From assembly GCA_017557535.1 (NCBI GenBank), contig JAFYYM010000070.1, positions 62,001-126,000 of the forward strand: a stretch of 64,000 nucleotides of DNA. Direction: 5' to 3'. Positions within the stretch are counted from its first letter, which is position 1, and each line of letters starts with the position of its first letter. Shown one piece after another: positions 1-64,000 of the stretch. The notes under the pieces are model-generated. The model had not been told where the DNA came from. It was given only the letters and a program-made list of their open reading frames with translations, and searched no databases. Both the position numbers and the translations under genes were made by a program. This stretch comes from Bacteroidales bacterium. Lineage in GTDB: Bacteria; Bacteroidota; Bacteroidia; Bacteroidales; UBA932.

Positions 1-138
1 GACATAAGGGTCCTTCTCCTTACGCAAGTCCAGGACTCCCATATCAACGAAAACAGGTTTCTTGTCCACGACATCAATCACCCCGAAACCAAGCAAGTTG
101 GTTCCGGGGTCGATGCCGATTATGGTTCTTTTCTCCAT
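1..138 (-). CDS. ruvC: RuvC Holliday junction resolvase, N-terminal fragment
   Basis: Only the first 46 codons are present; the gene runs off the left edge of the window. The start is the ATG at 136-138. The protein opens with MEKRTIIGIDPGTNLLGFGV, the first strand of the RuvC RNase H-like fold, in which the Asp of GIDPGT is a catalytic metal ligand. RuvC cuts Holliday junctions resolved by RuvAB. It lies 15 bp downstream of serS on the same strand and is probably co-transcribed with it. The call rests on this N-terminal motif alone, which is highly characteristic. Confidence 0.88.
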   Translation of the reverse strand, partial: MEKRTIIGIDPGTNLLGFGVIDVVDKKPVFVDMGVLDLRKEKDPYV

Positions 139-153
139 CTGGGCGAGGAAAGA

Positions 154-1425
154 CTAGCAGATCTTGTCGAAGCCAGTGTAGGGACGAAGGACTTCAGGGA
201 TATTAATCCCATCCTCAGTCTCATTGTCCTCAAGCAAGGCGGCCACAACCCTCGGAAGGGCGAGAGAGCTGCCGTTGAGAGTATGGCAGAGCTGGATCTT
301 ACCTTCATCGTCACGATAACGGAGATGGAGCCTGTTGGCCTGATAAGTCTCGAAGTTGGACACGGAGGAAATCTCAAGCCAACGTCCCTGGGCGGCTGAC
401 CAAAGCTCGAAATCGTAGGTGATAGCCGAGGTGAAGCTCATGTCTCCGCCACAAAGGCGAAGGATCCTGTACTTGAGCCCAAGGCTGTTGACAAGCCTCT
501 CCACATGAGCGACCATCTCGTCAAGGGCGGCATAAGAGTTCTCCGGTTTCTCAACACGGACTATCTCGACCTTGTCGAACTGATGCAGCCTGTTCAGCCC
601 CCTGACATCCTTTCCATAAGAGCCGGCCTCACGGCGGAAGCAAGGAGTGTAAGCCGTGAGCTTCTGCGGAACCTGGTCATTCTCAAGAATAACATCCCTG
701 AAAATATTGGTCACGGGAACCTCCGCGGTGGGGACAAGGTAGAAGTCATCCAACCCGACATAATACATCTGAGCCTCCTTGTCCGGAAGCTGACCTGTAC
801 CGAAACCAGAGGCGGCGTTGACAACCACGGGAGGCTCAACTTCCTTGTAGCCAGCGGCTGTATTGAAATCAAGGAAATAATTGATAAGCGCCCTCTGGAG
901 TTTCGCTCCCTTGCCTTTATAAACGGGGAAACCGGCTCCGGTGATCTTCACTCCGAGATCGAAATCTATGATGTCATATTTCTTGGCGAGATCCCAATGG
1001 GGAAGGGCGTTCTGGGGAAGATGGACCTCAGGGCCTCCCATTTTGACAACCTGGTTGTCCTCAGCACCTTTGCCGGGGACCACGAGGTCACAAGGGAGAT
1101 TCGGGAGAAGGACAATGGTCTCGTCCAACTCTTTGTTGTTAGCGTCAGCCTTGGCGAGAAGCTCCGATGACTTGTTCTTCAGGGCGGTCACTTCCCTTTT
1201 GACTTCCTCAGCCTCATCTCTCTTACCTTCTTTCATGAGACCTCCGATCTTGGCGGAGAGTTTCTTCTGCTCCGATAGAAGGGCGTCACTCTCAGTTTGG
1301 AATGCCCTTCTGTTGGAATCGAGCTCGAGGACTTTGCCCACGATTTCCCTGGCGTCGAAATTCTTGATCGCCAATTTAGCTATCACGCGCTCCGGATCGT
1401 CACGGAGCATTTTAAGTGTCAGCAT
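154..1425 (-). CDS. serS: Seryl-tRNA synthetase
   Basis: Cytoplasmic class II aminoacyl-tRNA synthetase, 423 aa, full length for the family. Residues 1-105 form the long antiparallel coiled-coil arm that recognises the tRNA-Ser variable arm (Lys/Glu-rich, no Pro). The catalytic domain follows, with TAEVP near 233-237, the motif 2 stretch FRREAGSYG at 263-271 and the motif 3 region beginning NGSSLALPR near 384. Upstream, a terminator separates it from rpmA, so it probably has its own start signal in the short gap at 1426-1449, but I see no clear TAnnTTTG box there. ruvC follows on the same strand. Confidence 0.97.
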   Translation of the reverse strand: MLTLKMLRDDPERVIAKLAIKNFDAREIVGKVLELDSNRRAFQTESDALLSEQKKLSAKIGGLMKEGKRDEAEEVKREVTALKNKSSELLAKADANNKELDETIVLLPNLPCDLVVPGKGAEDNQVVKMGGPEVHLPQNALPHWDLAKKYDIIDFDLGVKITGAGFPVYKGKGAKLQRALINYFLDFNTAAGYKEVEPPVVVNAASGFGTGQLPDKEAQMYYVGLDDFYLVPTAEVPVTNIFRDVILENDQVPQKLTAYTPCFRREAGSYGKDVRGLNRLHQFDKVEIVRVEKPENSYAALDEMVAHVERLVNSLGLKYRILRLCGGDMSFTSAITYDFELWSAAQGRWLEISSVSNFETYQANRLHLRYRDDEGKIQLCHTLNGSSLALPRVVAALLEDNETEDGINIPEVLRPYTGFDKIC

Positions 1426-1449
1426 ATCTTGTGTGTTTAATATTCAAAC

Positions 1450-1495
1450 AAAAAAGAGGACTCAGGCGAATACTCGAAGCCAGTCCTCTTTTTTT
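1450..1495 (-). terminator. Rho-independent terminator after rpmA
   Basis: A GAGGACT/AGTCCTC stem with a 19-nt loop is flanked by A6 on the left and T7 on the right, so it could work in both directions. On the minus strand it lies 18 bp past the rpmA stop and 25 bp before the serS start, and would end the rplU-rpmA transcript. Confidence 0.8.
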
Positions 1496-1512
1496 CTATC
1501 AATCCTCCGAGT

Positions 1513-1773
1513 CTAGTTCTCAAAAGGGATAACCGAGACGTAGGATTTGTCAGCCTTCTTCTTAGTGAACTTCACAGTCCCGTCAACGAGAGCGTAAAGA
1601 GTGTGGTCCTTGCCCATACCGACATTCTTGTCAGGGTTGTGGACAGTACCCCTCTGCCTCACGATGATGTTTCCGGCCTTCACGACCTCACCGCCGAATT
1701 TCTTGAGACCGAGCCTCTTGGACTGGGACTCACGGCCGTTCTTCGAACTTGATTGTCCTTTCTTGTGTGCCAT
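1513..1773 (-). CDS. rpmA: Ribosomal protein bL27
   Basis: 86-aa 50S subunit protein near the peptidyl transferase centre. It starts [14 protein letters not shown] and contains the family core with [10 protein letters not shown]. The reading frame is open for 46 further codons upstream, but these overlap rplU in another frame; the ATG at 1771-1773 begins the conserved MAHKKG start. It has no N-terminal cleavable extension of the kind seen in Firmicutes. It lies 19 bp downstream of rplU and is followed by a terminator. Confidence 0.97.
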
Positions 1774-1792
1774 AATCTGATGGATTTTGAAA

Positions 1793-2104
1793 TTAAGCGA
1801 TAGCGTCGATACGGATCTTGGAAAGCTTCTGGCGATGGCCATTGAGCTTCTGGAAGCCCTTGCGACGGATCTTCTTGAAGACGAGCACCTTGTCAGCCTT
1901 CGCCTCGTCATCGAGGACCGTGGCCTTCACGACAGCACCCTTCACATAAGGATTACCGAGCTGGATCTGCCCTTCGGAGTCAATCAGCAGGACCTTGTCG
2001 AACTCGACAGCGGAATCCTTGGCAGCCGCCAAGCGGTTGACAAAAATCTCTTTTCCGGCCTCGACCTTGAACTGCTGGCCTGCAATGTCAACAATTGCGT
2101 ACAT
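1793..2104 (-). CDS. rplU: Ribosomal protein bL21
   Basis: 103-aa 50S subunit protein that binds 23S rRNA. It begins [19 protein letters not shown] and ends with the basic [13 protein letters not shown] region typical of bL21. First gene of the rplU-rpmA operon. Its upstream region has one of the best promoters in the window and an untranslated leader of about 80 nt that can fold. Confidence 0.97.
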
Positions 2105-2132
2105 AAAACAAAACTTTATTAAGTTTCAGCCT

Positions 2133-2169
2133 GAGGCGCGCACGCCCTGCGTACGTCTTCTGGAGCCTC
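2133..2169 (-). ncRNA. Possible structured leader of rplU-rpmA mRNA
   Basis: In the minus-strand RNA, GAGGC (2169-2165) can pair with GCCUC (2137-2133). Inside it, a 7-bp stem (2155-2149 with 2145-2139, one G-U pair) closes an AGG loop. The fold lies between the rplU -7 box and the rplU start. Leaders of ribosomal protein operons often bind one of their own products; that this one does is inference. Confidence 0.35.
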
Positions 2170-2187
2170 CGGGCCATAAAAGGACTG

Positions 2188-2218
2188 CAAAAATAGTAAT
2201 TTCCGCGAATCCGGCAAA
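2188..2218 (-). promoter_or_regulatory. Promoter of rplU-rpmA
   Basis: Read on the minus strand: TTTG (2218-2215), a 19-bp spacer, then TATTTTTG (2195-2188), an exact match to the Bacteroidota TTTG-N19-TAnnTTTG consensus. Confidence 0.75.
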
Positions 2219-2231
2219 ATATTTCGCCTAA

Positions 2232-3545
2232 TTATTTGATGTACATGTTGACAAGGGTCTCGTAGAGCTCTTGTTTACCGCTCTTCTGGGCGGGTTCCGC
2301 GTGAGTCTTGGCGTAGTCCACAAGATCCTCAAGGCTCATCTTACCATCCTCGAATCTCTTGCCCTCCCCTTCGTCGAAGGAGGCGTAACGCTCTTTGACC
2401 ATACCGGGGATAGGAGATTCTTCCACAATCGCGGCGGCCGCGAGGAGAGCCCTGGCCATAGCGTCCATGCCACAAATATGAGCTATGAATATATCCTCCG
2501 GGTCAGTGGAGTTACGACGAAGCTTTGCATCGAAGTTTGATCCACCATTGCCGAGACCCCCGTTGCGGATGATCTGGAGCATGGCTTGGGTCAGGTCAAA
2601 GAGATCCACAGGGAACTGGTCGGTGTCCCAGCCGTTCTGGTAGTCTCCCCTATTCGCGTCGATTGAACCAAGGAGACCGTTGTCAACGGCAACGGCGAGC
2701 TCGTGCTCGAAAGTGTGACCCGCAAGTGTGGCGTGATTGACCTCAATGTTAACCTTGAAGTCCTTGTCCAGACCGTTGGCGCGAAGGAACCCGATCACGG
2801 TTTCTGTGTCGACATCGTACTGATGCTTAGTTGGTTCCATAGGTTTCGGCTCAATGAGGAAGGTACCCTTGAATCCCTTTGAGCGGGCGTAGTCACGAGC
2901 GGCCTTGAGCATATTGGCGAGATGGTCCTTCTCCCTCTGCATTTGGGTGTTGAGCAGGCTCATATAGCCCTCTCGTCCTCCCCAGAACACGTAATTTGTG
3001 CCCCCCAGTTTGATGGTGGCGTCAATCGCGTTCTTGATCTGGACCGCGGCCCTCGCGACAACACCGAACTCGGGGTTAGTGGCGGCCCCGTTCATATATC
3101 TCTTATGCCCGAAAACGTTGGCTGTGCCCCATAGGAGTTTTATACCAGTGGCCTTCATCTTCTCCAGCGCATAGTCCGTGATGATCCTCATGCGCTCCTC
3201 ATATTCGGCTATTGTTGGAGCTTCCTCGACAAGATCCACATCATGGAAGCAGAAATACTTGATACCCAGCTTTTCCATGATCTCGAAGCCCGCGTCCATC
3301 TTATCCTTTGCCCTTTGGATGGGATCGCCAGCCTTATCCCATTCGTATTCACGTGTCTGTCCGCCGAACTGATCCCCGCTGGCCTGCCCGAGGGTGTGCC
3401 ACCATGCCATGGCGAACTTCAGCCAATCCTCCATCCTCTTTCCAAGCACCATGCGATCCGGCTCATAATAATGGAACGCCAAAGGGCTCTTGCTTTCAGG
3501 TCCCTCGAAAGGGATCTTTCCAATTTGAGGGAAATACTCTTTCAT
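2232..3545 (-). CDS. xylA: Xylose isomerase
   Basis: Interconverts D-xylose and D-xylulose in the cytoplasm. At 437 aa it has the length of the long (class II) isomerases. The signature [14 protein letters not shown] has the catalytic His at 101 and Asp at 104, and the metal-site regions [13 protein letters not shown] and [16 protein letters not shown] are intact. It lies 19 bp after xylB, so product and kinase are co-expressed. No xylose transporter, AraC/GntR-type regulator or xylanase is adjacent, which is unusual for a dedicated xylose operon. Confidence 0.96.
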
Positions 3546-3564
3546 GATAATGTCAATCTTTGTT

Positions 3565-5055
3565 TTAAATGTTATTATTCAGATGATTCTTCCAATTTGA
3601 ATATGCCTCATGGTACCGCGAGCGGTCGGATGAGGGCTCGATCAGGGCGAGTCTCTTGAGGCTGGCGAAAGCCTCAGAATGGTCTTTATAGATTCCGGCC
3701 CCGATTCCGGCTCCCCTGGCGGCCCCAGCCGCTCCATCGGTGTCCAACAGCTCTATTATCGCCCCTGTCACAGATGCGAGAGTGTCCCTGAATATCCCGC
3801 TCTGGAACATATTGGCGGCACCTGCCCTTATCACTCCCACTCTCATACCCATCTCTTCCATGATGTCAATACCATACTTGAATGAGAACGCTATGCCTTC
3901 CTGAACCGCCCTGGCGAGATGTTTCCACGTGTGGACATTGAAATTGAGTCCATAAACCTCACAGCCAGTCTCCTTGTTGCCCAGCATCCTCTCAGCCCCA
4001 TTCCCGAAAGGCAATATGCCTACTCCGTCACAGCCAACAGGCACTTCCTGGGCAGCCTCATTCATCTCGTCATACATCATGCCCCTGGGGACGACATTTT
4101 TCCTTACCCAGGCGTTGGCTATGCCTGTGCCATTCACACAAAGGAGAATACCAAGCCTGGGATCCTGAGATGTGTGATTCACGTGGGCAAATGTATTGAC
4201 CCTTGAAAGGGGATCATACGAGACTTTACCGCTCACTCCATACACGACTCCGGACGTTCCGGCTGTAGCCGCTATATCTCCAGGCTCGAACACATTAAGG
4301 GACAAGGCATTATTCGGCTGATCCCCCGCACGGTACGTGACCGGGATACCTTCTTCCAAACCCAGTTCCGCGGCAACGGAGCCGGTCAGCCTTCCTTGCT
4401 CTGAGAAAGTCGGTGTCAAGTCTGGGAGTATACTCTCCCCAAATCCGAACCAATCCATAAGGAATGACGCCGGACGATTATCCTTGAAGTCCCAGAACAT
4501 ACCTTCGGAGAGCCCGCTCACTGTCGAACAAGCCTCACCTGTCATCCTGTAGGCGATATAATCGCCCGGGAGCATGATCTTATCTATCCTTTCAAAGACA
4601 CCAGGCTCATTCTCCTTCACCCAAGCCAACTTGGCTGCGGTGAAGTTGCCTGGAGAGTTAAGCAGGTGGCCAAGGCATTTCTCTTTACCAAGTGCCTCGA
4701 AAGCCGCTTCCCCATAAGGGACGGCTCTGGAGTCACACCAGATTATCGAGTGCCTGAGAAGCCGTCCGTTCTTGTCCACACAGACAAGGCCGTGCATCTG
4801 GTAGGAAATTCCTATAGCGGCGATGTGTGGCTTTCCGGGATGATCTTTATGGACCTGGTCGAGCACATCCGCAGTGGCGAGTTGAAGGTTCTCCCACCAA
4901 CTCTCGGGATCCTGCTCCGCCCATCCGGCCTTTAATGATATAATTGTGTTCTCATGCTTTGGGTAGAAGGCACTTGCCACGCAAGAACCCGTCTCCACGT
5001 CCACAAGGCTGGCCTTGACTGACGAGCTTCCAACATCAAAACCTAACAAATACAT
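3565..5055 (-). CDS. xylB: Xylulokinase (FGGY family)
   Basis: Phosphorylates D-xylulose to xylulose 5-phosphate for the pentose phosphate pathway. 496 aa, full length. The N-terminal ATPase-fold strand [17 protein letters not shown] is at residues 3-19, WCDSRA (first substrate-domain signature) near 110, the [10 protein letters not shown] segment carries the likely catalytic Asp, and GAANMFQSG is in the C-terminal domain. FGGY kinases act on several polyols and ketoses; the adjacent xylA makes xylulose the likely substrate. It starts 9 bp after the sirtuin gene. Confidence 0.92.
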
Positions 5056-5064
5056 ACTCTGAAC

Positions 5065-5766
5065 TCACAGTTTGCTTATGAAAACCTCCATTCCCTTCGT
5101 GGCGACCTCCCGGATGTGGGTGATGCGCTTATCATGGATGGCCACATCCTCCGGATCGATGAGATAGACAGGAACGCCGTTCCGTGCGTAGCGGTAAAGC
5201 CCCGCGGCCGGATAGACATTGAGCGAAGTGCCCACAATCAGCATTATGTCGGTATCAGCCACGATGTCGATAGCTCTCTCGATCTTCGGAACCGCTTCCC
5301 CGAAGAAAACGATATGGGGACGCAGTTGACTGCCATTTGGAGCCAAATCTCCAAGATTCACCGGTTCATACCCGACATCAATAACCTCTTTCTCCGAATA
5401 TGTCCTGTCATACTCTCCGTTCTCCGGACGCACCTTGGTCGCCTCTCCATGGAGATGGATAACCCTGGTGCTGCCCGCCCTCTCATGGAGATTGTCCACA
5501 TTCTGTGTTATGACCGTGACATCATAGTCCTTCTCAAGACCGGCTATAGCCAGATGGGCGGCATTGGGTTTGACCTCGGAAAGCTGCTTGCGAAGCTGGT
5601 TATAGAAGCCCAGAACCAGCTTCCTGTTCCTGTACCAGCCTTCAATGGAGGCCACCTCCTGGGGGTCGTACTCACCCCAGAGCCCACCGGATCCCCTGAA
5701 AGTGGAGAGGCCGCTCTCCGCGCTCACACCCGCGCCAGTCAGGACCGCTATCTTTTTCTTAGACAT
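5065..5766 (-). CDS. cobB: Sirtuin-type NAD-dependent protein deacylase
   Basis: Removes acyl groups from lysines using NAD+. 233 aa. The NAD site GAGVSAESGLSTFRG is at 11-25, TQNVDNLHERAGS and the catalytic His of HLHGEA follow, and the C-terminal VGTSLNVYPAAG closes the Rossmann domain. The segment after HGEA has no Cys at all, so the usual four-Cys zinc site is absent. The YxxR desuccinylase motif is altered: Tyr55 is present, but residue 58 is Leu, with Arg one position later. It lies between an ATPase gene (6 bp) and xylB (9 bp), apparently in one transcript. Confidence 0.9.
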   Translation of the reverse strand: MSKKKIAVLTGAGVSAESGLSTFRGSGGLWGEYDPQEVASIEGWYRNRKLVLGFYNQLRKQLSEVKPNAAHLAIAGLEKDYDVTVITQNVDNLHERAGSTRVIHLHGEATKVRPENGEYDRTYSEKEVIDVGYEPVNLGDLAPNGSQLRPHIVFFGEAVPKIERAIDIVADTDIMLIVGTSLNVYPAAGLYRYARNGVPVYLIDPEDVAIHDKRITHIREVATKGMEVFISKL

Positions 5767-5772
5767 TATTGG

Positions 5773-6927
5773 TTATTGGTTTTTGAAGTATGTGTTCTTA
5801 AGCCAGTACTCAAAGAGCGGGTCAAAGATGACAGGGCGCTCATCATCCCCGACAAAGGTCAGGATCTCCTTCTTCATAAGGGCGTCTTTCAATCGCCTGA
5901 CGTTAGCGGAGGAGTTCAAGGAATATTTACGGATAACCTCGGCGGTGCTGAACTTCGTATAGCCATCGACAATCGCTTTCAAGAGACTCACTTGGAAAGT
6001 GGTCAGGTCGTTCATCGTGGAAATGAAGCGCCCGCGGTTAATCGAGATAATCGTGTCCAGTGCCTCCAGAAGAACCGGTTCCATGATATATCCCTTGGAA
6101 AGGGAATCACAAATCGAAGTGAAGTGATTGATATAGAACAGATTACCCTGAAACAAACGACATGCTCCTCCTATCAGGTCACGATCGATGACTTTGCCAC
6201 TTGCGAGGAAACCTTTAATAATATGTTCTACGATCTCCCTCTCATCCACCTTGCTTAGTTTAAGGCGCTCGACCCTACGATAGAAAAAGTGCCTCCTGAC
6301 GAAAATGTCACGCATCGCGTTGCACATCGAGCCTAGGAAGATGAAGGAGAATCCTTTGATTCCCAACCGCCGCCCCTCGTCAATCGCCTCTTCCATGAGC
6401 TTGAACAACTTCTCACCATCCTCGGTCAGGTCCAGGTTCTGAAACTCGTCTATAATCATAATGATCCGTTCCCCCCTGTCAACGGAAAGACGGTACGGGA
6501 GACGCAAGACCGCCCTGATGTCATTCTCGTCTATTTCCCAGTTTGTGGACAGGATGGTGTCAGAGCTGGAATAGGCGGTCTGGTCAAATACAAAGTGACT
6601 CCCTTGCAGATAGGTGGTGACAATCCTTGAATACTCATCAGGAGTGGAGGCCACAAGACGTATCACGGCCGAACCGAAGCGCCTGGCGAACGCCTCATTG
6701 GAGCGAATGTCCAAAGCTGTCATCTCGCCTGAGACAAATCGCGACCCGGATACCCTCATCTTCGTGAGGACCTGGTGGACAATGGACTTTTTACCGGCCC
6801 CGACAGGCTCCCATAAAACAACATTCTCATTTTGGGACAAGAGGTTGGACAAAATCGCGCAATCCTCTTTGCGGCCGATGAAATGCTGGCCTGTCACATA
6901 CTTGTTGTATAAAAACGGGCTGTCCAT
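5773..6927 (-). CDS. AAA-type ATPase with C-terminal winged-helix-like region
   Basis: 384 aa. An N-terminal DSPFLYNKYVTGQHFIGRKED segment leads into a P-loop at 43-48 (GAGKKS). Both the first Gly of the classical Walker A and the residue before Ser are altered (EPVGAGKKS). Walker B is IIMIIDEFQNL with Asp160-Glu161, followed by a sensor-like FIFLGSM. The last 90 residues look like a small winged helix (FSTAEVIRKYSLNSSANVRRL) and a DPLFEYWLKN tail, an arrangement seen in STAND/DUF234-like ATPases. Function unknown. It opens the ATPase-sirtuin-xylB-xylA transcript, divergent from rpsU. Confidence 0.7.
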   Translation of the reverse strand: MDSPFLYNKYVTGQHFIGRKEDCAILSNLLSQNENVVLWEPVGAGKKSIVHQVLTKMRVSGSRFVSGEMTALDIRSNEAFARRFGSAVIRLVASTPDEYSRIVTTYLQGSHFVFDQTAYSSSDTILSTNWEIDENDIRAVLRLPYRLSVDRGERIIMIIDEFQNLDLTEDGEKLFKLMEEAIDEGRRLGIKGFSFIFLGSMCNAMRDIFVRRHFFYRRVERLKLSKVDEREIVEHIIKGFLASGKVIDRDLIGGACRLFQGNLFYINHFTSICDSLSKGYIMEPVLLEALDTIISINRGRFISTMNDLTTFQVSLLKAIVDGYTKFSTAEVIRKYSLNSSANVRRLKDALMKKEILTFVGDDERPVIFDPLFEYWLKNTYFKNQ

Positions 6928-6944
6928 TGAAATAACATTTTTGT

Positions 6945-6977
6945 TTTGACAAAATTAAGAAAATTTTCATATCTTTG
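6945..6977 (+). promoter_or_regulatory. Promoter of rpsU
   Basis: TTTG at 6945-6948, a 21-bp spacer, then TATCTTTG at 6970-6977. This gives an rpsU leader of roughly 30 nt that contains the Shine-Dalgarno sequence. Confidence 0.7.
6950..6957 (-). promoter_or_regulatory. -7 box for the ATPase-sirtuin-xylBA unit
   Basis: On the minus strand this reads TAATTTTG (TAnnTTTG), 22 bp before the ATPase ATG. It overlaps the -33/-7 spacer of the divergent rpsU promoter, so the two may compete. No good upstream TTTG was seen. Confidence 0.4.
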
Positions 6978-6991
6978 CACCCGCTTTGATA

Positions 6992-7002
6992 AAAAGGAGG
7001 TG
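6992..7002 (+). promoter_or_regulatory. Strong Shine-Dalgarno sequence of rpsU
   Basis: AAAAGGAGGTG is a full-length complement to the 16S 3' end, ending 11 nt before the rpsU ATG. Other genes in the window lack such a site. In Bacteroidota, ribosomes normally hide the anti-SD with bS21, bS18 and bS6, and rpsU is known to keep a strong SD, consistent with translational autoregulation by bS21. Confidence 0.85.
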
Positions 7003-7013
7003 GTAAATTAGTT

Positions 7014-7208
7014 ATGATCATAGTTCCCATAAAGGAAGGCGAGAACATCGAGCGCGCTCTGAAGAAATTCAAGAGAAAGTTCGAGAAGACCGGCGCTATT
7101 CGTGAGATGCGTGCCCGCAAGAATTTTGAGAAGCCTTCTGTGAAGAAGAGAGCGGCGAGGATGAAAGCCATCTACGTCCAGCACCTCCAGCTCCAGGACG
7201 AGCAGTAA
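7014..7208 (+). CDS. rpsU: Ribosomal protein bS21
   Basis: 64-aa basic 30S protein, beginning MIIVPIKEGENIERALKKFK and ending in a Lys/Arg-rich helix. It sits near the 16S 3' end. In Bacteroidota its C-terminal part helps sequester the anti-Shine-Dalgarno sequence, so the strong SD in front of this gene is meaningful. It has its own promoter and terminator and so is a single-gene unit. Confidence 0.96.
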   Translation: MIIVPIKEGENIERALKKFKRKFEKTGAIREMRARKNFEKPSVKKRAARMKAIYVQHLQLQDEQ

Positions 7209-7239
7209 AAAAGGCCGCGAATGCGGCAAAAAGAATATC

Positions 7240-7295
7240 GACTGACCAAAGTCATTCCGAGCATAGCGAAGAATCTTTGGTCAGTCTCTTTTTTT
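7240..7295 (+). terminator. rpsU terminator built around a dispersed repeat
   Basis: A perfect 12-bp stem, GACTGACCAAAG (7240-7251) with CTTTGGTCAGTC (7275-7286), is followed by CTTTTTTT. The loop and inner arm consist of the repeat at 7251-7276. A smaller GCCGC/GCGGC hairpin lies just upstream at 7214-7227. Confidence 0.8.
7251..7276 (+). repeat. REP-like dispersed repeat, copy 1
   Basis: 26 bp of the GTCATTCcGAG..AGCGAAGAATCT type. It matches the inverted copy at 51413-51438 at 22 of 26 positions. Similar short intergenic repeats are familiar from several bacterial genomes. Here it forms the inside of the rpsU terminator. Confidence 0.6.
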
Positions 7296-7309
7296 GGCGT
7301 GAAATGTGG

Positions 7310-7317
7310 TATATTTG
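7310..7317 (+). promoter_or_regulatory. -7 box upstream of the AsmA-like gene
   Basis: TATATTTG, 5 bp before the GTG start; no TTTG at the proper distance upstream. If used, the mRNA would be nearly leaderless, or the true start lies further in. Confidence 0.4.
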
Positions 7318-7322
7318 TGGAT

Positions 7323-10300
7323 GTGAGCAAACGCTGGTATCATCGCCTATTCAAGATACTCCTATGGTCTTTCGTCGGGCTATGGGTTCTTGCTTTGGTC
7401 GCTCTCCAGATTGCCCTCAGACCATCTATCCTCACAAAGACAGCGAACCGCCTCGCCGCCGGATATGTGGATGGGGAAGTGAAGTTCACGAATATCAAGG
7501 CTTCAGTATTGAAGAGTTTCCCGAACCTGAATCTTACAGTGGACGGCTTCTCAATAGTCGGGGAAAACCCTCCGGACACTCTCGTCAGCCTTGACCGCCT
7601 CAGCCTGTCAGTCAACTACATGGAAGCCCTGAAGGGAAAGCTGAGGGTTCGGCACGCAGTGCTCGAGCACCCCAGGATATTCCTTCGGCAATATGATTCA
7701 ACCAGAGCGAATTGGGACATAATCAAGATTCCTTCCGGTGACGAGAATGATACTACTTCTTTCAAGATGCCCCCACTCTCAATCGGGAAAGTAAGCCTTG
7801 AGAACTCCCCCTATATCGCATACACCAGCATCCCGGACAGTATCGATGTGGGCGTGTCTATGGACCACTTGACCATAAAGGGCCGGAAAGACCACTTCGG
7901 GGTTGAATTTGACTCAAGAATCCTTCTTGATACCAAGGGAACAGGCATAATGGATCTGCCAGTCAAAATCGACGCTGGACTTTACCCCGATTTTGAGCGG
8001 AAGGTCTTCTCAGTCAAGGACTTGACAGCGTCTGTGGCCATGATTGACTTTACTGGCAAGTGCATGGTGGACATGTCTTCTGACAGTCTTCTCATCCAAG
8101 CGGAAGCGGCTCTGGAGAATGAACCGGTCAGCGAGGTGACAGAGTATTTTGGGAACAACTTCCCTATTCTAAAGAAACTGGATACGGACGCCAAGGTTTC
8201 CCTCGAGGCCAAATGCGACGGTTATTACAATCCACAAGCAGGCAAGCTCCCGGACATCTCTGTCCACATGATTGTTCCTGATTCTAAGGTAGCGTGGGAA
8301 GGAATTGATGAGAAAGGCAGATTCGACCTCGAGGTGACAGCGGTTGTATCTGACGGAGTATTGTCGGCTCAAATCCCCGATCTCAAATTCAAGATCAAAG
8401 GAGCGGACATACATCTTAATGGTTCTTCGGATGATCTGCTCAGCGATGATCCCCTCTTCAAGATAGACAGTCGCCTACACCTTGTGCTGGACTCGCTGCA
8501 AAGATTTATCCCTGAAAATATCGATCTAAGCGCCAGGGGTAATCTGGACGGAAACCTGAAGGGAGGTTTCAGGCTGTCCCAGATGGACATATATAATTTT
8601 GACAAGATCGGTCTGCGCGGCGACCTGAAAAGCGATGGCATAAGGATCAGGGCCTTCGGAGACACATTAGCCGCTTACTTGGGCAGGACATCAATCTCCC
8701 TCGGCCGCACCGGATCGAAGAATGGGACCTCACAGGAAGAAGAAAGCGACTCAGAGAATGGGCATATGGTCCTGACCGCCTCAGTTGATAGTCTAACCGC
8801 GAATTACGGAGCGTCCACTTACTTCCGGGGCAGAGGTGTAAGGTTATCTGCCCACAACGCTGATGAGACTATCAAAGGGACCAAAGGGCGCCATCCATTA
8901 GTAGGACATTTGGATGTAACCTCAATCGGAATGATGGATCTCGACTCTTGTTTCGTGGGTGTCAGAGGATCCAGCAATACCTTCAAACTCACCCAGATTC
9001 CAAAGGAGAACGGGGCAATCCCGCACTTGAGCCTTAGCAGTTCCAACAAATCCATCAGGATAAGGGAAAACGTGAACCGCTATTCACTAGATGGCACTAC
9101 CTTGAATGTGTCTGCCCAGCCCGCCTCCACTGAGTCTCTCCAGAGGAAAAGGATTCCCAGAAGAGACTCCCTCAGAAGGGCAAGGCCGGACTTCCTCTCA
9201 GAAAAGGACTTTGAGAAGAAAGACATCCATATCAGCCTTGGTGAGACGGTTTCCAAGTATATCAGGGAATGGGACCTCTCCGGTACCCTGAAAGTCAAAG
9301 AAGGGAAGGTGATCACTCCTTATTTCCCTCTTGACAACAAGTTCTCGGAGCTTAGCGGAAAGTTCACAAATAACACGATAGACCTGTCTTCTCTCACTAT
9401 CAACTCCGGAGCCTCAGACGTTTCAGCTCATGGAAGCCTGTCCGGCCTTAGAAGGGCCCTGACTTCCGCGAGGGGACGCCTTACACTCGATCTCAACCTC
9501 AATTCGGAGGTGATTGACCTGAATGAGCTATTGCTCGCTGTCAATGCCGGTGGGCAATATGTCCCCCCTGCAGAGAAAACCGCCTTGTCTGAGATTGATG
9601 ACGCCTCCTACATGCGTTCAGTAAAGAATGAGGCAGTCCAGGACACCGTCATCACCAGCCCCTTGATAGTGATTCCGTCAAACCTAAACGCAAAGGTCAG
9701 CGTACAAGCCGGAACCATCAGATACTCAGACCTTGAGACATCGTTCGTTTCCACAGACCTCGAGATGAAAGAGAGATGCCTGCAGATGACGAACACCTTC
9801 GCGATGACAAATATGGGAGAGGTCTTCCTGGAAGGGTTTTATTCCACACGTACCAAGAAGGATCTCACCGCAGGGTTCGATCTGATGCTATCAAACATAA
9901 CAGCGGAGAAGGTCATACAACTCTTCCCCGCCGTGGACAGCATCATCCCGATGCTCAAGGCTTTCAAAGGTCTGTTGGATTGCGAAATCGCCGCCACATC
10001 CGCGATAGACACCTCCATGAACATAGTCTTGCCATCCCTAAGCGGCATGGTCAAGATCGACGGCAAGAACCTCTCACTCTCCGAGAGCGAGGATCTTGAC
10101 AAGCTCCGCAAGACTTTGAGATTCAAGGACAGGGATTCCAGCTACATTGACAGGATGTCAGTCAGAGGCATCGTCAAGGAGAATCAGTTGGAGGTGTTCC
10201 CCTTCATCCTGAATGTCGATCGTTACACCCTCGCACTCAACGGATTGCAGGGTTTCGACCAGAGATTCAAATACCATGTGGCCGCCATCAAGTCTCCAAT

Positions 10301-10628
10301 CCCCTTCCGGTTCGGAGTCAATCTTGGCGGCACATTCTCAGACTGGAGATGGAAGCTTGGCAAAGCCAAATACAAGAGTGTCAAGATTCCTCTTTTCGAC
10401 GATGAGATAGACGGTTTGAGAGTCAACCTAGTCAGCTCTATCCATAACATATTCGATCGCGGAATCGAGCAGGCTATCCGACGCAATGAGGAGTCTCAGC
10501 AAGCTATTGAGGAGAAGAAAGCGGAAATCGCCTATACAGGAGCGGAAGAGACAGAGGAGCTTTCCGAAAGTATGAAGAAGGAACTGGAGGCGATGGAAAC
10601 GGAAGTATCTCCTAAGAGCTTAGAATAA
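7323..10628 (+). CDS. AsmA-like envelope protein
   Basis: 1101 aa from the GTG at 7323; the frame is open further upstream, but that would place the start inside the rpsU terminator. A short basic N-terminus is followed by one membrane helix (about residues 9-31, ILLWSFVGLWVLALVALQIAL). The long beta-rich remainder is typical of AsmA/TamB-like proteins, and the last 250 residues match the AsmA C-terminal type (GMVKIDGKNLSLSESEDLDK, then FPFILNVDRYTLALNG). Such proteins are anchored in the inner membrane and are implicated in lipid transport to the outer membrane. The TATATTTG box at 7310-7317 lies only 5 bp before this start. The protein ends with an acidic, helical tail. Confidence 0.8.
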   Translation: MSKRWYHRLFKILLWSFVGLWVLALVALQIALRPSILTKTANRLAAGYVDGEVKFTNIKASVLKSFPNLNLTVDGFSIVGENPPDTLVSLDRLSLSVNYMEALKGKLRVRHAVLEHPRIFLRQYDSTRANWDIIKIPSGDENDTTSFKMPPLSIGKVSLENSPYIAYTSIPDSIDVGVSMDHLTIKGRKDHFGVEFDSRILLDTKGTGIMDLPVKIDAGLYPDFERKVFSVKDLTASVAMIDFTGKCMVDMSSDSLLIQAEAALENEPVSEVTEYFGNNFPILKKLDTDAKVSLEAKCDGYYNPQAGKLPDISVHMIVPDSKVAWEGIDEKGRFDLEVTAVVSDGVLSAQIPDLKFKIKGADIHLNGSSDDLLSDDPLFKIDSRLHLVLDSLQRFIPENIDLSARGNLDGNLKGGFRLSQMDIYNFDKIGLRGDLKSDGIRIRAFGDTLAAYLGRTSISLGRTGSKNGTSQEEESDSENGHMVLTASVDSLTANYGASTYFRGRGVRLSAHNADETIKGTKGRHPLVGHLDVTSIGMMDLDSCFVGVRGSSNTFKLTQIPKENGAIPHLSLSSSNKSIRIRENVNRYSLDGTTLNVSAQPASTESLQRKRIPRRDSLRRARPDFLSEKDFEKKDIHISLGETVSKYIREWDLSGTLKVKEGKVITPYFPLDNKFSELSGKFTNNTIDLSSLTINSGASDVSAHGSLSGLRRALTSARGRLTLDLNLNSEVIDLNELLLAVNAGGQYVPPAEKTALSEIDDASYMRSVKNEAVQDTVITSPLIVIPSNLNAKVSVQAGTIRYSDLETSFVSTDLEMKERCLQMTNTFAMTNMGEVFLEGFYSTRTKKDLTAGFDLMLSNITAEKVIQLFPAVDSIIPMLKAFKGLLDCEIAATSAIDTSMNIVLPSLSGMVKIDGKNLSLSESEDLDKLRKTLRFKDRDSSYIDRMSVRGIVKENQLEVFPFILNVDRYTLALNGLQGFDQRFKYHVAAIKSPIPFRFGVNLGGTFSDWRWKLGKAKYKSVKIPLFDDEIDGLRVNLVSSIHNIFDRGIEQAIRRNEESQQAIEEKKAEIAYTGAEETEELSESMKKELEAMETEVSPKSLE

Positions 10629-10638
10629 AAAAAATCAT

Positions 10639-10646
10639 TATATTTG
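10639..10646 (+). promoter_or_regulatory. -7 box of tRNA-Leu
   Basis: TATATTTG, 12 bp before the first tRNA base and 10 bp after the AsmA stop codon. Confidence 0.6.
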
Positions 10647-10658
10647 CAGCCGCTACCT

Positions 10659-10738
10659 GCGGGTGTGTTGGAACTGGTAGACAAGCCAGACTTAGGATCT
10701 GGTGCTTCGGCGTATGGGTTCGAGTCCCTTCACCCGCA
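10659..10738 (+). tRNA. tRNA-Leu (anticodon UAG)
   Basis: Acceptor arms GCGGGTG (10659-10665) and CACCCGC (10731-10737) pair perfectly, with discriminator A at 10738. The anticodon stem CCAGA/TCTGG encloses CTTAGGA, anticodon TAG (UAG in RNA), which reads CUN codons. The short variable arm contains TTCGG, and the T loop is TTCGAGT with one stem mismatch. CCA is not encoded. The 3' 47 nt are also covered, on the other strand, by the end of the neighbouring GT2 coding frame. Confidence 0.93.
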
Positions 10739-11759
10739 CAATAACATGCTTTTTGAATATCTTGACAGCACGCCGTATCAGCGTCTTGTAACGGCTGCGC
10801 AGATCAACACATAAAAAGTATCTTTTTTGGAAAGTCTTGAGATCAGGACATTTGAGCACCGTCTCAATCATGGCTCGCTCATAGTAAGTATAAATCCTCG
10901 GAGCCGCCCTGTAATCATCCTCCACATCCTCGAAGAATGCCTTCATGGCGGCATACTTTTCTTCGTTGAGCCGCAAATCCATCTCCTTCCACATTCTGAA
11001 ACGCTTGATTTCATCAGGAGGGATACCTCTCTCGCGAAGAGCGACAGAAAGTGCTTTGAAGGCATCTATGTGATACCACTCATAGCCCTTTGAGGCGGAA
11101 ATGGAATTCTTATGCTTGAAATAATGGTAAAAAGATCCGAAGAAAACATAGCACTTTCCTTGAATGGCCTCCGAGAGATATACGAAATAGTTATCTTCCA
11201 CACCCTTGATCAAGGGGAATCTAATGTCATTGTCTCTCAAGAAATCCGCCTTGTAAAGCCGACACCATACGACCGGGAAGAAGCCGCCCTGCAAAAGTAA
11301 TGGGGAATAATAAGCAGGTTCTCCCTCAACAAAAGACTTTTGAGACGCTTTCTTTGGAGGTCTCCCGTCATCATGCTCTATATACCAATGACCATTAATC
11401 ACCACACCCAGTCCCGTGGAGACAGCATGGGAGTGCATATCCTCCAAATAATCCGGGTCTATCCAATCATCGGAATCCATGAAATAGATGTAATCTCCCT
11501 TCGCTTCATCCATCGCCGCGTTACGGGCATATGCGGGGCCATGGTTCCCCTTAAGGGTAATAACCCTAACTCGTGAATCCATGCCGGAATATTCCTTTAG
11601 AATATCGACGGAGTCGTCTGTGCTTCCATCGTCAGCGCAAATCACCTCGAAGCTTTGCAACGTCTGCGCTAAAACCGAGTCCAAACACCGGCGCAAATAC
11701 TTCCCTGTGTTGTGGACGGGAATTAAAACAGATACATCAATATGCTCATTCATGGTCAC
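10692..11759 (-). CDS. Family 2 glycosyltransferase, 3' end running into tRNA-Leu
   Basis: 355 aa, GT-A fold. The N-terminal strand VSVLIPVHNTGKYLRRCLDS, the nucleotide site ADDGSTDD and the metal motif FMDSDDW are intact. It is clearly paralogous to the two GT2 proteins at 24363-25337 and 26243-27277. The last 15 residues (RVKGLEPIRRSTRS and the one before) are the antisense reading of the tRNA-Leu gene, so the native C-terminus has probably been replaced. Its start overlaps the stop of the previous gene (ATGA). Acceptor and donor unknown. Last gene of the glycan operon. Confidence 0.85.
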   Translation of the reverse strand: MTMNEHIDVSVLIPVHNTGKYLRRCLDSVLAQTLQSFEVICADDGSTDDSVDILKEYSGMDSRVRVITLKGNHGPAYARNAAMDEAKGDYIYFMDSDDWIDPDYLEDMHSHAVSTGLGVVINGHWYIEHDDGRPPKKASQKSFVEGEPAYYSPLLLQGGFFPVVWCRLYKADFLRDNDIRFPLIKGVEDNYFVYLSEAIQGKCYVFFGSFYHYFKHKNSISASKGYEWYHIDAFKALSVALRERGIPPDEIKRFRMWKEMDLRLNEEKYAAMKAFFEDVEDDYRAAPRIYTYYERAMIETVLKCPDLKTFQKRYFLCVDLRSRYKTLIRRAVKIFKKHVIVRVKGLEPIRRSTRS

Positions 11760-12694
11760 TTCTTCTTCAATCGTCGAATCATCTTAATACTATTCCTCGT
11801 TATCCTCCTGAACAGCGTTTCCTTCTCAAAATAGCTCCTGAGCTCAAGATAGTTCCCTTCCGCCTTAAGCCGGCCATCAAGGCTTTCAAGGATACGACTT
11901 ACAAAAAAAGACAAGGAACCTCCTTTGTAGCATCTCCGTCGACCTTTCCATGTCAAGACAAGCTCTGATACACGTTTGACAGATTCTTTATCCGTGAAGA
12001 ACGTGACGTAGGCATCTTTTGGTGGCTGCCACCCTGCCTCCGGGACAAAGAACACGTACTTGTAATAACAATTCCAGGCAAGTTTTATTATCCGATGGTA
12101 AAAAACCTTGGCGCCGCCCAGATCCGGTTCATCTTCTCCTGGCCGCAGTAATAAAGCATTCATTCCCTCAATGTATCTGATCCCCTCAAGTGCCACTAAA
12201 TCCGCCGCGCGGCGTGACATCCCATGTCCCAAGAAAAATGTATATGGATAGCATTCCCCTTCCACGCCCGGGAAGTAACTGACCGTCACGCTCTTACCAT
12301 AATATGCAAGGGTAGATACGCGATGGGCACCATCCAGCAGGACATGGTCCTTACCGATAGGAACAATGGACACATCCGGTTTGAAATCACTAGTCTCAAA
12401 GCTATCAATCAGGGCGTCAAAGGCCTTGAAATGGGCAGCGAAACTGCTTTTCACCTGCTCCTGGCCCCACTCCTTACCAAGAGGGACCAACGCTCGGATG
12501 TTCTCATAATACACCTTTCTAGCCAACCGTGGCCTGACCTTCCTGTTTCTTATATAATACAGTTTGGCAAACAGGTCAAAACGGAGAGGAGTCAACAACT
12601 CCGCGGCTGGCAGAGAAAGAACCTCATACTCGTAATCCCGGAGATGATACTCCTCCACCCAATGTGGCTGAATCAGATCAAGAGCATCGCTCAT
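11756..12694 (-). CDS. ParB/sulfiredoxin-fold-like protein of the glycan locus
   Basis: 312 aa, no signal peptide or membrane helix. The central VPIGKDHVLLDGAHRVSTLA (residues 112-130) with Asp121-Gly-Ala-His124-Arg125 resembles the phosphate-binding DGxHR motif of the ParB/Srx fold, which is found in partition proteins, sulfiredoxin and some small-molecule kinases. The rest I do not recognise; the C-terminal third is basic. It lies between the UDP-xylose synthase (4 bp) and the terminal GT2 (ATGA overlap), so a role in precursor or glycan modification, perhaps phosphorylation, is possible but inferred from context only. Confidence 0.5.
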   Translation of the reverse strand: MSDALDLIQPHWVEEYHLRDYEYEVLSLPAAELLTPLRFDLFAKLYYIRNRKVRPRLARKVYYENIRALVPLGKEWGQEQVKSSFAAHFKAFDALIDSFETSDFKPDVSIVPIGKDHVLLDGAHRVSTLAYYGKSVTVSYFPGVEGECYPYTFFLGHGMSRRAADLVALEGIRYIEGMNALLLRPGEDEPDLGGAKVFYHRIIKLAWNCYYKYVFFVPEAGWQPPKDAYVTFFTDKESVKRVSELVLTWKGRRRCYKGGSLSFFVSRILESLDGRLKAEGNYLELRSYFEKETLFRRITRNSIKMIRRLKKK

Positions 12695-12698
12695 AAGG

Positions 12699-13637
12699 TC
12701 ATTGAAAAAGAACCTGGCGGAAATACGTTATAACCTCGTCAAGGCCCTCATCCAATGAGACTTTAGGCTCCCATCCGAGCTCTTTCTTGGCGAGTGTGAT
12801 GTCCGGCCTACGCATTTTGGGATCATCAGCGGGGAGAGGTCTGAACACTATCTTGCTCTTGCCACCCACTTTCGAAAGGACTTTCTCCGCCAGCTCGAGC
12901 ATTGTGAACTCACCGGGGTTTCCAAGGTTCACTGGACCAGTGAATCCGGCGGGAGTCGCCATCATCTTGATCATACCCTCGACAAGATCCGACACGTACT
13001 GGAATGACCGTGTCTGGCTTCCATCCCCATAAATCGTGATGTCCTCACCCTTTAAAGCCTGAACCACGAAATTTGATACGACTCGGCCATCATTAACAGC
13101 CATTCTTGGACCATAGGTGTTGAATATCCTTATCACCTTGACATCAACCCCATGAATTCTGTGATAATCAAAACAAAGGGACTCCGCGCAACGCTTACCC
13201 TCATCATAGCAAGACCTTATGCCGATAGGATTGACATTACCCCAATAGCCTTCCTGCTGAGGATGTTCAACCGGATCCCCGTAAACCTCTGAAGTGGAAG
13301 CCTGAAGGATCTTGGCTTTTGTCCTTTTCGCCAAGCCAAGCATATTAAAAGTCCCGAAAACCGAGGTCTTAGTTGTCTGAATCGGGTCATATTGATAGAA
13401 AACGGGAGAAGCAGGGCAGGCCAGGTTGTATATCTCATCAATCTCGGCACGGTACGGCTCAGTGACATCATGACGGACAAGCTCAAAACCAGGATGGCCG
13501 ATAAGGTGCCAGACATTCTTCTTGGAACCGCTATAGTAATTGTCAAGGCAGATAACGGCGTTACCTTCATTGACAAGACGCTCGCAAAGGTGCGAACCTA
13601 TAAAACCGGCACCGCCGGTAACCAGAATCTGTTTCAT
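12699..13637 (-). CDS. UDP-glucuronate decarboxylase (UDP-xylose synthase)
   Basis: 312-aa extended SDR enzyme converting UDP-glucuronate to UDP-xylose. It shows the NAD-binding [18 protein letters not shown] at 4-21, the UXS-type [12 protein letters not shown] segment, the catalytic [10 protein letters not shown] and YDEGKR (YxxxK), and [10 protein letters not shown]. These distinguish it from dTDP-glucose dehydratases and UDP-Glc 4-epimerases. No UDP-glucose dehydrogenase is in the window, so UDP-GlcA must be made elsewhere. It overlaps the preceding GT2 by 4 bp (ATGA). It implies a xylose residue in the glycan. Confidence 0.9.
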
Positions 13638-14350
13638 TTCCTAATCATTTTTAGCCGTTCCCGAAGAATGGAGGCGTAGTCTTTGAACTCGGTCTCCCGG
13701 TTCGTCTTCCCGAAGTTTGAGTTATGAATGCGCCTGTCAGTGGAGACCATATCCAGCTTCTTTATAATAAAGCCATTGGCGTCCATCTTCGTCGACCATT
13801 CTATTATTTCCCCTGTCTTCCTGGACTCAGAGAAAGGCCCGATAACATCGAAAACCGACCTCCGGATCAGGATCGCACCCGTAAACAATCCGTAATATGG
13901 CTCCGGACGAACAAATGTTCCAGGCATCTGACCGATCTCGGGTGATATGAAATCCTTCACCATTGCCTGCACAGCCGACACTTCAGGATCCGCCTCAATC
14001 ACAGAGAACAGGGCTCTCAACGCTCCCTCACGCATGACATCGTCATGATCCATGAAAAGGATATAATCACCTTTAGCGGTGGCCAAACCGGTGTTCTTCG
14101 CCGCCACCTGACCCTTGCATACGGGATGGGATATGACCGTGCAACCGTGGCTGGACGCTAAAGCGACGGTATCATCGGTCGATCCGTCATCGACAACGAT
14201 GATCTCCTTCGGAACATCCTGGCGGTTAAGACTATCTATAGCCTCACGGAGATAATTGACCCCGTTTTTGACCGGGATTATGATTGAGACAAGCTTTGAC
14301 AAGGGTGATGTGGTATTTAAACGACCGCTAAAATAGTGAAAAAAAGACAA
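13634..14350 (-). CDS. Family 2 glycosyltransferase
   Basis: 238 aa. The GT-A core includes [33 protein letters not shown] and the DxD-like LFMDHDDVM. It is shorter than the other GT2 proteins of the locus and stops soon after the acceptor-side helix. The first 19 residues precede the conserved strand and may be partly untranslated; the ATG at 14348-14350 is the only ATG before it. Substrates unknown. Translationally coupled to the UDP-xylose synthase, which makes a xylosyl donor a reasonable guess. Confidence 0.82.
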
Positions 14351-14359
14351 TCATTAGCC

Positions 14360-16753
14360 CTAAAGCTTGCGATAAATGCAAGTATTATCGATTTGAGCCA
14401 ATCCCAAAGAATCAGGCTCCGGAATGCTTTCCCTCTTCAAATCATCAGAGACAACAAGGAAGCCTCCTTTTTCAAGGGAAGCCGAAAGCTTGGTCTGGAC
14501 CTCGCGCATGGCATCCTCTTCAAAGAACTTGATGACATTGCGGCACAAGATCAGATCGAAACCACCCGGATAATCATCAGACAGGAGATTCTGGTGCCGG
14601 AAGCGAGGAATCTCACGCAGACGGGAGGATATAAGCAACTTGAGCCTGCCGATTCTCTCATTTTCTTCAGGGAGATATGTCTCCACATCATGACGGTATT
14701 CCGATGGAATCTCTTTGATGATTTCCAACGGATAGATTCCTTTGCTGGCTTTGTCAATCAGCTGGAGATTATAGTCCGTAGCCAGCAGATCTATCTTCCC
14801 GGCCGGAAGGAAATCAAGCAATACCATGAGTAAGCTGTAAACTTCCTTTCCGTCGGAGCATCCGGCACACCAGATTCGAACCTTATCCTTTGAGGTGTCT
14901 TGGAAAGCCTCCCGGCAGACCTCTCTCAACCGTAGCCATATACCTCCCCGGAAGAATTTGGAACCCAGGAAAGTAAGGCTTCTCCTCAACTTCGACATGC
15001 GCTCCTCATCTGAAGCCACAAATGCATAATAGCTGTCAAGTGAAAAGTATCCGCTATCTAGCGCATGTCTGCAGAGTCGCGTGGATACCTGACCAGGTTC
15101 GTAAAACTTTAACTCAGGAATTATTGCCTCGAACCTTCTGGCGGCATGCCTGTTCCGGAGAAAGGGATTATTGAGCATTAACCATGGCAATACCTTCGCC
15201 TTCCAAAGTTCTTTGCAACTATCCTTGGAGGTGTCGTGTTTCTTCTGGGATTTGAAATCCATCGGATTGTCCCATGCATCGCAATTACTGAGCGACACGG
15301 CATGGTTGCTATTGGCGTCAAATCCCGCCCGGGCATTATGATGAGCGGCGCATCCTAGAATCAGGTGCTGGACTCTCTGGTATTCTCCTCCAAGCTTGAA
15401 CCCGATTCCTGTTCTCACCTCCCCCGAGGGACGCTCCTCACCGGATAGCCATCCATTATAAGAAGCCTCGCAATTGTCTATTGTAACGGGGGCGATAGGA
15501 CCGAGAGTGCTTTTCGTGTACAAGTCGAAACCGTCATCAATATTATGGGAAGCTTTGCATGAATAGAAACCATTCCCTTCCCCTACAGAAAGTTTAGCCC
15601 CAAAACCGTCGGCGTTTCGGCGCACACTGTCACAATTGTCATGCGAAAAACACCCCTCAATTCTGTTACGGGAAGGCCACTCATTCTTGGAAACTCCTGG
15701 GTATGAGCATATTAAAATACCCGTATCGCCATTATGGGAGGCTTCGCACGCCTTTATCAGATTATCCGAGCCGCAGACAAACAACCCGCAAGAAGGGGCA
15801 TTCCGGAAAACTATTCCTTCAACAATCCAATGATGCCCCCTCAACACCATAGCAGGGAGTTTGATGCCAAAGCCTGACCCATCGATCACAGCCTTCCCAG
15901 AATGCTCAGCCCGCAGGATTATCGGCCTTGAAGGCTCTCCGCAAGATGATTCAGGAATATAATAGGGACCTCCTTTGTAAACTCCGTCAGGAAGAACGAT
16001 CTCATTCCCTGGAGCCGCATGGAGTATGGCGGACGCCAGGTCCGCTGGATCGCTATCGGCATAGGACACAGCCGAAGCCAAAAGAGAGCGTCCGAACGGA
16101 TAGTCCGGGATATGGTTCCGGATGGTTCCTTCAGGGGTCCGACTAAGTTTTCCCGGGCCTGTCTCGAATTGGATATCAGAGACCCTGACCTTTATATCCC
16201 CGGCAATTGCGAATCCCACATAAAACCGTTTCCTGTCCTGTTTCAACAAGAAATCATGCCCAGGGAAGATGATAGTCTCAATTTGGTCTCCGAAAGCCAT
16301 GGATGCCTTGAACCCTTCGTCTGTCTTTTCCAATTGGAAGCGCCTTTTGTCCCCACTCTTCAGGGCATCCTCGTGATACTGTGTGGGGAAAAGCCTGGAT
16401 GGATCCAATATCCTATGTCCGCCTCGGCGCAGGGCTTTATGATTGGTATACCCTCCGACCACACGGACCCCACAGGAATAGTTCCTACCATCCACTGAAC
16501 GGAAACGCCCGACCAACAGGTGGTTGCGATAGCAGGATTTATTAGAAGGATTCTCCACGGTGTCCACAACCATGATGCCATATCCAGACTGGAAATCACC
16601 CTCAGACGCATCCTCTATCTCAAAAGTGGCAGAGATTGAGAAATTCTCCTTCCGAGGGTCAATTTCAGCATATGAGAACTTGAAGCTGTCCTGCGAGTCC
16701 GCAAGTTTACTCCTGTCCCCATCCCCCAAAACTATCTTATTCCATGTTATCAT
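14360..16753 (-). CDS. PL9-like beta-helix fused to a CheR-type methyltransferase
   Basis: 797 aa from the ATG at 16751-16753, which overlaps the previous stop by 17 bp; an in-frame ATG 39 bp earlier is less likely. Three parts are visible: (1) residues 1-205, a beta-sandwich-like region; (2) about 215-510, a right-handed beta-helix in which NADGFGAKLS and NIDDGFDLYTKS (near 385-415) match the PL9 pectate-lyase signature; (3) about 545-797, a complete CheR: a helical domain with LTFLGSKFFRGG, then the SAM site IWCAGCSDGKEVYSL from 627, LLATDYN, and FDLILCRNVIKFF. The Glu-Glu usual in CheR's CSxGEE is Lys-Glu here. There is no signal peptide, although PL9 enzymes are normally secreted. Function unknown; uronate cleavage or binding coupled to carboxyl methylation is one possibility. 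Confidence 0.75.
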   Translation of the reverse strand: MITWNKIVLGDGDRSKLADSQDSFKFSYAEIDPRKENFSISATFEIEDASEGDFQSGYGIMVVDTVENPSNKSCYRNHLLVGRFRSVDGRNYSCGVRVVGGYTNHKALRRGGHRILDPSRLFPTQYHEDALKSGDKRRFQLEKTDEGFKASMAFGDQIETIIFPGHDFLLKQDRKRFYVGFAIAGDIKVRVSDIQFETGPGKLSRTPEGTIRNHIPDYPFGRSLLASAVSYADSDPADLASAILHAAPGNEIVLPDGVYKGGPYYIPESSCGEPSRPIILRAEHSGKAVIDGSGFGIKLPAMVLRGHHWIVEGIVFRNAPSCGLFVCGSDNLIKACEASHNGDTGILICSYPGVSKNEWPSRNRIEGCFSHDNCDSVRRNADGFGAKLSVGEGNGFYSCKASHNIDDGFDLYTKSTLGPIAPVTIDNCEASYNGWLSGEERPSGEVRTGIGFKLGGEYQRVQHLILGCAAHHNARAGFDANSNHAVSLSNCDAWDNPMDFKSQKKHDTSKDSCKELWKAKVLPWLMLNNPFLRNRHAARRFEAIIPELKFYEPGQVSTRLCRHALDSGYFSLDSYYAFVASDEERMSKLRRSLTFLGSKFFRGGIWLRLREVCREAFQDTSKDKVRIWCAGCSDGKEVYSLLMVLLDFLPAGKIDLLATDYNLQLIDKASKGIYPLEIIKEIPSEYRHDVETYLPEENERIGRLKLLISSRLREIPRFRHQNLLSDDYPGGFDLILCRNVIKFFEEDAMREVQTKLSASLEKGGFLVVSDDLKRESIPEPDSLGLAQIDNTCIYRKL

Positions 16754-18341
16754 TCTTGTCGCACAAATACACAAATATGATATCTGTATCACACAACAGA
16801 TCCATGGAATAACCTCTCTCCTTTATCAACGCCGCCACTTTCTGGGACGATGAACCCCGGGAAGCCCAATACAGGAACTGATCAGGCAACTCCGGCAACA
16901 TCCCATTGGAGGGAAACCGACAAACAGGGAAAACCGAGGACTGGTCGCTTAACATATAAGCGCTATAATAAGCGTTGGAATTGATGTGTGGATGATAATG
17001 CACGACAGCATCCAGGTCACTATAATCAGAAACTAACTCGATCGAGGGCTTATAATCCTCGTAAACATATTCCACCATTCTTCGGTGGAATGAAATGAAC
17101 ACACCTGCCAAAACAAGGACGCAGGCGATTCTGTATACCAGCTTGGACGCGCGATGATTCCTGGCCACCTTGTCGAAAAGCGACCAGATCAAGATCACCA
17201 CCAGGAAGTACAAGAAAGAAAGATACCTGATGTAAAGAAAACCTCCGATTCCGCAGAAAAGCCAGTAAGCGATCATTATACCCACAAGCACCCAAAAGAA
17301 GCCGTCGTTCAGCCGGGAAAGATTCTTCCTAGCCGAAAAGAACAAAAACGCCAATAAAACGACTTCTATCACCGTAAGATATGGTGAGCCAGAAACATTA
17401 TCTCCGAAAGGCAGAGCTGATTGAATCATGGCGTTCAGCTTATCCATCCAAGATGAGTCCACGACAAAAGAGGCGTGTTGAGCTTCAGTGCTATTACCTT
17501 TGACAGAGTAGAAAGTGAGATTAAACAACAACTTGAACAAAGGAGTCTCCTTCCATACATAATAGAGGCCGACGACTGTCACAGGGAGAAAATAATAAAG
17601 AGACTGAGCATACCGCTTCCGGGCAATCAAGCCAACTGTGAAGAAGATTACCAAGGCCCCACCTAAAACAAAGATAAGCTCGGAATTCTTAAACGCGAGA
17701 TACAGCAACAGGAACGCTACCGCCTCGACAAGCAGGTTCTTCTTGTGCGAAGTACTGTTCCACATAAGCTTATGTAAGACCAATACTGCGAGGAACAGCA
17801 AAAAAGTCCAGGAATAGAAGCGGCAAAAAACCGCCAATCCCATAACCAAGGGGGTGAATCCCCACATGGTGACAGCTAACAGTGATGTCCGTCGATCAAG
17901 CTCCAGGCAGCCAGCCATGAAATAGAACAAAAGGAACTGAAACAGGATCCACACAAATACATTGAAGCAGATGCAAATCCATTTCGGCGGATTACCATTT
18001 CCGAAGCAAGTCTCTAGAACGTTGATAATCCACATGTAATTCCTGTCGAAGAAGAATTTCTTGACAGACTTAAAGAACGGCAAATCCAGCACACTCTCAC
18101 CTTCTTCCAAGGTGAACCGTTTCTTCAATTCTCCCACTGGCACCCATTCTTCCGCTTTCCACATCGGGCTGTCAACTAAATAATCAATATGATCTTTGTG
18201 ATCATTAATATTCTGGGTATACTCGAACGTGTAATACTCATCAATAAAAAAACTGGCCTTCATCGAAGCCCAGTAAAGCATCGCGCCACATTGAAGGGCG
18301 ACTATAACCGTGAGGATCAGATATGAAAGCTTACGGGGCAT
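16737..18341 (-). CDS. GT-C type membrane glycosyltransferase (paralogue 1)
   Basis: 534 aa with about ten membrane helices. After the first helix comes the acidic loop FFIDEYYTFEYTQNIN (Asp34, Glu35), matching the catalytic-Asp position of GT39/GT83-type enzymes that use polyprenyl-phosphate sugars. A long first extracytoplasmic loop (residues 45-100) and a C-terminal soluble tail follow. It is paralogous to the preceding gene along its whole length. The adjacent DPM-type GT2 could supply the lipid-linked sugar. Sugar transfer would take place on the outer face of the inner membrane. Confidence 0.65.
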   Translation of the reverse strand: MPRKLSYLILTVIVALQCGAMLYWASMKASFFIDEYYTFEYTQNINDHKDHIDYLVDSPMWKAEEWVPVGELKKRFTLEEGESVLDLPFFKSVKKFFFDRNYMWIINVLETCFGNGNPPKWICICFNVFVWILFQFLLFYFMAGCLELDRRTSLLAVTMWGFTPLVMGLAVFCRFYSWTFLLFLAVLVLHKLMWNSTSHKKNLLVEAVAFLLLYLAFKNSELIFVLGGALVIFFTVGLIARKRYAQSLYYFLPVTVVGLYYVWKETPLFKLLFNLTFYSVKGNSTEAQHASFVVDSSWMDKLNAMIQSALPFGDNVSGSPYLTVIEVVLLAFLFFSARKNLSRLNDGFFWVLVGIMIAYWLFCGIGGFLYIRYLSFLYFLVVILIWSLFDKVARNHRASKLVYRIACVLVLAGVFISFHRRMVEYVYEDYKPSIELVSDYSDLDAVVHYHPHINSNAYYSAYMLSDQSSVFPVCRFPSNGMLPELPDQFLYWASRGSSSQKVAALIKERGYSMDLLCDTDIIFVYLCDKNDNME

Positions 18342-18343
18342 GA

Positions 18344-19981
18344 CTACTTCTTTGTCTTTTCCTCAAAAACATACACCGTGGTCACCCCCCATTCAATTAT
18401 GTCCACCTCCTTATATCCTTGATGTCTAATCCGCATCAAATCATTCATAGGCGTCATGGTGTTGTCAACCCAAAAAAGGAATGTTCTGGGCAAATCCGGC
18501 AAGGTCATGCCAAAATGATTATAGAAAGAATCGTTTGGAGAATAAGATTTCAAAGGATAGATTCTGGTGGAGGGGTCAAGGAAATCCACGCTCTCATAAA
18601 GCACGAAAAGAGAGGAATAATCCACCAATGCATCTGTTCCTTTATACTTACCCAATTTCTCGAATACCGGTTGCCATCCATCGTACACATAATCGATGTT
18701 TTTTCTGAAGAATGGAAGGACGGCCACCGCCAATACCAGACAGAGGGCGGCTTTACGGATCAGGCCTTCGGCCCTATGACCCCGAACCAATTTGTCGAAA
18801 ACGGTCCAGAAAAGGATCGCCCCAAGCAAGAACATGAAAGAGAGATACCTGCTCTTAGCAATTCCGCATATCCCACAGAAAATCCAGAAGACAACAGCCA
18901 TCCCGAGAAGGACCAGCACAAACCCATCGAAACGCCTCGGAATCTTCTTCTTCGCGGTGACTACCGTGACGAAAAGAACGATCAGACAGACAACTGCGAT
19001 TATAAGAAGAACAGGTGATCCAAACACCGAGTCACCAAACTGCTTGACTGAATTGAACAAAGCATCAGTCTTGTCTGCCCAGGATGATGTCAACATGAAT
19101 TTGACATGTTTTGACACCAGACTTCTCATTCCCCCATGATAAATGGCGAGGTGTTCGGCTGGATGGAGTACAACCTTGATGAACTTGATAGCGTGGGGCA
19201 TCAGAAGCGCCGCTCCAACCACAGGCAGGAAGTAATAAATGGACTGGACATATCTTTTCCGGACAACCAATGCGATAGTGAAGAAGAGAAACAGAGATCC
19301 TCCAAGCACAAACATCAATTCGGAATTCCTGAAAGCGAGATACAATGCCAGCATGGCGGCGATCTCGCAAACTATATTCCTCATGTGAGATGAACTGTCC
19401 CACATTATTCTGTGTAATACAATGGTGACAAGGAACAATAGCATGGTCCAAGCATAGAAACGACAGAAAACCGCAAGTCCCAAAACCAAAGGGCAAAAAC
19501 CCCACATCGCTACAGCGAGTAACGCGGAGCGCCGGTCAATGCCAAGACACCCAGCCATGAAAAAGAATAGGAGGAACTGGGTGAGAGCCAAGATCGCTAT
19601 GTTGAATAATATGCAGATCCATTTCGGAGCCTCATCTTTTCCGAAGACAGTCTCAAGGAAATTTATTATCCACATGTAATTCTTGTCCTTGAAGAACACC
19701 CCTATGGATTTGGAGAAAGGAATATCCAACACACTCTCCCCCTTCTCGAGTGTGAACCTGGTCTTCAAATCCCCGACATCCATCCATTGATTATTCTTCC
19801 ACTTGGGACTTAGAGGCATGTACTCAATATTGCCCTCCCGGTGATTGATGCTCTGCGCGTATTCGAAAGTATACCACTCGTCAATATAATAGTAAACCTT
19901 CCTTGAAGCCCAAAAGAGCATGACGCCGCACTGAAGCACGACTATCACCAATAGGATAATCCTTGAAAGACGTTTACTCAT
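18344..19981 (-). CDS. GT-C type membrane glycosyltransferase (paralogue 2)
   Basis: 545 aa from the ATG at 19979-19981, which overlaps the GT4 stop (ATGA); a longer frame adds only five residues. Same architecture as its neighbour: YYIDEWYTFEYAQSIN (Asp34, Glu35) after the first helix, GESVLDIPFSKSI and NYMWIINFLETVFG in the first loop, a FMAGCLGIDRRSALLAVAMW helix pair, then further membrane segments. The two genes are 2 bp apart and evidently arose by tandem duplication with divergence. Substrates unknown. Confidence 0.65.
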   Translation of the reverse strand: MSKRLSRIILLVIVVLQCGVMLFWASRKVYYYIDEWYTFEYAQSINHREGNIEYMPLSPKWKNNQWMDVGDLKTRFTLEKGESVLDIPFSKSIGVFFKDKNYMWIINFLETVFGKDEAPKWICILFNIAILALTQFLLFFFMAGCLGIDRRSALLAVAMWGFCPLVLGLAVFCRFYAWTMLLFLVTIVLHRIMWDSSSHMRNIVCEIAAMLALYLAFRNSELMFVLGGSLFLFFTIALVVRKRYVQSIYYFLPVVGAALLMPHAIKFIKVVLHPAEHLAIYHGGMRSLVSKHVKFMLTSSWADKTDALFNSVKQFGDSVFGSPVLLIIAVVCLIVLFVTVVTAKKKIPRRFDGFVLVLLGMAVVFWIFCGICGIAKSRYLSFMFLLGAILFWTVFDKLVRGHRAEGLIRKAALCLVLAVAVLPFFRKNIDYVYDGWQPVFEKLGKYKGTDALVDYSSLFVLYESVDFLDPSTRIYPLKSYSPNDSFYNHFGMTLPDLPRTFLFWVDNTMTPMNDLMRIRHQGYKEVDIIEWGVTTVYVFEEKTKK

Positions 19982-21027
19982 AACTCTTTCTCCCATAAAG
20001 GGATAACCCGTTCTATCGAGAATCGTTCCGAGAACATGGTAGCCTTCGCTGACAGGCTCTCCCTCAATCGCTGATCCTCTGCCAGACGAGACATGGCATC
20101 CGAAAGAGCCAACTCATCACCAACAGGAACCATAAGGCAACTATCGGAATCACCGAGCAGTTCCCCGGCGCTCTCAAAAGAGGTTGTCACACACGGAAGT
20201 CCCATCATCATAGACTCCAGGAGAGCGTTAGGCAAACCTTCATAATCTGAAGATAGGACGAACATCTCAGCATCCTTGACCGCCTCATGTATATCCCCCA
20301 CGAATCCTTCAAGGAAAACCTTACCTTCAAGTGACAAATCCCTGATCAAGCACCGCAATTCTTCCTCTTGTGGACCTTTGCCATAGATATGAAGGGTGTG
20401 GTCCGGATGACCTTCCGAGAACCGTGAGAAAGCCCGGATGAGAAGCGGGAAGTTCTTTTGTGGTTTCAGACGCCCTGAGGCCACAATCCTTTGACTATGA
20501 CCTTCCGCTTTACAAGTCACCTCAACGGGATTCGGCACAATGACCCCTTTCTCGCGTATCTTCTTCGGGAACATGTCGCGGATTGTTTCTGACTGGAAAA
20601 CAACCTTATCAGCACGACGATATGCCTGACAAGCGGCGAAGAAATGCCGCTCTCCCTTTTTCTTTGGGTTATTCCTCTCGGACATGATCTTTCTCCCTCC
20701 CCCAATCGCGAAAGCATTGAGAAGATTCGGCTTGTTCAGGAAACTCAAGGTCACATCCGGATGGAAAAACAAACGGACAAAGGTAAGGTAGAGATAACCG
20801 TAAACAATTGATATGAAGTACTTGACCGGAACCCTTGAGGGCGCCCTGAGATCAAACAGCCCCGCATTATCAACCTTAACCTTGCCGGAAAGGGGATATG
20901 GATTGGAGGAAACTGAAAAAGGCATGATATGAACCTCATGCCTCTCAGCCAACGAACTGGCCACCCTGGTGGCGATCCGCTCCGCTCCACCTCCCTCAAG
21001 AGATGATATGAGAATAAGGATTCTCAT
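19978..21027 (-). CDS. Family 4 glycosyltransferase
   Basis: 349 aa, GT-B fold, retaining. The N-terminal ILISSLEGGGAERIATRVAS is a GT4 glycine-rich loop. The C-terminal Rossmann half contains IVASGRLKPQKNFPLLIRAF, LEGFVGDIHEAVKDAEMFVL and the EX7E-type SSDYEGLPNALLESMMMGLP. Cytoplasmic or membrane-associated, adding one hexose-type residue to the growing glycan. It begins 3 bp after the DPM-type GT2. Confidence 0.88.
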   Translation of the reverse strand: MRILILISSLEGGGAERIATRVASSLAERHEVHIMPFSVSSNPYPLSGKVKVDNAGLFDLRAPSRVPVKYFISIVYGYLYLTFVRLFFHPDVTLSFLNKPNLLNAFAIGGGRKIMSERNNPKKKGERHFFAACQAYRRADKVVFQSETIRDMFPKKIREKGVIVPNPVEVTCKAEGHSQRIVASGRLKPQKNFPLLIRAFSRFSEGHPDHTLHIYGKGPQEEELRCLIRDLSLEGKVFLEGFVGDIHEAVKDAEMFVLSSDYEGLPNALLESMMMGLPCVTTSFESAGELLGDSDSCLMVPVGDELALSDAMSRLAEDQRLRESLSAKATMFSERFSIERVIPLWEKEL

Positions 21028-21030
21028 AAA

Positions 21031-21759
21031 CTACAGTTCAGTGACACCCTTCACGACGTATGTGGACGGATGCTCTTTCACTGAACCCTTTCTAATGGCA
21101 TACATGTCCACTAAACCGTGGAAAATCCTGGATAATGAATGATACTTCGATTCGCCGTTTATTCTCCTGTGGTGAGAGACTTCAATCTCCCCCACCTTAC
21201 ATCCCCGGCTAATCATAATGGCCGGGATAAAGCGATGTTGTCCTTCTACAAGATCAAGCCCCTCAAGGGCTTCCCTTCTAAAAACCTTCAAGGTGCATCC
21301 TGAGTCATGAATGCCGTCATGAAGGCAAGCCTGCCTGAGAAAATATGCCATTCTCATGAGCAGACGCCTGAAAGGATTATCACGACGGACCTTACGCCAC
21401 CCACAGACCACATCCAGATTGTTATCGATAAGATACCTGACCATCCTTGGAATATCTCCGGGAACATTCTGTCCATCACCGTCTAGAGCGGCGACAATGT
21501 CATTAGCCGCCATTTTGAATCCACAGTCTAACGCTGCCGTCTGACCATAGTTATGGTCAAATTCCACATATTTCAAAGGATGAAGCCCCCGGCAGATTTC
21601 CTTCGTCGAGTCCGAGGAGCCATCGTTGACAATGATTATCTCATACCTGCAGAAATGAGTTTCACACATTTGCTTGATGTCCTCGAACAAGCCGGGAATG
21701 CTGGCGGCCTCGTCCTTGACGGGAATCACAACTGATATGGATAAAGAATCAATCTGCAT
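21031..21759 (-). CDS. Polyprenyl-phosphate glycosyltransferase (DPM/ArnC type GT2)
   Basis: 242 aa. ISVVIPVKDEAASIPGLFED, VNDGSSDSTKEIC, FDHNYGQTAALDCGF, ALDGDGQ and RRINGESKYH are the diagnostic set of dolichyl/undecaprenyl-phosphate sugar synthases. It lacks the two C-terminal membrane helices of ArnC-type enzymes. It probably makes undecaprenyl-phosphate-sugar, the donor used by GT-C enzymes, two of which lie downstream. A 75-bp gap separates it from the radical SAM gene. Confidence 0.85.
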   Translation of the reverse strand: MQIDSLSISVVIPVKDEAASIPGLFEDIKQMCETHFCRYEIIIVNDGSSDSTKEICRGLHPLKYVEFDHNYGQTAALDCGFKMAANDIVAALDGDGQNVPGDIPRMVRYLIDNNLDVVCGWRKVRRDNPFRRLLMRMAYFLRQACLHDGIHDSGCTLKVFRREALEGLDLVEGQHRFIPAIMISRGCKVGEIEVSHHRRINGESKYHSLSRIFHGLVDMYAIRKGSVKEHPSTYVVKGVTEL

Positions 21760-21834
21760 CTTAAAAGATAAATCTTTGCAATTTATGTCTTTTTATCGAA
21801 TAATCCAAAATACAGCCATATAAAACATTTCATT

Positions 21835-22899
21835 TTACGGTTTTCGGATATTCGTGAAATAATTGCAGGAGCAATAACCCGCCTGACACAAGGTTGGAGA
21901 AGACAGCGGAGAGAACCCATTATCCGTTATCTCTCCCATCTTGAACGAGCCTGGAGGAGACAAGACAGGGCAACGCCATACTTCACCATCCGGAGAGACA
22001 GAAAAGCTGTTTTGGCCAGCGTCACAATAAAAGCCTCGCGGATGGAATTTGCCATCCGAGTCTTCTAGGGACTCGCCTAGCTGGGCGATATTCGCGAAGC
22101 CTGTCCTGGATCCATCAGAATAATAGACCCTCAGCATCTTCCCGCAGGCTTTCGAGCCTTTCAGATCCTCCAACACGCTCTGTGACAGTCTCGTGTCGAA
22201 ATTCCTCAATACTATAGGATTAACCCGGACCCGAGACCGCCGGAAAGACGATCCCATCTCCTTATAAAAACACCAGCTATCATCGTCAATCATCGGGATT
22301 CCTATGGACAAAAACGCATTATTCTTACTGGTCAACCAACGACAGCCTGACATTGATGCGGCTTTAATCGCCATCAGCCTTATATTCAAACTTGTTGGAG
22401 ACAGAGAAGGAATCAGCTTTGATACTTTCCCGAGGAATTCTTCCGGGGAAGTGTAATCCCTGTAATAAGAAGCTAGGATCTTGAATGTCCTGTTCCTTTT
22501 GCCTTTGAACAGATCCATCAAAGAGGAAAGATACTCATGCCCTTTGGAAAAGTTCGTGGTCACATAGATTATGATATGACCATTGAAGCGACAATCGACA
22601 AACCTCCGGAGAATCTCGGGGAAATCCCTCAAAAAGGTGACTTCCCCTCCTATCAGATATAATTCGACGACCCTTCTGGAAGAGACCTTGGACTCAATAA
22701 ACCTGACGATACTCTCCGCCACCGCTCCCCTTTTGTCAGGACTCTCACTCCTGAAGGCCTGGACATGCTTCTCTCGAGAGCCCTGGATACAGAAATCACA
22801 TTGATAGTTGCACAACGCGGTGACTTTCCATCTTATGACGAGGGAGCCGAGAAAAGAACGGGAGAGGTTAACGATCCTCTTGACATGATTAGCGCGCAT
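21835..22899 (-). CDS. Radical SAM protein with SPASM-like C-terminus
   Basis: 354 aa. Cys30, Cys34 and Cys37 (CNYQCDFC) form the [4Fe-4S] site for SAM cleavage. LYLIGGEVTFL is the following GGE strand. The C-terminal 100 residues hold CGKML, FYCDAGQNSFSVSPDGEVWRC and CQAGYCSCNYF, a Cys pattern like the auxiliary-cluster SPASM/twitch domains of peptide-modifying enzymes. The substrate is not evident: no precursor peptide is adjacent, but a PqqD-like protein lies five genes upstream. It could modify a peptide, or a sugar as some SPASM proteins do. Confidence 0.8.
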   Translation of the reverse strand: MRANHVKRIVNLSRSFLGSLVIRWKVTALCNYQCDFCIQGSREKHVQAFRSESPDKRGAVAESIVRFIESKVSSRRVVELYLIGGEVTFLRDFPEILRRFVDCRFNGHIIIYVTTNFSKGHEYLSSLMDLFKGKRNRTFKILASYYRDYTSPEEFLGKVSKLIPSLSPTSLNIRLMAIKAASMSGCRWLTSKNNAFLSIGIPMIDDDSWCFYKEMGSSFRRSRVRVNPIVLRNFDTRLSQSVLEDLKGSKACGKMLRVYYSDGSRTGFANIAQLGESLEDSDGKFHPRGFYCDAGQNSFSVSPDGEVWRCPVLSPPGSFKMGEITDNGFSPLSSPTLCQAGYCSCNYFTNIRKP

Positions 22900-22920
22900 T
22901 GTTCAGGAACTTGGTAAACA

Positions 22921-24366
22921 TCAGAACTGAAAATAGATGAACTTCGGTGAACCGTCGTCAAAGTATAACATAGTGACAAGGATGATAGCGAAGTAGAAGG
23001 CATATCGGACCACCCTGGAGCGGACGCGTCTCATCGAAAGACCGTGATCCTCTCCCCGGTCAATCCACTCGACAAACAGCATGACGGCAATCCAAACAGC
23101 CCGGATCAAAAAGTCCCCTTTGAAGAATAGTGACAAGTCGCCTATTGACTTCCAGTGGAAGACCCCCGTGAAGAAAGACCAAGCCTGTGAGAGATTGTCC
23201 GCCCTGAAAATCACCCATCCGATGGTCACGAGGAAGAACGTCAGTAGGATCTGCCAAAACTCCTTAAATGATGGAAGGATATGGTCAGGAGCCACAACTT
23301 CCTTATATTTCCGATTATTGCCTGTCAAAATCAGAGGAAGGAATAGTAAAGCATGGAAAGCGCCCCAAGCTATGAAAGTCCAATTCGCACCGTGCCAGAA
23401 CCCGCTGACCAGGAAGATGACAATCGTGTTGAGAGCTACCCTGGGCTTTGAGCATCGGCTGCCCCCCATAGGGATGTAAAGGTAGTCACGAAACCATGTG
23501 GTCAAAGAAATATGCCAACGGCGCCAGAACTCGGCGATGTCACGGCTGAAATAGGGGGTCGCGAAATTACGCGTCAATTTGATTCCGAACAGTTTACCAG
23601 TACCTATGGCTATATCCGAATAACCAGAGAAATCTCCGTAGATCTGGAACGCGAAAAGGATTCCCGCCGCTATCAGCTTGACTCCGGACTGGCCAGGTAT
23701 ATCCCCGAATACCTTATCCACATAGATTCCGCACCAATCGGCTATCACGATCTTCTTGAAATATCCCCAAAGGATCTGTCTCAGTCCATCCACCGCCTGG
23801 GAATACTCAAAGACCCTCTCCTTGCCGAACTGTGGCAGAAGGTTCGTCGAACGCTCGATCGGGCCGGCGACCAACTGGGGGAAGAAACTCACGTAAGCGA
23901 AAAAACGGACTATATCCCTAGTTGGTTCGATCTTGCCACGATAGACGTCGATCGAATAACTCAGTGCCTGGAAAGTGTAGAAGCTGATCCCTACCGGAAG
24001 GATGAGATGAAGCAAAATCCCGTCAGCCTTTCCCCCGAGGAAAAGATCGGCGAAGGACTGCGCGAAGAAATCATAGTACTTGAAGAGGCCGAGAATACCC
24101 AGATTCAGGATTATATTTGCCGCACTGATCCATGTCGCCTTCCTTCGGTCGTCCCCGCAGTTGAATATCAACAAGCCGCTCCCCCAACTGCAGAAGGATG
24201 TTATAGCTATAAGGATCAAGAACTTCCAGTTCCACCACCCATAGAAGAAATACGAAGCGGCAACCACGAAAGCGTTCTGCCATCTGAGATTCCGACCGAA
24301 AACAAACCAGTAGAGGCAGAAGACGACTGGCAGAAATGCGGCGAATATCAGGGAATTGAACGTCAT
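22921..24366 (-). CDS. MBOAT family O-acyltransferase (AlgI-like)
   Basis: 481-aa polytopic inner membrane protein. MTFNSLIFAAFLPVVFCLYW at the N-terminus, YFSRDIAEFWRRWHISLTTW, and the catalytic-His region SGFWHGANWTFIAWG with FHALLFLPL are those of AlgI/DltB-type acyltransferases. These pass acetyl groups across the membrane to an SGNH-type partner; the one at 25341-26246 is the likely partner. Start overlaps the stop of the preceding GT2 by 4 bp. It would O-acetylate the glycan. Confidence 0.92.
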   Translation of the reverse strand: MTFNSLIFAAFLPVVFCLYWFVFGRNLRWQNAFVVAASYFFYGWWNWKFLILIAITSFCSWGSGLLIFNCGDDRRKATWISAANIILNLGILGLFKYYDFFAQSFADLFLGGKADGILLHLILPVGISFYTFQALSYSIDVYRGKIEPTRDIVRFFAYVSFFPQLVAGPIERSTNLLPQFGKERVFEYSQAVDGLRQILWGYFKKIVIADWCGIYVDKVFGDIPGQSGVKLIAAGILFAFQIYGDFSGYSDIAIGTGKLFGIKLTRNFATPYFSRDIAEFWRRWHISLTTWFRDYLYIPMGGSRCSKPRVALNTIVIFLVSGFWHGANWTFIAWGAFHALLFLPLILTGNNRKYKEVVAPDHILPSFKEFWQILLTFFLVTIGWVIFRADNLSQAWSFFTGVFHWKSIGDLSLFFKGDFLIRAVWIAVMLFVEWIDRGEDHGLSMRRVRSRVVRYAFYFAIILVTMLYFDDGSPKFIYFQF

Positions 24367-25337
24367 GGCTTAATTCTCATCCTGTTCCTTATGAAAGAGA
24401 TGGAAATATTGGGATTGAATCTCGCTTTGAAAACAGAATAATCCTCGCACGATAGTACAGCCTCCATCAAGAACAAGTCCAGAGGAGCATAGAGCGGTGT
24501 ATGGCGACGTACCTCTGGAGCGATCTCGCTAAAGAAAGATTTCGCGAAATCGAACTTCTCCTCGGTGTCGAGAATGACAGTACCGCCGTAGAACAGCCTT
24601 AAACCTTCGGTTGGCAAGTTCCTGGTCTTTCGCTCATCATGAAGAGCCTTGAAACTCACTATGTTGTGGAAGTATAAATCCTTCTGGTGCAAGAGCGATT
24701 CCTGACGCTGGAGATAGTGATAATAAGGCCCTCTGAAAACTAGTGCTTTATCGTGGTATGAGCTGGCAAGGCCAGTGAAGAATATATCCTCCGTCCCATT
24801 ACGGACAAAGGGTGGCGGGAAGTGGATATCTTTTTCCACGAGGAATCTCCTTCTGAACAACCTGGCCCAAACAACTGGAGGGAACCTGTTCTGTATCACG
24901 TCCATAGGATAATACCCCGGTTCATCCTCGACAAATCCGAACCTGCTGCTCAAAGCTCTCTTTCCTGACTCGGGGAACTCCTCAATGTAGTTTGAGTTCA
25001 CGATCACATCATCTCCTGAGTCCTCCGCCTTCGCACACATGACTTCAAGGTAGTCAAGGTCAAGCCAGTCGTCAGAATCAAGGAAATAGACATATTCTCC
25101 AGATGCGGCATCCAAGCCGGCGTTCCTGGCCGCCGACACTCCCTTGTTCTCCGGGAAATGGATTATCTTCAAGCGGGAATCAGTGAAACCAGACATCACC
25201 TCCAGCGAATTATCACTAGAGTGATCGTCCACACAAATCAGTTCCAAGCTTTCAAGAGTCTGCCCCAAAACCGACTCCATGCATTTCCCGATGAATGGGG
25301 CGGCGTTATAGACAGGAATAATAACGGAGACTAACAC
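24363..25337 (-). CDS. Family 2 glycosyltransferase
   Basis: 324 aa, GT-A fold with LVSVIIPVYNAAPFIGKCME, VDDHSSDNSLEV and YFLDSDDWLDLDY. Paralogous to the GT2 proteins at 10692-11759 and 26243-27277, sharing order and spacing of motifs and a HYLQRQESLL-like segment. It sits between the SGNH and MBOAT genes, splitting the acylation pair. Acceptor and donor unknown. Confidence 0.85.
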   Translation of the reverse strand: MLVSVIIPVYNAAPFIGKCMESVLGQTLESLELICVDDHSSDNSLEVMSGFTDSRLKIIHFPENKGVSAARNAGLDAASGEYVYFLDSDDWLDLDYLEVMCAKAEDSGDDVIVNSNYIEEFPESGKRALSSRFGFVEDEPGYYPMDVIQNRFPPVVWARLFRRRFLVEKDIHFPPPFVRNGTEDIFFTGLASSYHDKALVFRGPYYHYLQRQESLLHQKDLYFHNIVSFKALHDERKTRNLPTEGLRLFYGGTVILDTEEKFDFAKSFFSEIAPEVRRHTPLYAPLDLFLMEAVLSCEDYSVFKARFNPNISISFIRNRMRIKP

Positions 25338-25340
25338 GAA

Positions 25341-26246
25341 TCAATTATTTATCAAACCAAGTGACATGATATCATTAGCCAGGGAGTCAGAGAAGACCCG
25401 GGCCCCTTTCTCATTAAGATGCAGTGAGTCATTAAACAAAGTCGAGTCCTCGAAACACGGCCTTTGGAGATAATCGAGAACCGGGATCCCGTACTCCTCG
25501 GCGATGGAAACGAACAGCTTTCTTGTCATACTTAGTGTAGACTCTGAGAAAGAGCTACTTCCATAGATGGGAGCCATGATAAGAACAACCTTTATCCCTT
25601 CTTGTGAAAGCTCAGATAGGTATGCTCTGAACCTTTTCTCATTATTTTCACTCCGTTTGAGGACAAGTTGATCCTCGGGATATCTGAAAAACCGGTCAGC
25701 ATTATACTTGAAATAACCCCGTCTTGTTAATCTTCGGGACCACTTCATATCATAAATATGCTCTCCATGGTAACGAAGCCAAGGGATAGAAATCCCTGCG
25801 AAATACCTTGGTTCCAACTTGAAGGCCTCTTTTAAGAAAGGCATATTCCACATCCAAGGCATAAATTGGGATCTCTCAAACTTTGAGGGTTTGGAGAAAG
25901 TCCATCCATCCACCAGTTGCACGACAATGACAGGCTTATCATTATATCTACGGTACATATCATAAGAAAGCCTTTCGATGCTGAAATGATGACCAATGAT
26001 CCCTAACGAAAATGATTGTAGTCCAGTTATACTATCAATCACATGAGGAAGGCAATCCGTATTCACCCTGGAATCACCGCAAATCAGCAACCCGGAGGAA
26101 GCATCACCGTCCATGACATCCTTCCATATCTCCATGTTTGGTTTGCTGACATGGCGGTACAGTTTTGAATAACAGTAATCCGAGACAGCCAGAATCAGTG
26201 ATAGCCCGAGAAAGAATAGAACTGTCTTTTTCAAAAACTTTCTCAT
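25341..26246 (-). CDS. SGNH-type O-acetylation partner protein
   Basis: 301 aa from the ATG at 26244-26246, which overlaps the previous stop (ATGA). One N-terminal membrane anchor (FLKKTVLFFLGLSLILAV), then a periplasmic domain with block I LLICGDSRV (Ser59) and block V FNDSLHLNEKG, the catalytic Asp-x-x-His arrangement of SGNH hydrolases. Proteins of this type (AlgX/AlgJ, PatB-like) transfer acetyl groups supplied by an MBOAT protein to a glycan; the MBOAT gene lies two genes downstream. Confidence 0.72.
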   Translation of the reverse strand: MRKFLKKTVLFFLGLSLILAVSDYCYSKLYRHVSKPNMEIWKDVMDGDASSGLLICGDSRVNTDCLPHVIDSITGLQSFSLGIIGHHFSIERLSYDMYRRYNDKPVIVVQLVDGWTFSKPSKFERSQFMPWMWNMPFLKEAFKLEPRYFAGISIPWLRYHGEHIYDMKWSRRLTRRGYFKYNADRFFRYPEDQLVLKRSENNEKRFRAYLSELSQEGIKVVLIMAPIYGSSSFSESTLSMTRKLFVSIAEEYGIPVLDYLQRPCFEDSTLFNDSLHLNEKGARVFSDSLANDIMSLGLINN

Positions 26247-27277
26247 CCGACTGTCCAATTCCACCACGATCCATCAAGGACTTCGAAAACAGAAGGATAC
26301 ACTCCGCACCTGAGCAGGGTGGATGTGAACTTCATCCCTGGACGTGAGCCATAACATGAGATGAAAGACTCCAAATCCGGCGATGACGCGAATGCTCTCA
26401 TCGTGAAAGCCTCCTCCGCACTATACAACTGGGGACATGAGAGAACGTCTGGCTCCACGTCGATAAAAAAGGAACGAAGGAAATCGAATCGCTCAGCATC
26501 CTTGACTTCCAGACCCTTCTGGGCGTAGAACCGCTTAGCGGCCTCAGGGGGTATACCCCTCTTATGAAGTTCGTCCAGGAATATCCTGAAATTCTGGAAA
26601 TGGTGGAAGGCCGCGTCTGGCTGCCTGACCAAGGAACCTTCCCTTTGGTAATAATGATAGAACGGACCGTTGAAAATATAGCTTTTCTCCTGAAGAATCT
26701 CCGCCAAGGATGTGAAATAATTGTCTTCTACCCCTCCTTTCAGAAGTGGGGAATGGATATCATTGTCTTTCAGGTACTTCAACCTGTAAAGACGACTCCA
26801 GACAACGGGGAAGAAACTTGACTGGACCACCACGGGATTATAAAAGCCGGCCTCCTCATGAACGAAACCGAAACGACCACAATGCCTTCTCTTTGAGGGA
26901 TCGTCATACTCAAGGTACCAGTTGCCATTGATGACCACATCCTGACCGGTCCGCTCTGCCCTTATGAACATTTCCTCAAGATAATCCGGGTCAATCCAGT
27001 CATCGGAATCCATGAAATAGAGGTACTCCCCAGAAGCCTCTTCCATAGCCAGGTTCCTGGCATACGGAACACCGTGATTCTCCGGCAAAGTCACCACCCG
27101 GATCCTCTTATCCCCGGATGCGTGTCTAAGCAATATCTCCGGTGTCCCGTCCACCGAACCATCGTCGATGCACAGGATCTCAAGGTCATGGAAAGTCTGG
27201 CTACGGACAGAATCGAGACAACGGTCCAGCCACTTGTCTGTATTGTAAACAGGTACTACGACCGAAATGGCAGGCAT
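26243..27277 (-). CDS. Family 2 glycosyltransferase
   Basis: 344 aa. ISVVVPVYNTDKWLDRCLDS, CIDDGSVDGTPEIL and YFMDSDDWIDPDYLEEM form the GT-A donor site. It is closest in layout to the GT2 at 10692-11759 (same FNGPFYHYYQREGSL-type segment). Starts 6 bp after pqqD. Substrates unknown. Confidence 0.85.
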   Translation of the reverse strand: MPAISVVVPVYNTDKWLDRCLDSVRSQTFHDLEILCIDDGSVDGTPEILLRHASGDKRIRVVTLPENHGVPYARNLAMEEASGEYLYFMDSDDWIDPDYLEEMFIRAERTGQDVVINGNWYLEYDDPSKRRHCGRFGFVHEEAGFYNPVVVQSSFFPVVWSRLYRLKYLKDNDIHSPLLKGGVEDNYFTSLAEILQEKSYIFNGPFYHYYQREGSLVRQPDAAFHHFQNFRIFLDELHKRGIPPEAAKRFYAQKGLEVKDAERFDFLRSFFIDVEPDVLSCPQLYSAEEAFTMRAFASSPDLESFISCYGSRPGMKFTSTLLRCGVYPSVFEVLDGSWWNWTVG

Positions 27278-27283
27278 AAGAAT

Positions 27284-27706
27284 CTACTCCGGTTTCCAGC
27301 CTTCATCCACATCAACATCATGAATCGGGTCAGCGAACAGAAGCTCCTGGACATCTTGGTATGCGGTGCAGACCGGGATGAAATCACTCTCCTCTGCGAT
27401 AGCCGGGTCGATCACGGCAGGTCTGGAAGAAGTCTCCTCCTTGGGCACTATAATCTCAAATTCGACCAACGAAGCGATGAACTTCTCGAGGGCAGCCTCA
27501 AAACCATCCGGGATCCCAGGCAACTGAATAGCGGCTGAGAGGACATCCCCAGTTGAGGATCCTTCTTGAAGATTCTCATAAATCGCGGTTCCGAAACCAT
27601 TCATACCGTAGTACATACCGGTCGCGGAATTAATGACGATGGCTGTCCCATCCGTTATATCGGCGAACATTTTCGCATCGTTGAGTTGGTAATTACGTGA
27701 TTCCAT
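27284..27706 (-). CDS. PqqD-like protein with conserved-looking acidic tail
   Basis: 140 aa. Residues 1-90 have the PqqD winged-helix pattern: INSATGMYYGMNGFGTAIYENL followed by an acidic, helical stretch and VEFEIIVPKEE. PqqD domains (RiPP recognition elements) bind leader peptides for radical SAM and other maturases. Residues 91-125 look like a flexible linker, and the end (DPIHDVDVDEGWKPE, 126-140) is acidic with His and Trp. Whether this tail is a substrate or a docking peptide is not known. It is 29 bp downstream of the HprK-like kinase gene and probably works with it. Confidence 0.75.
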   Translation of the reverse strand: MESRNYQLNDAKMFADITDGTAIVINSATGMYYGMNGFGTAIYENLQEGSSTGDVLSAAIQLPGIPDGFEAALEKFIASLVEFEIIVPKEETSSRPAVIDPAIAEESDFIPVCTAYQDVQELLFADPIHDVDVDEGWKPE

Positions 27707-27735
27707 ATCGTAAGTCTATAATAATCTGATAATAA

Positions 27736-28839
27736 TCATAAAGAAAGGACCAGGCCCCGCAGACACTCGACATTGGCGAGAATATCAGGGCATAGGGTTA
27801 TCTTGTAGCAATCGAGCCCAGATAACATATTTATGGTCTTCAGTATAAAATCCCTGTCCTTCTGACCTCCCTTGAACCCGTTGAATCCCATCTGGGAAAC
27901 TGTTGAATGCGCGACCTGCACCATCGTCTTACCCTTCTCTGACTGTGAGCACTTGGCGATCGACGGTGAAGTGGCATCCATATTTATCTCTGGGAACAAG
28001 AGAGCCTTTACCGGATAGTGGTCGCGGAAACGATCCCTGTAACCGTATATGTCAAAAATATATTTCCCTTTCCACGGACTGACGCCAAGGAATCTCGCCC
28101 TATCAAGATCGTCATACATCTTTTCATACATCTCCGGAGACAATGTTATGAAAGAATAGATTGGTGAGGCTCTCAATCCCTCGTCAGTCTTATGCAGGAT
28201 CAGATAATCATCCGAGACATAGTCGAAGCCCTTCAGCATCGCTTGTACGGATAGGGTGGACTTGCCCCCGCCTCCTCTCGCGCACATCAGCACACCAGTA
28301 TTCTCCAAACCGACACAAGCTCCATGCACCAAAGATGTTGAAGGCAGATTAAGTATACGGAAAAAGGCCTGGACTATAAAATGACCTTCCTTGAACCAGT
28401 CAGATGGTCCGAGTCCGTCCAAACCATAAAAATATTCGTTATTAAATGAGTAATGAACACCCCACTCCCCTTCGGTGTCGATAGAAGCCATGCCACACAT
28501 GCCACCTTCAGAATCGGGATGGAACAATTCCACCCACCGTGCCGGTTCCTGCTCCTTGTCATCATCAACACCAAGAACCCTGCCGAGGAAATCAGCTGAA
28601 CCGATCTCTCTCCAGAGCCACACCGTCGCATCCGGACAGGATACGGGAGAAGTTACACTCCATGATAACTCCCGATTGATAATATTCTCAAAACCAGGAT
28701 AATATGACAAGACACGAACAGTCTTGACATTCCCCAGATTGACGAATAACTCCTTGATCAAGGGATAGTTACTTGTTATGTATTTCTTCAAGGTTTCCGT
28801 GACGTGACTCGCCACAGAGGCTCCCAAAGCTAAGACCAT
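27736..28839 (-). CDS. HprK-like kinase
   Basis: 367 aa. Residues 165-215 match the HPr kinase core: LVHGACVGLENTGVLMCARG, P-loop GGGGKST at 189-195, then YVSDDYLIL with Asp210-Asp211, where HprK has its catalytic Asp. The N-terminal 160 residues do not resemble the HprK regulatory domain. It is not the phosphotransferase-system enzyme: no HPr gene is nearby, and the PqqD-like partner follows. NCBI families of HprK-related kinases paired with PqqD-type chaperones exist and are uncharacterised. A role as kinase of a peptide, glycan or protein is inference. It has its own promoter. Confidence 0.75.
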   Translation of the reverse strand: MVLALGASVASHVTETLKKYITSNYPLIKELFVNLGNVKTVRVLSYYPGFENIINRELSWSVTSPVSCPDATVWLWREIGSADFLGRVLGVDDDKEQEPARWVELFHPDSEGGMCGMASIDTEGEWGVHYSFNNEYFYGLDGLGPSDWFKEGHFIVQAFFRILNLPSTSLVHGACVGLENTGVLMCARGGGGKSTLSVQAMLKGFDYVSDDYLILHKTDEGLRASPIYSFITLSPEMYEKMYDDLDRARFLGVSPWKGKYIFDIYGYRDRFRDHYPVKALLFPEINMDATSPSIAKCSQSEKGKTMVQVAHSTVSQMGFNGFKGGQKDRDFILKTINMLSGLDCYKITLCPDILANVECLRGLVLSL

Positions 28840-28865
28840 CAGTAATTAACGCGTAAAAAACTCTG

Positions 28866-28897
28866 CGAATATAACAAATAAGACAGTGAATCGCAAT
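28866..28897 (-). promoter_or_regulatory. Internal promoter before the hprK-like gene
   Basis: Minus strand: ATTG (28897-28894), a 20-bp spacer, TATATTCG (28873-28866), 26 bp before the ATG. The -7 box has one change from TAnnTTTG, the same form as before the U32 gene. Confidence 0.45.
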
Positions 28898-28910
28898 TTC
28901 CTCCGCATCC

Positions 28911-29885
28911 TCACTTGTTCAACCTTTTCCAGTTAAGACATGCGAATACCCTCTCTTTCAGACCTGAAGGGAATAGATATGATATCAATCTGCAGAATCT
29001 ACTTATACTTAACCGGAAACAATCAGTCAACCGGTTCCTGAACTCCCACCTAACAGGAGGCTTGAAACCTGAGCTAACCATTCTCTCAAGCTTGCAAACC
29101 TCGTCAGCATACATCTCTCCTTTTGTCTCAACCGTGCTCCAATGGAGCAAATAGCGCCCCAAAGAATCCCTCTTTTTAGGTGGATATCTATATGACAACC
29201 ATCCCCTGGAGATATCCGCTTCTATGCAATCACATATCGGAAAGTAGCAAAAGACTCGTTTGTAATTGCAGGCTGGAGCATAGCCGTGAACCGCACACGC
29301 CAAAGCGAACACAGGCTCATCCACGGGATCCGTAACAGGATATGCCGGGAAACGGAACGACTCGTAATTGTCAAGGATATAACGGCAAGTATCCGAGAAA
29401 GTGTCAAGCCTGCCTTTTCTCATGAAATACACTCCTCCCTGACAAATCATCGAGAACTTAACCTTATCCTTGAAAACGCCAGCGTCTTCACGTTGAAACC
29501 AACCATGAGTCCCAAAAGGGAAGCTCTTACCTAATGTGGAAAAATCACCACAATGTGAGAAGAATTTCCACAGACCGTTCAGATCCCGATAAGCCAAACA
29601 ATCCGAATCTATGAAGATTGTCTCGTCATAGGGCGCCAGCTCAGGAAGACGAAGCTTGTCAAGGAAGGACTTATAAGGGTTATCTATCAAGACGACGTCA
29701 TCGAATTCCGAGGTGATCTCGTTATCCTGGTCACAAATGATAGCGAAAGGCATCGGATGCTTGGAAAACAAGCGGTATGACCTCAATAGATTCCTCGCGA
29801 TCTCGTAATAATGCCGCTCCCCTGTCGCGATGGTCACGAACCCCCTCGCTCTGGATAACGCTGATTTCACAAACTTAGGCTCCAT
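28911..29885 (-). CDS. GT8-like glycosyltransferase
   Basis: 324 aa. The N-terminal GFVTIATGERHYYEIARNLL and the metal-binding ETIFIDSDCLAYRDLN (DxD) are typical of GT-A enzymes of the GT8 or nucleotide-diphospho-sugar transferase type. A C-terminal basic, amphipathic region (FRLSISRFCRLISYLFPSGL) may contact the membrane. Family assignment is approximate. It lies 4 bp after the ABC permease gene and 71 bp before the hprK-like gene. Confidence 0.65.
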   Translation of the reverse strand: MEPKFVKSALSRARGFVTIATGERHYYEIARNLLRSYRLFSKHPMPFAIICDQDNEITSEFDDVVLIDNPYKSFLDKLRLPELAPYDETIFIDSDCLAYRDLNGLWKFFSHCGDFSTLGKSFPFGTHGWFQREDAGVFKDKVKFSMICQGGVYFMRKGRLDTFSDTCRYILDNYESFRFPAYPVTDPVDEPVFALACAVHGYAPACNYKRVFCYFPICDCIEADISRGWLSYRYPPKKRDSLGRYLLHWSTVETKGEMYADEVCKLERMVSSGFKPPVRWEFRNRLTDCFRLSISRFCRLISYLFPSGLKERVFACLNWKRLNK

Positions 29886-29889
29886 AACC

Positions 29890-30732
29890 CTAAACCGTAT
29901 CCATGAAGTTCCGCTCCACCCGGTTGAAGATGATTATCGAGACAAAGAGCATCACAACCATAAACACGAAACTATACAGGAGACCTCCCCATGAAAGCGA
30001 GCCACTACCCAGCACTCCGTACTTGAAAGCCTCAAAAATAGGAGTCAATGGGTTGAGTTCCAGTGCCCAACGATACTTGTCTCCCGCCGCGCTCAAAGGA
30101 TAGATGATTGGAGTAGCGTACATGAGTAGTTGGAGTCCGAAACTGACCAAATGCTTAAGGTCGCGGTACTTTGATGTCAAGGATGAGACAATCAGACCCC
30201 AAGACATGGCATGGAACGCCAGCATAAGCACAAGGACTGGGAAAAGGAAAGCCGCGGCATTCAGAGACAGGTTAACCCCGACCGATGCGTAGTATATGTA
30301 GACAGCCACGAATAACAATAGCTGGATCAACATCTTGATAAGGTTCGATGTCAATGACGCCAGCGGCACCACAAGCCTTGGGAAATACACCTTTCCGAAT
30401 ATTCCGGCATTATCACTGAATGTATTGGAAGAGCCGTTGAAACAAGCGCTGAAATAGTTCCATAACGTGATTCCGGAAAGATAGAATAGAGGCTGTGGCA
30501 TTCCATCAGTTGAGATCCCAGCCAACCCTCCAAACACGAACATGTACATTATCGTCGTGAATATCGGCTGGATGATAAACCAAAGCGGGCCGAGGATAGT
30601 CTGCTTGTAGACAGTGATGATATCGCGCTTGATATACATATACCATAGGTCGCGATACCGCCAGATGCCTTTCAAGTCGACATCCAGAAGCTTTTTCTCA
30701 GGCTTTATGACAAGTGTCCATTCTTTATCCAT
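29890..30732 (-). CDS. wzm: Polysaccharide ABC exporter permease (Wzm type)
   Basis: 280 aa, six predicted membrane helices of the ABC-2 type. WRYRDLWYMYIKRDIITVYK, QTILGPLWFIIQPIFTTIMY and the C-terminal ELNPLTPIFEAFKYGVLG are characteristic of O-antigen/teichoic-type export permeases. It exports a lipid-linked glycan across the inner membrane together with a Wzt ATPase. No Wzt gene lies next to it or anywhere in the window, which is unusual. First gene of the glycan operon. Confidence 0.88.
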   Translation of the reverse strand: MDKEWTLVIKPEKKLLDVDLKGIWRYRDLWYMYIKRDIITVYKQTILGPLWFIIQPIFTTIMYMFVFGGLAGISTDGMPQPLFYLSGITLWNYFSACFNGSSNTFSDNAGIFGKVYFPRLVVPLASLTSNLIKMLIQLLLFVAVYIYYASVGVNLSLNAAAFLFPVLVLMLAFHAMSWGLIVSSLTSKYRDLKHLVSFGLQLLMYATPIIYPLSAAGDKYRWALELNPLTPIFEAFKYGVLGSGSLSWGGLLYSFVFMVVMLFVSIIIFNRVERNFMDTV

Positions 30733-30858
30733 ACAAACAAATTAAGTTCCCGGCGCTCAAGCGTTTCCTGAAATCACCCGGTAACCAATGGAAACGGAGG
30801 GTGTCAAAGTCTCCATCAGGCGTTCTCCAATCCAAGAGTCAAGCCTGTTCCCATAAAA

Positions 30859-30866
30859 CAAATATA
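30859..30866 (-). promoter_or_regulatory. -7 box of the glycan operon
   Basis: TATATTTG on the minus strand, about 125 bp before the wzm ATG, giving a leader near 120 nt. No TTTG at 19-21 bp upstream. No inverted repeats flank it, so it is not an obvious invertible promoter. Confidence 0.5.
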
Positions 30867-30891
30867 ATAAAAAAAACAAAGAGTTAACTTA

Positions 30892-31914
30892 TCAGATGAT
30901 ATCCCGGAGAGCGAGCACATTTCCCTCCGTTGTCGCCCAACTGGTCACGAAACGTACCGCTATCCTTTCCTCATCAACAGGACACCAATCCTCAAACCGC
31001 ACCTTGCCGTGCAGCTCAGCGGCGCGATCCCGTGTCATCACAAAGAACTGCTGGTTGGTCGGCGAGTCTATGAAAGTCTCAAAGCCCTTCTCCAGGAATA
31101 TACCTTTCAGAATCGAGGCCATCTCGTCCGCATGGCGGGCGATCCGGAAATAAAGCCCATCGGTGAAAAGGGTATCGAACTGTAGACCGAGCATCCTTCC
31201 CTTGGCCATCAAGGCTCCATGCTGCTTGATGGTGGTGAAGAAATGATCAGGGGCTCCATGCGTGAACACAACCGCCTCCCCGAACAGGGCTCCAACCTTG
31301 GTGCCACCAACGTAGAAAACGTCGCAAAGCGAGGCGAACTCCTTGATATCAATATCGTTAGAATCACTCATAAGGCCATATCCCAACCTTGCCCCATCGA
31401 TAAACAGAGGAATGGAATACTTCCGGCAAACCGCATGGATAGCCCAGAGCTCAGCCTTTGAGTAGATTGTACCGAACTCAGTAGGGAACGAAATATACAC
31501 CATTCCCGGAATGACCATATGCTCGAAAGTACCGTCGGCATAGAACGCCTCAAGATAAGCCTCAAGTTCCACAGCATCCATTTTGCCTCCATGATCAGGG
31601 AGAGTCAGAACCTTGTGGCCAGTGTATTCCACCGCCCCGCTTTCATGCACTCCGATATGGCCAGTCCCGACAGCCACAACCCCTTGATACTCCCTCAGGA
31701 GAGAGGCTATCACGGTGGAATTTGTCTGGGTTCCCCCAATAAGGAAAAAGACATCGGCTTCCGGAACCCCAAAGGCATCCTTGATCTTTAACTTCGCGCT
31801 CTCGCAGTAATGGTCCAAACCGTATCCCGGGGTCTGCTCCAGATTTGTCTCCACGAGGCGGCGGATGATACTCTCATGCGCTCCCTCAGTGTAATCGCTT
31901 TCAAATGACAACAT
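30892..31914 (-). CDS. ltaE: Threonine aldolase / beta-eliminating lyase family
   Basis: PLP enzyme of fold type I, 340 aa from the ATG at 31912-31914. A longer frame exists, but its next upstream ATG lies only 3 bp after the -7 box, and MLSFESDYTEGAHESI is the normal start of the family. It cleaves L-threonine or allo-threonine to glycine and acetaldehyde. IPLFIDGARLGYGL supplies the PLP-contacting Asp, and DVFYVGGTKVGALFGEA the Schiff-base Lys. A separate transcript upstream of the glycan locus. Substrate stereochemistry cannot be told. Confidence 0.88.
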   Translation of the reverse strand: MLSFESDYTEGAHESIIRRLVETNLEQTPGYGLDHYCESAKLKIKDAFGVPEADVFFLIGGTQTNSTVIASLLREYQGVVAVGTGHIGVHESGAVEYTGHKVLTLPDHGGKMDAVELEAYLEAFYADGTFEHMVIPGMVYISFPTEFGTIYSKAELWAIHAVCRKYSIPLFIDGARLGYGLMSDSNDIDIKEFASLCDVFYVGGTKVGALFGEAVVFTHGAPDHFFTTIKQHGALMAKGRMLGLQFDTLFTDGLYFRIARHADEMASILKGIFLEKGFETFIDSPTNQQFFVMTRDRAAELHGKVRFEDWCPVDEERIAVRFVTSWATTEGNVLALRDII

Positions 31915-31950
31915 CGCGGTATTTGTATTAAGTGTTCTAGACGACATCCG

Positions 31951-31958
31951 CAAATATA
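31951..31958 (-). promoter_or_regulatory. -7 box of the threonine aldolase gene
   Basis: TATATTTG on the minus strand, 36 bp before the chosen ATG and only 3 bp before an upstream in-frame ATG. This decides the start. Confidence 0.55.
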
Positions 31959-32115
31959 ACGATTTTAATCGAACCCGAGTTATGAACACACACTGTTGAT
32001 AACTTTTCGACTTCCGTAACCGACCTTGCTTGCTCCTCTCGGAGTTTCTGTCTAATTTAGCATGTTAACGTGGTGACATGTATGTAATAGTTTATACAAT
32101 CATATAATCAATCAC

Positions 32116-35091
32116 ATGAAAAAAACACTGCTATTTCTTTTCTCTCTCGTACTTGCGCTGACGGGCTGCAAGTACGATGACTCGACTCTTTGGGAAGAGA
32201 TCAACGCCCAGAAAGCGAAGATTACCGCCCTGGAAGGCACAGTTTCAACGATGAACTCAAACCTTGGGGCTTTGCAGTCCCTCGTTTCATCCGTCCAGGA
32301 AAAGGTTACAGTCAACGCTGTCACCAAGTCCGATGACGGATACACTATCTACTTCTCAGACGGCAATACCGCCAAGATTAAGAACGGATCTGACGGTAAT
32401 GATGGCGCCACCCCCGTGATAGGTGCCAAGGCCGACTCTGACGGCAATTATTATTGGACTGTTAACGGGAGTTGGCTCCTTGACTCACAAGGTGCCAAAG
32501 TTTCCACGAGCAACACTCCGAAGGTGAAGATCGAGAATGACCAGTGGATGGTCTCTTATGACAATGGCGCCAACTGGACCAAGATCGAAGGACAGGGAGC
32601 TTCAGCTTCCATGTTCAAGGATGTGGAGACCAATGAAAGTGACGCCATTTTCACTCTTTATGACGGCACGGTGATCACTGTGCCTCTCACGGGGGCCGCT
32701 CCGAAGCTCCAACTTGTATTTGACGAGAGTGTGTTCGCCAAGATGCGCGATGGTGAACTGCTGAGCACAGCCTACACTATTGTCGCTCCCGAGGGTGCGA
32801 AGGTCAGCATCGAGACTTTCGAAAGCGCCGGATGGACCGTCACCTTCCACGAGACTGGCGACCGTGCCGGAAGAGTCTCAATCAAAGCTCCTTCCAAGGT
32901 CACTGATTCCAAGATCCTCTTCCTTCTCACCGACGACAAGGGAGGCTCATTCGTCAAGATAATCAACATCGGCCTCAACGAGTCCGCGAAACCTACTGTC
33001 AAGACCAGTTACGAAGTCGACTACACCGGAGGAGAGCTTGTGATCCCGATTTCCTCCTCAACCGTGACAATCGGTGACACCGGGAACGAATGGATGGAGG
33101 TTGTCTCCCTTGGCGATGAGGTTGTCCTTAAACTTGCCGAGAACGATTCTTACGACTGGAGGACAGCTAGAGTCACCCTCGAGGACGGCACCGTCATCAC
33201 AATCACCCAGCTGACCAAGGATGCCCTCTTCCTCACCAAGAGCGATATCCAGATAGACGGAAGGCGTCAGATTGTCCCCGTGGTCGTCAACACGAACATT
33301 TCAGGACTCAGCGTCACTGTGACCGAAGGCTCCGACTGGCTTTCAGCGACTCCTACGACAAGGGCTCTCTCCCAGAAGATTTATAACTTCACCGCCAAGA
33401 GGAATACATCCGGAGCGGAAAGGACCGCCAAGGTTGAATTCTCAGGGAAGAATCTTAATGCGACCTGCACCATCACTCAGAGCGTATTTGAAGGCGATCC
33501 TTCAATGGATGTGACCGAGGCCTCGGCAGCGGAAGAAGGAGAAGAGGTTGAGCTCAAACCTTCCATCATCGTCGCCGGAACAACTGACGGATATGTGATA
33601 TCCGACGGATCAAGCTATCTGTTCGTCTCAGATCCAAGCCATTCTCCTCAGTGGGCTGGAGACTCAGTGAAGTTCTCAGCCACAGCCACTTCCTTCAATA
33701 GCAAGCCCGCTCTCGGTTCGGTCCAGGGTTATACTGTCACTAAGGAGAAGAACTCTATACTTAGCCACCTTAACTCCGCCAAGGACATCACGTCTTCAAT
33801 CGGTTCTTACTCCTCTGGTGTCCCCACTGTGATCAAGGTCACCGGAGACTTCTATTTGGACAATTCAGGAGGGTACTACTTGATAGTGAAGGGCACCGGC
33901 AAGAGGGTTAACATCTACAAGCCAGCCTCATACACCGCCATCAATGAGAACCTGGCTAACCACAATGTCACCATCACAGGTGTTTACTACGGCGAGTCCG
34001 GTGGTTCGATAACTGTCATCGCCATGAAGAGGGAAGATAATGGAGCCAGTATCGTCGAGGGTGAACAAGTCTCCGTGGCTCAGTTCCTTGCCTTAGCTGA
34101 CACGAAGTTGACACTAAAGGTCGGTCCTGGCCTCGTGATTGCCGCCGGTGCCACAAGCTTCCTCATGGATCAGGACGGAGCCAAGATCCTTGTCTACCAA
34201 CCCGCTACCAACCCGAAGGTCGGCGACAAAGTGGTTGTCGAGGGCAAGTACACCACCTATCCTACCAAAAATGGTGATCCGCAGCCGCAGGTGGCTTCCG
34301 GAGCCAAAGTCACGGTCGAGTCCCAAAACAACACAGTGACTCACCCGGACGCTAACAACATCAACTCCACCTTCGACTCTTACACATCCTCGACCAGGGA
34401 TTATGTGACCTTCAAAGGTAAGCTCAATATATCCGGCAACTACTATAACATCACGGTTGGCGGAGCGTCAGTCAGTACTGGAAGCATATTGAAACCTGCG
34501 GAGGATATCTCATCACTGAATGAACAGGAGGTCACTGTCAAGGGTTACTACCTCTACCATACCAACAACAAGAAATACCTCTATGTCATCGCCACACAAA
34601 TCAACGACATTACCCTCGTAGGCCCTGAAGCCCAAGGCGGCGGTGGTGGTGACACCCCCGGCGGCACCGTCGAAGGTAACACGATCGTGTTCTCCAGTCT
34701 CAATATCCCCAACGGCGAACAGTACAATGGCAGTGGAAATGACAAGACTATCGTCAAAGCCACTGATTTCAACGTTTGCTTTGGAAGTGGAGGTAATGAC
34801 GGTAAGTACTATACTACAGGAGAAGGAATACGTACTTATGGCGGAGGTTACATCCGTGTAGAGTCTTCCACAAAGACCATAACAAAGATTGTCTATACAT
34901 TCCATAAGGCAACCGCCAGCAATAATCCGACCTATCCAACTGGTAGTAATTACTCAATTAGTACTGGATCTATCTCACTTAATGAAGCAACCGCCACATG
35001 GACAGGCTCCGGTTCTTCTGTCGTGTTTTCTCGTCCTTCTGGCGGCGGCCACTGGCGTCTCCAAAAGATTGAAGTGACTTTCGCTAACTAA
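32116..35091 (+). CDS. Large surface lipoprotein with DUF4988-like and BACON-like domains
   Basis: 991 aa. The signal peptide MKKTLLFLFSLVLALTGC has lipid-bearing Cys18; the following KYDD is rich in acid like the Bacteroidota lipoprotein export signal, so surface display is likely. Residues 22-180 contain a short coiled coil and the GSDGNDGATPVIGAK and YYWTVNGSWLLDSQG repeats of DUF4988-type proteins. About 295-480 holds two BACON-like beta-sandwiches (ITQLTKDALFL, CTITQSVFEG). OB-like units follow (for example SYLFVSDPSH..., YYLIVKGTGKRVNI), and then a C-terminal beta domain after a GGGGGDTPGG linker. Probably binds glycans or nucleic acid; exact ligand unknown. Stand-alone, with a strong terminator. 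Confidence 0.75.
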   Translation: MKKTLLFLFSLVLALTGCKYDDSTLWEEINAQKAKITALEGTVSTMNSNLGALQSLVSSVQEKVTVNAVTKSDDGYTIYFSDGNTAKIKNGSDGNDGATPVIGAKADSDGNYYWTVNGSWLLDSQGAKVSTSNTPKVKIENDQWMVSYDNGANWTKIEGQGASASMFKDVETNESDAIFTLYDGTVITVPLTGAAPKLQLVFDESVFAKMRDGELLSTAYTIVAPEGAKVSIETFESAGWTVTFHETGDRAGRVSIKAPSKVTDSKILFLLTDDKGGSFVKIINIGLNESAKPTVKTSYEVDYTGGELVIPISSSTVTIGDTGNEWMEVVSLGDEVVLKLAENDSYDWRTARVTLEDGTVITITQLTKDALFLTKSDIQIDGRRQIVPVVVNTNISGLSVTVTEGSDWLSATPTTRALSQKIYNFTAKRNTSGAERTAKVEFSGKNLNATCTITQSVFEGDPSMDVTEASAAEEGEEVELKPSIIVAGTTDGYVISDGSSYLFVSDPSHSPQWAGDSVKFSATATSFNSKPALGSVQGYTVTKEKNSILSHLNSAKDITSSIGSYSSGVPTVIKVTGDFYLDNSGGYYLIVKGTGKRVNIYKPASYTAINENLANHNVTITGVYYGESGGSITVIAMKREDNGASIVEGEQVSVAQFLALADTKLTLKVGPGLVIAAGATSFLMDQDGAKILVYQPATNPKVGDKVVVEGKYTTYPTKNGDPQPQVASGAKVTVESQNNTVTHPDANNINSTFDSYTSSTRDYVTFKGKLNISGNYYNITVGGASVSTGSILKPAEDISSLNEQEVTVKGYYLYHTNNKKYLYVIATQINDITLVGPEAQGGGGGDTPGGTVEGNTIVFSSLNIPNGEQYNGSGNDKTIVKATDFNVCFGSGGNDGKYYTTGEGIRTYGGGYIRVESSTKTITKIVYTFHKATASNNPTYPTGSNYSISTGSISLNEATATWTGSGSSVVFSRPSGGGHWRLQKIEVTFAN

Positions 35092-35112
35092 TCCAGCTAG
35101 ACAGCTTTAATC

Positions 35113-35143
35113 GAGGCGCCCCGCTTGGGGCGCCTCCTTTTTT
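35113..35143 (+). terminator. Terminator of the DUF4988 lipoprotein gene
   Basis: Perfect 10-bp stem GAGGCGCCCC/GGGGCGCCTC with loop GCTT, then CTTTTTT. It lies 21 bp after the stop codon. The remaining 156 bp to 35299 hold no gene; I see only a small CGCCA/TGGCG hairpin and a GCACCAC/GTGGTGC inverted pair. Confidence 0.92.
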
Positions 35144-35299
35144 CTCTAACCGCCAAACTGGCGCACGGATAATTAGCTTATACTGCTGTGGAATGGTTGC
35201 AGGCTTGCGCCAATGGCCCATATCAGCCGGTCTCGCACCACAAGACGCCCTGAGGCTTATCAGAAAGCGTACCGTGGTGCGCCTGTTTGCCAAAACAAG

Positions 35300-37690
35300 C
35301 TACCGACCGGAGGCGGCGATCATCTCCCGGAGCCGGGAGTTGAAACCCGAATGGGTAAGAAGGTCTTCAAGAGTGGTGTGCATCCTCCATCGCCAGTAGT
35401 GCCTGGGGTTGGCGGGAACGTTGATCCTCTCGTCGGCCGGATTCCCTTGATAACGTATTTCTCCGTCGATTGAAAGCCAATCCTGCAGAGGCAGGATGCA
35501 GAACATGGAGGGAGAATCGAGATGCTGCCGGATTATCCTCTCGCAAATCCACGGCTCACAGAAAGCAGGAGCCTGTCCCTCACAATGGAGCATCTCATGG
35601 AAGTATCTGGAAGTCAGCTCCCTGTCTTCTTCCCACCACGCCCTGAGTGAAGACGTGTCGTGTGATCCTGTCGTACAGACAGACAGATAGGGATATCTGG
35701 ACGGATCACCGAAAGCATCTTCTGGCGACTTCGGCATCCTCTGTACCTCGAGGGAAAGAATCCGGAGCTCATCCATTACCTCGGGGACGCAAGCCGGGAT
35801 CATTCCCAAATCCTCTCCGCAGGCTAGCATCCCGGTGGAGTCCAGGAGAGCGGGAAGCTTCCTCATAGCCGTCTCCTTCCAGAAGGCATTGTGGCGGCGA
35901 TAGAAGAAATCATTGTAGAGGTTGTAATACTCATCCTTATGCCACTGGTCAAGAGCTTCGAATGCGGCGGTTTTTTGCGAAGAGATACGAGGGTGGTACC
36001 ACCCGGGGCGATGTGGATCCGGGACGAAAAGATCGGAATCCGGATTAAAACCACGACCACGAAGCTCATCGGCGGAGTATGGCAAAGCAGGGTTGAAATG
36101 GCCCAGAAGCCCGGACTTTATGCCCAGAGGAATCTCCCAAATACGGAAGAATCCAAGAATATGGTCAATTCTGAAGGCATCGAAATACTCGCTCATCTTC
36201 GCGAGACGAGCTTTCCACCAGCCATAACCATCCTTGGCCATCTCCTCCCAATTGTAAGTCGGGAATCCCCAGTTCTGGCCGTCTTCAGAGAAAGCGTCCG
36301 GTGGGGCTCCCGCTTGGGAGTCAAGGTTGAACAACTCAGGGTATTGCCATGCGTCCACACTGTCACGGCTTATTCCTATCGGAAGGTCGCCTTTGATCGC
36401 GATTCCCTTTGAATGGGCATATGAGACGGCATCCTTGAGTTGAGAGTCAAGACAGAATTGCTCCCAGCAATAGAAATCCATCTTCTCCCCATGAATCTTA
36501 CGGAAAGCCTCAACTCCACTCTTTGAATAAACGCTCAATTCCGTCCATTTCCCGAATTGTGGTGTACAGTTAAGGTCCCTAAGCACACAGAATGCGGCGT
36601 ATGGGACAAGCCAATGCTCATTGGCCGAATAGAAGGATTTATATTCCTCACTCTCAAGGACTTCCGGCCCAACAGACTGGAATGCCGCCTGCAATAGACG
36701 GGTCTTCTCATTGTTCACCCTCTCATAATCTATCTGAGGCAAAGAGTTCAACTCCTTTTGGAGAGCCTTGTATTCCTTAGTCTTCTTAACCCCCGCTTCC
36801 GGAAGTGAGATGAACTGCGGGTGGAGAGCAAATGTTGAGTTGGCATTGTAGGGATACGAGTCCGTCCATGAGCGTGTCATTGTCGTGTCATTGATCGGGA
36901 GGATCTGGATTATACTCTGCCCGGTGGCGACAGCCCAATCTACCAGTTTTTTGAGGTCCTTGAACTCTCCGACACCGAAACTATCCTCACTTCTGAGCGA
37001 GAAAACGGGGATGGCGACACCTGTTCCCCTCCACGGCTGCCTCCCGAAGACCGGGTCAGACTCCCGAACCACGAGAAGAGTCCCTTCCTCGACAGGAGAT
37101 TGGAGTCTCCTGTTCGGACCGGACTCCCAAACCTTCGCCCGTCCTGTCACCTCATCAATAATAACGAATTTATATTCACCTACTTCCTTGGAATTTAAAG
37201 TGACTCTCCAGAGCGGCCCGTCAGTTAAGGGTATGAACTTGTTCCAGTCGTCAAAAAATGACCCGCTACCAGTAATCGCCAAGGATTCTCCCCTATGGAT
37301 CTCCGGGGCGGCCACTATGAGAGTCACATCCCCGGCCCGCCTCTTTGGCGGCATCGCTTTTCCGCCGAAAATCACGTCCGTGAAAGCCTTGGTCCAGAAA
37401 GGAGCATCCGATGGACGATCGTTCCAACGGTCTCTCACCTCCACAGAACTGATTGTCCTTGAGGAAGGGATATTCAATCTGTGCCCGGCCCACTCCCGAC
37501 GTACTATTTTTCCGTCACGCCTAAGGACAAAACCGTATTCGACAACCTTCCATGTGGATGGCACTTTTACCTCGACACTCCAAACCCCGTTAGAGACATA
37601 ACTCATCGGGGTCTCCTTACCATCAGGCCATAGATAGGAGAGGGACTCTCCAAGGACCGTGTAATACTCAATACTGATATTGATACGCAT
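35300..37690 (-). CDS. malQ: 4-alpha-glucanotransferase (GH77) with starch-binding domains
   Basis: 796 aa. Two N-terminal CBM20-type domains (about 1-110 and 122-215; the second has SLAITGSGSFFDDWNKFIPL) precede a GH77 barrel. Catalytic residues are visible in YFDAFRIDHILGFFRIWEIP (nucleophile Asp) and ACGEDLGMIPACV (acid/base Glu); YPYNANSTFALHPQFISL is the usual substrate loop. It is the DPE2-like form common in Bacteroidota, acting on maltose and glycogen in the cytoplasm. Stand-alone, divergent from the U32 gene. Confidence 0.93.
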   Translation of the reverse strand: MRINISIEYYTVLGESLSYLWPDGKETPMSYVSNGVWSVEVKVPSTWKVVEYGFVLRRDGKIVRREWAGHRLNIPSSRTISSVEVRDRWNDRPSDAPFWTKAFTDVIFGGKAMPPKRRAGDVTLIVAAPEIHRGESLAITGSGSFFDDWNKFIPLTDGPLWRVTLNSKEVGEYKFVIIDEVTGRAKVWESGPNRRLQSPVEEGTLLVVRESDPVFGRQPWRGTGVAIPVFSLRSEDSFGVGEFKDLKKLVDWAVATGQSIIQILPINDTTMTRSWTDSYPYNANSTFALHPQFISLPEAGVKKTKEYKALQKELNSLPQIDYERVNNEKTRLLQAAFQSVGPEVLESEEYKSFYSANEHWLVPYAAFCVLRDLNCTPQFGKWTELSVYSKSGVEAFRKIHGEKMDFYCWEQFCLDSQLKDAVSYAHSKGIAIKGDLPIGISRDSVDAWQYPELFNLDSQAGAPPDAFSEDGQNWGFPTYNWEEMAKDGYGWWKARLAKMSEYFDAFRIDHILGFFRIWEIPLGIKSGLLGHFNPALPYSADELRGRGFNPDSDLFVPDPHRPGWYHPRISSQKTAAFEALDQWHKDEYYNLYNDFFYRRHNAFWKETAMRKLPALLDSTGMLACGEDLGMIPACVPEVMDELRILSLEVQRMPKSPEDAFGDPSRYPYLSVCTTGSHDTSSLRAWWEEDRELTSRYFHEMLHCEGQAPAFCEPWICERIIRQHLDSPSMFCILPLQDWLSIDGEIRYQGNPADERINVPANPRHYWRWRMHTTLEDLLTHSGFNSRLREMIAASGR

Positions 37691-37753
37691 AACAAAACCG
37701 GCGGCCTTGTTCCGCCATTAAACCGCAATATAGCCAAAATATCCGAAAATGGT

Positions 37754-37761
37754 TATATTCG
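37754..37761 (+). promoter_or_regulatory. -7 box of the U32 gene
   Basis: TATATTCG, one change from TAnnTTTG, 27 bp before the ATG. No upstream TTTG. Confidence 0.4.
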
Positions 37762-37788
37762 CGGGCACAATCGGTCACTTAGACATCC

Positions 37789-39057
37789 ATGGATAGAAAT
37801 GAGATAGAGATAATGGCTCCGGCGGGGAACTTCGAGTGTCTCGCCGCCGCCATTGAGGGCGGAGCTGACTCGGTCTATTTCGGAGTGGGCCGTCTTAACA
37901 TGCGCTCGCACTCCGCGAACAATTTTTCTCCTGAGGACTTGCCTGAGATTACCAGGATTTGCCGCTCGGCCGGAGTCAAGTCCTATATGACCCTCAACAT
38001 CGTGCTTTATGACAATGATCTGGAGCCGATGAGGGAGGCGCTTGACGCGGCGAGAGAAGCCGGAGTGGACGCCATCATCGCGTCAGACATGGCGGCGATC
38101 CAGTACTGCAAGGAAATCGGCATTGAAGTCCATGCGTCAACCCAACTGAATGTTTCCAATATAGAAGCTTTAAGATTCTGGGCACGGTTCGCGGATGTCG
38201 TGGTTCTAGCCAGGGAACTCAATCTTTCCCAAGTCAAGGCTATCAGTGAAGCCATTGAGAGAGAGATGATAACAGGACCTTCCGGGAATCTGGTAAGGTT
38301 AGAGATGTTTTCCCATGGAGCCCTATGCATGGCTGTATCCGGGAAATGTTACCTCAGCCTCCATGCTTACGGCAAATCCGGCAACCGTGGTGAGTGCTAC
38401 CAGATCTGCCGCAGGGGATATGAGGTCACGGATCTTGAGACCGGTTACAAACTGAACATCGACAACAAGTATATCATGTCCCCTAAGGACCTGTGCACCA
38501 TAGAGTTCATCGACAAGATGATTGACTCCGGGATCAGGGTCTTTAAAATAGAGGGCAGGGCAAGATCCGCCGAATATGTGAAAAGGACATCGGAGTGCTA
38601 CCGTAAAGCCGCCGACGCGGTCTGTGATGGGTCTTTTTCCCCGGAAATGGGGAAACTCCTGAAAGACAAGCTTTCCGAAGTTTTCAACAGAGGTTTTTGG
38701 GACGGTTATTACCAAGGCGCCCAACTGGGGGAATGGAGTGAGATTTACGGCAGCCATGCCCGCCGCAGGAAGACTTATGTAGGCAAAGTCACCAACTGGT
38801 ACGATCGCCTCAGTGTAGCCGAGATTCTTATTGAGTCTTATTCGATAAAGGTCGGGGATGAATTCCTGGCTATTGGCCAGTCCACAGGGGTGTACGAGGG
38901 AAAGGTAGATGAGATCAGAGTCGACCTTAAATCCGTCATGGAGGCCCACAAGGGCGATCTTTGCTCGATACCTGTCTCCTTCCCGGATGAGTGGAAGGGC
39001 GACAGGAAACTTCGTAGAGGGGATCGAATCTACCTCTGGGAAGAGGATGGCGAATGA
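37789..39057 (+). CDS. Peptidase U32 family protein (TrhP-like)
   Basis: 422 aa. It opens with IMAPAGNFECLAAAIEGGAD and has the family's Cys set in SGKCYLSLHAYGKSGNRGEC plus YQICRRGY, then IKSPKDL-type YIMSPKDLCTIEFI and IRVFKIEGRARSAEYV. Members (TrhP, RlhA, UbiU) are now known as iron-sulfur hydroxylation factors, often for tRNA or rRNA, rather than proteases. Which RNA this one acts on cannot be told. Its end overlaps trmB, on the other strand, by 28 bp. Confidence 0.88.
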   Translation: MDRNEIEIMAPAGNFECLAAAIEGGADSVYFGVGRLNMRSHSANNFSPEDLPEITRICRSAGVKSYMTLNIVLYDNDLEPMREALDAAREAGVDAIIASDMAAIQYCKEIGIEVHASTQLNVSNIEALRFWARFADVVVLARELNLSQVKAISEAIEREMITGPSGNLVRLEMFSHGALCMAVSGKCYLSLHAYGKSGNRGECYQICRRGYEVTDLETGYKLNIDNKYIMSPKDLCTIEFIDKMIDSGIRVFKIEGRARSAEYVKRTSECYRKAADAVCDGSFSPEMGKLLKDKLSEVFNRGFWDGYYQGAQLGEWSEIYGSHARRRKTYVGKVTNWYDRLSVAEILIESYSIKVGDEFLAIGQSTGVYEGKVDEIRVDLKSVMEAHKGDLCSIPVSFPDEWKGDRKLRRGDRIYLWEEDGE

Positions 39058-39977
39058 GAGAACCGTCTAGGTCCCTCAATTGAACGCCAATAATCAGAAT
39101 CAAAGGTGGAAGGGTGCCTGTAGGGGCCCTCGTGGTCGATCGTGAACGCCAGGTAAGTGATCTTGTATCCCTGCGCCAGGAACATCTTCTCATAGAATGT
39201 CTGCACCTCGTACAGTTCGGCTCTGAGGGAGTATCCCCTCCGTTCAACGTCCGCTCCGCGGACCCCACCAAAATCTCGGAATTCGTCGTGACAACAAGTT
39301 GTCTCTCCTCTTTCCTCGCTTTCGGTCCCCCCTCTTACGTGGCCGAGGGTGGCCACGGTTGCCGGAGGGAATACTCCCTCGGAGCCGTAAAGGTCAGTTG
39401 TGGCGGCGAGGATGGTGAGGTCATTCTCCAACGCCACCGCCTTTGAATATTCATGAAGGAAACGGCTGTCCGTCTTGAGATGGATGACCCCGCCAGGCTT
39501 TAGGAACTTACGATAACGCTCAAGGAATAAAGGACTTGTAAGCCTGGAATTCTCACTCTTTAACTGAGGGTCGGAGAAAGTCAGCCAAATCTCAGAGACC
39601 TCGCCGGGACCAAAGAAAGCTTCAATGAATTCTATCCTTGTGCGAAGGAACGCCACATTGGGAAGATTCTCCTCCGTGGCAGTCTTTGCTCCCCTCCATA
39701 GTCTCGCGCCCTTGATGTCGACCCCGATATAATTATTCACGGGAACCCTTTTCGAAAGGTCAATCGTGTACTCTCCTTTGCCGCATCCGAGTTCCAGAAC
39801 TATCGGTTGATCATTCTTGAACATTGTCGAGTTCCAATGGCCTTTGACAGGATGGTCATTGAGCCTCAACCCTAATGAAGGATCACCGCTCTTGTCCAGA
39901 ACGGCTGAAGCGTCGGGCTGGAGAAGGCAGGAGAAAGTCTCATTCTCCGCGAATTTCCTGAGTTTGTCGTGTCCCAT
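39030..39977 (-). CDS. trmB: tRNA (guanine-N7)-methyltransferase carrying an in-frame palindromic insert
   Basis: Makes m7G46 in tRNA. 315 aa against about 220-265 usual. VLELGCGKGEYTIDLSK is the SAM site, FSDPQLKSENSRLTSPLFLE the PxP-type catalytic loop, and HLKTDSRFLHEYS and TFYEKMFLAQGYKITYL complete the family core. Between DLYGS and ELYEVQTFYE lies about 50 extra residues (SEGVFPPATV ... RRGYSLRA), which correspond exactly to a DNA segment with inverted terminal repeats (39218-39387). The insert is open in frame and so is likely translated. The C-terminal 25 residues overlap the U32 gene end. Confidence 0.88.
   Translation of the reverse strand: MGHDKLRKFAENETFSCLLQPDASAVLDKSGDPSLGLRLNDHPVKGHWNSTMFKNDQPIVLELGCGKGEYTIDLSKRVPVNNYIGVDIKGARLWRGAKTATEENLPNVAFLRTRIEFIEAFFGPGEVSEIWLTFSDPQLKSENSRLTSPLFLERYRKFLKPGGVIHLKTDSRFLHEYSKAVALENDLTILAATTDLYGSEGVFPPATVATLGHVRGGTESEERGETTCCHDEFRDFGGVRGADVERRGYSLRAELYEVQTFYEKMFLAQGYKITYLAFTIDHEGPYRHPSTFDSDYWRSIEGPRRFSHSPSSSQR
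39218..39387. mobile_element. Palindromic mini-element inserted in frame in trmB
   Basis: Ends 39218-39242 and 39363-39387 are inverted copies of each other at 23 of 25 positions. Inside lie three more hairpins: GTCCGCtccGCGGAC (39249-39263), GACAACaaGTTGTC (39290-39303) and CGTGGCC/GGCCACG (39338-39357). It adds about 50 codons at a loop of TrmB without breaking the frame. No transposase is encoded. The layout recalls the palindromic elements found inside Rickettsia genes, but it is not the same sequence family as far as I can tell. Confidence 0.65.
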
Positions 39978-40417
39978 CAGTCTCTCTTGAGAATTAATCC
40001 CAATCCCCTTATCGCATCCGAATCATTTACTATTCTTGCCTTCAAACGCCACTCGCCCGCCTCCGGAAGCTCCAGACGGTCAGTATATTCTGTGACAAGA
40101 TCCTTGGTGTAATAAGACTGCCCGATATTATCCCCGACCCTGACGAAGGCTGTGCTGGTGAGAATCGAGTCAGATGGAGAGAACCACCTGAGATCCAAAA
40201 TGATATCATCTCCGGGAAAAGCCTTGAAACTCTCACGCTCAAGCCTTGTGAAAAAGTCTATGCCATAGGTGGCCGAACTGTCAGAGAGGTCAAGAAAGAA
40301 AGAATAAGTGTCACCATACTCGGCATCCTCCCTCAAGACGAAAAACTCGCGGGAAGATGGCCTTGCACATGATACGACTGCTAAAGCCAGGACATAGAGA
40401 AAGACACGCCCTCTCAT
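39977..40417 (-). CDS. gldH: GldH-like lipoprotein
   Basis: 146 aa. Signal peptide with lipobox VVSCA (Cys17). Small beta-sandwich with the FFTRLERESFKAFPG region and the ending GLGLILKRD. The position directly after ricT is the usual place of gldH in Bacteroidota. GldH is an outer-membrane-associated lipoprotein needed for gliding in Flavobacterium and kept in non-gliding Bacteroidales. Its stop overlaps the trmB start by 1 bp. The call relies on context as much as on sequence. Confidence 0.65.
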   Translation of the reverse strand: MRGRVFLYVLALAVVSCARPSSREFFVLREDAEYGDTYSFFLDLSDSSATYGIDFFTRLERESFKAFPGDDIILDLRWFSPSDSILTSTAFVRVGDNIGQSYYTKDLVTEYTDRLELPEAGEWRLKARIVNDSDAIRGLGLILKRD

Positions 40418-40423
40418 CGCCTG

Positions 40424-41614
40424 TCAAGAACGATCCTTTGGCGGCCGATTCCCTTTGCCCCCCGAACGGCCATTACGGTTACGGTTCTTATTCTTCGACT
40501 TCTTGGGTTTGTCGAAACGGGTGATGCTATCATCCCCGACAGCGGAGATGAACTGCGGTCCAATCGGCTCGGGATCATTCTTAAGGGACTCCGGCTTCGA
40601 ACCGTTACGGTTCATCATGATTATCTCCCTGACCTCATAAGCCTTCAGAGGGTACACATTGGTCAAGGAACCCTTCTCATATGAGAAATACATTGTCTCC
40701 TGGAGGATATCGGTCTTGACGAGGTAGGCGGGGCCATCCTCGAATTCAAGAGGCTCAGTCACCTTCGGGATCCTGGACTGCGCATCCATATAATTGGCGA
40801 CCTCATAGTTGAGGCAGCATTTGAGTTTTCCGCATTGTCCCGCCAGTTTCTGAGGATTCAAGGAAAGATCCTGCACTCGCGCGGCGGACGTGGAGATAGA
40901 CTGGAAGTTGGTGATATAGTTGGCGCAGCAGAGTTCCCTGCCGCAAACGCCCAAACCTCCGATCAATCCAGCCTCTTGCCTGGCTCCGATCTGCTTCATC
41001 TCTATCCTTATACGGAACTCCTCGGCATAGACCTTTATAAGCTGACGGAAGTCCACACGGCCATCGGCTATATAATAGAAGATGGCTTTTGTGCCATCAC
41101 CCTGGAATTCCACGTCACCAATCTTCATGTCAAGCCCAAGTTCGGCGGCGATTCTACGAGCCTGGATCATGGTGTCTTGCTCCCTGGCGATGGCTTCCTG
41201 CCATTTCGCTATGTCGAACGGCTTCGCCCTCCTGTAAATCTTCTTCAAGGGAACCACCTCAGGATCAACGCCTTTACACTTCATCTGACGCCCTACTACA
41301 GGCCCCTCAAGAGTCACAATTCCAAGATCATGGCCATTGGCAGCCTCAACGATCACAAGGTCTCCTGTCTTGATTCCCTGTCCCGAGGCATTGACATATA
41401 TTCCCTTCCTGGTATTCTTGAACCTGACCTCAAAGAGGTCCTTATACTGTTCCTGGGTAACCCCTTTGAGCCAATTGTACGACTCGAGTTTGCAGCACCC
41501 CTGACGATACTCGCAATCAAACTCGCCAGTCTCCGGTTCACGGGTGACCGTGCAACCCCTGCTGCAATCGAATTTTATGGTCTCGTTATCTCTATTCTCC
41601 ATCGTTGTGGTCAA
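40424..41614 (-). CDS. ricT: PSP1/RicT family regulatory iron-sulfur protein
   Basis: 396 aa. A Cys-rich N-terminus (DCSRGCTV, CEYRQGCCKLES) precedes the PSP1 domain: DLVIVEAANGHDLGIVTLEG, then GLGVCGRELCCANYI and AGQCGKLKCCLNYE, Cys sets that hold FeS clusters in the RicAFT complex. RicT acts in RNA maturation with RNase Y in Bacillus; in Bacteroidota its role is less clear. The tail is basic and Asn/Gly-rich. It overlaps holB by 4 bp. Confidence 0.88.
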   Translation of the reverse strand: MTTTMENRDNETIKFDCSRGCTVTREPETGEFDCEYRQGCCKLESYNWLKGVTQEQYKDLFEVRFKNTRKGIYVNASGQGIKTGDLVIVEAANGHDLGIVTLEGPVVGRQMKCKGVDPEVVPLKKIYRRAKPFDIAKWQEAIAREQDTMIQARRIAAELGLDMKIGDVEFQGDGTKAIFYYIADGRVDFRQLIKVYAEEFRIRIEMKQIGARQEAGLIGGLGVCGRELCCANYITNFQSISTSAARVQDLSLNPQKLAGQCGKLKCCLNYEVANYMDAQSRIPKVTEPLEFEDGPAYLVKTDILQETMYFSYEKGSLTNVYPLKAYEVREIIMMNRNGSKPESLKNDPEPIGPQFISAVGDDSITRFDKPKKSKNKNRNRNGRSGGKGNRPPKDRS

Positions 41615-42705
41615 TAAATTGAGTACAGTCTCCCCACAAGATCGCAGAAGAGTATCTTCTGGGACACGTTCCTGTCGATGAGAAGTTTAGCTCTGTCGAA
41701 GCAAGACAACGCCTGCCTAGGGAAGCTTTTCTTCCATCTCGATGCCATCGCGGCCAGCCGATCCTCCTCTCCTGGAGTGACACCCGCTATCGAGGGAAGA
41801 TCCCGCTGAATCAGGAAAACCTTGCGGAGGCTCTCTGACGCGAATTTACAAAAAGCTTTCTGTTTTTCCCGCGAACCAAGTCCCGCCAAGGTATCCCCGA
41901 AAGATAGCGCAGTAATAAGATCCTTTGAATCAATCGCTTCCATCAGCCCGGAGAAAATCTCCATCTGTTCCTCATACTCTTCCTTTCCGGACAGGTAGCA
42001 AAGCGCCTCACCGACACTTCCTCCAGCGACAAGAGCGGCGGCCTCAGCCTCTTCACGCTCTTTCCCGAACCAAGTGACCAATGTCCGGGAGACTTCCTCC
42101 TTTGAGTAAGGAAGGACTCTCAACGCCTGGCATCTTGATGAAATGGTCTGCAAAACCTTCTCAGGAGCGTGAGTGATCAATACAAACACTGTCTTCTCCG
42201 GAGGTTCCTCCAACGCCTTGAGCAACCTGTTGGCCGCTGTAGCGTTCATCTTCTCCGGTAGATAAACCACCACGGCTTTCCAACCACCCTCAACCGGTGA
42301 TAGATACACAGTCTCCAGGACCTCCCTGGCCTCAGCGTTATTGATGGCCGTCTGCTTACCCTCAATCCCGAAAGCGTCACAAACTTCAGATTCCAGGGCG
42401 AATGGATTGGATTTCATCAAATCCCGCCAATACTCGAGGAAAAGCTCAGCCCTGAGCTTATCCACTTTCTCATTCACTTTGGAGCCGGCGGCTACGGGAT
42501 AAACATAATGGACATCTGGATGGATAAGTCCTGAGACCTTATGATCACTGGCGAACAACTCACCGAGGAAGGCCAGCGTCAAAGCCATGGCTCCACAACC
42601 GTCGTTCTCATAGAGCATAAGGGCATGCGGGACACGACCCTCACGGATCATGCCCTCCAGTACCTGGGCGGCACCCTTGCTACCTATGATGTCAACGAGT
42701 CTCAT
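41611..42705 (-). CDS. holB: DNA polymerase III delta' subunit
   Basis: 364 aa. AAA+ clamp-loader fold: IIGSKGAAQVLEGMIREGRV and PHALMLYEN at the N-terminus, a degenerate P-loop (NDGCGAM, without GKS/T) as expected for delta', NNAEAREVLE, then MNATAANRLLKALEEPPEKT and TISSRCQALRVLPYS with the SRC motif. The C-terminal collar is less conserved. Part of the replicative clamp loader. Overlaps ricT and the prenyl synthase gene by 4 bp each. Confidence 0.85.
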   Translation of the reverse strand: MRLVDIIGSKGAAQVLEGMIREGRVPHALMLYENDGCGAMALTLAFLGELFASDHKVSGLIHPDVHYVYPVAAGSKVNEKVDKLRAELFLEYWRDLMKSNPFALESEVCDAFGIEGKQTAINNAEAREVLETVYLSPVEGGWKAVVVYLPEKMNATAANRLLKALEEPPEKTVFVLITHAPEKVLQTISSRCQALRVLPYSKEEVSRTLVTWFGKEREEAEAAALVAGGSVGEALCYLSGKEEYEEQMEIFSGLMEAIDSKDLITALSFGDTLAGLGSREKQKAFCKFASESLRKVFLIQRDLPSIAGVTPGEEDRLAAMASRWKKSFPRQALSCFDRAKLLIDRNVSQKILFCDLVGRLYSIY

Positions 42706-43685
42706 TTGTCTCTTCTGGCCGTAAAACCGGCGATTTCCGAAAGATAGTCTTTTTCATCCGAATCCGGAAGAATACCCAACGCCGCCTTCGCTTTGGAAAC
42801 AGACTCCTCCAGCCTATCCAATGCGTACTTTATACCTCCATGGGAGAAGACGAACTCCCTCACAGTAAGAATAATCTCAGGATGAGAACATATATCCATG
42901 ACCAAGCTCCTGATTCTGGCTTCCTCGTCCTTATCGACAGATTTCAACGCTCCGAGAAGAGGCAATGTGATTTTGCCTTCCTTTAGATCGACTCCCACAG
43001 GTTTCCCGAGGACCTCCCCATCCGAATAATCAAGAAGGTCATCCTTGATCTGGAAAGCGATCCCAAGATTGACACAGTATTCCCGGACAGCCTCCAAAAC
43101 AGCTTCAGGAGCATCCACAGAGATGGCGGCAGAGACTCCTGTGGCCTCGAACAGAGAGGCGGTCTTGTTGTAAATAATACGGTAATAGTCCTCTTCGGTA
43201 GTGTCCCCGCTTGACGCTTTCTGCAATTGGAGCATCTCCCCCTCCGCCAGATCGCTCAATGTCTTAGCGAATATACGGATGACCACATTACCTCGCTCAC
43301 GTGATGCCAATATGTCTTCCATGGCCCTGACGAGCCAGAAATCACCTATAAGGACCGATGCCGGGCCACCCAAGAGCGACATGATCGTGGGAGCTCCCCT
43401 GCGAACCGCACTGCTGTCGGCGACATCGTCATGCAGGAGTGTGGCGTTGTGGAGAAGCTCTGAGGCTGCCGCAAACCTGATGCTGTCCTCGTTCAGAAGA
43501 CGACCGGGCGAACATGCCCTGGCCACAAGAAGAGCGATAAGTGGACGCATCTGCTTGCCACCATTCCCAAGTATTGAAGCATTGGTCCGGTCAAGCAGAT
43601 AAATGTCACTCTTCAAGGACGAATGAATCAGCTCATCTGTCTTTGTCCAATCGCTTCCCAGCAGCGTCTTTATCCGGTCTAGCAT
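42702..43685 (-). CDS. ispB: Polyprenyl diphosphate synthase
   Basis: 327 aa. First Asp-rich motif LLHDDVADSSAVRRG (DDxxD), second QIKDDLLDY, with GGKQMRPLIALL at the N-terminus: a trans-prenyltransferase. Length is consistent with octaprenyl- or similar long-chain synthases that make the menaquinone tail. Chain length cannot be read reliably here. Lies 15 bp after the LOG gene. Confidence 0.9.
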   Translation of the reverse strand: MLDRIKTLLGSDWTKTDELIHSSLKSDIYLLDRTNASILGNGGKQMRPLIALLVARACSPGRLLNEDSIRFAAASELLHNATLLHDDVADSSAVRRGAPTIMSLLGGPASVLIGDFWLVRAMEDILASRERGNVVIRIFAKTLSDLAEGEMLQLQKASSGDTTEEDYYRIIYNKTASLFEATGVSAAISVDAPEAVLEAVREYCVNLGIAFQIKDDLLDYSDGEVLGKPVGVDLKEGKITLPLLGALKSVDKDEEARIRSLVMDICSHPEIILTVREFVFSHGGIKYALDRLEESVSKAKAALGILPDSDEKDYLSEIAGFTARRDK

Positions 43686-43700
43686 CCCTGAGTCAGTTAA

Positions 43701-44249
43701 TCACTTCAGCAAGTCCGCAAGTTCCCCGACAGTCTCGGGGAAAGATATCAGTTTCCTGGATGGAGAGTCCAGCATTCCTGTGGCCACATAGTGGTCTAAC
43801 AGAACCTTCAACGGCTCATAGAAGCCATTGATATTCAATGCCATAATCTTGCCTTTGTACAACCCGATCTTCGCGAGGGTCAGAGTCTCTATCAACTCAT
43901 CGAGAGTGCCAATTCCTCCTGGAAGAGCGATGGCGGCGACAGTTCCTTTACGCATCTTCACCTTACGCTCATCCATGGATTCTGTCCATACAGTCTCAGC
44001 CATATCCGGATAGAGGACATCTGCCATGAATCGCGGAATCACTCCGATATGACGTCCACCGTTCTTGACGACCTCATCAGCCAACTCTCCCATGGTACCT
44101 TTGACTGTCCCACCGGAGACAATGGTGTATCCAAGCGAACAAGCCGCGCGGATAGCCTCCCTCGCGGCTTGATTAAACTTCGGGTCTATGTCTTTACTGG
44201 CCGAGCAGAAAAAAACTATCCTGCGCTCACTGGCCATCCCGCTGTCCAT
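43701..44249 (-). CDS. LOG/TIGR00730 family phosphoribohydrolase
   Basis: 182 aa Rossmann-fold protein. LPGGIGTLDELIE is the PGGxGTxxE signature of LOG-type cytokinin riboside monophosphate phosphoribohydrolases; SGGTVKGTMG and the N-terminal VFFCSASKD are also typical. It probably hydrolyses nucleoside 5'-monophosphates to base and ribose 5-phosphate. Start ATG overlaps the stop of the OMP gene (TAATG). In bacteria the physiological substrate is usually unknown. Confidence 0.88.
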   Translation of the reverse strand: MDSGMASERRIVFFCSASKDIDPKFNQAAREAIRAACSLGYTIVSGGTVKGTMGELADEVVKNGGRHIGVIPRFMADVLYPDMAETVWTESMDERKVKMRKGTVAAIALPGGIGTLDELIETLTLAKIGLYKGKIMALNINGFYEPLKVLLDHYVATGMLDSPSRKLISFPETVGELADLLK

Positions 44250-44884
44250 TAGAAGAATATGGCCGCGGAAATGGCTAAGCCATTGAAATTGTTCCCGTCG
44301 AGAATGCCGCCGATGGTAGATCCGGTCTTGGAAATGTCGCTCTTATAAACAGAACCGAAATTCCAGAAATACTTGGCGGAAAGCTGGATTTTCCAGATGT
44401 CAAGACCAGCTCCGAGGCTCATACCGTACTCCATCTTCTGAAGCTCGCTGTTGAAGGATGTAGCCTCACCCTTCCCGTTAGCGGAAATCTGGTAACCTAT
44501 AAAAGGCTCGACAAATCCATAAGGACGGAAAGCGACAAGATCCGGACCCCACTGGAGCTGGATAGGAACCTCAACGAAGCCCACCCTTGTCTCAAAAGAC
44601 TTGCCGATGTCTCCAGTGGTGGCACTTCCCCAATTATCGAGGGCCATTCCCTTTACCTGATAAAGGAGCTCCGGCTGAAGGGCGAAACCGGCTCCGAGAG
44701 GAATCTCGAAAGCTAGACCGGCATGGTACATGGATATGCTCTTGGTGTCCACCTCTTTGATATTTGTGGATGAGGAGGTCACTCCAGCGGTGATACCGAA
44801 CCTTGTATTGTCAAAATGCTGAGCGCTCAAATTAACGCTGCAAGCGAGAGCCGCGACTGCGACAGCGACAAACAATCTCTTCAT
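44249..44884 (-). CDS. Outer membrane beta-barrel protein
   Basis: 211 aa from the ATG at 44882-44884 (a TTG two codons earlier is less likely). Signal peptide KRLFVAVAVAALACSVNLSA, then alternating beta strands (RFGITAGVTSS, HAGLAFEIPLGAGF, SAKYFWNFGSV) ending in Phe-Phe, as in PorT-like/OMP_b-brl small barrels. Function unknown. It lies between trxA and the LOG gene. Confidence 0.75.
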   Translation of the reverse strand: MKRLFVAVAVAALACSVNLSAQHFDNTRFGITAGVTSSSTNIKEVDTKSISMYHAGLAFEIPLGAGFALQPELLYQVKGMALDNWGSATTGDIGKSFETRVGFVEVPIQLQWGPDLVAFRPYGFVEPFIGYQISANGKGEATSFNSELQKMEYGMSLGAGLDIWKIQLSAKYFWNFGSVYKSDISKTGSTIGGILDGNNFNGLAISAAIFF

Positions 44885-44905
44885 AATCAATATTGTTAAA
44901 AGAAA

Positions 44906-45232
44906 CTAAAGCAACACGTCAAGTTTGGCTGTGATCTCAGCTTTAGGGACATTGCCCACGAGTTTATCGACAGCCTGGCCATCCTTGAAAAAGATGAGCG
45001 TAGGAATATTCCTGATACCATACTGAACGGCTAAATCCTCGCAATCATCAACATTACACTTCACGACTGTCACCTTCCCCTCATACTCTCCGGCGACTGT
45101 CTCGACTGTGGGACCGAGCATCCTGCAGGGACCGCACCATGTGGCCCAGAAGTCAACCAGGACAACCTTATTGGCGGAAATGATTCCCGCGAAATTCTCA
45201 TTTGAAGCAGTGATTTCCATATTCTGATTCAT
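44906..45232 (-). CDS. trxA: Thioredoxin
   Basis: 108 aa, cytoplasmic. VVLVDFWATWCGPCRMLGP has the WCGPC redox site, and IRNIPTLIFFKDGQ the cis-Pro. No signal peptide. First gene of the operon trxA-OMP-LOG-ispB-holB-ricT-gldH-trmB. Confidence 0.96.
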   Translation of the reverse strand: MNQNMEITASNENFAGIISANKVVLVDFWATWCGPCRMLGPTVETVAGEYEGKVTVVKCNVDDCEDLAVQYGIRNIPTLIFFKDGQAVDKLVGNVPKAEITAKLDVLL

Positions 45233-45246
45233 TAAAAGTCTATCTA

Positions 45247-45277
45247 CAAAGTTAACAAAAACATCCAGCCTTGCAAA
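45247..45277 (-). promoter_or_regulatory. Promoter of the trxA operon
   Basis: Minus strand: TTTG (45277-45274), a 19-bp spacer, TAACTTTG (45254-45247), 14 bp before the trxA ATG. Fits the Bacteroidota consensus and starts right after the PG0541 stop. Confidence 0.7.
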
Positions 45278-45282
45278 AAAGA

Positions 45283-45576
45283 CTACACCATACCATCAAT
45301 GGTCCATTTAAAGGCCCTGAGACCGAGATCAGGGTACTTCTCATCCTTTTTCTTGAGAGCCTCCATCAATCGCGGAGCCTTGTCGTCCTGAACGAAAGTG
45401 AGTATGGCGTAGTTCTCTGTTGGCCATGCATGGTTGCCGTAATGCGGATCACCTTGCTCTCCTCCCCTGCCCTGGATGTCAACCCATTGGGTAAATCCCC
45501 TCTGTCCAAGGTCATCAAGCAGTTCGACGATTTCCTCGCCATAGGCCTGGTTATATGCTATGAATATCGCTTTCAT
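45283..45576 (-). CDS. PG0541 family transporter-associated protein
   Basis: 97 aa with a PII/ferredoxin-like alpha-beta pattern: MKAIFIAYNQAYGEEIVELL, QGDPHYGNHAWPTEN and YAILTFVQDDKAPRLMEAL. This small family is recurrently encoded next to RND pumps in Bacteroidota. It may sense or regulate transport; its ligand is unknown. It is the last gene of the efflux operon, 24 bp after the RND gene. Confidence 0.8.
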   Translation of the reverse strand: MKAIFIAYNQAYGEEIVELLDDLGQRGFTQWVDIQGRGGEQGDPHYGNHAWPTENYAILTFVQDDKAPRLMEALKKKDEKYPDLGLRAFKWTIDGMV

Positions 45577-45600
45577 ATTATTGAATTGATAAATGACTCA

Positions 45601-48600
45601 TCAAGCCGCTGATGCCGCTTTTTTCGCGCGGCGTCTCTCCTGCATGGAGGCGAATATGCAATAGAGTGTGGGAATCAAAACCAACGTGATAAGGGTCGAG
45701 AACGACAATCCCCAACACACCGTCATACCAAGGCATCGCCACATCTCGGAGCCCTCTCCCTGACCCACGGCCATAGGTACCATACCCAACACAGTGGTGA
45801 GGGTGGTCATAAGGATGGGGCGCAGACGGCTTCGGGCGGCCGTGACCGACGCGTCCACGATGCTCATCCCCCTCTCTCTCATGAGAATCGTGTAGTCGAT
45901 AAGCACGATACCGTTCTTAACGACTATACCGAGAAGGATTATGATACCGATCATCGCCATCACCCCGAGGTGGGTCCCGGTGAAACGAAGGCCCATAATC
46001 ACTCCAATGAAGGCGAACGGCACGGAGAACATGATCACAAGAGGGCTCATGAACGACTCGAACTGGGAGGCCATGACCATATAGACCATGAGGACGATCA
46101 GCACGATCAGGATGAGCAGATCCTTGAACATGTTCTGCTGATCCTCATAATCTCCGGAAATCTCGGTGGAAATGTTGTTCGGGATGTCAGTTGCCTTGAG
46201 AATCCTGTTGGTGGCATCCACGGCCTCGCTCAAGGCCTTGCCCTTGGCCACGATACCCGTGACGGAAATGTATCTCTCCCTATTCTTCCTCTCGATGGTA
46301 GGAGGCACCTTAGCCTCTACAACCCGTCCCAGATCCTTAACTCTTACAGCACCGCCTAAAGGAGTGTAAATCAATATATTCTGGATATCCTCAACACTTG
46401 TGCGGAAACGCTTGTCGTATATAACCCGGATGTTGTACTCGTCTCCCTCCTCACGATAGAAAGAGTTCACTGAACCGCTCATCGCGGCGCTGAAAGCGGC
46501 CGCGGCCGTGGTGGAGTTGAGGCCGTTCAAGGCGAGCTTTTCACGGTCGAAATCGACCTGGTATTCGGGAGTGTAGTCATCACGGCTGAGGACGACCTGG
46601 GTAAAAGCGGGATCTTCCATCATCTTGGCCTGAACCTCCTTGGCGATCCGCTCGGTCTCGTCGAAATCATAGCCGTAGATCTCGAGTTGTACTGACGAGG
46701 CTCCGCCGACACCACCCATTCCCTCGGACACAGTGGCTTTCTTAACCTCCGGATACTCCGCGAGATCCCGGCGAATTATGTCGGCAATCTCGGTAGATGA
46801 GCGTTTGCGTTTCTCCATCGATCCGATATTCACATTCATCGAGATCACATAGGAACCATTGTTCTGCATGCTACCTATGACGTTTTCCGAGCTGGCCTGC
46901 CCGAAACGATACTGAAGAACCTGGATCTCAGGTATTTCCTTCTCCATTCTGTCGGCGAAATTCCTTGCGAACTCACCTGTCACAGACTGCTCGGTGCCAA
47001 CCGGCAACTCGATGGAGACAGAGAGTCGTCCCTCATCCATGGTAGGGAAGAATTCGGTCTGGAGACCAGGTGCCAACAAGGCGAGAACGCCCGCGAACAC
47101 CGCCAAAGCCAAAGCGACGACCACTCCCCTATGGGATACCGCCCAAGCTATGAGCTTGGAATATGCGTCAGAAAGCCATGCGAGAAACTTCTCGACAGGA
47201 TCGAATATGGCCCTGTGGAGTTTGCCTGTCTTGGGTCCGCTCTTGAGGAAGCGGGAGCAAAGCATCGGCACCAGGGTCAAAGCCGCGGTGGTGGAGATGA
47301 TCATGATGATGCTCACTATCCATCCAAGCTGCTTGAAAAGAATACCGGCCATGCCGGAGACCATAGTCAGAGGAATGAACACACAGAGCATCGTGAGGGT
47401 CGACGCGATGACGGAGATACCAACCTCCGATGTGGCGTGGACCGCCGCTTCCTTTGGCTTCTCTCCCCTTTCGAGGTGTGTCGAGATATTCTCCAACACA
47501 ACTATAGCGTCGTCCACCACCATTCCGATCGCTATGGAAAGTGCCGACATCGATATGATATTCAGCGTGTTCCCGGTAGCGAACAGATACACAAGGGATC
47601 CGAGCAGGGCGATAGGGATGGACAGCACGATTATGAACGTAGCCCTCCAGCGTCCCAGGAACACGAACACGACAAGCATGACCACCAGCAAGGTGATAAT
47701 GATGGTCTCCTTCAAGGAATCGATGGTGTTCAGGATCTCCGAGGAGTTGTCCACGACCTCGGTGATCTGGATATCGGAGGGAAGGGTCGGGGCGATCTCC
47801 GCGATCCTCTGCTTAGTGGCTTTGACAACATTGACCGTGTTGGCCCCAGACTGCTTCTGGATGGCTATCATAGCCGAACGCCTGCCGTTGGTGTAGGATA
47901 TCTGGGATTTCTCTTCGAGACCATCCTCCACCCTGGCTACATCACGCAGGTAAACGACCTGTCCGTTACGGTAACTGACGACGATGTCCAGCAGTTCGGA
48001 AGGATCCTTGAACTCTTTCTCCACACGCAGGGAGAAGGACTCGGACCCAATGTCGATGCTTCCGGAGGGGACATTGCGGTTCTCCGCGGCTATAGTCTGG
48101 GATATTCCCGCCACGCTTAAGCCATAGGCTTCAAGCTTGGCCGGATCGCAATAGACGTGAATCTCTCTCGCGGGAGCTCCCGCCACAGAGACTGTACCGA
48201 CTCCTGTGACTCGGCCGAGGGGTGTGACCACCCTGTCGTCCAGAATCCTGTCCAAGCCGTCCATGCTCTTGTCGGCTGTCGCCGAGAGAATCAGGACCGG
48301 CATATCGTCCATTCCGAATTTGAACAAGACCGGAACGGTGGCCCCGTCCGGCAAGGACGAGTTGATCAAGTCCAACTTGTCACGGATGTCGTTACTTGCC
48401 TCGTCTATGTCTGTACCGTATTTGAACTCAAGCATTATTATGGAAACATTCTCCCTGGATCTTGAGGTCAGGTTCTTAAGGTTGGCAACACTGTTGAGGG
48501 TGTTCTCAAGCAGTTTGGTAAGGTTGTTCTCCACATCGGACGCACTGGCTCCCTGATACGACGACATCACCAAGACCACATTGGCGTCGAAATCCGGGAA

Positions 48601-48708
48601 CAAGGCCACCGAAGTCTTTGTCAGAGAATAGATTCCGAATATCGCGAAAGCCGTGAACACCAAGGCTGTCGTGACCGGTTTGCTTACCGCTGATCTGATC
48701 AGGCTCAT
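45601..48708 (-). CDS. RND efflux permease (HAE1/AcrB type)
   Basis: 1035 aa, twelve membrane helices in two repeats, each with a large periplasmic loop. The helix 4 motif IGMVVDDAIVVLENIS holds the two Asp of the proton relay; GSLVYLFATGNTLNIISMSA precedes it. It pumps hydrophobic compounds from the periplasm or inner membrane through a TolC channel. Closest in style to MdtB/C or BpeF-type pumps; substrates unknown. 11 bp after the adaptor gene. Confidence 0.94.
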   Translation of the reverse strand: MSLIRSAVSKPVTTALVFTAFAIFGIYSLTKTSVALFPDFDANVVLVMSSYQGASASDVENNLTKLLENTLNSVANLKNLTSRSRENVSIIMLEFKYGTDIDEASNDIRDKLDLINSSLPDGATVPVLFKFGMDDMPVLILSATADKSMDGLDRILDDRVVTPLGRVTGVGTVSVAGAPAREIHVYCDPAKLEAYGLSVAGISQTIAAENRNVPSGSIDIGSESFSLRVEKEFKDPSELLDIVVSYRNGQVVYLRDVARVEDGLEEKSQISYTNGRRSAMIAIQKQSGANTVNVVKATKQRIAEIAPTLPSDIQITEVVDNSSEILNTIDSLKETIIITLLVVMLVVFVFLGRWRATFIIVLSIPIALLGSLVYLFATGNTLNIISMSALSIAIGMVVDDAIVVLENISTHLERGEKPKEAAVHATSEVGISVIASTLTMLCVFIPLTMVSGMAGILFKQLGWIVSIIMIISTTAALTLVPMLCSRFLKSGPKTGKLHRAIFDPVEKFLAWLSDAYSKLIAWAVSHRGVVVALALAVFAGVLALLAPGLQTEFFPTMDEGRLSVSIELPVGTEQSVTGEFARNFADRMEKEIPEIQVLQYRFGQASSENVIGSMQNNGSYVISMNVNIGSMEKRKRSSTEIADIIRRDLAEYPEVKKATVSEGMGGVGGASSVQLEIYGYDFDETERIAKEVQAKMMEDPAFTQVVLSRDDYTPEYQVDFDREKLALNGLNSTTAAAAFSAAMSGSVNSFYREEGDEYNIRVIYDKRFRTSVEDIQNILIYTPLGGAVRVKDLGRVVEAKVPPTIERKNRERYISVTGIVAKGKALSEAVDATNRILKATDIPNNISTEISGDYEDQQNMFKDLLILIVLIVLMVYMVMASQFESFMSPLVIMFSVPFAFIGVIMGLRFTGTHLGVMAMIGIIILLGIVVKNGIVLIDYTILMRERGMSIVDASVTAARSRLRPILMTTLTTVLGMVPMAVGQGEGSEMWRCLGMTVCWGLSFSTLITLVLIPTLYCIFASMQERRRAKKAASAA

Positions 48709-48719
48709 CTCTGGCGGGT

Positions 48720-49745
48720 TTAGTTGTTAGCGATCTGGACCTTGCTCCCATCCTTGAGGCTGGCGCTTCCCTTGACGGTCACGACCTGGCCCTCAGACAG
48801 ACCCTCGAGGATCTCGTACATACCCTCGAAGTGGCGGCCGAGCTTAACAAGGGAACTCTCCACCGTTCCGTCCGGCTGGAGCACATACACACACCTCTGA
48901 CCGGAGCCTTGCATCTTGACCACGGACTCCTCGGGGACGACCACACTGTTGTTGACACCGAACTCAACCTTAACCCTGGCGAACATTCCCGGCCGCAGAG
49001 CCCTGTCGGAGTTCTGCACGAGGATCTCGGTGACAAAGGTATGAGTGGTGGCATCCATCGTGGGATAGATCTTGTTGATCTTTCCGGTGAAAGACTGGCC
49101 CGGAAGGGCGTCCACAGTGATCTCGACCTGGTTACCCAGTTTCACCTTGGTATAGTCGGACTCTGAGACACCCACACGGAGTTTGACGGGTGTTATCTGC
49201 TGGACCACGAATATGGGCTGACCGCTGTAAAGGTCGCCCTTGTCGTAGTTCCTAGCTGTCACAACCCCACTGATCGGGGAGCGGAGATATGTGTTCTCAG
49301 CCAGATTGTTATATGAGCGGCGGCTGACTTTATAGGCCATCTCGACCGCGTCATAGTCCGACTTGGAGACCCCACCCTCCTCATACAGGCTCTTGAGCCT
49401 GCTCAGTTCAGTGGAATCATTGACCAGCTTGAGCCTGGTCTGGTCGAGCTGGGAGGCGTCCATCGTGGCGAGAATCTGTCCCCTCCCCACAAACGAGCCC
49501 ACATCGACCCTTATGCTCTGGATCCTGCCACCTGTCTGAGGAGCGATATTGTTGATGGCATACGCCTCGACAGTCGATGAATATATCTCTGTCTGTGGAA
49601 CTTCCATAATCACCGCCTCAGCGGTGGAAACAAGGGTCGCCCTCTCCTCATCCATAGGCTCGACCGCCGCGGTCTTCTTGCCTCCGCAAGCGACCAGAAG
49701 AGCTGCCGCCCCGGCGAGCGCGATAGTTTTGAAAACTCTCTTCAT
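48720..49745 (-). CDS. RND efflux periplasmic adaptor (MFP) lipoprotein
   Basis: 341 aa. Lipobox LLVACGG (Cys20) anchors it to the membrane. Lipoyl half-motifs (IRVDVGSFVGRGQILATMD, YLRSPISGVVTARNYDKGD) flank a short helical hairpin, followed by a beta-barrel (VKLRVGVSESDYTKV) and the membrane-proximal domain. Bridges the RND pump and TolC. 21 bp after the TolC gene. Confidence 0.93.
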   Translation of the reverse strand: MKRVFKTIALAGAAALLVACGGKKTAAVEPMDEERATLVSTAEAVIMEVPQTEIYSSTVEAYAINNIAPQTGGRIQSIRVDVGSFVGRGQILATMDASQLDQTRLKLVNDSTELSRLKSLYEEGGVSKSDYDAVEMAYKVSRRSYNNLAENTYLRSPISGVVTARNYDKGDLYSGQPIFVVQQITPVKLRVGVSESDYTKVKLGNQVEITVDALPGQSFTGKINKIYPTMDATTHTFVTEILVQNSDRALRPGMFARVKVEFGVNNSVVVPEESVVKMQGSGQRCVYVLQPDGTVESSLVKLGRHFEGMYEILEGLSEGQVVTVKGSASLKDGSKVQIANN

Positions 49746-49766
49746 ATTCTCTTTTTTATATTCTCA

Positions 49767-51302
49767 TCACATATTGTCAAGGTCGGTCTGACCGTTATCG
49801 TCGATAAAGTCATACCCGAGTGTCTTCTCGAGATTTGACTTCGCCACGATGAAATTATACACAGCCTGGCTCTGCTGGAGGCTTGCCTGAGTCAAAGTCA
49901 GCTGGGCATCATTCATTTCCGTTATCGTGCCCTTGCCGATCTTGTAGGACTTGGCGGCGATGTCATAGGCCTTCCTCGCGAGAGCGACCGCCTCAGTCGC
50001 GGCGTTGTAGCTGTTCATGCTGGTCTCCATAGTGTTGAGATACTGGCGGATGGCTATCTTGAGCTGACGCTCTGTCTCAATCCTCTGAAGGTCTAGCTCC
50101 ACGGCTTGCACCTTGGCCTGCTGGACATCGTAATGACGCTTGAAGCCGGTGAAAATAGGGATGTTAAGGCTCAGGCCGACATAGGAATAGGGTGACCATT
50201 TATATTCGCTGAACTTGAAGTCGTTGGTCATGGCGATCATGCTGTAGGAGAACGCCGCCGACAAGGTCGGGAGGTAGGCTGCCTTGTACATCCTTACTGT
50301 AGAGGCCAGCTGGTCCGCCTGGATCTCAAGCTGGCGCAGGGTTGTGTTATAATCCAGGGTAGGGTCATCATTGTCATGGATATCCCTGAACATCTGGGAG
50401 GAATAATCATCAAGGGCTCCCGCGACATCGATATTCCTGGAAAGGTCAACTCCCATTACAGCCTTCAGCTGCCAAAGAGCCAGCATGACCGAGCTCTCAG
50501 CATTGTAGACATTAGGGATAGCTCCAGCCACAACAGACTTGGCCCTGGTATATTCCAACTCAGAGGCCTTCTCCGCATTGTAACGCCTCTCTGTCTGGAC
50601 AAAGTTCTCCACGGCATTCTCATAAACATCCTTGTAGACATTGAAAGCCTCCTTCGCCAGAAGGACAGCATAGTAGGCCTGCTTAACCTGAGTGACCATA
50701 TCAAGCCTGGAGGAACGGGCCTTCTCCACGGCGAGGTCAACCGCCTGGCCGGATATCCTAAGGCTCTCCCATAGCTGGGCATTGACCAATGGCAGGGTCG
50801 CGGACACACCGTAGTTGTATGTGTTCCAACGTCCGACGGCGAACCCGCTGTTGGAATCGGAACCCTCGCTTTCCCCAGGAACGATCAGAGGCATCCCCTG
50901 CATAGCGGACAACTCGTTGATCCTGACAAAATAAGGGGCCAGAGATGATAGCATTCCGAAGCCTCCGCCGCCTTCCTCATCATCGTCTCCACTATCGGAG
51001 TCCATGTACATTATCTGCTTTTTGATGGTCCTCTGGTAGGAACCTGAGCCATTCACCTGTGGAAAAAGGGATGAGTATGTCCCTTTCTTGGCGTACCGGC
51101 TTCTCTCGATCTCCTTATCCGCCACTTTGACAGCCACATTCTCGCTGAGAGCAATTTTAAGAGCATCTTCAAGTGTTATAACCACCGCCGATGTGTCAGA
51201 CTTCACTTCCGAAGCCGGAACGGCATCCGTCCTGTACTGCCCTGACATAGTGGTGACTGACAACGCCAGCACAGCTGTCACAATCAGGTTCATTCTTGTC
51301 AT
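49767..51302 (-). CDS. TolC family outer membrane efflux channel
   Basis: 511 aa. Signal peptide (LIVTAVLALSVTTMSGQ), then two OEP repeats with long alpha-helices (VKQAYYAVLLAKEAFNVYKD, IRQYLNTMETSMNSYNAATE). An unusual Asp/Glu/Gly-rich stretch (DSGDDDEEGGGGFG, about 101-114) interrupts the N-terminal strand region and is probably a surface or entrance loop. First gene of the tolC-MFP-RND-PG0541 operon; no TetR or other regulator is adjacent. Confidence 0.92.
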   Translation of the reverse strand: MTRMNLIVTAVLALSVTTMSGQYRTDAVPASEVKSDTSAVVITLEDALKIALSENVAVKVADKEIERSRYAKKGTYSSLFPQVNGSGSYQRTIKKQIMYMDSDSGDDDEEGGGGFGMLSSLAPYFVRINELSAMQGMPLIVPGESEGSDSNSGFAVGRWNTYNYGVSATLPLVNAQLWESLRISGQAVDLAVEKARSSRLDMVTQVKQAYYAVLLAKEAFNVYKDVYENAVENFVQTERRYNAEKASELEYTRAKSVVAGAIPNVYNAESSVMLALWQLKAVMGVDLSRNIDVAGALDDYSSQMFRDIHDNDDPTLDYNTTLRQLEIQADQLASTVRMYKAAYLPTLSAAFSYSMIAMTNDFKFSEYKWSPYSYVGLSLNIPIFTGFKRHYDVQQAKVQAVELDLQRIETERQLKIAIRQYLNTMETSMNSYNAATEAVALARKAYDIAAKSYKIGKGTITEMNDAQLTLTQASLQQSQAVYNFIVAKSNLEKTLGYDFIDDNGQTDLDNM

Positions 51303-51364
51303 ATCTAATTGTTGATTCTTCTATAAATAAAACCTTTATAACACTGCAAATGTTATACTAAACA

Positions 51365-51404
51365 AAACCGGAAAACATTGAAAAACTTCAACAATTTCCG
51401 GTTT
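51365..51404 (-). terminator. Likely terminator after lgt
   Basis: 10-bp stem AAACCGGAAA/TTTCCGGTTT, with an inner TTGAA/TTCAA stem, 41 bp past the lgt stop. The minus-strand tail is TTTTGTTT, so termination may be moderate. Confidence 0.55.
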
Positions 51405-51412
51405 ATCGTTTT

Positions 51413-51438
51413 AGATTCTTCGCTTCACTCAGAATGAC
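51413..51438 (-). repeat. REP-like dispersed repeat, copy 2
   Basis: On the minus strand reads GTCATTCTGAG, TGA, AGCGAAGAATCT; 22 of 26 positions match copy 1 at 7251-7276. It lies between the lgt stop and its terminator hairpin. Confidence 0.6.
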
Positions 51439-51445
51439 TGGGACG

Positions 51446-52330
51446 TCAGCCGTTAAGGCTTTTGGCATAATGGGTTGGCTCAGCCTTCTTTGGACGGTTA
51501 TCGGGGATCACCGCTCTTGCCGGCATCTTTTTCTTGAAGGCGTATATAAGTAACCCTATGCCGATAAGGACGAACGGAATGCTGAGAGTCTGCCCCATAT
51601 TCAGCACCATGTCATTCTCAAATGCCTCCTGCGGCTCCTTGATGAATTCGATGAGGAAACGCATCCCGAAGCAGCCGATGAAGAACAAGCCGATGAAGGT
51701 GCCCCTGTAGATTTTGTCAAGTTTCTTGACATAGAGCCAAACAAGACATATTCCGAGGATAAGATAGCTCAGGGCCTCGTATATCTGGGTCGGATGCTTT
51801 GGCTCAGTCTCTCCCCTACGCTCGAAGATAAATCCCCAAGGGAGATTCGTGACGTTACCGTAAATCTCAGAGTTGCAAAGGTTTCCCAGCCTGATGAAAG
51901 TCGCGGCAAAAGCTACCGCGATGCATAGGTGATCCAATATCCACAGGAAGTCAATATGGTACTTCTTGCCGTATTTCCAAGCGAACCACCACATGCACAG
52001 AATCAGCATAATGGTGCCGCCGTGGCTGGCCAATCCTCCTTCCCAGACTTTGAATATCTCCAGGAAACCCTTCCAGGAACCGAAATAGTAGTTGAAACCG
52101 TAGAAAAGGCAATGGCCCAGACGGGCACCAACCAGGGTACCTATAAGCAAGGTGTAAAGGAGCGGGTCGAGGAAGTCCTTGTTGACCTTCTCACGCTCGC
52201 AGAACTTTGTGAAAATCCAATACCCCAGAATGAAACCGGAGACGAACAGGAGGCCATACCACCTGACGGCGAAGCCACCTATCCGGAATATCTCCGGATT
52301 CATATTCCAGTGCACTACCAGCGGATCCAT
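51446..52330 (-). CDS. lgt: Prolipoprotein diacylglyceryl transferase
   Basis: 294-aa inner membrane enzyme that adds diacylglycerol to lipobox Cys, the first step of lipoprotein maturation. VGARLGHCLFYGF, GLASHGGTIM and the Lgt signature FIRLGNLCNSEIYG are intact, with seven hydrophobic segments. The C-terminal tail is Lys/Arg-rich. It lies 12 bp after pgk and serves the many lipoproteins of this phylum. Confidence 0.95.
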   Translation of the reverse strand: MDPLVVHWNMNPEIFRIGGFAVRWYGLLFVSGFILGYWIFTKFCEREKVNKDFLDPLLYTLLIGTLVGARLGHCLFYGFNYYFGSWKGFLEIFKVWEGGLASHGGTIMLILCMWWFAWKYGKKYHIDFLWILDHLCIAVAFAATFIRLGNLCNSEIYGNVTNLPWGFIFERRGETEPKHPTQIYEALSYLILGICLVWLYVKKLDKIYRGTFIGLFFIGCFGMRFLIEFIKEPQEAFENDMVLNMGQTLSIPFVLIGIGLLIYAFKKKMPARAVIPDNRPKKAEPTHYAKSLNG

Positions 52331-52342
52331 GGCTTTGGGATA

Positions 52343-53596
52343 TTATTCCTGAATGGCGGCTATTCCGGGAAGAGTCTTGCCCTCGATAGCTTCCAACATC
52401 GCTCCACCACCGGTGCTGACATAGCTGACCTTGTCTGCGAAGCCCATCTTGGTGACAGCGGCGACAGAGTCACCACCGCCCACAAGCGTGTATGCTCCAC
52501 GCTCGGTAGCCTTGGCGACACACTCGGCAATCTTTTCGGTTCCGGTAGCGAAGTTCGGGAACTCGAACACACCGGCGGGGCCGTTCCAAAGGATGGTCTT
52601 GGAGGCGAGGATGATCCTGGCCCAGTTCTCGATTGAGGCGGGACCGCAGTCCATACCCTCCCATCCGTCGGGAATCTTGTGGGAAGGAACCACCATCTCT
52701 GGAGTGTCATTGGTGAACTCCTGGGTCACTCTGGTCTGGACGGAAAGAGACACGTTCACGCCAAGATCCTGAGCCTTCTCCATTATTTCCTTGGCTTGAG
52801 GGATGAGGTCATCCTCATGGAGGGAATTTCCGATGTTACCACCCTCAGCCTTGATGAAGGTGTAACCCATTCCACCGCAAATGATGAGGTTATCCACTTT
52901 GCCGAGAAGGTTCTCAAGGACAGCGAGTTTCGAAGAGACCTTGGATCCTCCGATGATGGCGGTGAAAGGACGGCGGGCGTTCTTGAGAACGTTGTCAATG
53001 GCCTTGATCTCTTTCTCCATCAGATATCCGAACATCTTGTCCTCAGGGAAATAAGCGGCGATAAGAGCTGTGGAGGCGTGTGCCCTGTGGGCTGTTCCGA
53101 AAGCGTCGTTGATGTAGCAGTCAGCATAGGAGGCGAGCTTCTTCACGAACTCCTTCTGGCTCTCCTTGACAGCTTTCTTAGCGGCTGCCTTCTCCTCATC
53201 GGTGGCATCCTCGGCAAGACCTCTGGGCTTGCCTTCCTCCTCAGCATAGAAACGAAGGTTCTCAAGCATCAGGACCTCGCCGGGTTTGAGAGCGGCGGCC
53301 TGAGCGTCTGCCTTCTGGCAATCATCAGCGAACTGGACGGGGACTCCGAGGCACTCTGAGACATGAGCCACAATGTGCTTGAGTGAGAACTTCTCCGTCA
53401 CGCCCTTGGGACGTCCAAGATGGGACATGAGAATGAGGGCGCCTCCCTCAGCGAGAACCTTCTTAAGGGTGGGAAGGGCCGCGCGGATGCGGGTGTCATC
53501 AGTGATGTTGAAGTTCTCATCGAGCGGAACGTTGAAATCCACCCTGACAATGGCCTTCTTGCCTTTGAAATCATAAGAGTCAATGTGCTGCTGCAT
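52343..53596 (-). CDS. pgk: Phosphoglycerate kinase
   Basis: 417 aa. [16 protein letters not shown] and SHLGRPKG are the N-domain substrate site, [19 protein letters not shown] and the C-terminal [13 protein letters not shown] the nucleotide side. Glycolytic ATP-forming step. First gene of a pgk-lgt transcript, divergent from the methyltransferase gene. Confidence 0.97.
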
Positions 53597-53631
53597 AGTA
53601 ATTAATATTTTGTTATCGTTTTTTTCCGGAG

Positions 53632-53639
53632 CAAAGATA
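53632..53639 (-). promoter_or_regulatory. -7 box of pgk-lgt
   Basis: TATCTTTG on the minus strand, 35 bp before the pgk ATG. Its -33 region overlaps the divergent box at 53649. Confidence 0.5.
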
Positions 53640-53648
53640 CTATTTTTT

Positions 53649-53656
53649 TATCTTTG
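53649..53656 (+). promoter_or_regulatory. -7 box of the methyltransferase gene
   Basis: TATCTTTG, only 7 bp before the ATG, so the leader would be a few nucleotides at most. Facing the pgk box, 9 bp apart. Confidence 0.55.
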
Positions 53657-53663
53657 CACCATC

Positions 53664-54581
53664 ATGGCGACAGAGTTTCCCTCAGATAGGTGGAAAGACT
53701 ACGAGCTTCTTGATTCCGGAGATGGGATGAAGCTCGAGCGGTTCGGTGGTTTCGTGCTTTCCAGGCCTGAACCGAAGGCGTTGTGGAACAAGGAGTTATC
53801 CCAGAAGGAATGGGACTCGTCAGCTCACGTGGTTTTCACTCCGGGAGCTGGTTTCGGCAAAGCCGGAAAGGAAGACAGCGGCACTTGGGACAGAAAGAAG
53901 GCGATGCCAGACCAATGGTGGATCAAATACAGGTTGGCCACCGGTGACTCGACGATGAATCTTAGACTGGGCCTGACATCTTTCAAGCATGTGGGAGTAT
54001 TCCCGGAGCAGGCCGCGAACTGGGAGTATATATTCCGGAACACCTCAGAGATTGCCGCTTCCATGGATCAACGTCCCAAGGTGCTCAACCTTTTCGCGTA
54101 CACCGGTGCGGCTTCGCTGGCGGCGAGGGCCGCGGGAGCCGATGTGACTCACCTTGATTCTGTACGCCAGGTCGTGACATGGGCGCATGAGAACCAGGAC
54201 CGCAGCGGCCTGGACGGCATCCGCTGGGTCGTCGAGGATGCCATGAAATTCGCCAAGAGAGAGGCCCGCAGAGGGAATGTCTATAATGGAATAATCTTGG
54301 ATCCGCCCGCCTATGGCCACGGCCCGGATGGAGAGAAATGGAAGCTGGACGAGTGCCTATTCGAGATGATGCTGAATGTCGGCCAGATACTCGCGCCCGA
54401 GAACAGCTTTATGGTTCTGAATCTCTATTCCAACGGTTTCTCCGCAGTCCTTGGTGAAACAGTCGTCCGTCAAGCGTTTGGACTAAAAGCGGACACACTG
54501 CTCGAATCTGGCGAACTCGCCCTCAAAGACAAATACGGCAAAGTCCTCCCCCTCTCTATCTTCGTCCGCCTCAGAAGATGA
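53664..54581 (+). CDS. RlmI/RlmL-like class I SAM methyltransferase
   Basis: 305 aa from the ATG at 53664; the frame opens 27 codons earlier but that stretch contains the -7 box. LNLFAYTGAASLAARAAGAD is the SAM-binding loop and ILDPPAYGHGPDGEKW the catalytic DPPxYG motif of rRNA base methyltransferases. A N-terminal RlmI-type PUA domain is not evident; the short N-terminal region (residues 1-120) is instead beta-rich. Target nucleotide unknown. Convergent with yidD (8 bp). Confidence 0.85.
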   Translation: MATEFPSDRWKDYELLDSGDGMKLERFGGFVLSRPEPKALWNKELSQKEWDSSAHVVFTPGAGFGKAGKEDSGTWDRKKAMPDQWWIKYRLATGDSTMNLRLGLTSFKHVGVFPEQAANWEYIFRNTSEIAASMDQRPKVLNLFAYTGAASLAARAAGADVTHLDSVRQVVTWAHENQDRSGLDGIRWVVEDAMKFAKREARRGNVYNGIILDPPAYGHGPDGEKWKLDECLFEMMLNVGQILAPENSFMVLNLYSNGFSAVLGETVVRQAFGLKADTLLESGELALKDKYGKVLPLSIFVRLRR

Positions 54582-54589
54582 TATGGCCG

Positions 54590-54850
54590 TCAAGGGACAG
54601 GATCATATCCGCTCCCTCCCCAAGGATTGCAACGCAACAGCCTCCAGACAGTAAGATATAATCCCTTGAAAGGGCCCCATTTCCGGAACGCCTCCAGAGC
54701 GTATGTGGAGCATGAGGGCTCGAAGCGGCATGTCTTGGGAATATATGGTCCAATGCAACTCCTGTAGAACCATATCAATCCGAGAAACGGGGCCGAGAGG
54801 ACATTCCTCACGACCTGCCGCCAACGGGGTATGCTGTAGCTATCTTTCAT
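54590..54850 (-). CDS. yidD: YidD membrane protein insertion efficiency factor
   Basis: 86 aa. LIWFYRSCIGPYIPKTCRFE, PSCSTYALEAFRKWGPFKG and RCNPWGGSGYDPVP are the three conserved blocks. Peripheral membrane protein that assists YidC. Overlaps the rnpA stop by 11 bp, the usual arrangement. Confidence 0.95.
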   Translation of the reverse strand: MKDSYSIPRWRQVVRNVLSAPFLGLIWFYRSCIGPYIPKTCRFEPSCSTYALEAFRKWGPFKGLYLTVWRLLRCNPWGGSGYDPVP

Positions 54851-55193
54851 CGGATATGTTATTCAGTATGACCGACACTTCCTCCTTGATAGTCTGGAAG
54901 TCATTGACCTCCTTTGAGTTGTAAAGGAATAGAATATCTATTGAGGAAGGCTCCAGCAGCGATTTTTGTGTCCTGTATGCCTCCCGTATCCTCCTTTTCA
55001 GAAGGTTCCTTTTAACAGCGCGCTTGAAGAATCGCTTAGGAACTGAAACCATGATCCTATTGGCTCCGTCCGATGGCTCATTCCTAAGAAAGCAATATTT
55101 AAGACCTCCAGAGAAACCCCAGCGGCCTTTCGACATCAAAGCCGAAACCGCGGACCTGCCGCTCAGGCGCTCGGATTTCGGTAATGTCTCCAT
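54840..55193 (-). CDS. rnpA: Ribonuclease P protein component
   Basis: 117 aa. ERLSGRSAVSALM at the N-terminus and the RNR motif FFKRAVKRNLLKRRIREAYR bind the RNase P RNA and the pre-tRNA leader. Conserved block yidD-rnpA-hemD. No rpmH nearby. Confidence 0.94.
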   Translation of the reverse strand: METLPKSERLSGRSAVSALMSKGRWGFSGGLKYCFLRNEPSDGANRIMVSVPKRFFKRAVKRNLLKRRIREAYRTQKSLLEPSSIDILFLYNSKEVNDFQTIKEEVSVILNNISDER

Positions 55194-55200
55194 GATGTTA

Positions 55201-55944
55201 CTACTGTTGTTCCTGCAAGTAGAGCTCTATAGCCCTCGCGACAGACGGGGCCTCTGGAGTGGGAGCCTTGACGGCGATTGAGAGTCCGGCTTCCTCCATG
55301 GCTTTCACTATGGACTTGCCGAACGACACGAACTTTATGTCCCCCTGCTCAAATCCTGGGAAGTTCTCCAATAGGGACTTGACATCGTATGGGTTATAGA
55401 ACACGATCATGTCATATTCTTTCAAATCCATGTCCTTCAAGTCCTGGGGGACACTCTTGACAAAAACGGCGGCTTTGTAGTCAATTCCCTGGGCATCGAA
55501 CAACTTGGTGAGAGATGTGCTCCCCGCCGAGTCGGACTGGGTGACAAGGAATTTCTCGCCTTTATGCTTGGTTCCGATTTGATCCAGAATGGAGTCAGGG
55601 GTTCCGTCGCCGAAGAAAATCTTGCGTTTGCGATACACGATGTGTTTCTGGAGATACATGGCGACCGCCTCAGTGGTGCAGAAATATTTCATTGTCTCCG
55701 GCACCTTTACCCTGAGTTCCTCGCAAAGACCGTAAAACGCGTCAATCGCATGGCGGGAAGAGAAAACGACTGCCGTGTAGTCTAGAATATTTATCCTTTG
55801 AGACCTGAACTCCCTGGAAGTCAATGGTTCGATTAGAAAAAACCTCCGGAAAGTGATGTCCACACCATACTTCTCCTTCAATGAGACATAAGGAGCCTCG
55901 TTGAGAGGAGCACGCTGTGAGATCAGAATCTTGCTTATAGCCAT
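55201..55944 (-). CDS. hemD: Uroporphyrinogen-III synthase
   Basis: 247 aa. Two Rossmann-like halves: IKILISQ-type ISKILISQRAP, FRSQRINILDYTAVVFSSRH and GLSIAVKAPTPEAPSVARAI at the C-terminus. HemD is poorly conserved; the position after a DUF4271 gene and before rnpA is the standard Bacteroidota order and supports the call. Forms the asymmetric tetrapyrrole ring for haem or sirohaem. Confidence 0.82.
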   Translation of the reverse strand: MAISKILISQRAPLNEAPYVSLKEKYGVDITFRRFFLIEPLTSREFRSQRINILDYTAVVFSSRHAIDAFYGLCEELRVKVPETMKYFCTTEAVAMYLQKHIVYRKRKIFFGDGTPDSILDQIGTKHKGEKFLVTQSDSAGSTSLTKLFDAQGIDYKAAVFVKSVPQDLKDMDLKEYDMIVFYNPYDVKSLLENFPGFEQGDIKFVSFGKSIVKAMEEAGLSIAVKAPTPEAPSVARAIELYLQEQQ

Positions 55945-55977
55945 ATAAGTTCCACATTCAAAAACCCGATTCCAGCA

Positions 55978-56616
55978 TCATAAGAGATTGGCTGATAACA
56001 CCAAAGCGGCGGTCGGGAGCAATTCAAGGCTGCAAAGATACAAAAATGTCGAAAAAGGATTGCAATAGGAGGCGAAAATCTGTCCGCGCCTTATGACATA
56101 GATAGCGTAAGTCAATCCAGTCTCCCACAGCAAAACCGCCCTCACAAGTCTCAGATTATTGGAAACCGCGGCCAAAAAGCCTCCTGTGAGAAATAAGAGG
56201 AAGAACAAGATTATGCAATAGTTGTAAAACGACCTGTTCGCCGCCGTGAAGACACTTGTGCCGTAGTTGTGCATCTCGAGTTGCCAGTTAAGGAAGGTCC
56301 TTAGTAACAGGTATAACAGGAGAGCACCAGTGACAGAGGCGAGCTGCAGGGCTGGCGGAATATCCATGAAAAAGGCGGGAGTGTACATCCCGAAAGCGTA
56401 CACGAGCATGCAAAACGGGACGAAAAGGATGGCGGCGATCCAGTTTCGGCTCCTGCTGAGCTGGATACTGTTCTCGAGGTCGAGGTTACCTTTCCACCTG
56501 ACAACACAGTCCCACAGCGAAGGGAAAATCTTAAGGAAACTCTTCAGATTCAATAGAAAAAGAAGAGTGAAGAAGACCGCCAGGGCGCAAAAAACCGGAT
56601 TGTCTATGGTGTTCAT
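55978..56616 (-). CDS. DUF4271 membrane protein
   Basis: 212 aa, about six membrane helices (LAVFFTLLFLLNLKSFLKIF first). RAVLLWETGLTYAIYVIRR and NPFSTFLYLCSLELLPTA near the end are the typical region. It is constantly next to hemD in Bacteroidota; function not known. Starts 4 bp after the SUI1 gene stop. Confidence 0.78.
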   Translation of the reverse strand: MNTIDNPVFCALAVFFTLLFLLNLKSFLKIFPSLWDCVVRWKGNLDLENSIQLSRSRNWIAAILFVPFCMLVYAFGMYTPAFFMDIPPALQLASVTGALLLYLLLRTFLNWQLEMHNYGTSVFTAANRSFYNYCIILFFLLFLTGGFLAAVSNNLRLVRAVLLWETGLTYAIYVIRRGQIFASYCNPFSTFLYLCSLELLPTAALVLSANLL

Positions 56617-56620
56617 CGCG

Positions 56621-56968
56621 TCAGTTGCCTCTTTTGGCGTTGTATCCCAACTCGTTCAGGATCGCGGTGACCTTATCCCTGAAATCTCCCTGGATGGTGA
56701 TTTCCCCATCCTTTGCGGCACCTCCAACTCCGCACTTCACTTTTAAAGTCCGTCCCAAGGCTGAAAGATCATCCTTTGTGCCCACAAAACCGGTGACAAG
56801 AGTCACCTGCTTGCCTCCGCGATTCCGCCTGTCGATGGACACGATAAGTCGTTGACGGGAAGGAGGAAGCGTCTGTGGCTCCTCGCTCTCGCCAGAGTCA
56901 TATTTGAAATCCGGATTGGTCGAATAGACCACTCCGAGTCTTTGCTTCCAGTCGTTGTCGGGCTTCAT
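56621..56968 (-). CDS. SUI1/YciH-type translation initiation factor
   Basis: 115 aa. C-terminal eIF1-like domain: RGGKQVTLVTGFVG, LKVKCGVGGAAKDGEITIQG and RDKVTAILNELGYNAKRGN. Homologous to eukaryotic eIF1 and E. coli YciH. First gene of the SUI1-DUF4271-hemD-rnpA-yidD operon. Confidence 0.92.
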   Translation of the reverse strand: MKPDNDWKQRLGVVYSTNPDFKYDSGESEEPQTLPPSRQRLIVSIDRRNRGGKQVTLVTGFVGTKDDLSALGRTLKVKCGVGGAAKDGEITIQGDFRDKVTAILNELGYNAKRGN

Positions 56969-56983
56969 TTTGTCACGGATATT

Positions 56984-57016
56984 TTTGCAAAGATAGGCAT
57001 TCCTTTTGTATCTTTG
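56984..57016 (+). promoter_or_regulatory. Promoter of the DUF2723 gene
   Basis: TTTG (56984-56987), a 21-bp spacer, TATCTTTG (57009-57016), 22 bp before the ATG. Confidence 0.65.
56988..56995 (-). promoter_or_regulatory. -7 box of the SUI1-hemD-rnpA operon
   Basis: TATCTTTG on the minus strand, 19 bp before the ATG. It lies inside the -33/-7 spacer of the divergent DUF2723 promoter. Confidence 0.55.
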
Positions 57017-57038
57017 TCAGGATTATGCCTTATTATTT

Positions 57039-60000
57039 ATGGACAGCAGAAAATTCAGACAATGGAATCATTTGACCGCCGCGGCGGTGTTTCTAGTCTC
57101 CTTGTTCACATATCTCTCTACCATAGAGCCAACCGCATCTTTCTGGGACTGCGGTGAGTTCATAGCCTCGTCATATAAACTCGAGGTGGGCCATCCGCCG
57201 GGAAACCCTGTTTTCCAGATTATTGCCAGGTTCTTCTCCATGTTCGGAGGTGCGGCACATGCGGCTGTGATGGTCAATTGCATGAGTGCCCTTTGTTCGG
57301 CCTTGACTATTTTCTTCCTGTACCTGACTATAGTATATTTCACGAAAAGGCTGATCCTTCCCAAAAAGAACCCTGACGGGAGCGCCGGGGACTACACCCT
57401 TGGCGAGTCCATAGCCATTTTCGGAAGCGGCGCGGTGGGTGCGCTGGCATATTGCTTCTCCGACACTTTCTGGTTCTCAGCTGTCGAGGGAGAGGTCTAT
57501 GCCATGTCATCGCTGTTCACCGCATTGGTCGTCTGGGCGATGACAAAATGGTACGAGGCCGAGGACCGCAGGTACGCCAACCGCTGGATCGTCCTTATAG
57601 CATTCCTCTTCGGACTGTCGATCGGCGTCCATGTCCTCAACCTGCTGGCGTTGCCCACGATTGTTTTCATGTATTACTACAAGATCAGGGAAGACAAGCC
57701 CTATACCTTCTGGGAGTGCGTGAAGATCCTGGCGCTGTCAGCGGTGTTCATCGGGTTCATGTTTTTCATCATGATTCCATGGCTTCCTAAGATAGCGGCG
57801 TATTTCGACCTGGTTTTCGTCAACGGATTCGGACTGCCGTACAATTCCGGAGCCGCTTTCTTCATTCTGGCCCTCATCGGGCTATGCTTCTGGGGGCTCT
57901 TCAAGACCCTGGATAAAGGGAAGGTGTTCTGGAACACGGCCTTGCTTTGCGTCACGACAATCCTGATCGGTTTCTCGATATTCAGCGTAGTCATAATCCG
58001 ATCCAGCGCCAAGCCACCGACAAATGAGTATCAGCCCGACAATGCCTTCACCTTGGTGAGATATCTTTCACGTGAGCAATATGGCAGCGTTCCGTTGGTA
58101 TATGGCCAGTATTTCGCCGCCCCTTGCGAGATTGTATACGGCACCTACTGGGCTCCCATCAACGGGAAATACAAGAAAGTCCAGAGCCCTCCTGAACCGG
58201 TCTATGATCCTGCCGGGAAGATGCTTTTCCCGAGGATGTACAGCAGCGACGAGAAGTCCATTGATTTCTACCAGACCTATATGGACGGTAAAGGAATCAC
58301 GGTTCCAGGCGCGGAGTCCAAGAAACCCACTTTTGGGACTAACCTCAAGTATTTCTTCGACTTCCAGCTCGGGTGGATGTATTGGAGGTATTTCATGTGG
58401 AATTTCGTCGGACGCCAGAATGAGATCCACGCCCCAACCCCCGATCTTTTCACAGGTAACTGGGAAAGCGGCATAAAGCCTATCGACGAGATCCGTCTCC
58501 GTAACCAGGAAAACGTCCCCACATGGCTTAAGGAGAATAAAGGCAAGAATCATTTGTTCTTCCTCCCGCTTCTTCTCGGAATACTTGGATTGCTGTTCCA
58601 ATTCGACAAGGACAAGCGTGGATGCTGGCTGACATTCATCCTGTTCTTCATGACGGGTATCGCTGTCGTGATGTATCTGAACCAGGCTCCATTCCAAGTC
58701 CGTGAGAGGGATTACGCATATGCAGGTTCCTTCTACGCGTTCACATTCTGGATTGGCCTGGCTGTAGCCGCCCTTTACTCATGGATTTCCGAAGCTCTCA
58801 AGTCCAGGAACACAACCGCGGTGGCCGCTGTCGTCACCGCCGGTTGCCTTTGTGTCCCGGCTCTCATGTGCGCCCAGGAGTGGGATGACCACGACAGGAG
58901 TCACCGTCGTACCGCTGTTGAGATAGCGTGGAATTATCTCAACTCAATCGGTCCTGACGGTATTCTTGTCACTCATGGTGATAATGACACCTTCCCTCTC
59001 TGGTATGCCCAGGAAGTCGAGGGGATCAGGAATGACGTTAGAATATGCAACACCTCCCTTCTCGGTACAGACTGGCACATCGACCAGATGAGGTATGCCA
59101 TCAACAACGCCGCGCCTATTCCTCTCTCAATCGCCCAGGATCAATATCTTTACGGAACCAACGACTGGGTTCTCATCCAAGACAACAGGAACCAGGCCAT
59201 GAGCCTGTCTGATTGCATCAAGGTGTTCAAGCATCCGGACGCTAAAGTCATGACCCAGAACGGACGCAAGCTTGACTACTGGATGTCCCGGAAGATGGTG
59301 ATGCCTGTGGATAAGGAGAATTGCCTCAAGTATGGCATTGTCAGTCCCAAGTTCGCGGACATGATCCCCGATTCCATAATCCTGGAGATTCCAAAAGGTA
59401 AGACCGGACTCACCAAGCCTGAGTTGTTTATTCTGGATCTTCTCTCTAATTACAAGTGGGACAGGCCGCTCAACTTCCTCAATCAGGGTGGAGACCTCGA
59501 CGTCGGCATCAAGAATTACCTCATGTATGATGGTTTCTCATACAGGTTCACTCCGATAAAGAACAGTATCAAAGCCTTCGACCTGGGTGTTGTGGACACG
59601 GATGACCTTTATCACAAACTCACCGAGACATTTAAGTTTGATGCGGTCGCTGGAGATGACTATCTCATCGATTACCAGAACATGTATACCTTCCTTGGGG
59701 TAATGGCTTTGCGCAATCTTTTCATCTCTTCCGCCAGCGCTTTCTTAAAGGCCGGGGAAAATGAGAGAGCCGAGCATGTGCTGGACATGTGCCGGAAGGT
59801 CATGAGGCCGGACAGGTATCCCTACGACAACAGCCTCCTAGGGTGGGCATCCAACTCCTTGTTCCCGATTGAGATGATGAAGTATTACTATATTCTCGGG
59901 AAGAACGACAAGGCCAAGGAGGTCGCTCTTGAGCTTGATGAGCAGGTCAAGGAATCAGTCGCACTCTTCCTCGATTTCTATCCGGAATACAAGAATGAGT

Positions 60001-60122
60001 TCGAGTACAACTGCCAGTTGATCTATTACATGGCCTCTGAAGCCAAGAAACAGGGTGACGAGGAGTTCTCGAAGTATCTCGAGGACGACATCGCCGACTT
60101 CCTCAACGAGAAGACCAAATAG
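57039..60122 (+). CDS. DUF2723 membrane glycosyltransferase
   Basis: 1027 aa from the ATG at 57039; a TTG 33 bp earlier lies on the -33/-7 side of the promoter and is rejected. Residues 8-60 carry the first helix and the motif EPTASFWDCGEFIASSYKLE followed by VGHPPGNP, with the Asp-Cys-Gly-Glu that is the family's hallmark. About ten membrane helices, then a large periplasmic C-terminal domain (about 620-1027). DUF2723 proteins are GT-C-type enzymes related to protein O-mannosyltransferases and are thought to act in Bacteroidota protein glycosylation. Acceptors not known. Convergent with the DUF4293 gene (5 bp). Confidence 0.88.
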   Translation: MDSRKFRQWNHLTAAAVFLVSLFTYLSTIEPTASFWDCGEFIASSYKLEVGHPPGNPVFQIIARFFSMFGGAAHAAVMVNCMSALCSALTIFFLYLTIVYFTKRLILPKKNPDGSAGDYTLGESIAIFGSGAVGALAYCFSDTFWFSAVEGEVYAMSSLFTALVVWAMTKWYEAEDRRYANRWIVLIAFLFGLSIGVHVLNLLALPTIVFMYYYKIREDKPYTFWECVKILALSAVFIGFMFFIMIPWLPKIAAYFDLVFVNGFGLPYNSGAAFFILALIGLCFWGLFKTLDKGKVFWNTALLCVTTILIGFSIFSVVIIRSSAKPPTNEYQPDNAFTLVRYLSREQYGSVPLVYGQYFAAPCEIVYGTYWAPINGKYKKVQSPPEPVYDPAGKMLFPRMYSSDEKSIDFYQTYMDGKGITVPGAESKKPTFGTNLKYFFDFQLGWMYWRYFMWNFVGRQNEIHAPTPDLFTGNWESGIKPIDEIRLRNQENVPTWLKENKGKNHLFFLPLLLGILGLLFQFDKDKRGCWLTFILFFMTGIAVVMYLNQAPFQVRERDYAYAGSFYAFTFWIGLAVAALYSWISEALKSRNTTAVAAVVTAGCLCVPALMCAQEWDDHDRSHRRTAVEIAWNYLNSIGPDGILVTHGDNDTFPLWYAQEVEGIRNDVRICNTSLLGTDWHIDQMRYAINNAAPIPLSIAQDQYLYGTNDWVLIQDNRNQAMSLSDCIKVFKHPDAKVMTQNGRKLDYWMSRKMVMPVDKENCLKYGIVSPKFADMIPDSIILEIPKGKTGLTKPELFILDLLSNYKWDRPLNFLNQGGDLDVGIKNYLMYDGFSYRFTPIKNSIKAFDLGVVDTDDLYHKLTETFKFDAVAGDDYLIDYQNMYTFLGVMALRNLFISSASAFLKAGENERAEHVLDMCRKVMRPDRYPYDNSLLGWASNSLFPIEMMKYYYILGKNDKAKEVALELDEQVKESVALFLDFYPEYKNEFEYNCQLIYYMASEAKKQGDEEFSKYLEDDIADFLNEKTK

Positions 60123-60127
60123 CCTGA

Positions 60128-60550
60128 TTATTTACGTGATCGGAGACGGGTCGAGCTCTCAACCAGGAGCTGGTCCCGGAAGATACGCCTTGCGGCCATG
60201 AAATCCAAAATGGCCGCAATAAGGGGAAGAATGGCGGTCCAACTGAATAAGACGCCTTTAGCGGCTACAAGATAATCAAACACTAGCCAGCCCTGCAAGC
60301 CTAGTAAGACCAAGGCCGCCAGAACAGCGGTACGCATCTGGAACACCCTCACTTTGAATGCCATCAACGAGATGATCTGAAGCAGCCCGACCACTACCAG
60401 CAATATCAGGTAAGGTATGAAAGCCACATACTTGACCTCATCCACGTGAGCTCCGCCGGAGCCGACAGTAAACGACTTAACGCTGAAGAAAAGCGTCACG
60501 ACCAATGCGGTCGCGATCACAAGATACAATGTCTGGATTCTTTGCCACAT
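60128..60550 (-). CDS. DUF4293 membrane protein
   Basis: 140 aa, four membrane helices. MWQRIQTLYLVIATALVVTL is the usual start. Function unknown, restricted to Bacteroidota. Its ATG is only 4 bp from its -7 box. Confidence 0.82.
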   Translation of the reverse strand: MWQRIQTLYLVIATALVVTLFFSVKSFTVGSGGAHVDEVKYVAFIPYLILLVVVGLLQIISLMAFKVRVFQMRTAVLAALVLLGLQGWLVFDYLVAAKGVLFSWTAILPLIAAILDFMAARRIFRDQLLVESSTRLRSRK

Positions 60551-60554
60551 ACCG

Positions 60555-60562
60555 CGAAAATA
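60555..60562 (-). promoter_or_regulatory. -7 box of the DUF4293 gene
   Basis: TATTTTCG on the minus strand, 4 bp before the ATG; implies a leaderless or near-leaderless transcript. Confidence 0.4.
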
Positions 60563-60583
60563 GCTAATTCCAGCGATTTTTGT

Positions 60584-60591
60584 TATATTTG
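60584..60591 (+). promoter_or_regulatory. -7 box of the nucleoside phosphorylase gene
   Basis: TATATTTG, 25 bp before the ATG. Confidence 0.55.
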
Positions 60592-60616
60592 AGAATTAAA
60601 CATAATCAGTTACACC

Positions 60617-61486
60617 ATGAGAATACCCGAATCCGAGCTTATAATCAATTCCGACCAATCCGCTTTCCATATCCACCTCCGTCCTGAGGAACTAGCTGAT
60701 ATTGTGATACTTGTGGGCGATCCAGGCAGGGTGGACATGATTGGATATTATCTCTCCGACGTGGAGTTCCGCCATGCCAGCCGTGAGTTCGTGTCCATCA
60801 CTGGAAGATACAACGGTAAACGCCTGACAGTCCTATCCACGGGCATCGGAACAGACAACTGTGACATCGTGATGACCGAGCTTGACGCCCTGGCGAACAT
60901 TGATTTCACGACACGGGAGGTGAAGAAAAACCACAGGGAGTTGACAATATTGAGAATCGGCACCACAGGTGCTATCCAGGAGGACATTCCCATAGGATCT
61001 CCGATATTCTCACATTACTCAATAGGCTGCGACGGTCTGCTCAACTGGTATGCGGACAGGGATAACGTGACCGACAAAGACATGGAGGAGGCTTTCATCG
61101 AGCACACCGGATGGAACAAACATCTTCCGACTCCCTATTTCGCGAAAGCGAGTGATGATCTTATAGCGAGATTTGAGGATTGCAGTGTCAAAGGAATGAC
61201 AATCTCAGCTTCCGGTTTTTACGGGCCTCAAGGCAGAGTGGTCCGTTTAGGCTTGGCAATGCCTGACATGCTGGAGAAGTTCGAGTCTTTCCGTTATGGG
61301 GACTACAGGATCACGAACTTCGAGATGGAAGGTTCCGCGGTGGCCGGATTGGCAAGGCAGTTGGGACACAAAGCGGGCACAATTTGTTGCGCCATCGCGA
61401 ACAGATATCTGAAGAGCAGCAATCCCGACTACAAGGCTATGGTCAAGTCGCTCGCTGAGCTTTCACTTGAGAGGTTGACGAGGTAG
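60617..61486 (+). CDS. udp: Nucleoside phosphorylase, uridine phosphorylase-like
   Basis: 289 aa. ILVGDPGRVDMIGYYLSD is the phosphate loop, STGIGTDNCDIVMTELDAL and LRIGTTGAIQEDIPIGS the NP-I family core, and TNFEMEGSAVAGLARQLG the ribose-binding Glu-Met-Glu. It cleaves nucleosides with phosphate for salvage; uridine is the likely substrate, but base specificity is not certain. Its end overlaps the LytTR gene, on the other strand, by 24 bp. Confidence 0.88.
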   Translation: MRIPESELIINSDQSAFHIHLRPEELADIVILVGDPGRVDMIGYYLSDVEFRHASREFVSITGRYNGKRLTVLSTGIGTDNCDIVMTELDALANIDFTTREVKKNHRELTILRIGTTGAIQEDIPIGSPIFSHYSIGCDGLLNWYADRDNVTDKDMEEAFIEHTGWNKHLPTPYFAKASDDLIARFEDCSVKGMTISASGFYGPQGRVVRLGLAMPDMLEKFESFRYGDYRITNFEMEGSAVAGLARQLGHKAGTICCAIANRYLKSSNPDYKAMVKSLAELSLERLTR

Positions 61487-62350
61487 GATATCGCTGTTGA
61501 ATCTAGCCAATACATTCGCCTCATAAGTCTTCGTGACTGGTATGGGAGGGATCAGGTCATTGTCCAGATCCAGCTCATATCCATCCTTTTCCTTCCGAAG
61601 GACCTTCACTTTGTCCATATTCACGATATACTTCCGGTGGCATCTCACAAGGCTGCTCCCTTGGAAACTTTCCTCAACTGTCTTCATCTTGCTGCGGATC
61701 ATATACCGTTTAAGGTCTCCCGCACTGTCAGTGTAACGGACTATGATGTAATTGTCGTCTGATTCAAGATAGTATAGATTGGAAGCGCTGACACAGAGCT
61801 TCAGGTTGCCGCTATTGTCGAAAAGGGTAATCTTCTCAAGTCTTGATGGAAGGACATTCTCGTCAAGGACGACATTCCCATAATTCATCAGACGGATTGT
61901 CTGGTTCTTGTCTTGAAGGGCGAAATACATCCCCGCGAGGATGTCTGGGATTATCAACGAGATGGTCCCGTAAAGAAGGGCGTTCCCGAGTGTTCTTGGA
62001 AACTGATCCCAACCGATAGCCGTGATGGGTACCGTTATGAATGAATATGCCAGGCAAATGACCAGAACCTCTCCAACACACCAAGCCCCATAGCCGAGAT
62101 ATGTCATAGGGATGATGTTTCTGGTCTGATATATCAACAGACGGCTCAAAGCCACAAAGGCAAGGGAACCGGTAGCGAAAAGGACCGTGAAGGCGAAAAA
62201 ACGGGAATTTCCTAGAGCCATCCAACTGTTATGCGAGAAAGGAAGACTCAGCAGGAGAAACACTATGGAGAAGAACGCCGCGAAAGTGACGGTGTAGATC
62301 AGTTGGTATTTCCCCCTTAAATAATCCGGGAGCCTGGAAGTAATTGCCAT
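61463..62350 (-). CDS. Membrane-anchored LytTR transcriptional regulator
   Basis: 295 aa. The first 150 residues hold four membrane helices (FAAFFSIVFLLLSLPF, FFAFTVLFATGSLAFVALS, GEVLVICLAYSFITVPITAI, ALLYGTISLIIPDILAGMYF). A linker leads to a LytTR DNA-binding domain at about 185-290 (LYYLESDDNYIIVRY, SLVRCHRKYIVNMDKVKVL). No sensor kinase or receiver domain; the membrane part probably senses directly. Three direct repeats upstream are candidate binding sites. Confidence 0.88.
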   Translation of the reverse strand: MAITSRLPDYLRGKYQLIYTVTFAAFFSIVFLLLSLPFSHNSWMALGNSRFFAFTVLFATGSLAFVALSRLLIYQTRNIIPMTYLGYGAWCVGEVLVICLAYSFITVPITAIGWDQFPRTLGNALLYGTISLIIPDILAGMYFALQDKNQTIRLMNYGNVVLDENVLPSRLEKITLFDNSGNLKLCVSASNLYYLESDDNYIIVRYTDSAGDLKRYMIRSKMKTVEESFQGSSLVRCHRKYIVNMDKVKVLRKEKDGYELDLDNDLIPPIPVTKTYEANVLARFNSDILPRQPLK

Positions 62351-62368
62351 AACTATCCTTGAAGTTTA

Positions 62369-62376
62369 CAAATATA
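62369..62376 (-). promoter_or_regulatory. -7 box of the LytTR gene
   Basis: TATATTTG on the minus strand, 18 bp before the ATG. Confidence 0.55.
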
Positions 62377-62407
62377 GCATTTTTTCAGGACATCAGCATG
62401 TGGCGTT

Positions 62408-62476
62408 TTCACCACAAATACACACGGTTCACCACACCTGAGTTATAATAGCGAGCTAGAACCGCTATTCACCACA
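62408..62476. promoter_or_regulatory. Three TTCACCACA direct repeats between LytTR gene and fabH
   Basis: TTCACCACA occurs at 62408-62416, 62428-62436 and 62468-62476: starts 20 and 40 bp apart, hence on the same face of the helix. LytTR proteins bind pairs of roughly 9-bp direct repeats about two turns apart. The array sits upstream of both divergent promoters. No copy occupies the 62448 slot. Confidence 0.6.
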
Positions 62477-62481
62477 ATTAT

Positions 62482-62512
62482 TTTGATGCCGACTGTAAGA
62501 TTGGTATTTTCG
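62482..62512 (+). promoter_or_regulatory. Promoter of fabH
   Basis: TTTG (62482-62485), a 19-bp spacer, TATTTTCG (62505-62512), 26 bp before the ATG. It starts 6 bp after the third TTCACCACA repeat, which is the usual place for an activator site. Confidence 0.6.
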
Positions 62513-62538
62513 CGGCATATTAATTTAAACTGCTATTT

Positions 62539-63486
62539 ATGAGAATAATCGGAACAGGAAGCGCGCTTCCCAAAAAGATAGTCACGAACGAGATGCTGTC
62601 AGAGTTTCTCGACACCAGTGACGAGTGGATCACCACTCGAACCGGTATCACGAGCAGGCACATAATCTCAGACGAGAGGCTCGAGGACTTGGGAGCGGAA
62701 GCGGTGATGAAGGCTCTGGATATGGCTGGGTTGGGTGTCGAGGATATCGATCTGTTTATTGTGTCCAATGTGGTCTCGGAGCATATCACCCCTGGCATGA
62801 GCTGCGTCGTGGCCGAGAAAATCGGATTAAGCTGCCCAATGTTCGACATCAACTGCGCCTGTCCCGGATTCATCTACGCCCTTGATATGGCCGAGACATA
62901 TTACAAGGCCGGAAAAGCTAAGAATGTCCTCATTGCTTGCATAGAGGAGCCTTCCAGGATGTCTAGCTGGAAGGACCGTTCCACCTGCGTCCTCTTCGGG
63001 GATGGTGCCGGAGCCGTTGTCCTGACCGCTGGAGACAACATCAAAGGCACGAAGCTCAAAGCCCAACCCGACACTGACAAGCTCTTCATGAGAAGGGTCC
63101 TCGAATACAATCCTTATGTCAACAAGGCAGAGAGCGACATTCCCCTTCAGATGCGTGGCCGCGAGGTGTTCAGATTCGCAGTGGAAGCCTGCACTCATGG
63201 CGTGAAGGGTCTTCTCGATGAGATTGGAATCAACAAGGACGACGTGTCCTGGTTCATGGTTCACCAGGCCAACAAGAGGATTATCGACTCGATCATTGAC
63301 TTCATGCAGGTTCCCGCTGACAGGTTCCCCGTGAATATCCAAGATCATGGCAACTCTTCTTCCGCCTCATGCCCCATCCTGTTGGATGAATGCAACAGGA
63401 AAGGCATGTTCAAGGAAGGTGACATTATAGTACTGAGCGCCTTCGGTGCCGGTCTTCTGTCCGGAGCCGCCGTACTTGAGTGGTAA
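62539..63486 (+). CDS. fabH: 3-oxoacyl-ACP synthase III
   Basis: 315 aa. Condenses acetyl-CoA with malonyl-ACP to start fatty acid synthesis. Catalytic triad visible: Cys108 in NCACPGFIYALD, His in WFMVHQANKRI and Asn in QDHGNSSSAS. The substrate pocket could also favour branched primers; this cannot be told by eye. Followed after 71 bp by a fabF-like gene with its own -7 box. Confidence 0.94.
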   Translation: MRIIGTGSALPKKIVTNEMLSEFLDTSDEWITTRTGITSRHIISDERLEDLGAEAVMKALDMAGLGVEDIDLFIVSNVVSEHITPGMSCVVAEKIGLSCPMFDINCACPGFIYALDMAETYYKAGKAKNVLIACIEEPSRMSSWKDRSTCVLFGDGAGAVVLTAGDNIKGTKLKAQPDTDKLFMRRVLEYNPYVNKAESDIPLQMRGREVFRFAVEACTHGVKGLLDEIGINKDDVSWFMVHQANKRIIDSIIDFMQVPADRFPVNIQDHGNSSSASCPILLDECNRKGMFKEGDIIVLSAFGAGLLSGAAVLEW

Positions 63487-63510
63487 TCTCCACATTTCCA
63501 CATTAATCGT

Positions 63511-63518
63511 TATATTTG
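63511..63518 (+). promoter_or_regulatory. -7 box of the fabF-like gene
   Basis: TATATTTG, 39 bp before the ATG. Confidence 0.5.
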
Positions 63519-63557
63519 TAATCTGTTTTAATACGAAATAATAAATAATAATCATAC

Positions 63558-64000
63558 ATGGAGAAAAGAGTAGTTATCACAGGTATGGGCATCATATCCC
63601 CCGTGGGAAATGACGTGACCACTTTCTGGAAAAACCTTTGTGACGGTTACTGCGGTATCGAAGTTATCGAAAGCGAGGACACAGAGCAGCTTCCGGTCAG
63701 GATTGCCGGTAAAGTCAAGGAGTTCCACGCTGAGGATTACGGAATGGACAAACCCTTCATCCGTAAGCAAGACCTGTTCACACAATTCGGCGTCGCCGCC
63801 GCTTACCAGGCTGTCAAGCAATCTGGTCTTATTTCCGAAGGAGAAGGCAAGAATATCGATCCTTTCAGGTTCGGAGTCTACTTCGGATCCGGCATAGGAG
63901 GTTTCGCCACCCAGTACAGGGAAATGGCCAAAATGATCGATGACCCTTCCGGTCAATGGATATCTCCTCTTTTCATCCCCACGATGATTTCCAACATCGC
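63558..64000 (+). CDS. fabF: 3-oxoacyl-ACP synthase II, N-terminal part
   Basis: First 147 codons; cut by the window's right edge before the catalytic Cys. RVVITGMGIISPVGNDVTTF, RIAGKVKEFHAEDYGMD and FGVYFGSGIGGFATQYREM are the standard FabF N-terminal blocks, and FIPTMISNIA leads into the catalytic half. Elongates acyl-ACP. Follows fabH on the same strand. Confidence 0.93.
   Translation, partial: MEKRVVITGMGIISPVGNDVTTFWKNLCDGYCGIEVIESEDTEQLPVRIAGKVKEFHAEDYGMDKPFIRKQDLFTQFGVAAAYQAVKQSGLISEGEGKNIDPFRFGVYFGSGIGGFATQYREMAKMIDDPSGQWISPLFIPTMISNI

Follow-up and report, generated by a model that had tools for sequence, protein, structure and literature searches.

A PL9-type β-helix fused to a CheR-derived methyltransferase in a Bacteroidales glycan locus, a probable partner of a GT4 glycosyltransferase

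Results

A β-helix and a CheR-derived methyltransferase share a single reading frame

The window analysed here, a 64,000-nucleotide stretch of a Bacteroidales contig, carries on its reverse strand, to which coordinates written with two dots below refer, a fusion gene (14360..16753, stop codon included) whose single open frame encodes a protein of 797 residues, P0001. Translation is taken to begin at an ATG at 16753; an alternative GTG at 16792, 13 codons 5' of this ATG, would extend the product to 810 residues. The protein comprises an N-terminal domain that has a KLADSQDS motif and is itself conserved in the ten aligned members (residues 1-230; 16064..16753), a right-handed β-helix of the PL9/PelX type recognized by Pfam, NCBIfam, PDB and profile searches (residues 236-505; 15239..16048), and a CheR-derived methyltransferase delimited by Pfam and profile alignments (residues 540-797; 14363..15136). 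The N-terminal domain gave no significant Pfam or PDB match and no identifiable fold in sequence searches. The central claim of the original prediction, that a PL9-like β-helix and CheR are joined in one protein, is confirmed by the single frame and by the Pfam, NCBIfam and PDB matches, and the motifs on which it was based (NADGFGAKLS, NIDDGFDLYTKS, LTFLGSKFFRGG, IWCAGCSDGKEVYSL and FDLILCRNVIKFF) are all found in the product.

The start codon of P0001 overlaps the 3' end of its immediate upstream neighbour (16737..18341), which encodes a multi-spanning membrane protein that has no Pfam match and is GT-C-like by reading only; in each of the other fusion loci examined, too, a homologue of this gene precedes the fusion. 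Further upstream are a second membrane protein of the same kind, likewise without a Pfam match and GT-C-like by reading only (18344..19996), a GT4 glycosyltransferase (19978..21027), a GT2 identified by Pfam that is presumably of the polyprenyl-phosphate type (21031..21759), and a radical SAM protein (21835..22899), relatives of which adjoin the stand-alone β-helix in three loci (L061, L062 and L064). Immediately downstream of the fusion is another GT2, again identified by Pfam (13634..14350), followed by a UDP-glucuronate decarboxylase (UXS; 12699..13637) that scores 417 bits against PDB chains of UDP-glucuronic acid decarboxylase 1. An MBOAT acyltransferase is encoded in the same locus. The window also holds an ABC-2 permease, for which NCBIfam gives a Wzm model as best match, far below its cut-off, and a Wzt_C ATPase is found on another contig. 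The earlier assignment of the gene to a glycan locus is borne out. A PqqD gene and an HPr-kinase-like gene at 27284-28839 led us to consider a link to a peptide-type substrate; the gaps between open reading frames there leave room for a very small precursor at most, small frames lying outside the lists used, and relatives of the pair occur only in L067 among the compared stretches, most of which end before this place.

The β-helix retains the calcium ligands and catalytic lysine of PL9 lyases

Pfam detects Beta_helix (1.6e-11) and Chondroitinase B (6.5e-8) in P0001, and its Pel9A-like beta helix model falls just under threshold (3.3e-5; 23.4 bits, cut-off 25.2), a threshold that is exceeded in the related proteins of L014, L016 and L017 and unmet in those of L009, L011 and L015. 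The NCBIfam PelX model matches residues 234-496 (5.5e-36, far below its full-length cut-off) and the PDB structure of Pel9A, 1ru4, matches residues 236-498 (3.9e-18). When a ten-member profile was compared with the PDB, Pel9A 1ru4 was matched at 8e-36 and the rhamnogalacturonan lyase 5olq at 3.3e-13. Searched against viral contigs, the β-helix returned only two weak matches.

A review (PMC10992409) gives the calcium sites of Pel9A as Asp209, Asp233 and Asp237, and its base as Lys273. From alignments to 1ru4 and a manual count along the chain, D382 of P0001 (15608..15610) is equivalent to Asp209, D406 and D410 of the DDGFD motif (D406, D407 and D410; 15524..15538) are equivalent to Asp233 and Asp237, and K453 (15395..15397) is equivalent to Lys273. 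In a tree of 42 PL9 domains, 18 members form one clade with a long stem (support 100/100), consisting of signal-less PL9 proteins that Bacteroidota, Bacillota and Actinomycetota encode in glycan loci. The three calcium aspartates and the catalytic lysine are kept in every member of this clade and in 24 of 24 other PL9 proteins. Two residues beside the calcium site are specific to the clade: G385, where 23 of the 24 others have Ala, and F409, where 21 have Trp. Because the calcium ligands and lysine are invariant in 18/18 members, the β-helix is probably catalytic. The original prediction that the helix positions the chain is not supported as put, since it leaves these residues out of account.

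P0001 thus shares with PelX and Pel9A (1ru4) the β-helix, the calcium ligands and the catalytic lysine, and differs from them in having no signal peptide and in belonging to a glycan-synthesis operon; its clade differs in its fusions to GT4 or CheR and in the G385 and F409 positions. Secreted PL9 proteins of Treponema and Caldicoprobacter have both the N-terminal domain and the PL9 domain, an indication that the module arose in pectin degradation; an enzyme of pectin breakdown has apparently been taken over for the making of a glycan.

P0001 is apparently cytosolic

Peak hydropathy over 15 residues within the first 70 residues of P0001 is 0.49 from the ATG and 1.59 from the GTG, compared with 0.35-1.07 in 15 relatives read by their longest frames and 2.70 in one secreted PL9 protein. 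Judged by this measure, P0001 is without a signal peptide when started at the ATG, as had been predicted, and is apparently cytosolic. An ordinary secreted pectinase is ruled out by the lack of a signal peptide from the ATG together with the glycan-synthesis operon. Among the 24 PL9 proteins outside the clade, 13 are cut off at the start; of the 11 with complete starts, eight show a hydrophobic stretch near the start (L018, L019, L020, L043, L044, L080 and L083, and L092 if an inner start is used) and three have neither such a stretch nor a signal peptide (L075, L085 and L088). A cytosolic location alone is therefore no proof of a biosynthetic role.

The β-helix module is fused to, or encoded near, a related GT4

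Within the genus, 12 of 400 genomes, including the window's own, carry the N-terminal domain/β-helix module, in 13 loci, two of which are held by one genome (G295). Seven of these loci have an intact CheR half (own included), one has a CheR half that is broken (G129), one continues into a partial GT4 (G1198), and four encode the β-helix alone. At the family level, 6 of 299 genomes, own included, match the full protein at E 1e-20, one of them by an ordinary CheR only, and in the class 3 of 395 genomes match, the two besides the window's own in the PL9 part only. Those carriers of the CheR fusion that have names (L009-L013, the last with a broken CheR) are metagenome genomes of Bacteroidales/Bacteroidia, and the eight CheR-fusion sequences, the broken one included, have a single origin in the tree (support 95/84). 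Six stand-alone β-helix loci, five from the Bacteroidales family plus L016, are without the CheR half, so that methylation is not needed for the basic role of the module.

In other phyla the module and a complete GT4 make up one protein, of 948 residues in Lachnospiraceae (L015) and of 965 residues in Coriobacteriaceae (L017). L093, from the family of L017, has the same fusion by reading only (958 residues), and in L014 (G1198) 131 residues align to GT4 at 37% identity before the frame ends, with no Pfam glycosyltransferase match. Matches are found in 22 of 250 genomes of L015's family, with the whole module only in L015's own and little or nothing beyond the PL9 part in the other 21; the three matches among 140 genomes of L017's family are its own genome, L093 and one remnant. 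The GT4 of the window is 44% and 47% identical to the complete fused GT4s of L015 and L017. A related GT4, 37-86% identical where measured, is fused to the module or lies at most three genes away in 17 of 18 loci (own, G1245, G1321, G1223, G212, G1106, G1406, G129, G1198, G1330, G1320, two of G295, G256, L015, L016, L017 and L093), although in one G295 locus it is split over two frames; the sole exception, G1321 (L010), comes from a 7.5-kb contig too short to reach the position of the GT4. For the other GT4s of these stretches, identity to the enzyme encoded in the window is mostly 28-32%. Since loci of this kind often contain GT4s, proximity by itself is weak evidence and the fusions carry the argument.

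The nearest characterized GT4s are PglJ and the structure 6eji, deposited as WlaC, which we take to be PglH. Their database names describe enzymes acting on undecaprenol-linked oligosaccharides. To our knowledge, neither PglH nor PglJ is fused to, or works jointly with, a lyase-type β-helix. The GT4 fusions and the related GT4 in 17/18 loci make it probable that the module and a GT4 resembling PglH/PglJ act together, in the cytoplasm, on a lipid-linked glycan.

Another explanation of these data is a cytosolic quality-control or recycling lyase, in which the β-helix would cut failed or overlong uronic-acid chains and the CheR half would mark them or regulate the process. All PL9 lyase residues are intact, the sequence relatives of the domain are pectate lyases, and two related loci encode a PL11 lyase; intact PL9 residues are equally expected of a plain lyase. 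However, in two phyla the module is fused directly to a glycosyltransferase, so that a destructive and a synthetic enzyme would work against each other within a single chain, and the methyltransferase would be left unexplained. We consider a recycling lyase unlikely and prefer a role for the module in glycan synthesis.

The CheR-derived half lacks the catalytic tyrosine

The Pfam CheR SAM-binding domain matches residues 615-768 of P0001 (E 3.1e-32; 112 bits against a cut-off of 27) and the PDB CheR structure 5ftw matches residues 547-795 (2.1e-25). Pfam CheR_N has no match in P0001 at E up to 1; profile alignments with solved CheRs and with 15 Bacteroidales CheRs nevertheless span both the N-terminal subdomain and the SAM domain. 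Thus, of the two CheR domains originally proposed, the SAM domain stands by Pfam and the N-terminal part by profile alignment, though not by CheR_N.

The key catalytic residues of CheR are R98 and Y235 (PMC3447774). In an alignment to 1af7, where by our own reckoning chain index and residue number differ by 10, R602 of P0001 (14948..14950) is equivalent to Arg98, and F743 (14525..14527) replaces Tyr235. The arginine is kept in 7/7 intact fusions. The tyrosine is Phe in all seven, versus Tyr in all 20 ordinary CheRs of the same order, a sample made up of the best-scoring 19 loci of the order-level search and L006. Positions E129, D154 and N212, presumably SAM contacts, are retained in 7/7 fusions. 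The description of a complete CheR therefore holds for the SAM domain and R98, and is qualified by the loss of Tyr235. A further change is an insertion of three residues before the conserved Glu near the CheR C-terminus. We had earlier read this change as a replacement of the C-terminal GHSE motif, a description that was dropped once the alignment resolved it as an insertion; also dropped, as a diagnostic, was the change of GEEPYS to GKEVYS, the first Glu being Gln or Pro in 3 of the 20 ordinary CheRs.

The order-level CheR search matched 204 of 393 genomes and yielded no close relative outside the fusion, the next best E-value belonging to a sequence 37% identical; hence the search points to no donor for the CheR half. 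The CheR half is also absent from the viral contigs searched. Its dN/dS is 0.08-0.25 in 12 of the 21 pairs of the seven intact fusions, rough values, as most pairs approach saturation at synonymous sites; in the other nine, synonymous sites are saturated and give no value. By this estimate the CheR half is under purifying selection in those pairs where it is computable.

These data bear on whether the gene is an artefact. The original prediction had set a frameshift or assembly error against itself beforehand, and such an error is excluded by the recurrence of the join in other genomes. The wider supposition, that two genes were joined by frameshift or misassembly or that the gene is decaying, draws on the one broken relative, G129; since seven genomes of the genus, the window's own among them, keep the architecture intact and dN/dS of the CheR half is low in the pairs that give a value, it is scarcely credible.

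Neither an MCPsignal match (E up to 0.01; genome 95% complete) nor a CheR-domain gene besides P0001 was found in the genome. The lack of a tie to chemotaxis noted originally is upheld for these two families, and a chemotaxis role is ruled out on the same grounds. P0001 resembles CheR (5ftw, 1af7) in its SAM-binding domain, its N-terminal subdomain by profile, R98 and the presumed SAM contacts, and differs from it in the Phe at Tyr235, in being joined to a carbohydrate-active β-helix and in residing in a genome without a chemoreceptor match. Like P0001, the CheR-TPR proteins described in PMC3447774 join a CheR domain to another module; they differ in that the modules are TPRs, that they lie mostly in signalling clusters, and that those with C-terminal TPRs keep R98 and Y235.

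A mechanism resembling chemotactic adaptation could have been moved to a new setting, with the CheR half methylating a glutamate of an assembly-complex protein, the GT4 or a membrane glycosyltransferase, upon glycan binding. Canonical CheR methylates protein glutamates (PMC3447774). Arg98 and the presumed SAM contacts are kept in the fusion, in agreement with such an activity. The loss of Tyr235, the three-residue insertion before the conserved C-terminal Glu, and a genome with no MCPsignal match and no other CheR make this a rather improbable account.

The replacement of Tyr235 by Phe in all fusions may, as judged from the alignment, leave the methyltransferase weak or dead; CheR-TPR proteins without the conserved residues are taken as possibly inactive in PMC3447774. 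The CheR half would then be a regulatory or scaffold domain that binds SAM and does not catalyse, and it has indeed been lost by deletion in G129, where the β-helix frame is still open. Purifying selection at the dN/dS given above and the retention of R98 and the presumed SAM contacts argue against a non-catalytic domain, as does a separate methyltransferase gene adjoining the broken copy in G129: this gene, of the Methyltransf_24 family, sits directly upstream of the broken fusion, with the membrane GT-like gene on its other side, and is suggestive, as a single case, of a replacement for the broken CheR half. We regard a non-catalytic CheR half as rather improbable too, to about the same degree as protein methylation. 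The CheR half descends from CheR, has an altered acceptor site and probably methylates the glycan; the carboxyl group of a uronic acid, proposed at the outset, is a possible target.

Discussion

Building on the architecture, the lack of a signal peptide from the ATG, the intact PL9 and SAM-side residues, the Tyr235 change, the GT4 link, the single origin and purifying selection where computable, all of them read from sequence, we tentatively propose that P0001 is a cytoplasmic glycan-modifying enzyme which carries out PL9 chemistry on a lipid-linked glycan made by the GT4, followed by SAM-dependent methylation by the CheR half; we give this proposal a chance slightly short of even. The β-helix, a PL9 enzyme recruited from pectin breakdown, would bind a uronic-acid residue of the lipid-linked glycan. 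Ca2+ would hold the carboxylate while Lys453 takes the C5 proton, with either C5 epimerization or a controlled elimination as the outcome. The CheR-derived half would then transfer the SAM methyl group to a carboxylate or hydroxyl of the glycan before it crosses the membrane. The lipid-linked substrate, its uronic acid, the PL9 outcome and the methylation of glycan as opposed to protein are what we infer in this scheme. In its favour are also the UDP-glucuronate decarboxylase of the locus, the Methyltransf_24 gene beside the broken CheR half in G129 and the PL11 lyases of two stand-alone loci; against it stand the Phe at Tyr235, the six β-helix loci that have no CheR half and the rarity of the module.

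A more specific and more doubtful version holds that the inward-turned PL9 proteins of three phyla are uronosyl C5-epimerases or eliminases, acting at the polymer or oligosaccharide level in complex with the GT4, and that in one Bacteroidales lineage a CheR, its catalytic tyrosine lost, was retooled to methylate the uronate of the glycan. If true, this would be the first CheR known to us with a non-protein substrate.

The original statement that no enzyme with such an architecture has been described agrees with the literature matches listed, among which no paper on a CheR-β-helix or PL9-GT4 fusion was found. The nearest parallels are the chain terminators WbdD and K. pneumoniae O7 ORF6, which combine a kinase, a coiled-coil ruler and a methyltransferase (PMC3482155, PMC11231755). 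Terminators of the WbdD type are paired with a cognate ABC exporter that recognizes the end of the chain; here the ABC-2 permease of the window matches a Wzm model only far below cut-off, and the Wzt_C ATPase is encoded on another contig. Like P0001 they are described there as cytoplasmic multi-module proteins with a methyltransferase beside glycan-assembly modules; they differ in having the kinase and coiled-coil ruler and another type of methyltransferase, where P0001 has a PL9 β-helix and a CheR-type domain.

The default reading of a polysaccharide lyase is a degradative, mostly secreted enzyme, and that of CheR a chemotaxis protein. A PL9 clade without signal peptides that both fusion and gene order link to a GT4 of glycan assembly would thus be misplaced by automatic annotation. 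If the clade epimerizes or otherwise processes lipid-linked uronic acids, it would open a new way of making unusual sugars for the surface glycans of bacteria, and the CheR half offers a test case for the adaptation of a glutamate methyltransferase to sugars.

As to the glycan itself, the PL11 genes of two stand-alone loci encode rhamnogalacturonan lyases with no signal peptide by reading, and the one PL11-bearing locus tested also holds a TOD1/MUCI70-like gene. Together these genes give a hint that the glycan resembles rhamnogalacturonan.

PL11 lyases beside the stand-alone beta-helix

Two loci that carry the N-domain/beta-helix module unfused to a CheR half or GT4 also encode full-length PL11 rhamnogalacturonan lyases, at 4946-6901 on the minus strand of L061 (RGL11_C, 7.5e-136) and at 11512-13467 on the plus strand of L062 (RGL11_C, 1.9e-137). 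In G1320 and G295, respectively, they belong to a run of glycan genes in which each comes third after the unfused beta-helix gene, and their products, as read, lack a signal peptide. PL11 is a second degradative-type lyase within a synthesis locus in these genomes. The L062 run also contains a gene (14363-15376) resembling TOD1/MUCI70 glycosyltransferases (6.4e-10).

PL9 proteins outside the glycan-locus clade, and a probable fusion remnant

Two further PL9 proteins without a signal peptide (L075 and L085), from the family of the Lachnospiraceae GT4-fusion locus L015, fall outside the glycan-locus clade and are possibly cytosolic oligogalacturonide lyases. In a genome from the family of L017, the Coriobacteriaceae GT4-fusion locus, an open frame (L094, 1093-2358) passes directly from the N-domain to the final part of a GT4 with the beta-helix absent, and looks like a deletion remnant of a beta-helix-GT4 fusion.

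Neighbours of the CheR fusion

The product of the window gene at 11756-12694, ParB-like by reading only, has no match in Pfam or NCBIfam, and relatives of this gene occur in all seven other CheR-fusion loci, including L013, where the CheR half is broken. Directly upstream of that fusion, the only one so damaged, lies a separate Methyltransf_24 gene (L013, 8148-8999). PqqD-like and HPr-kinase-like genes frequently accompany peptide-modifying systems; both occur within the window's polysaccharide locus (27284-28839), and G1223 (locus L067) also holds their relatives.
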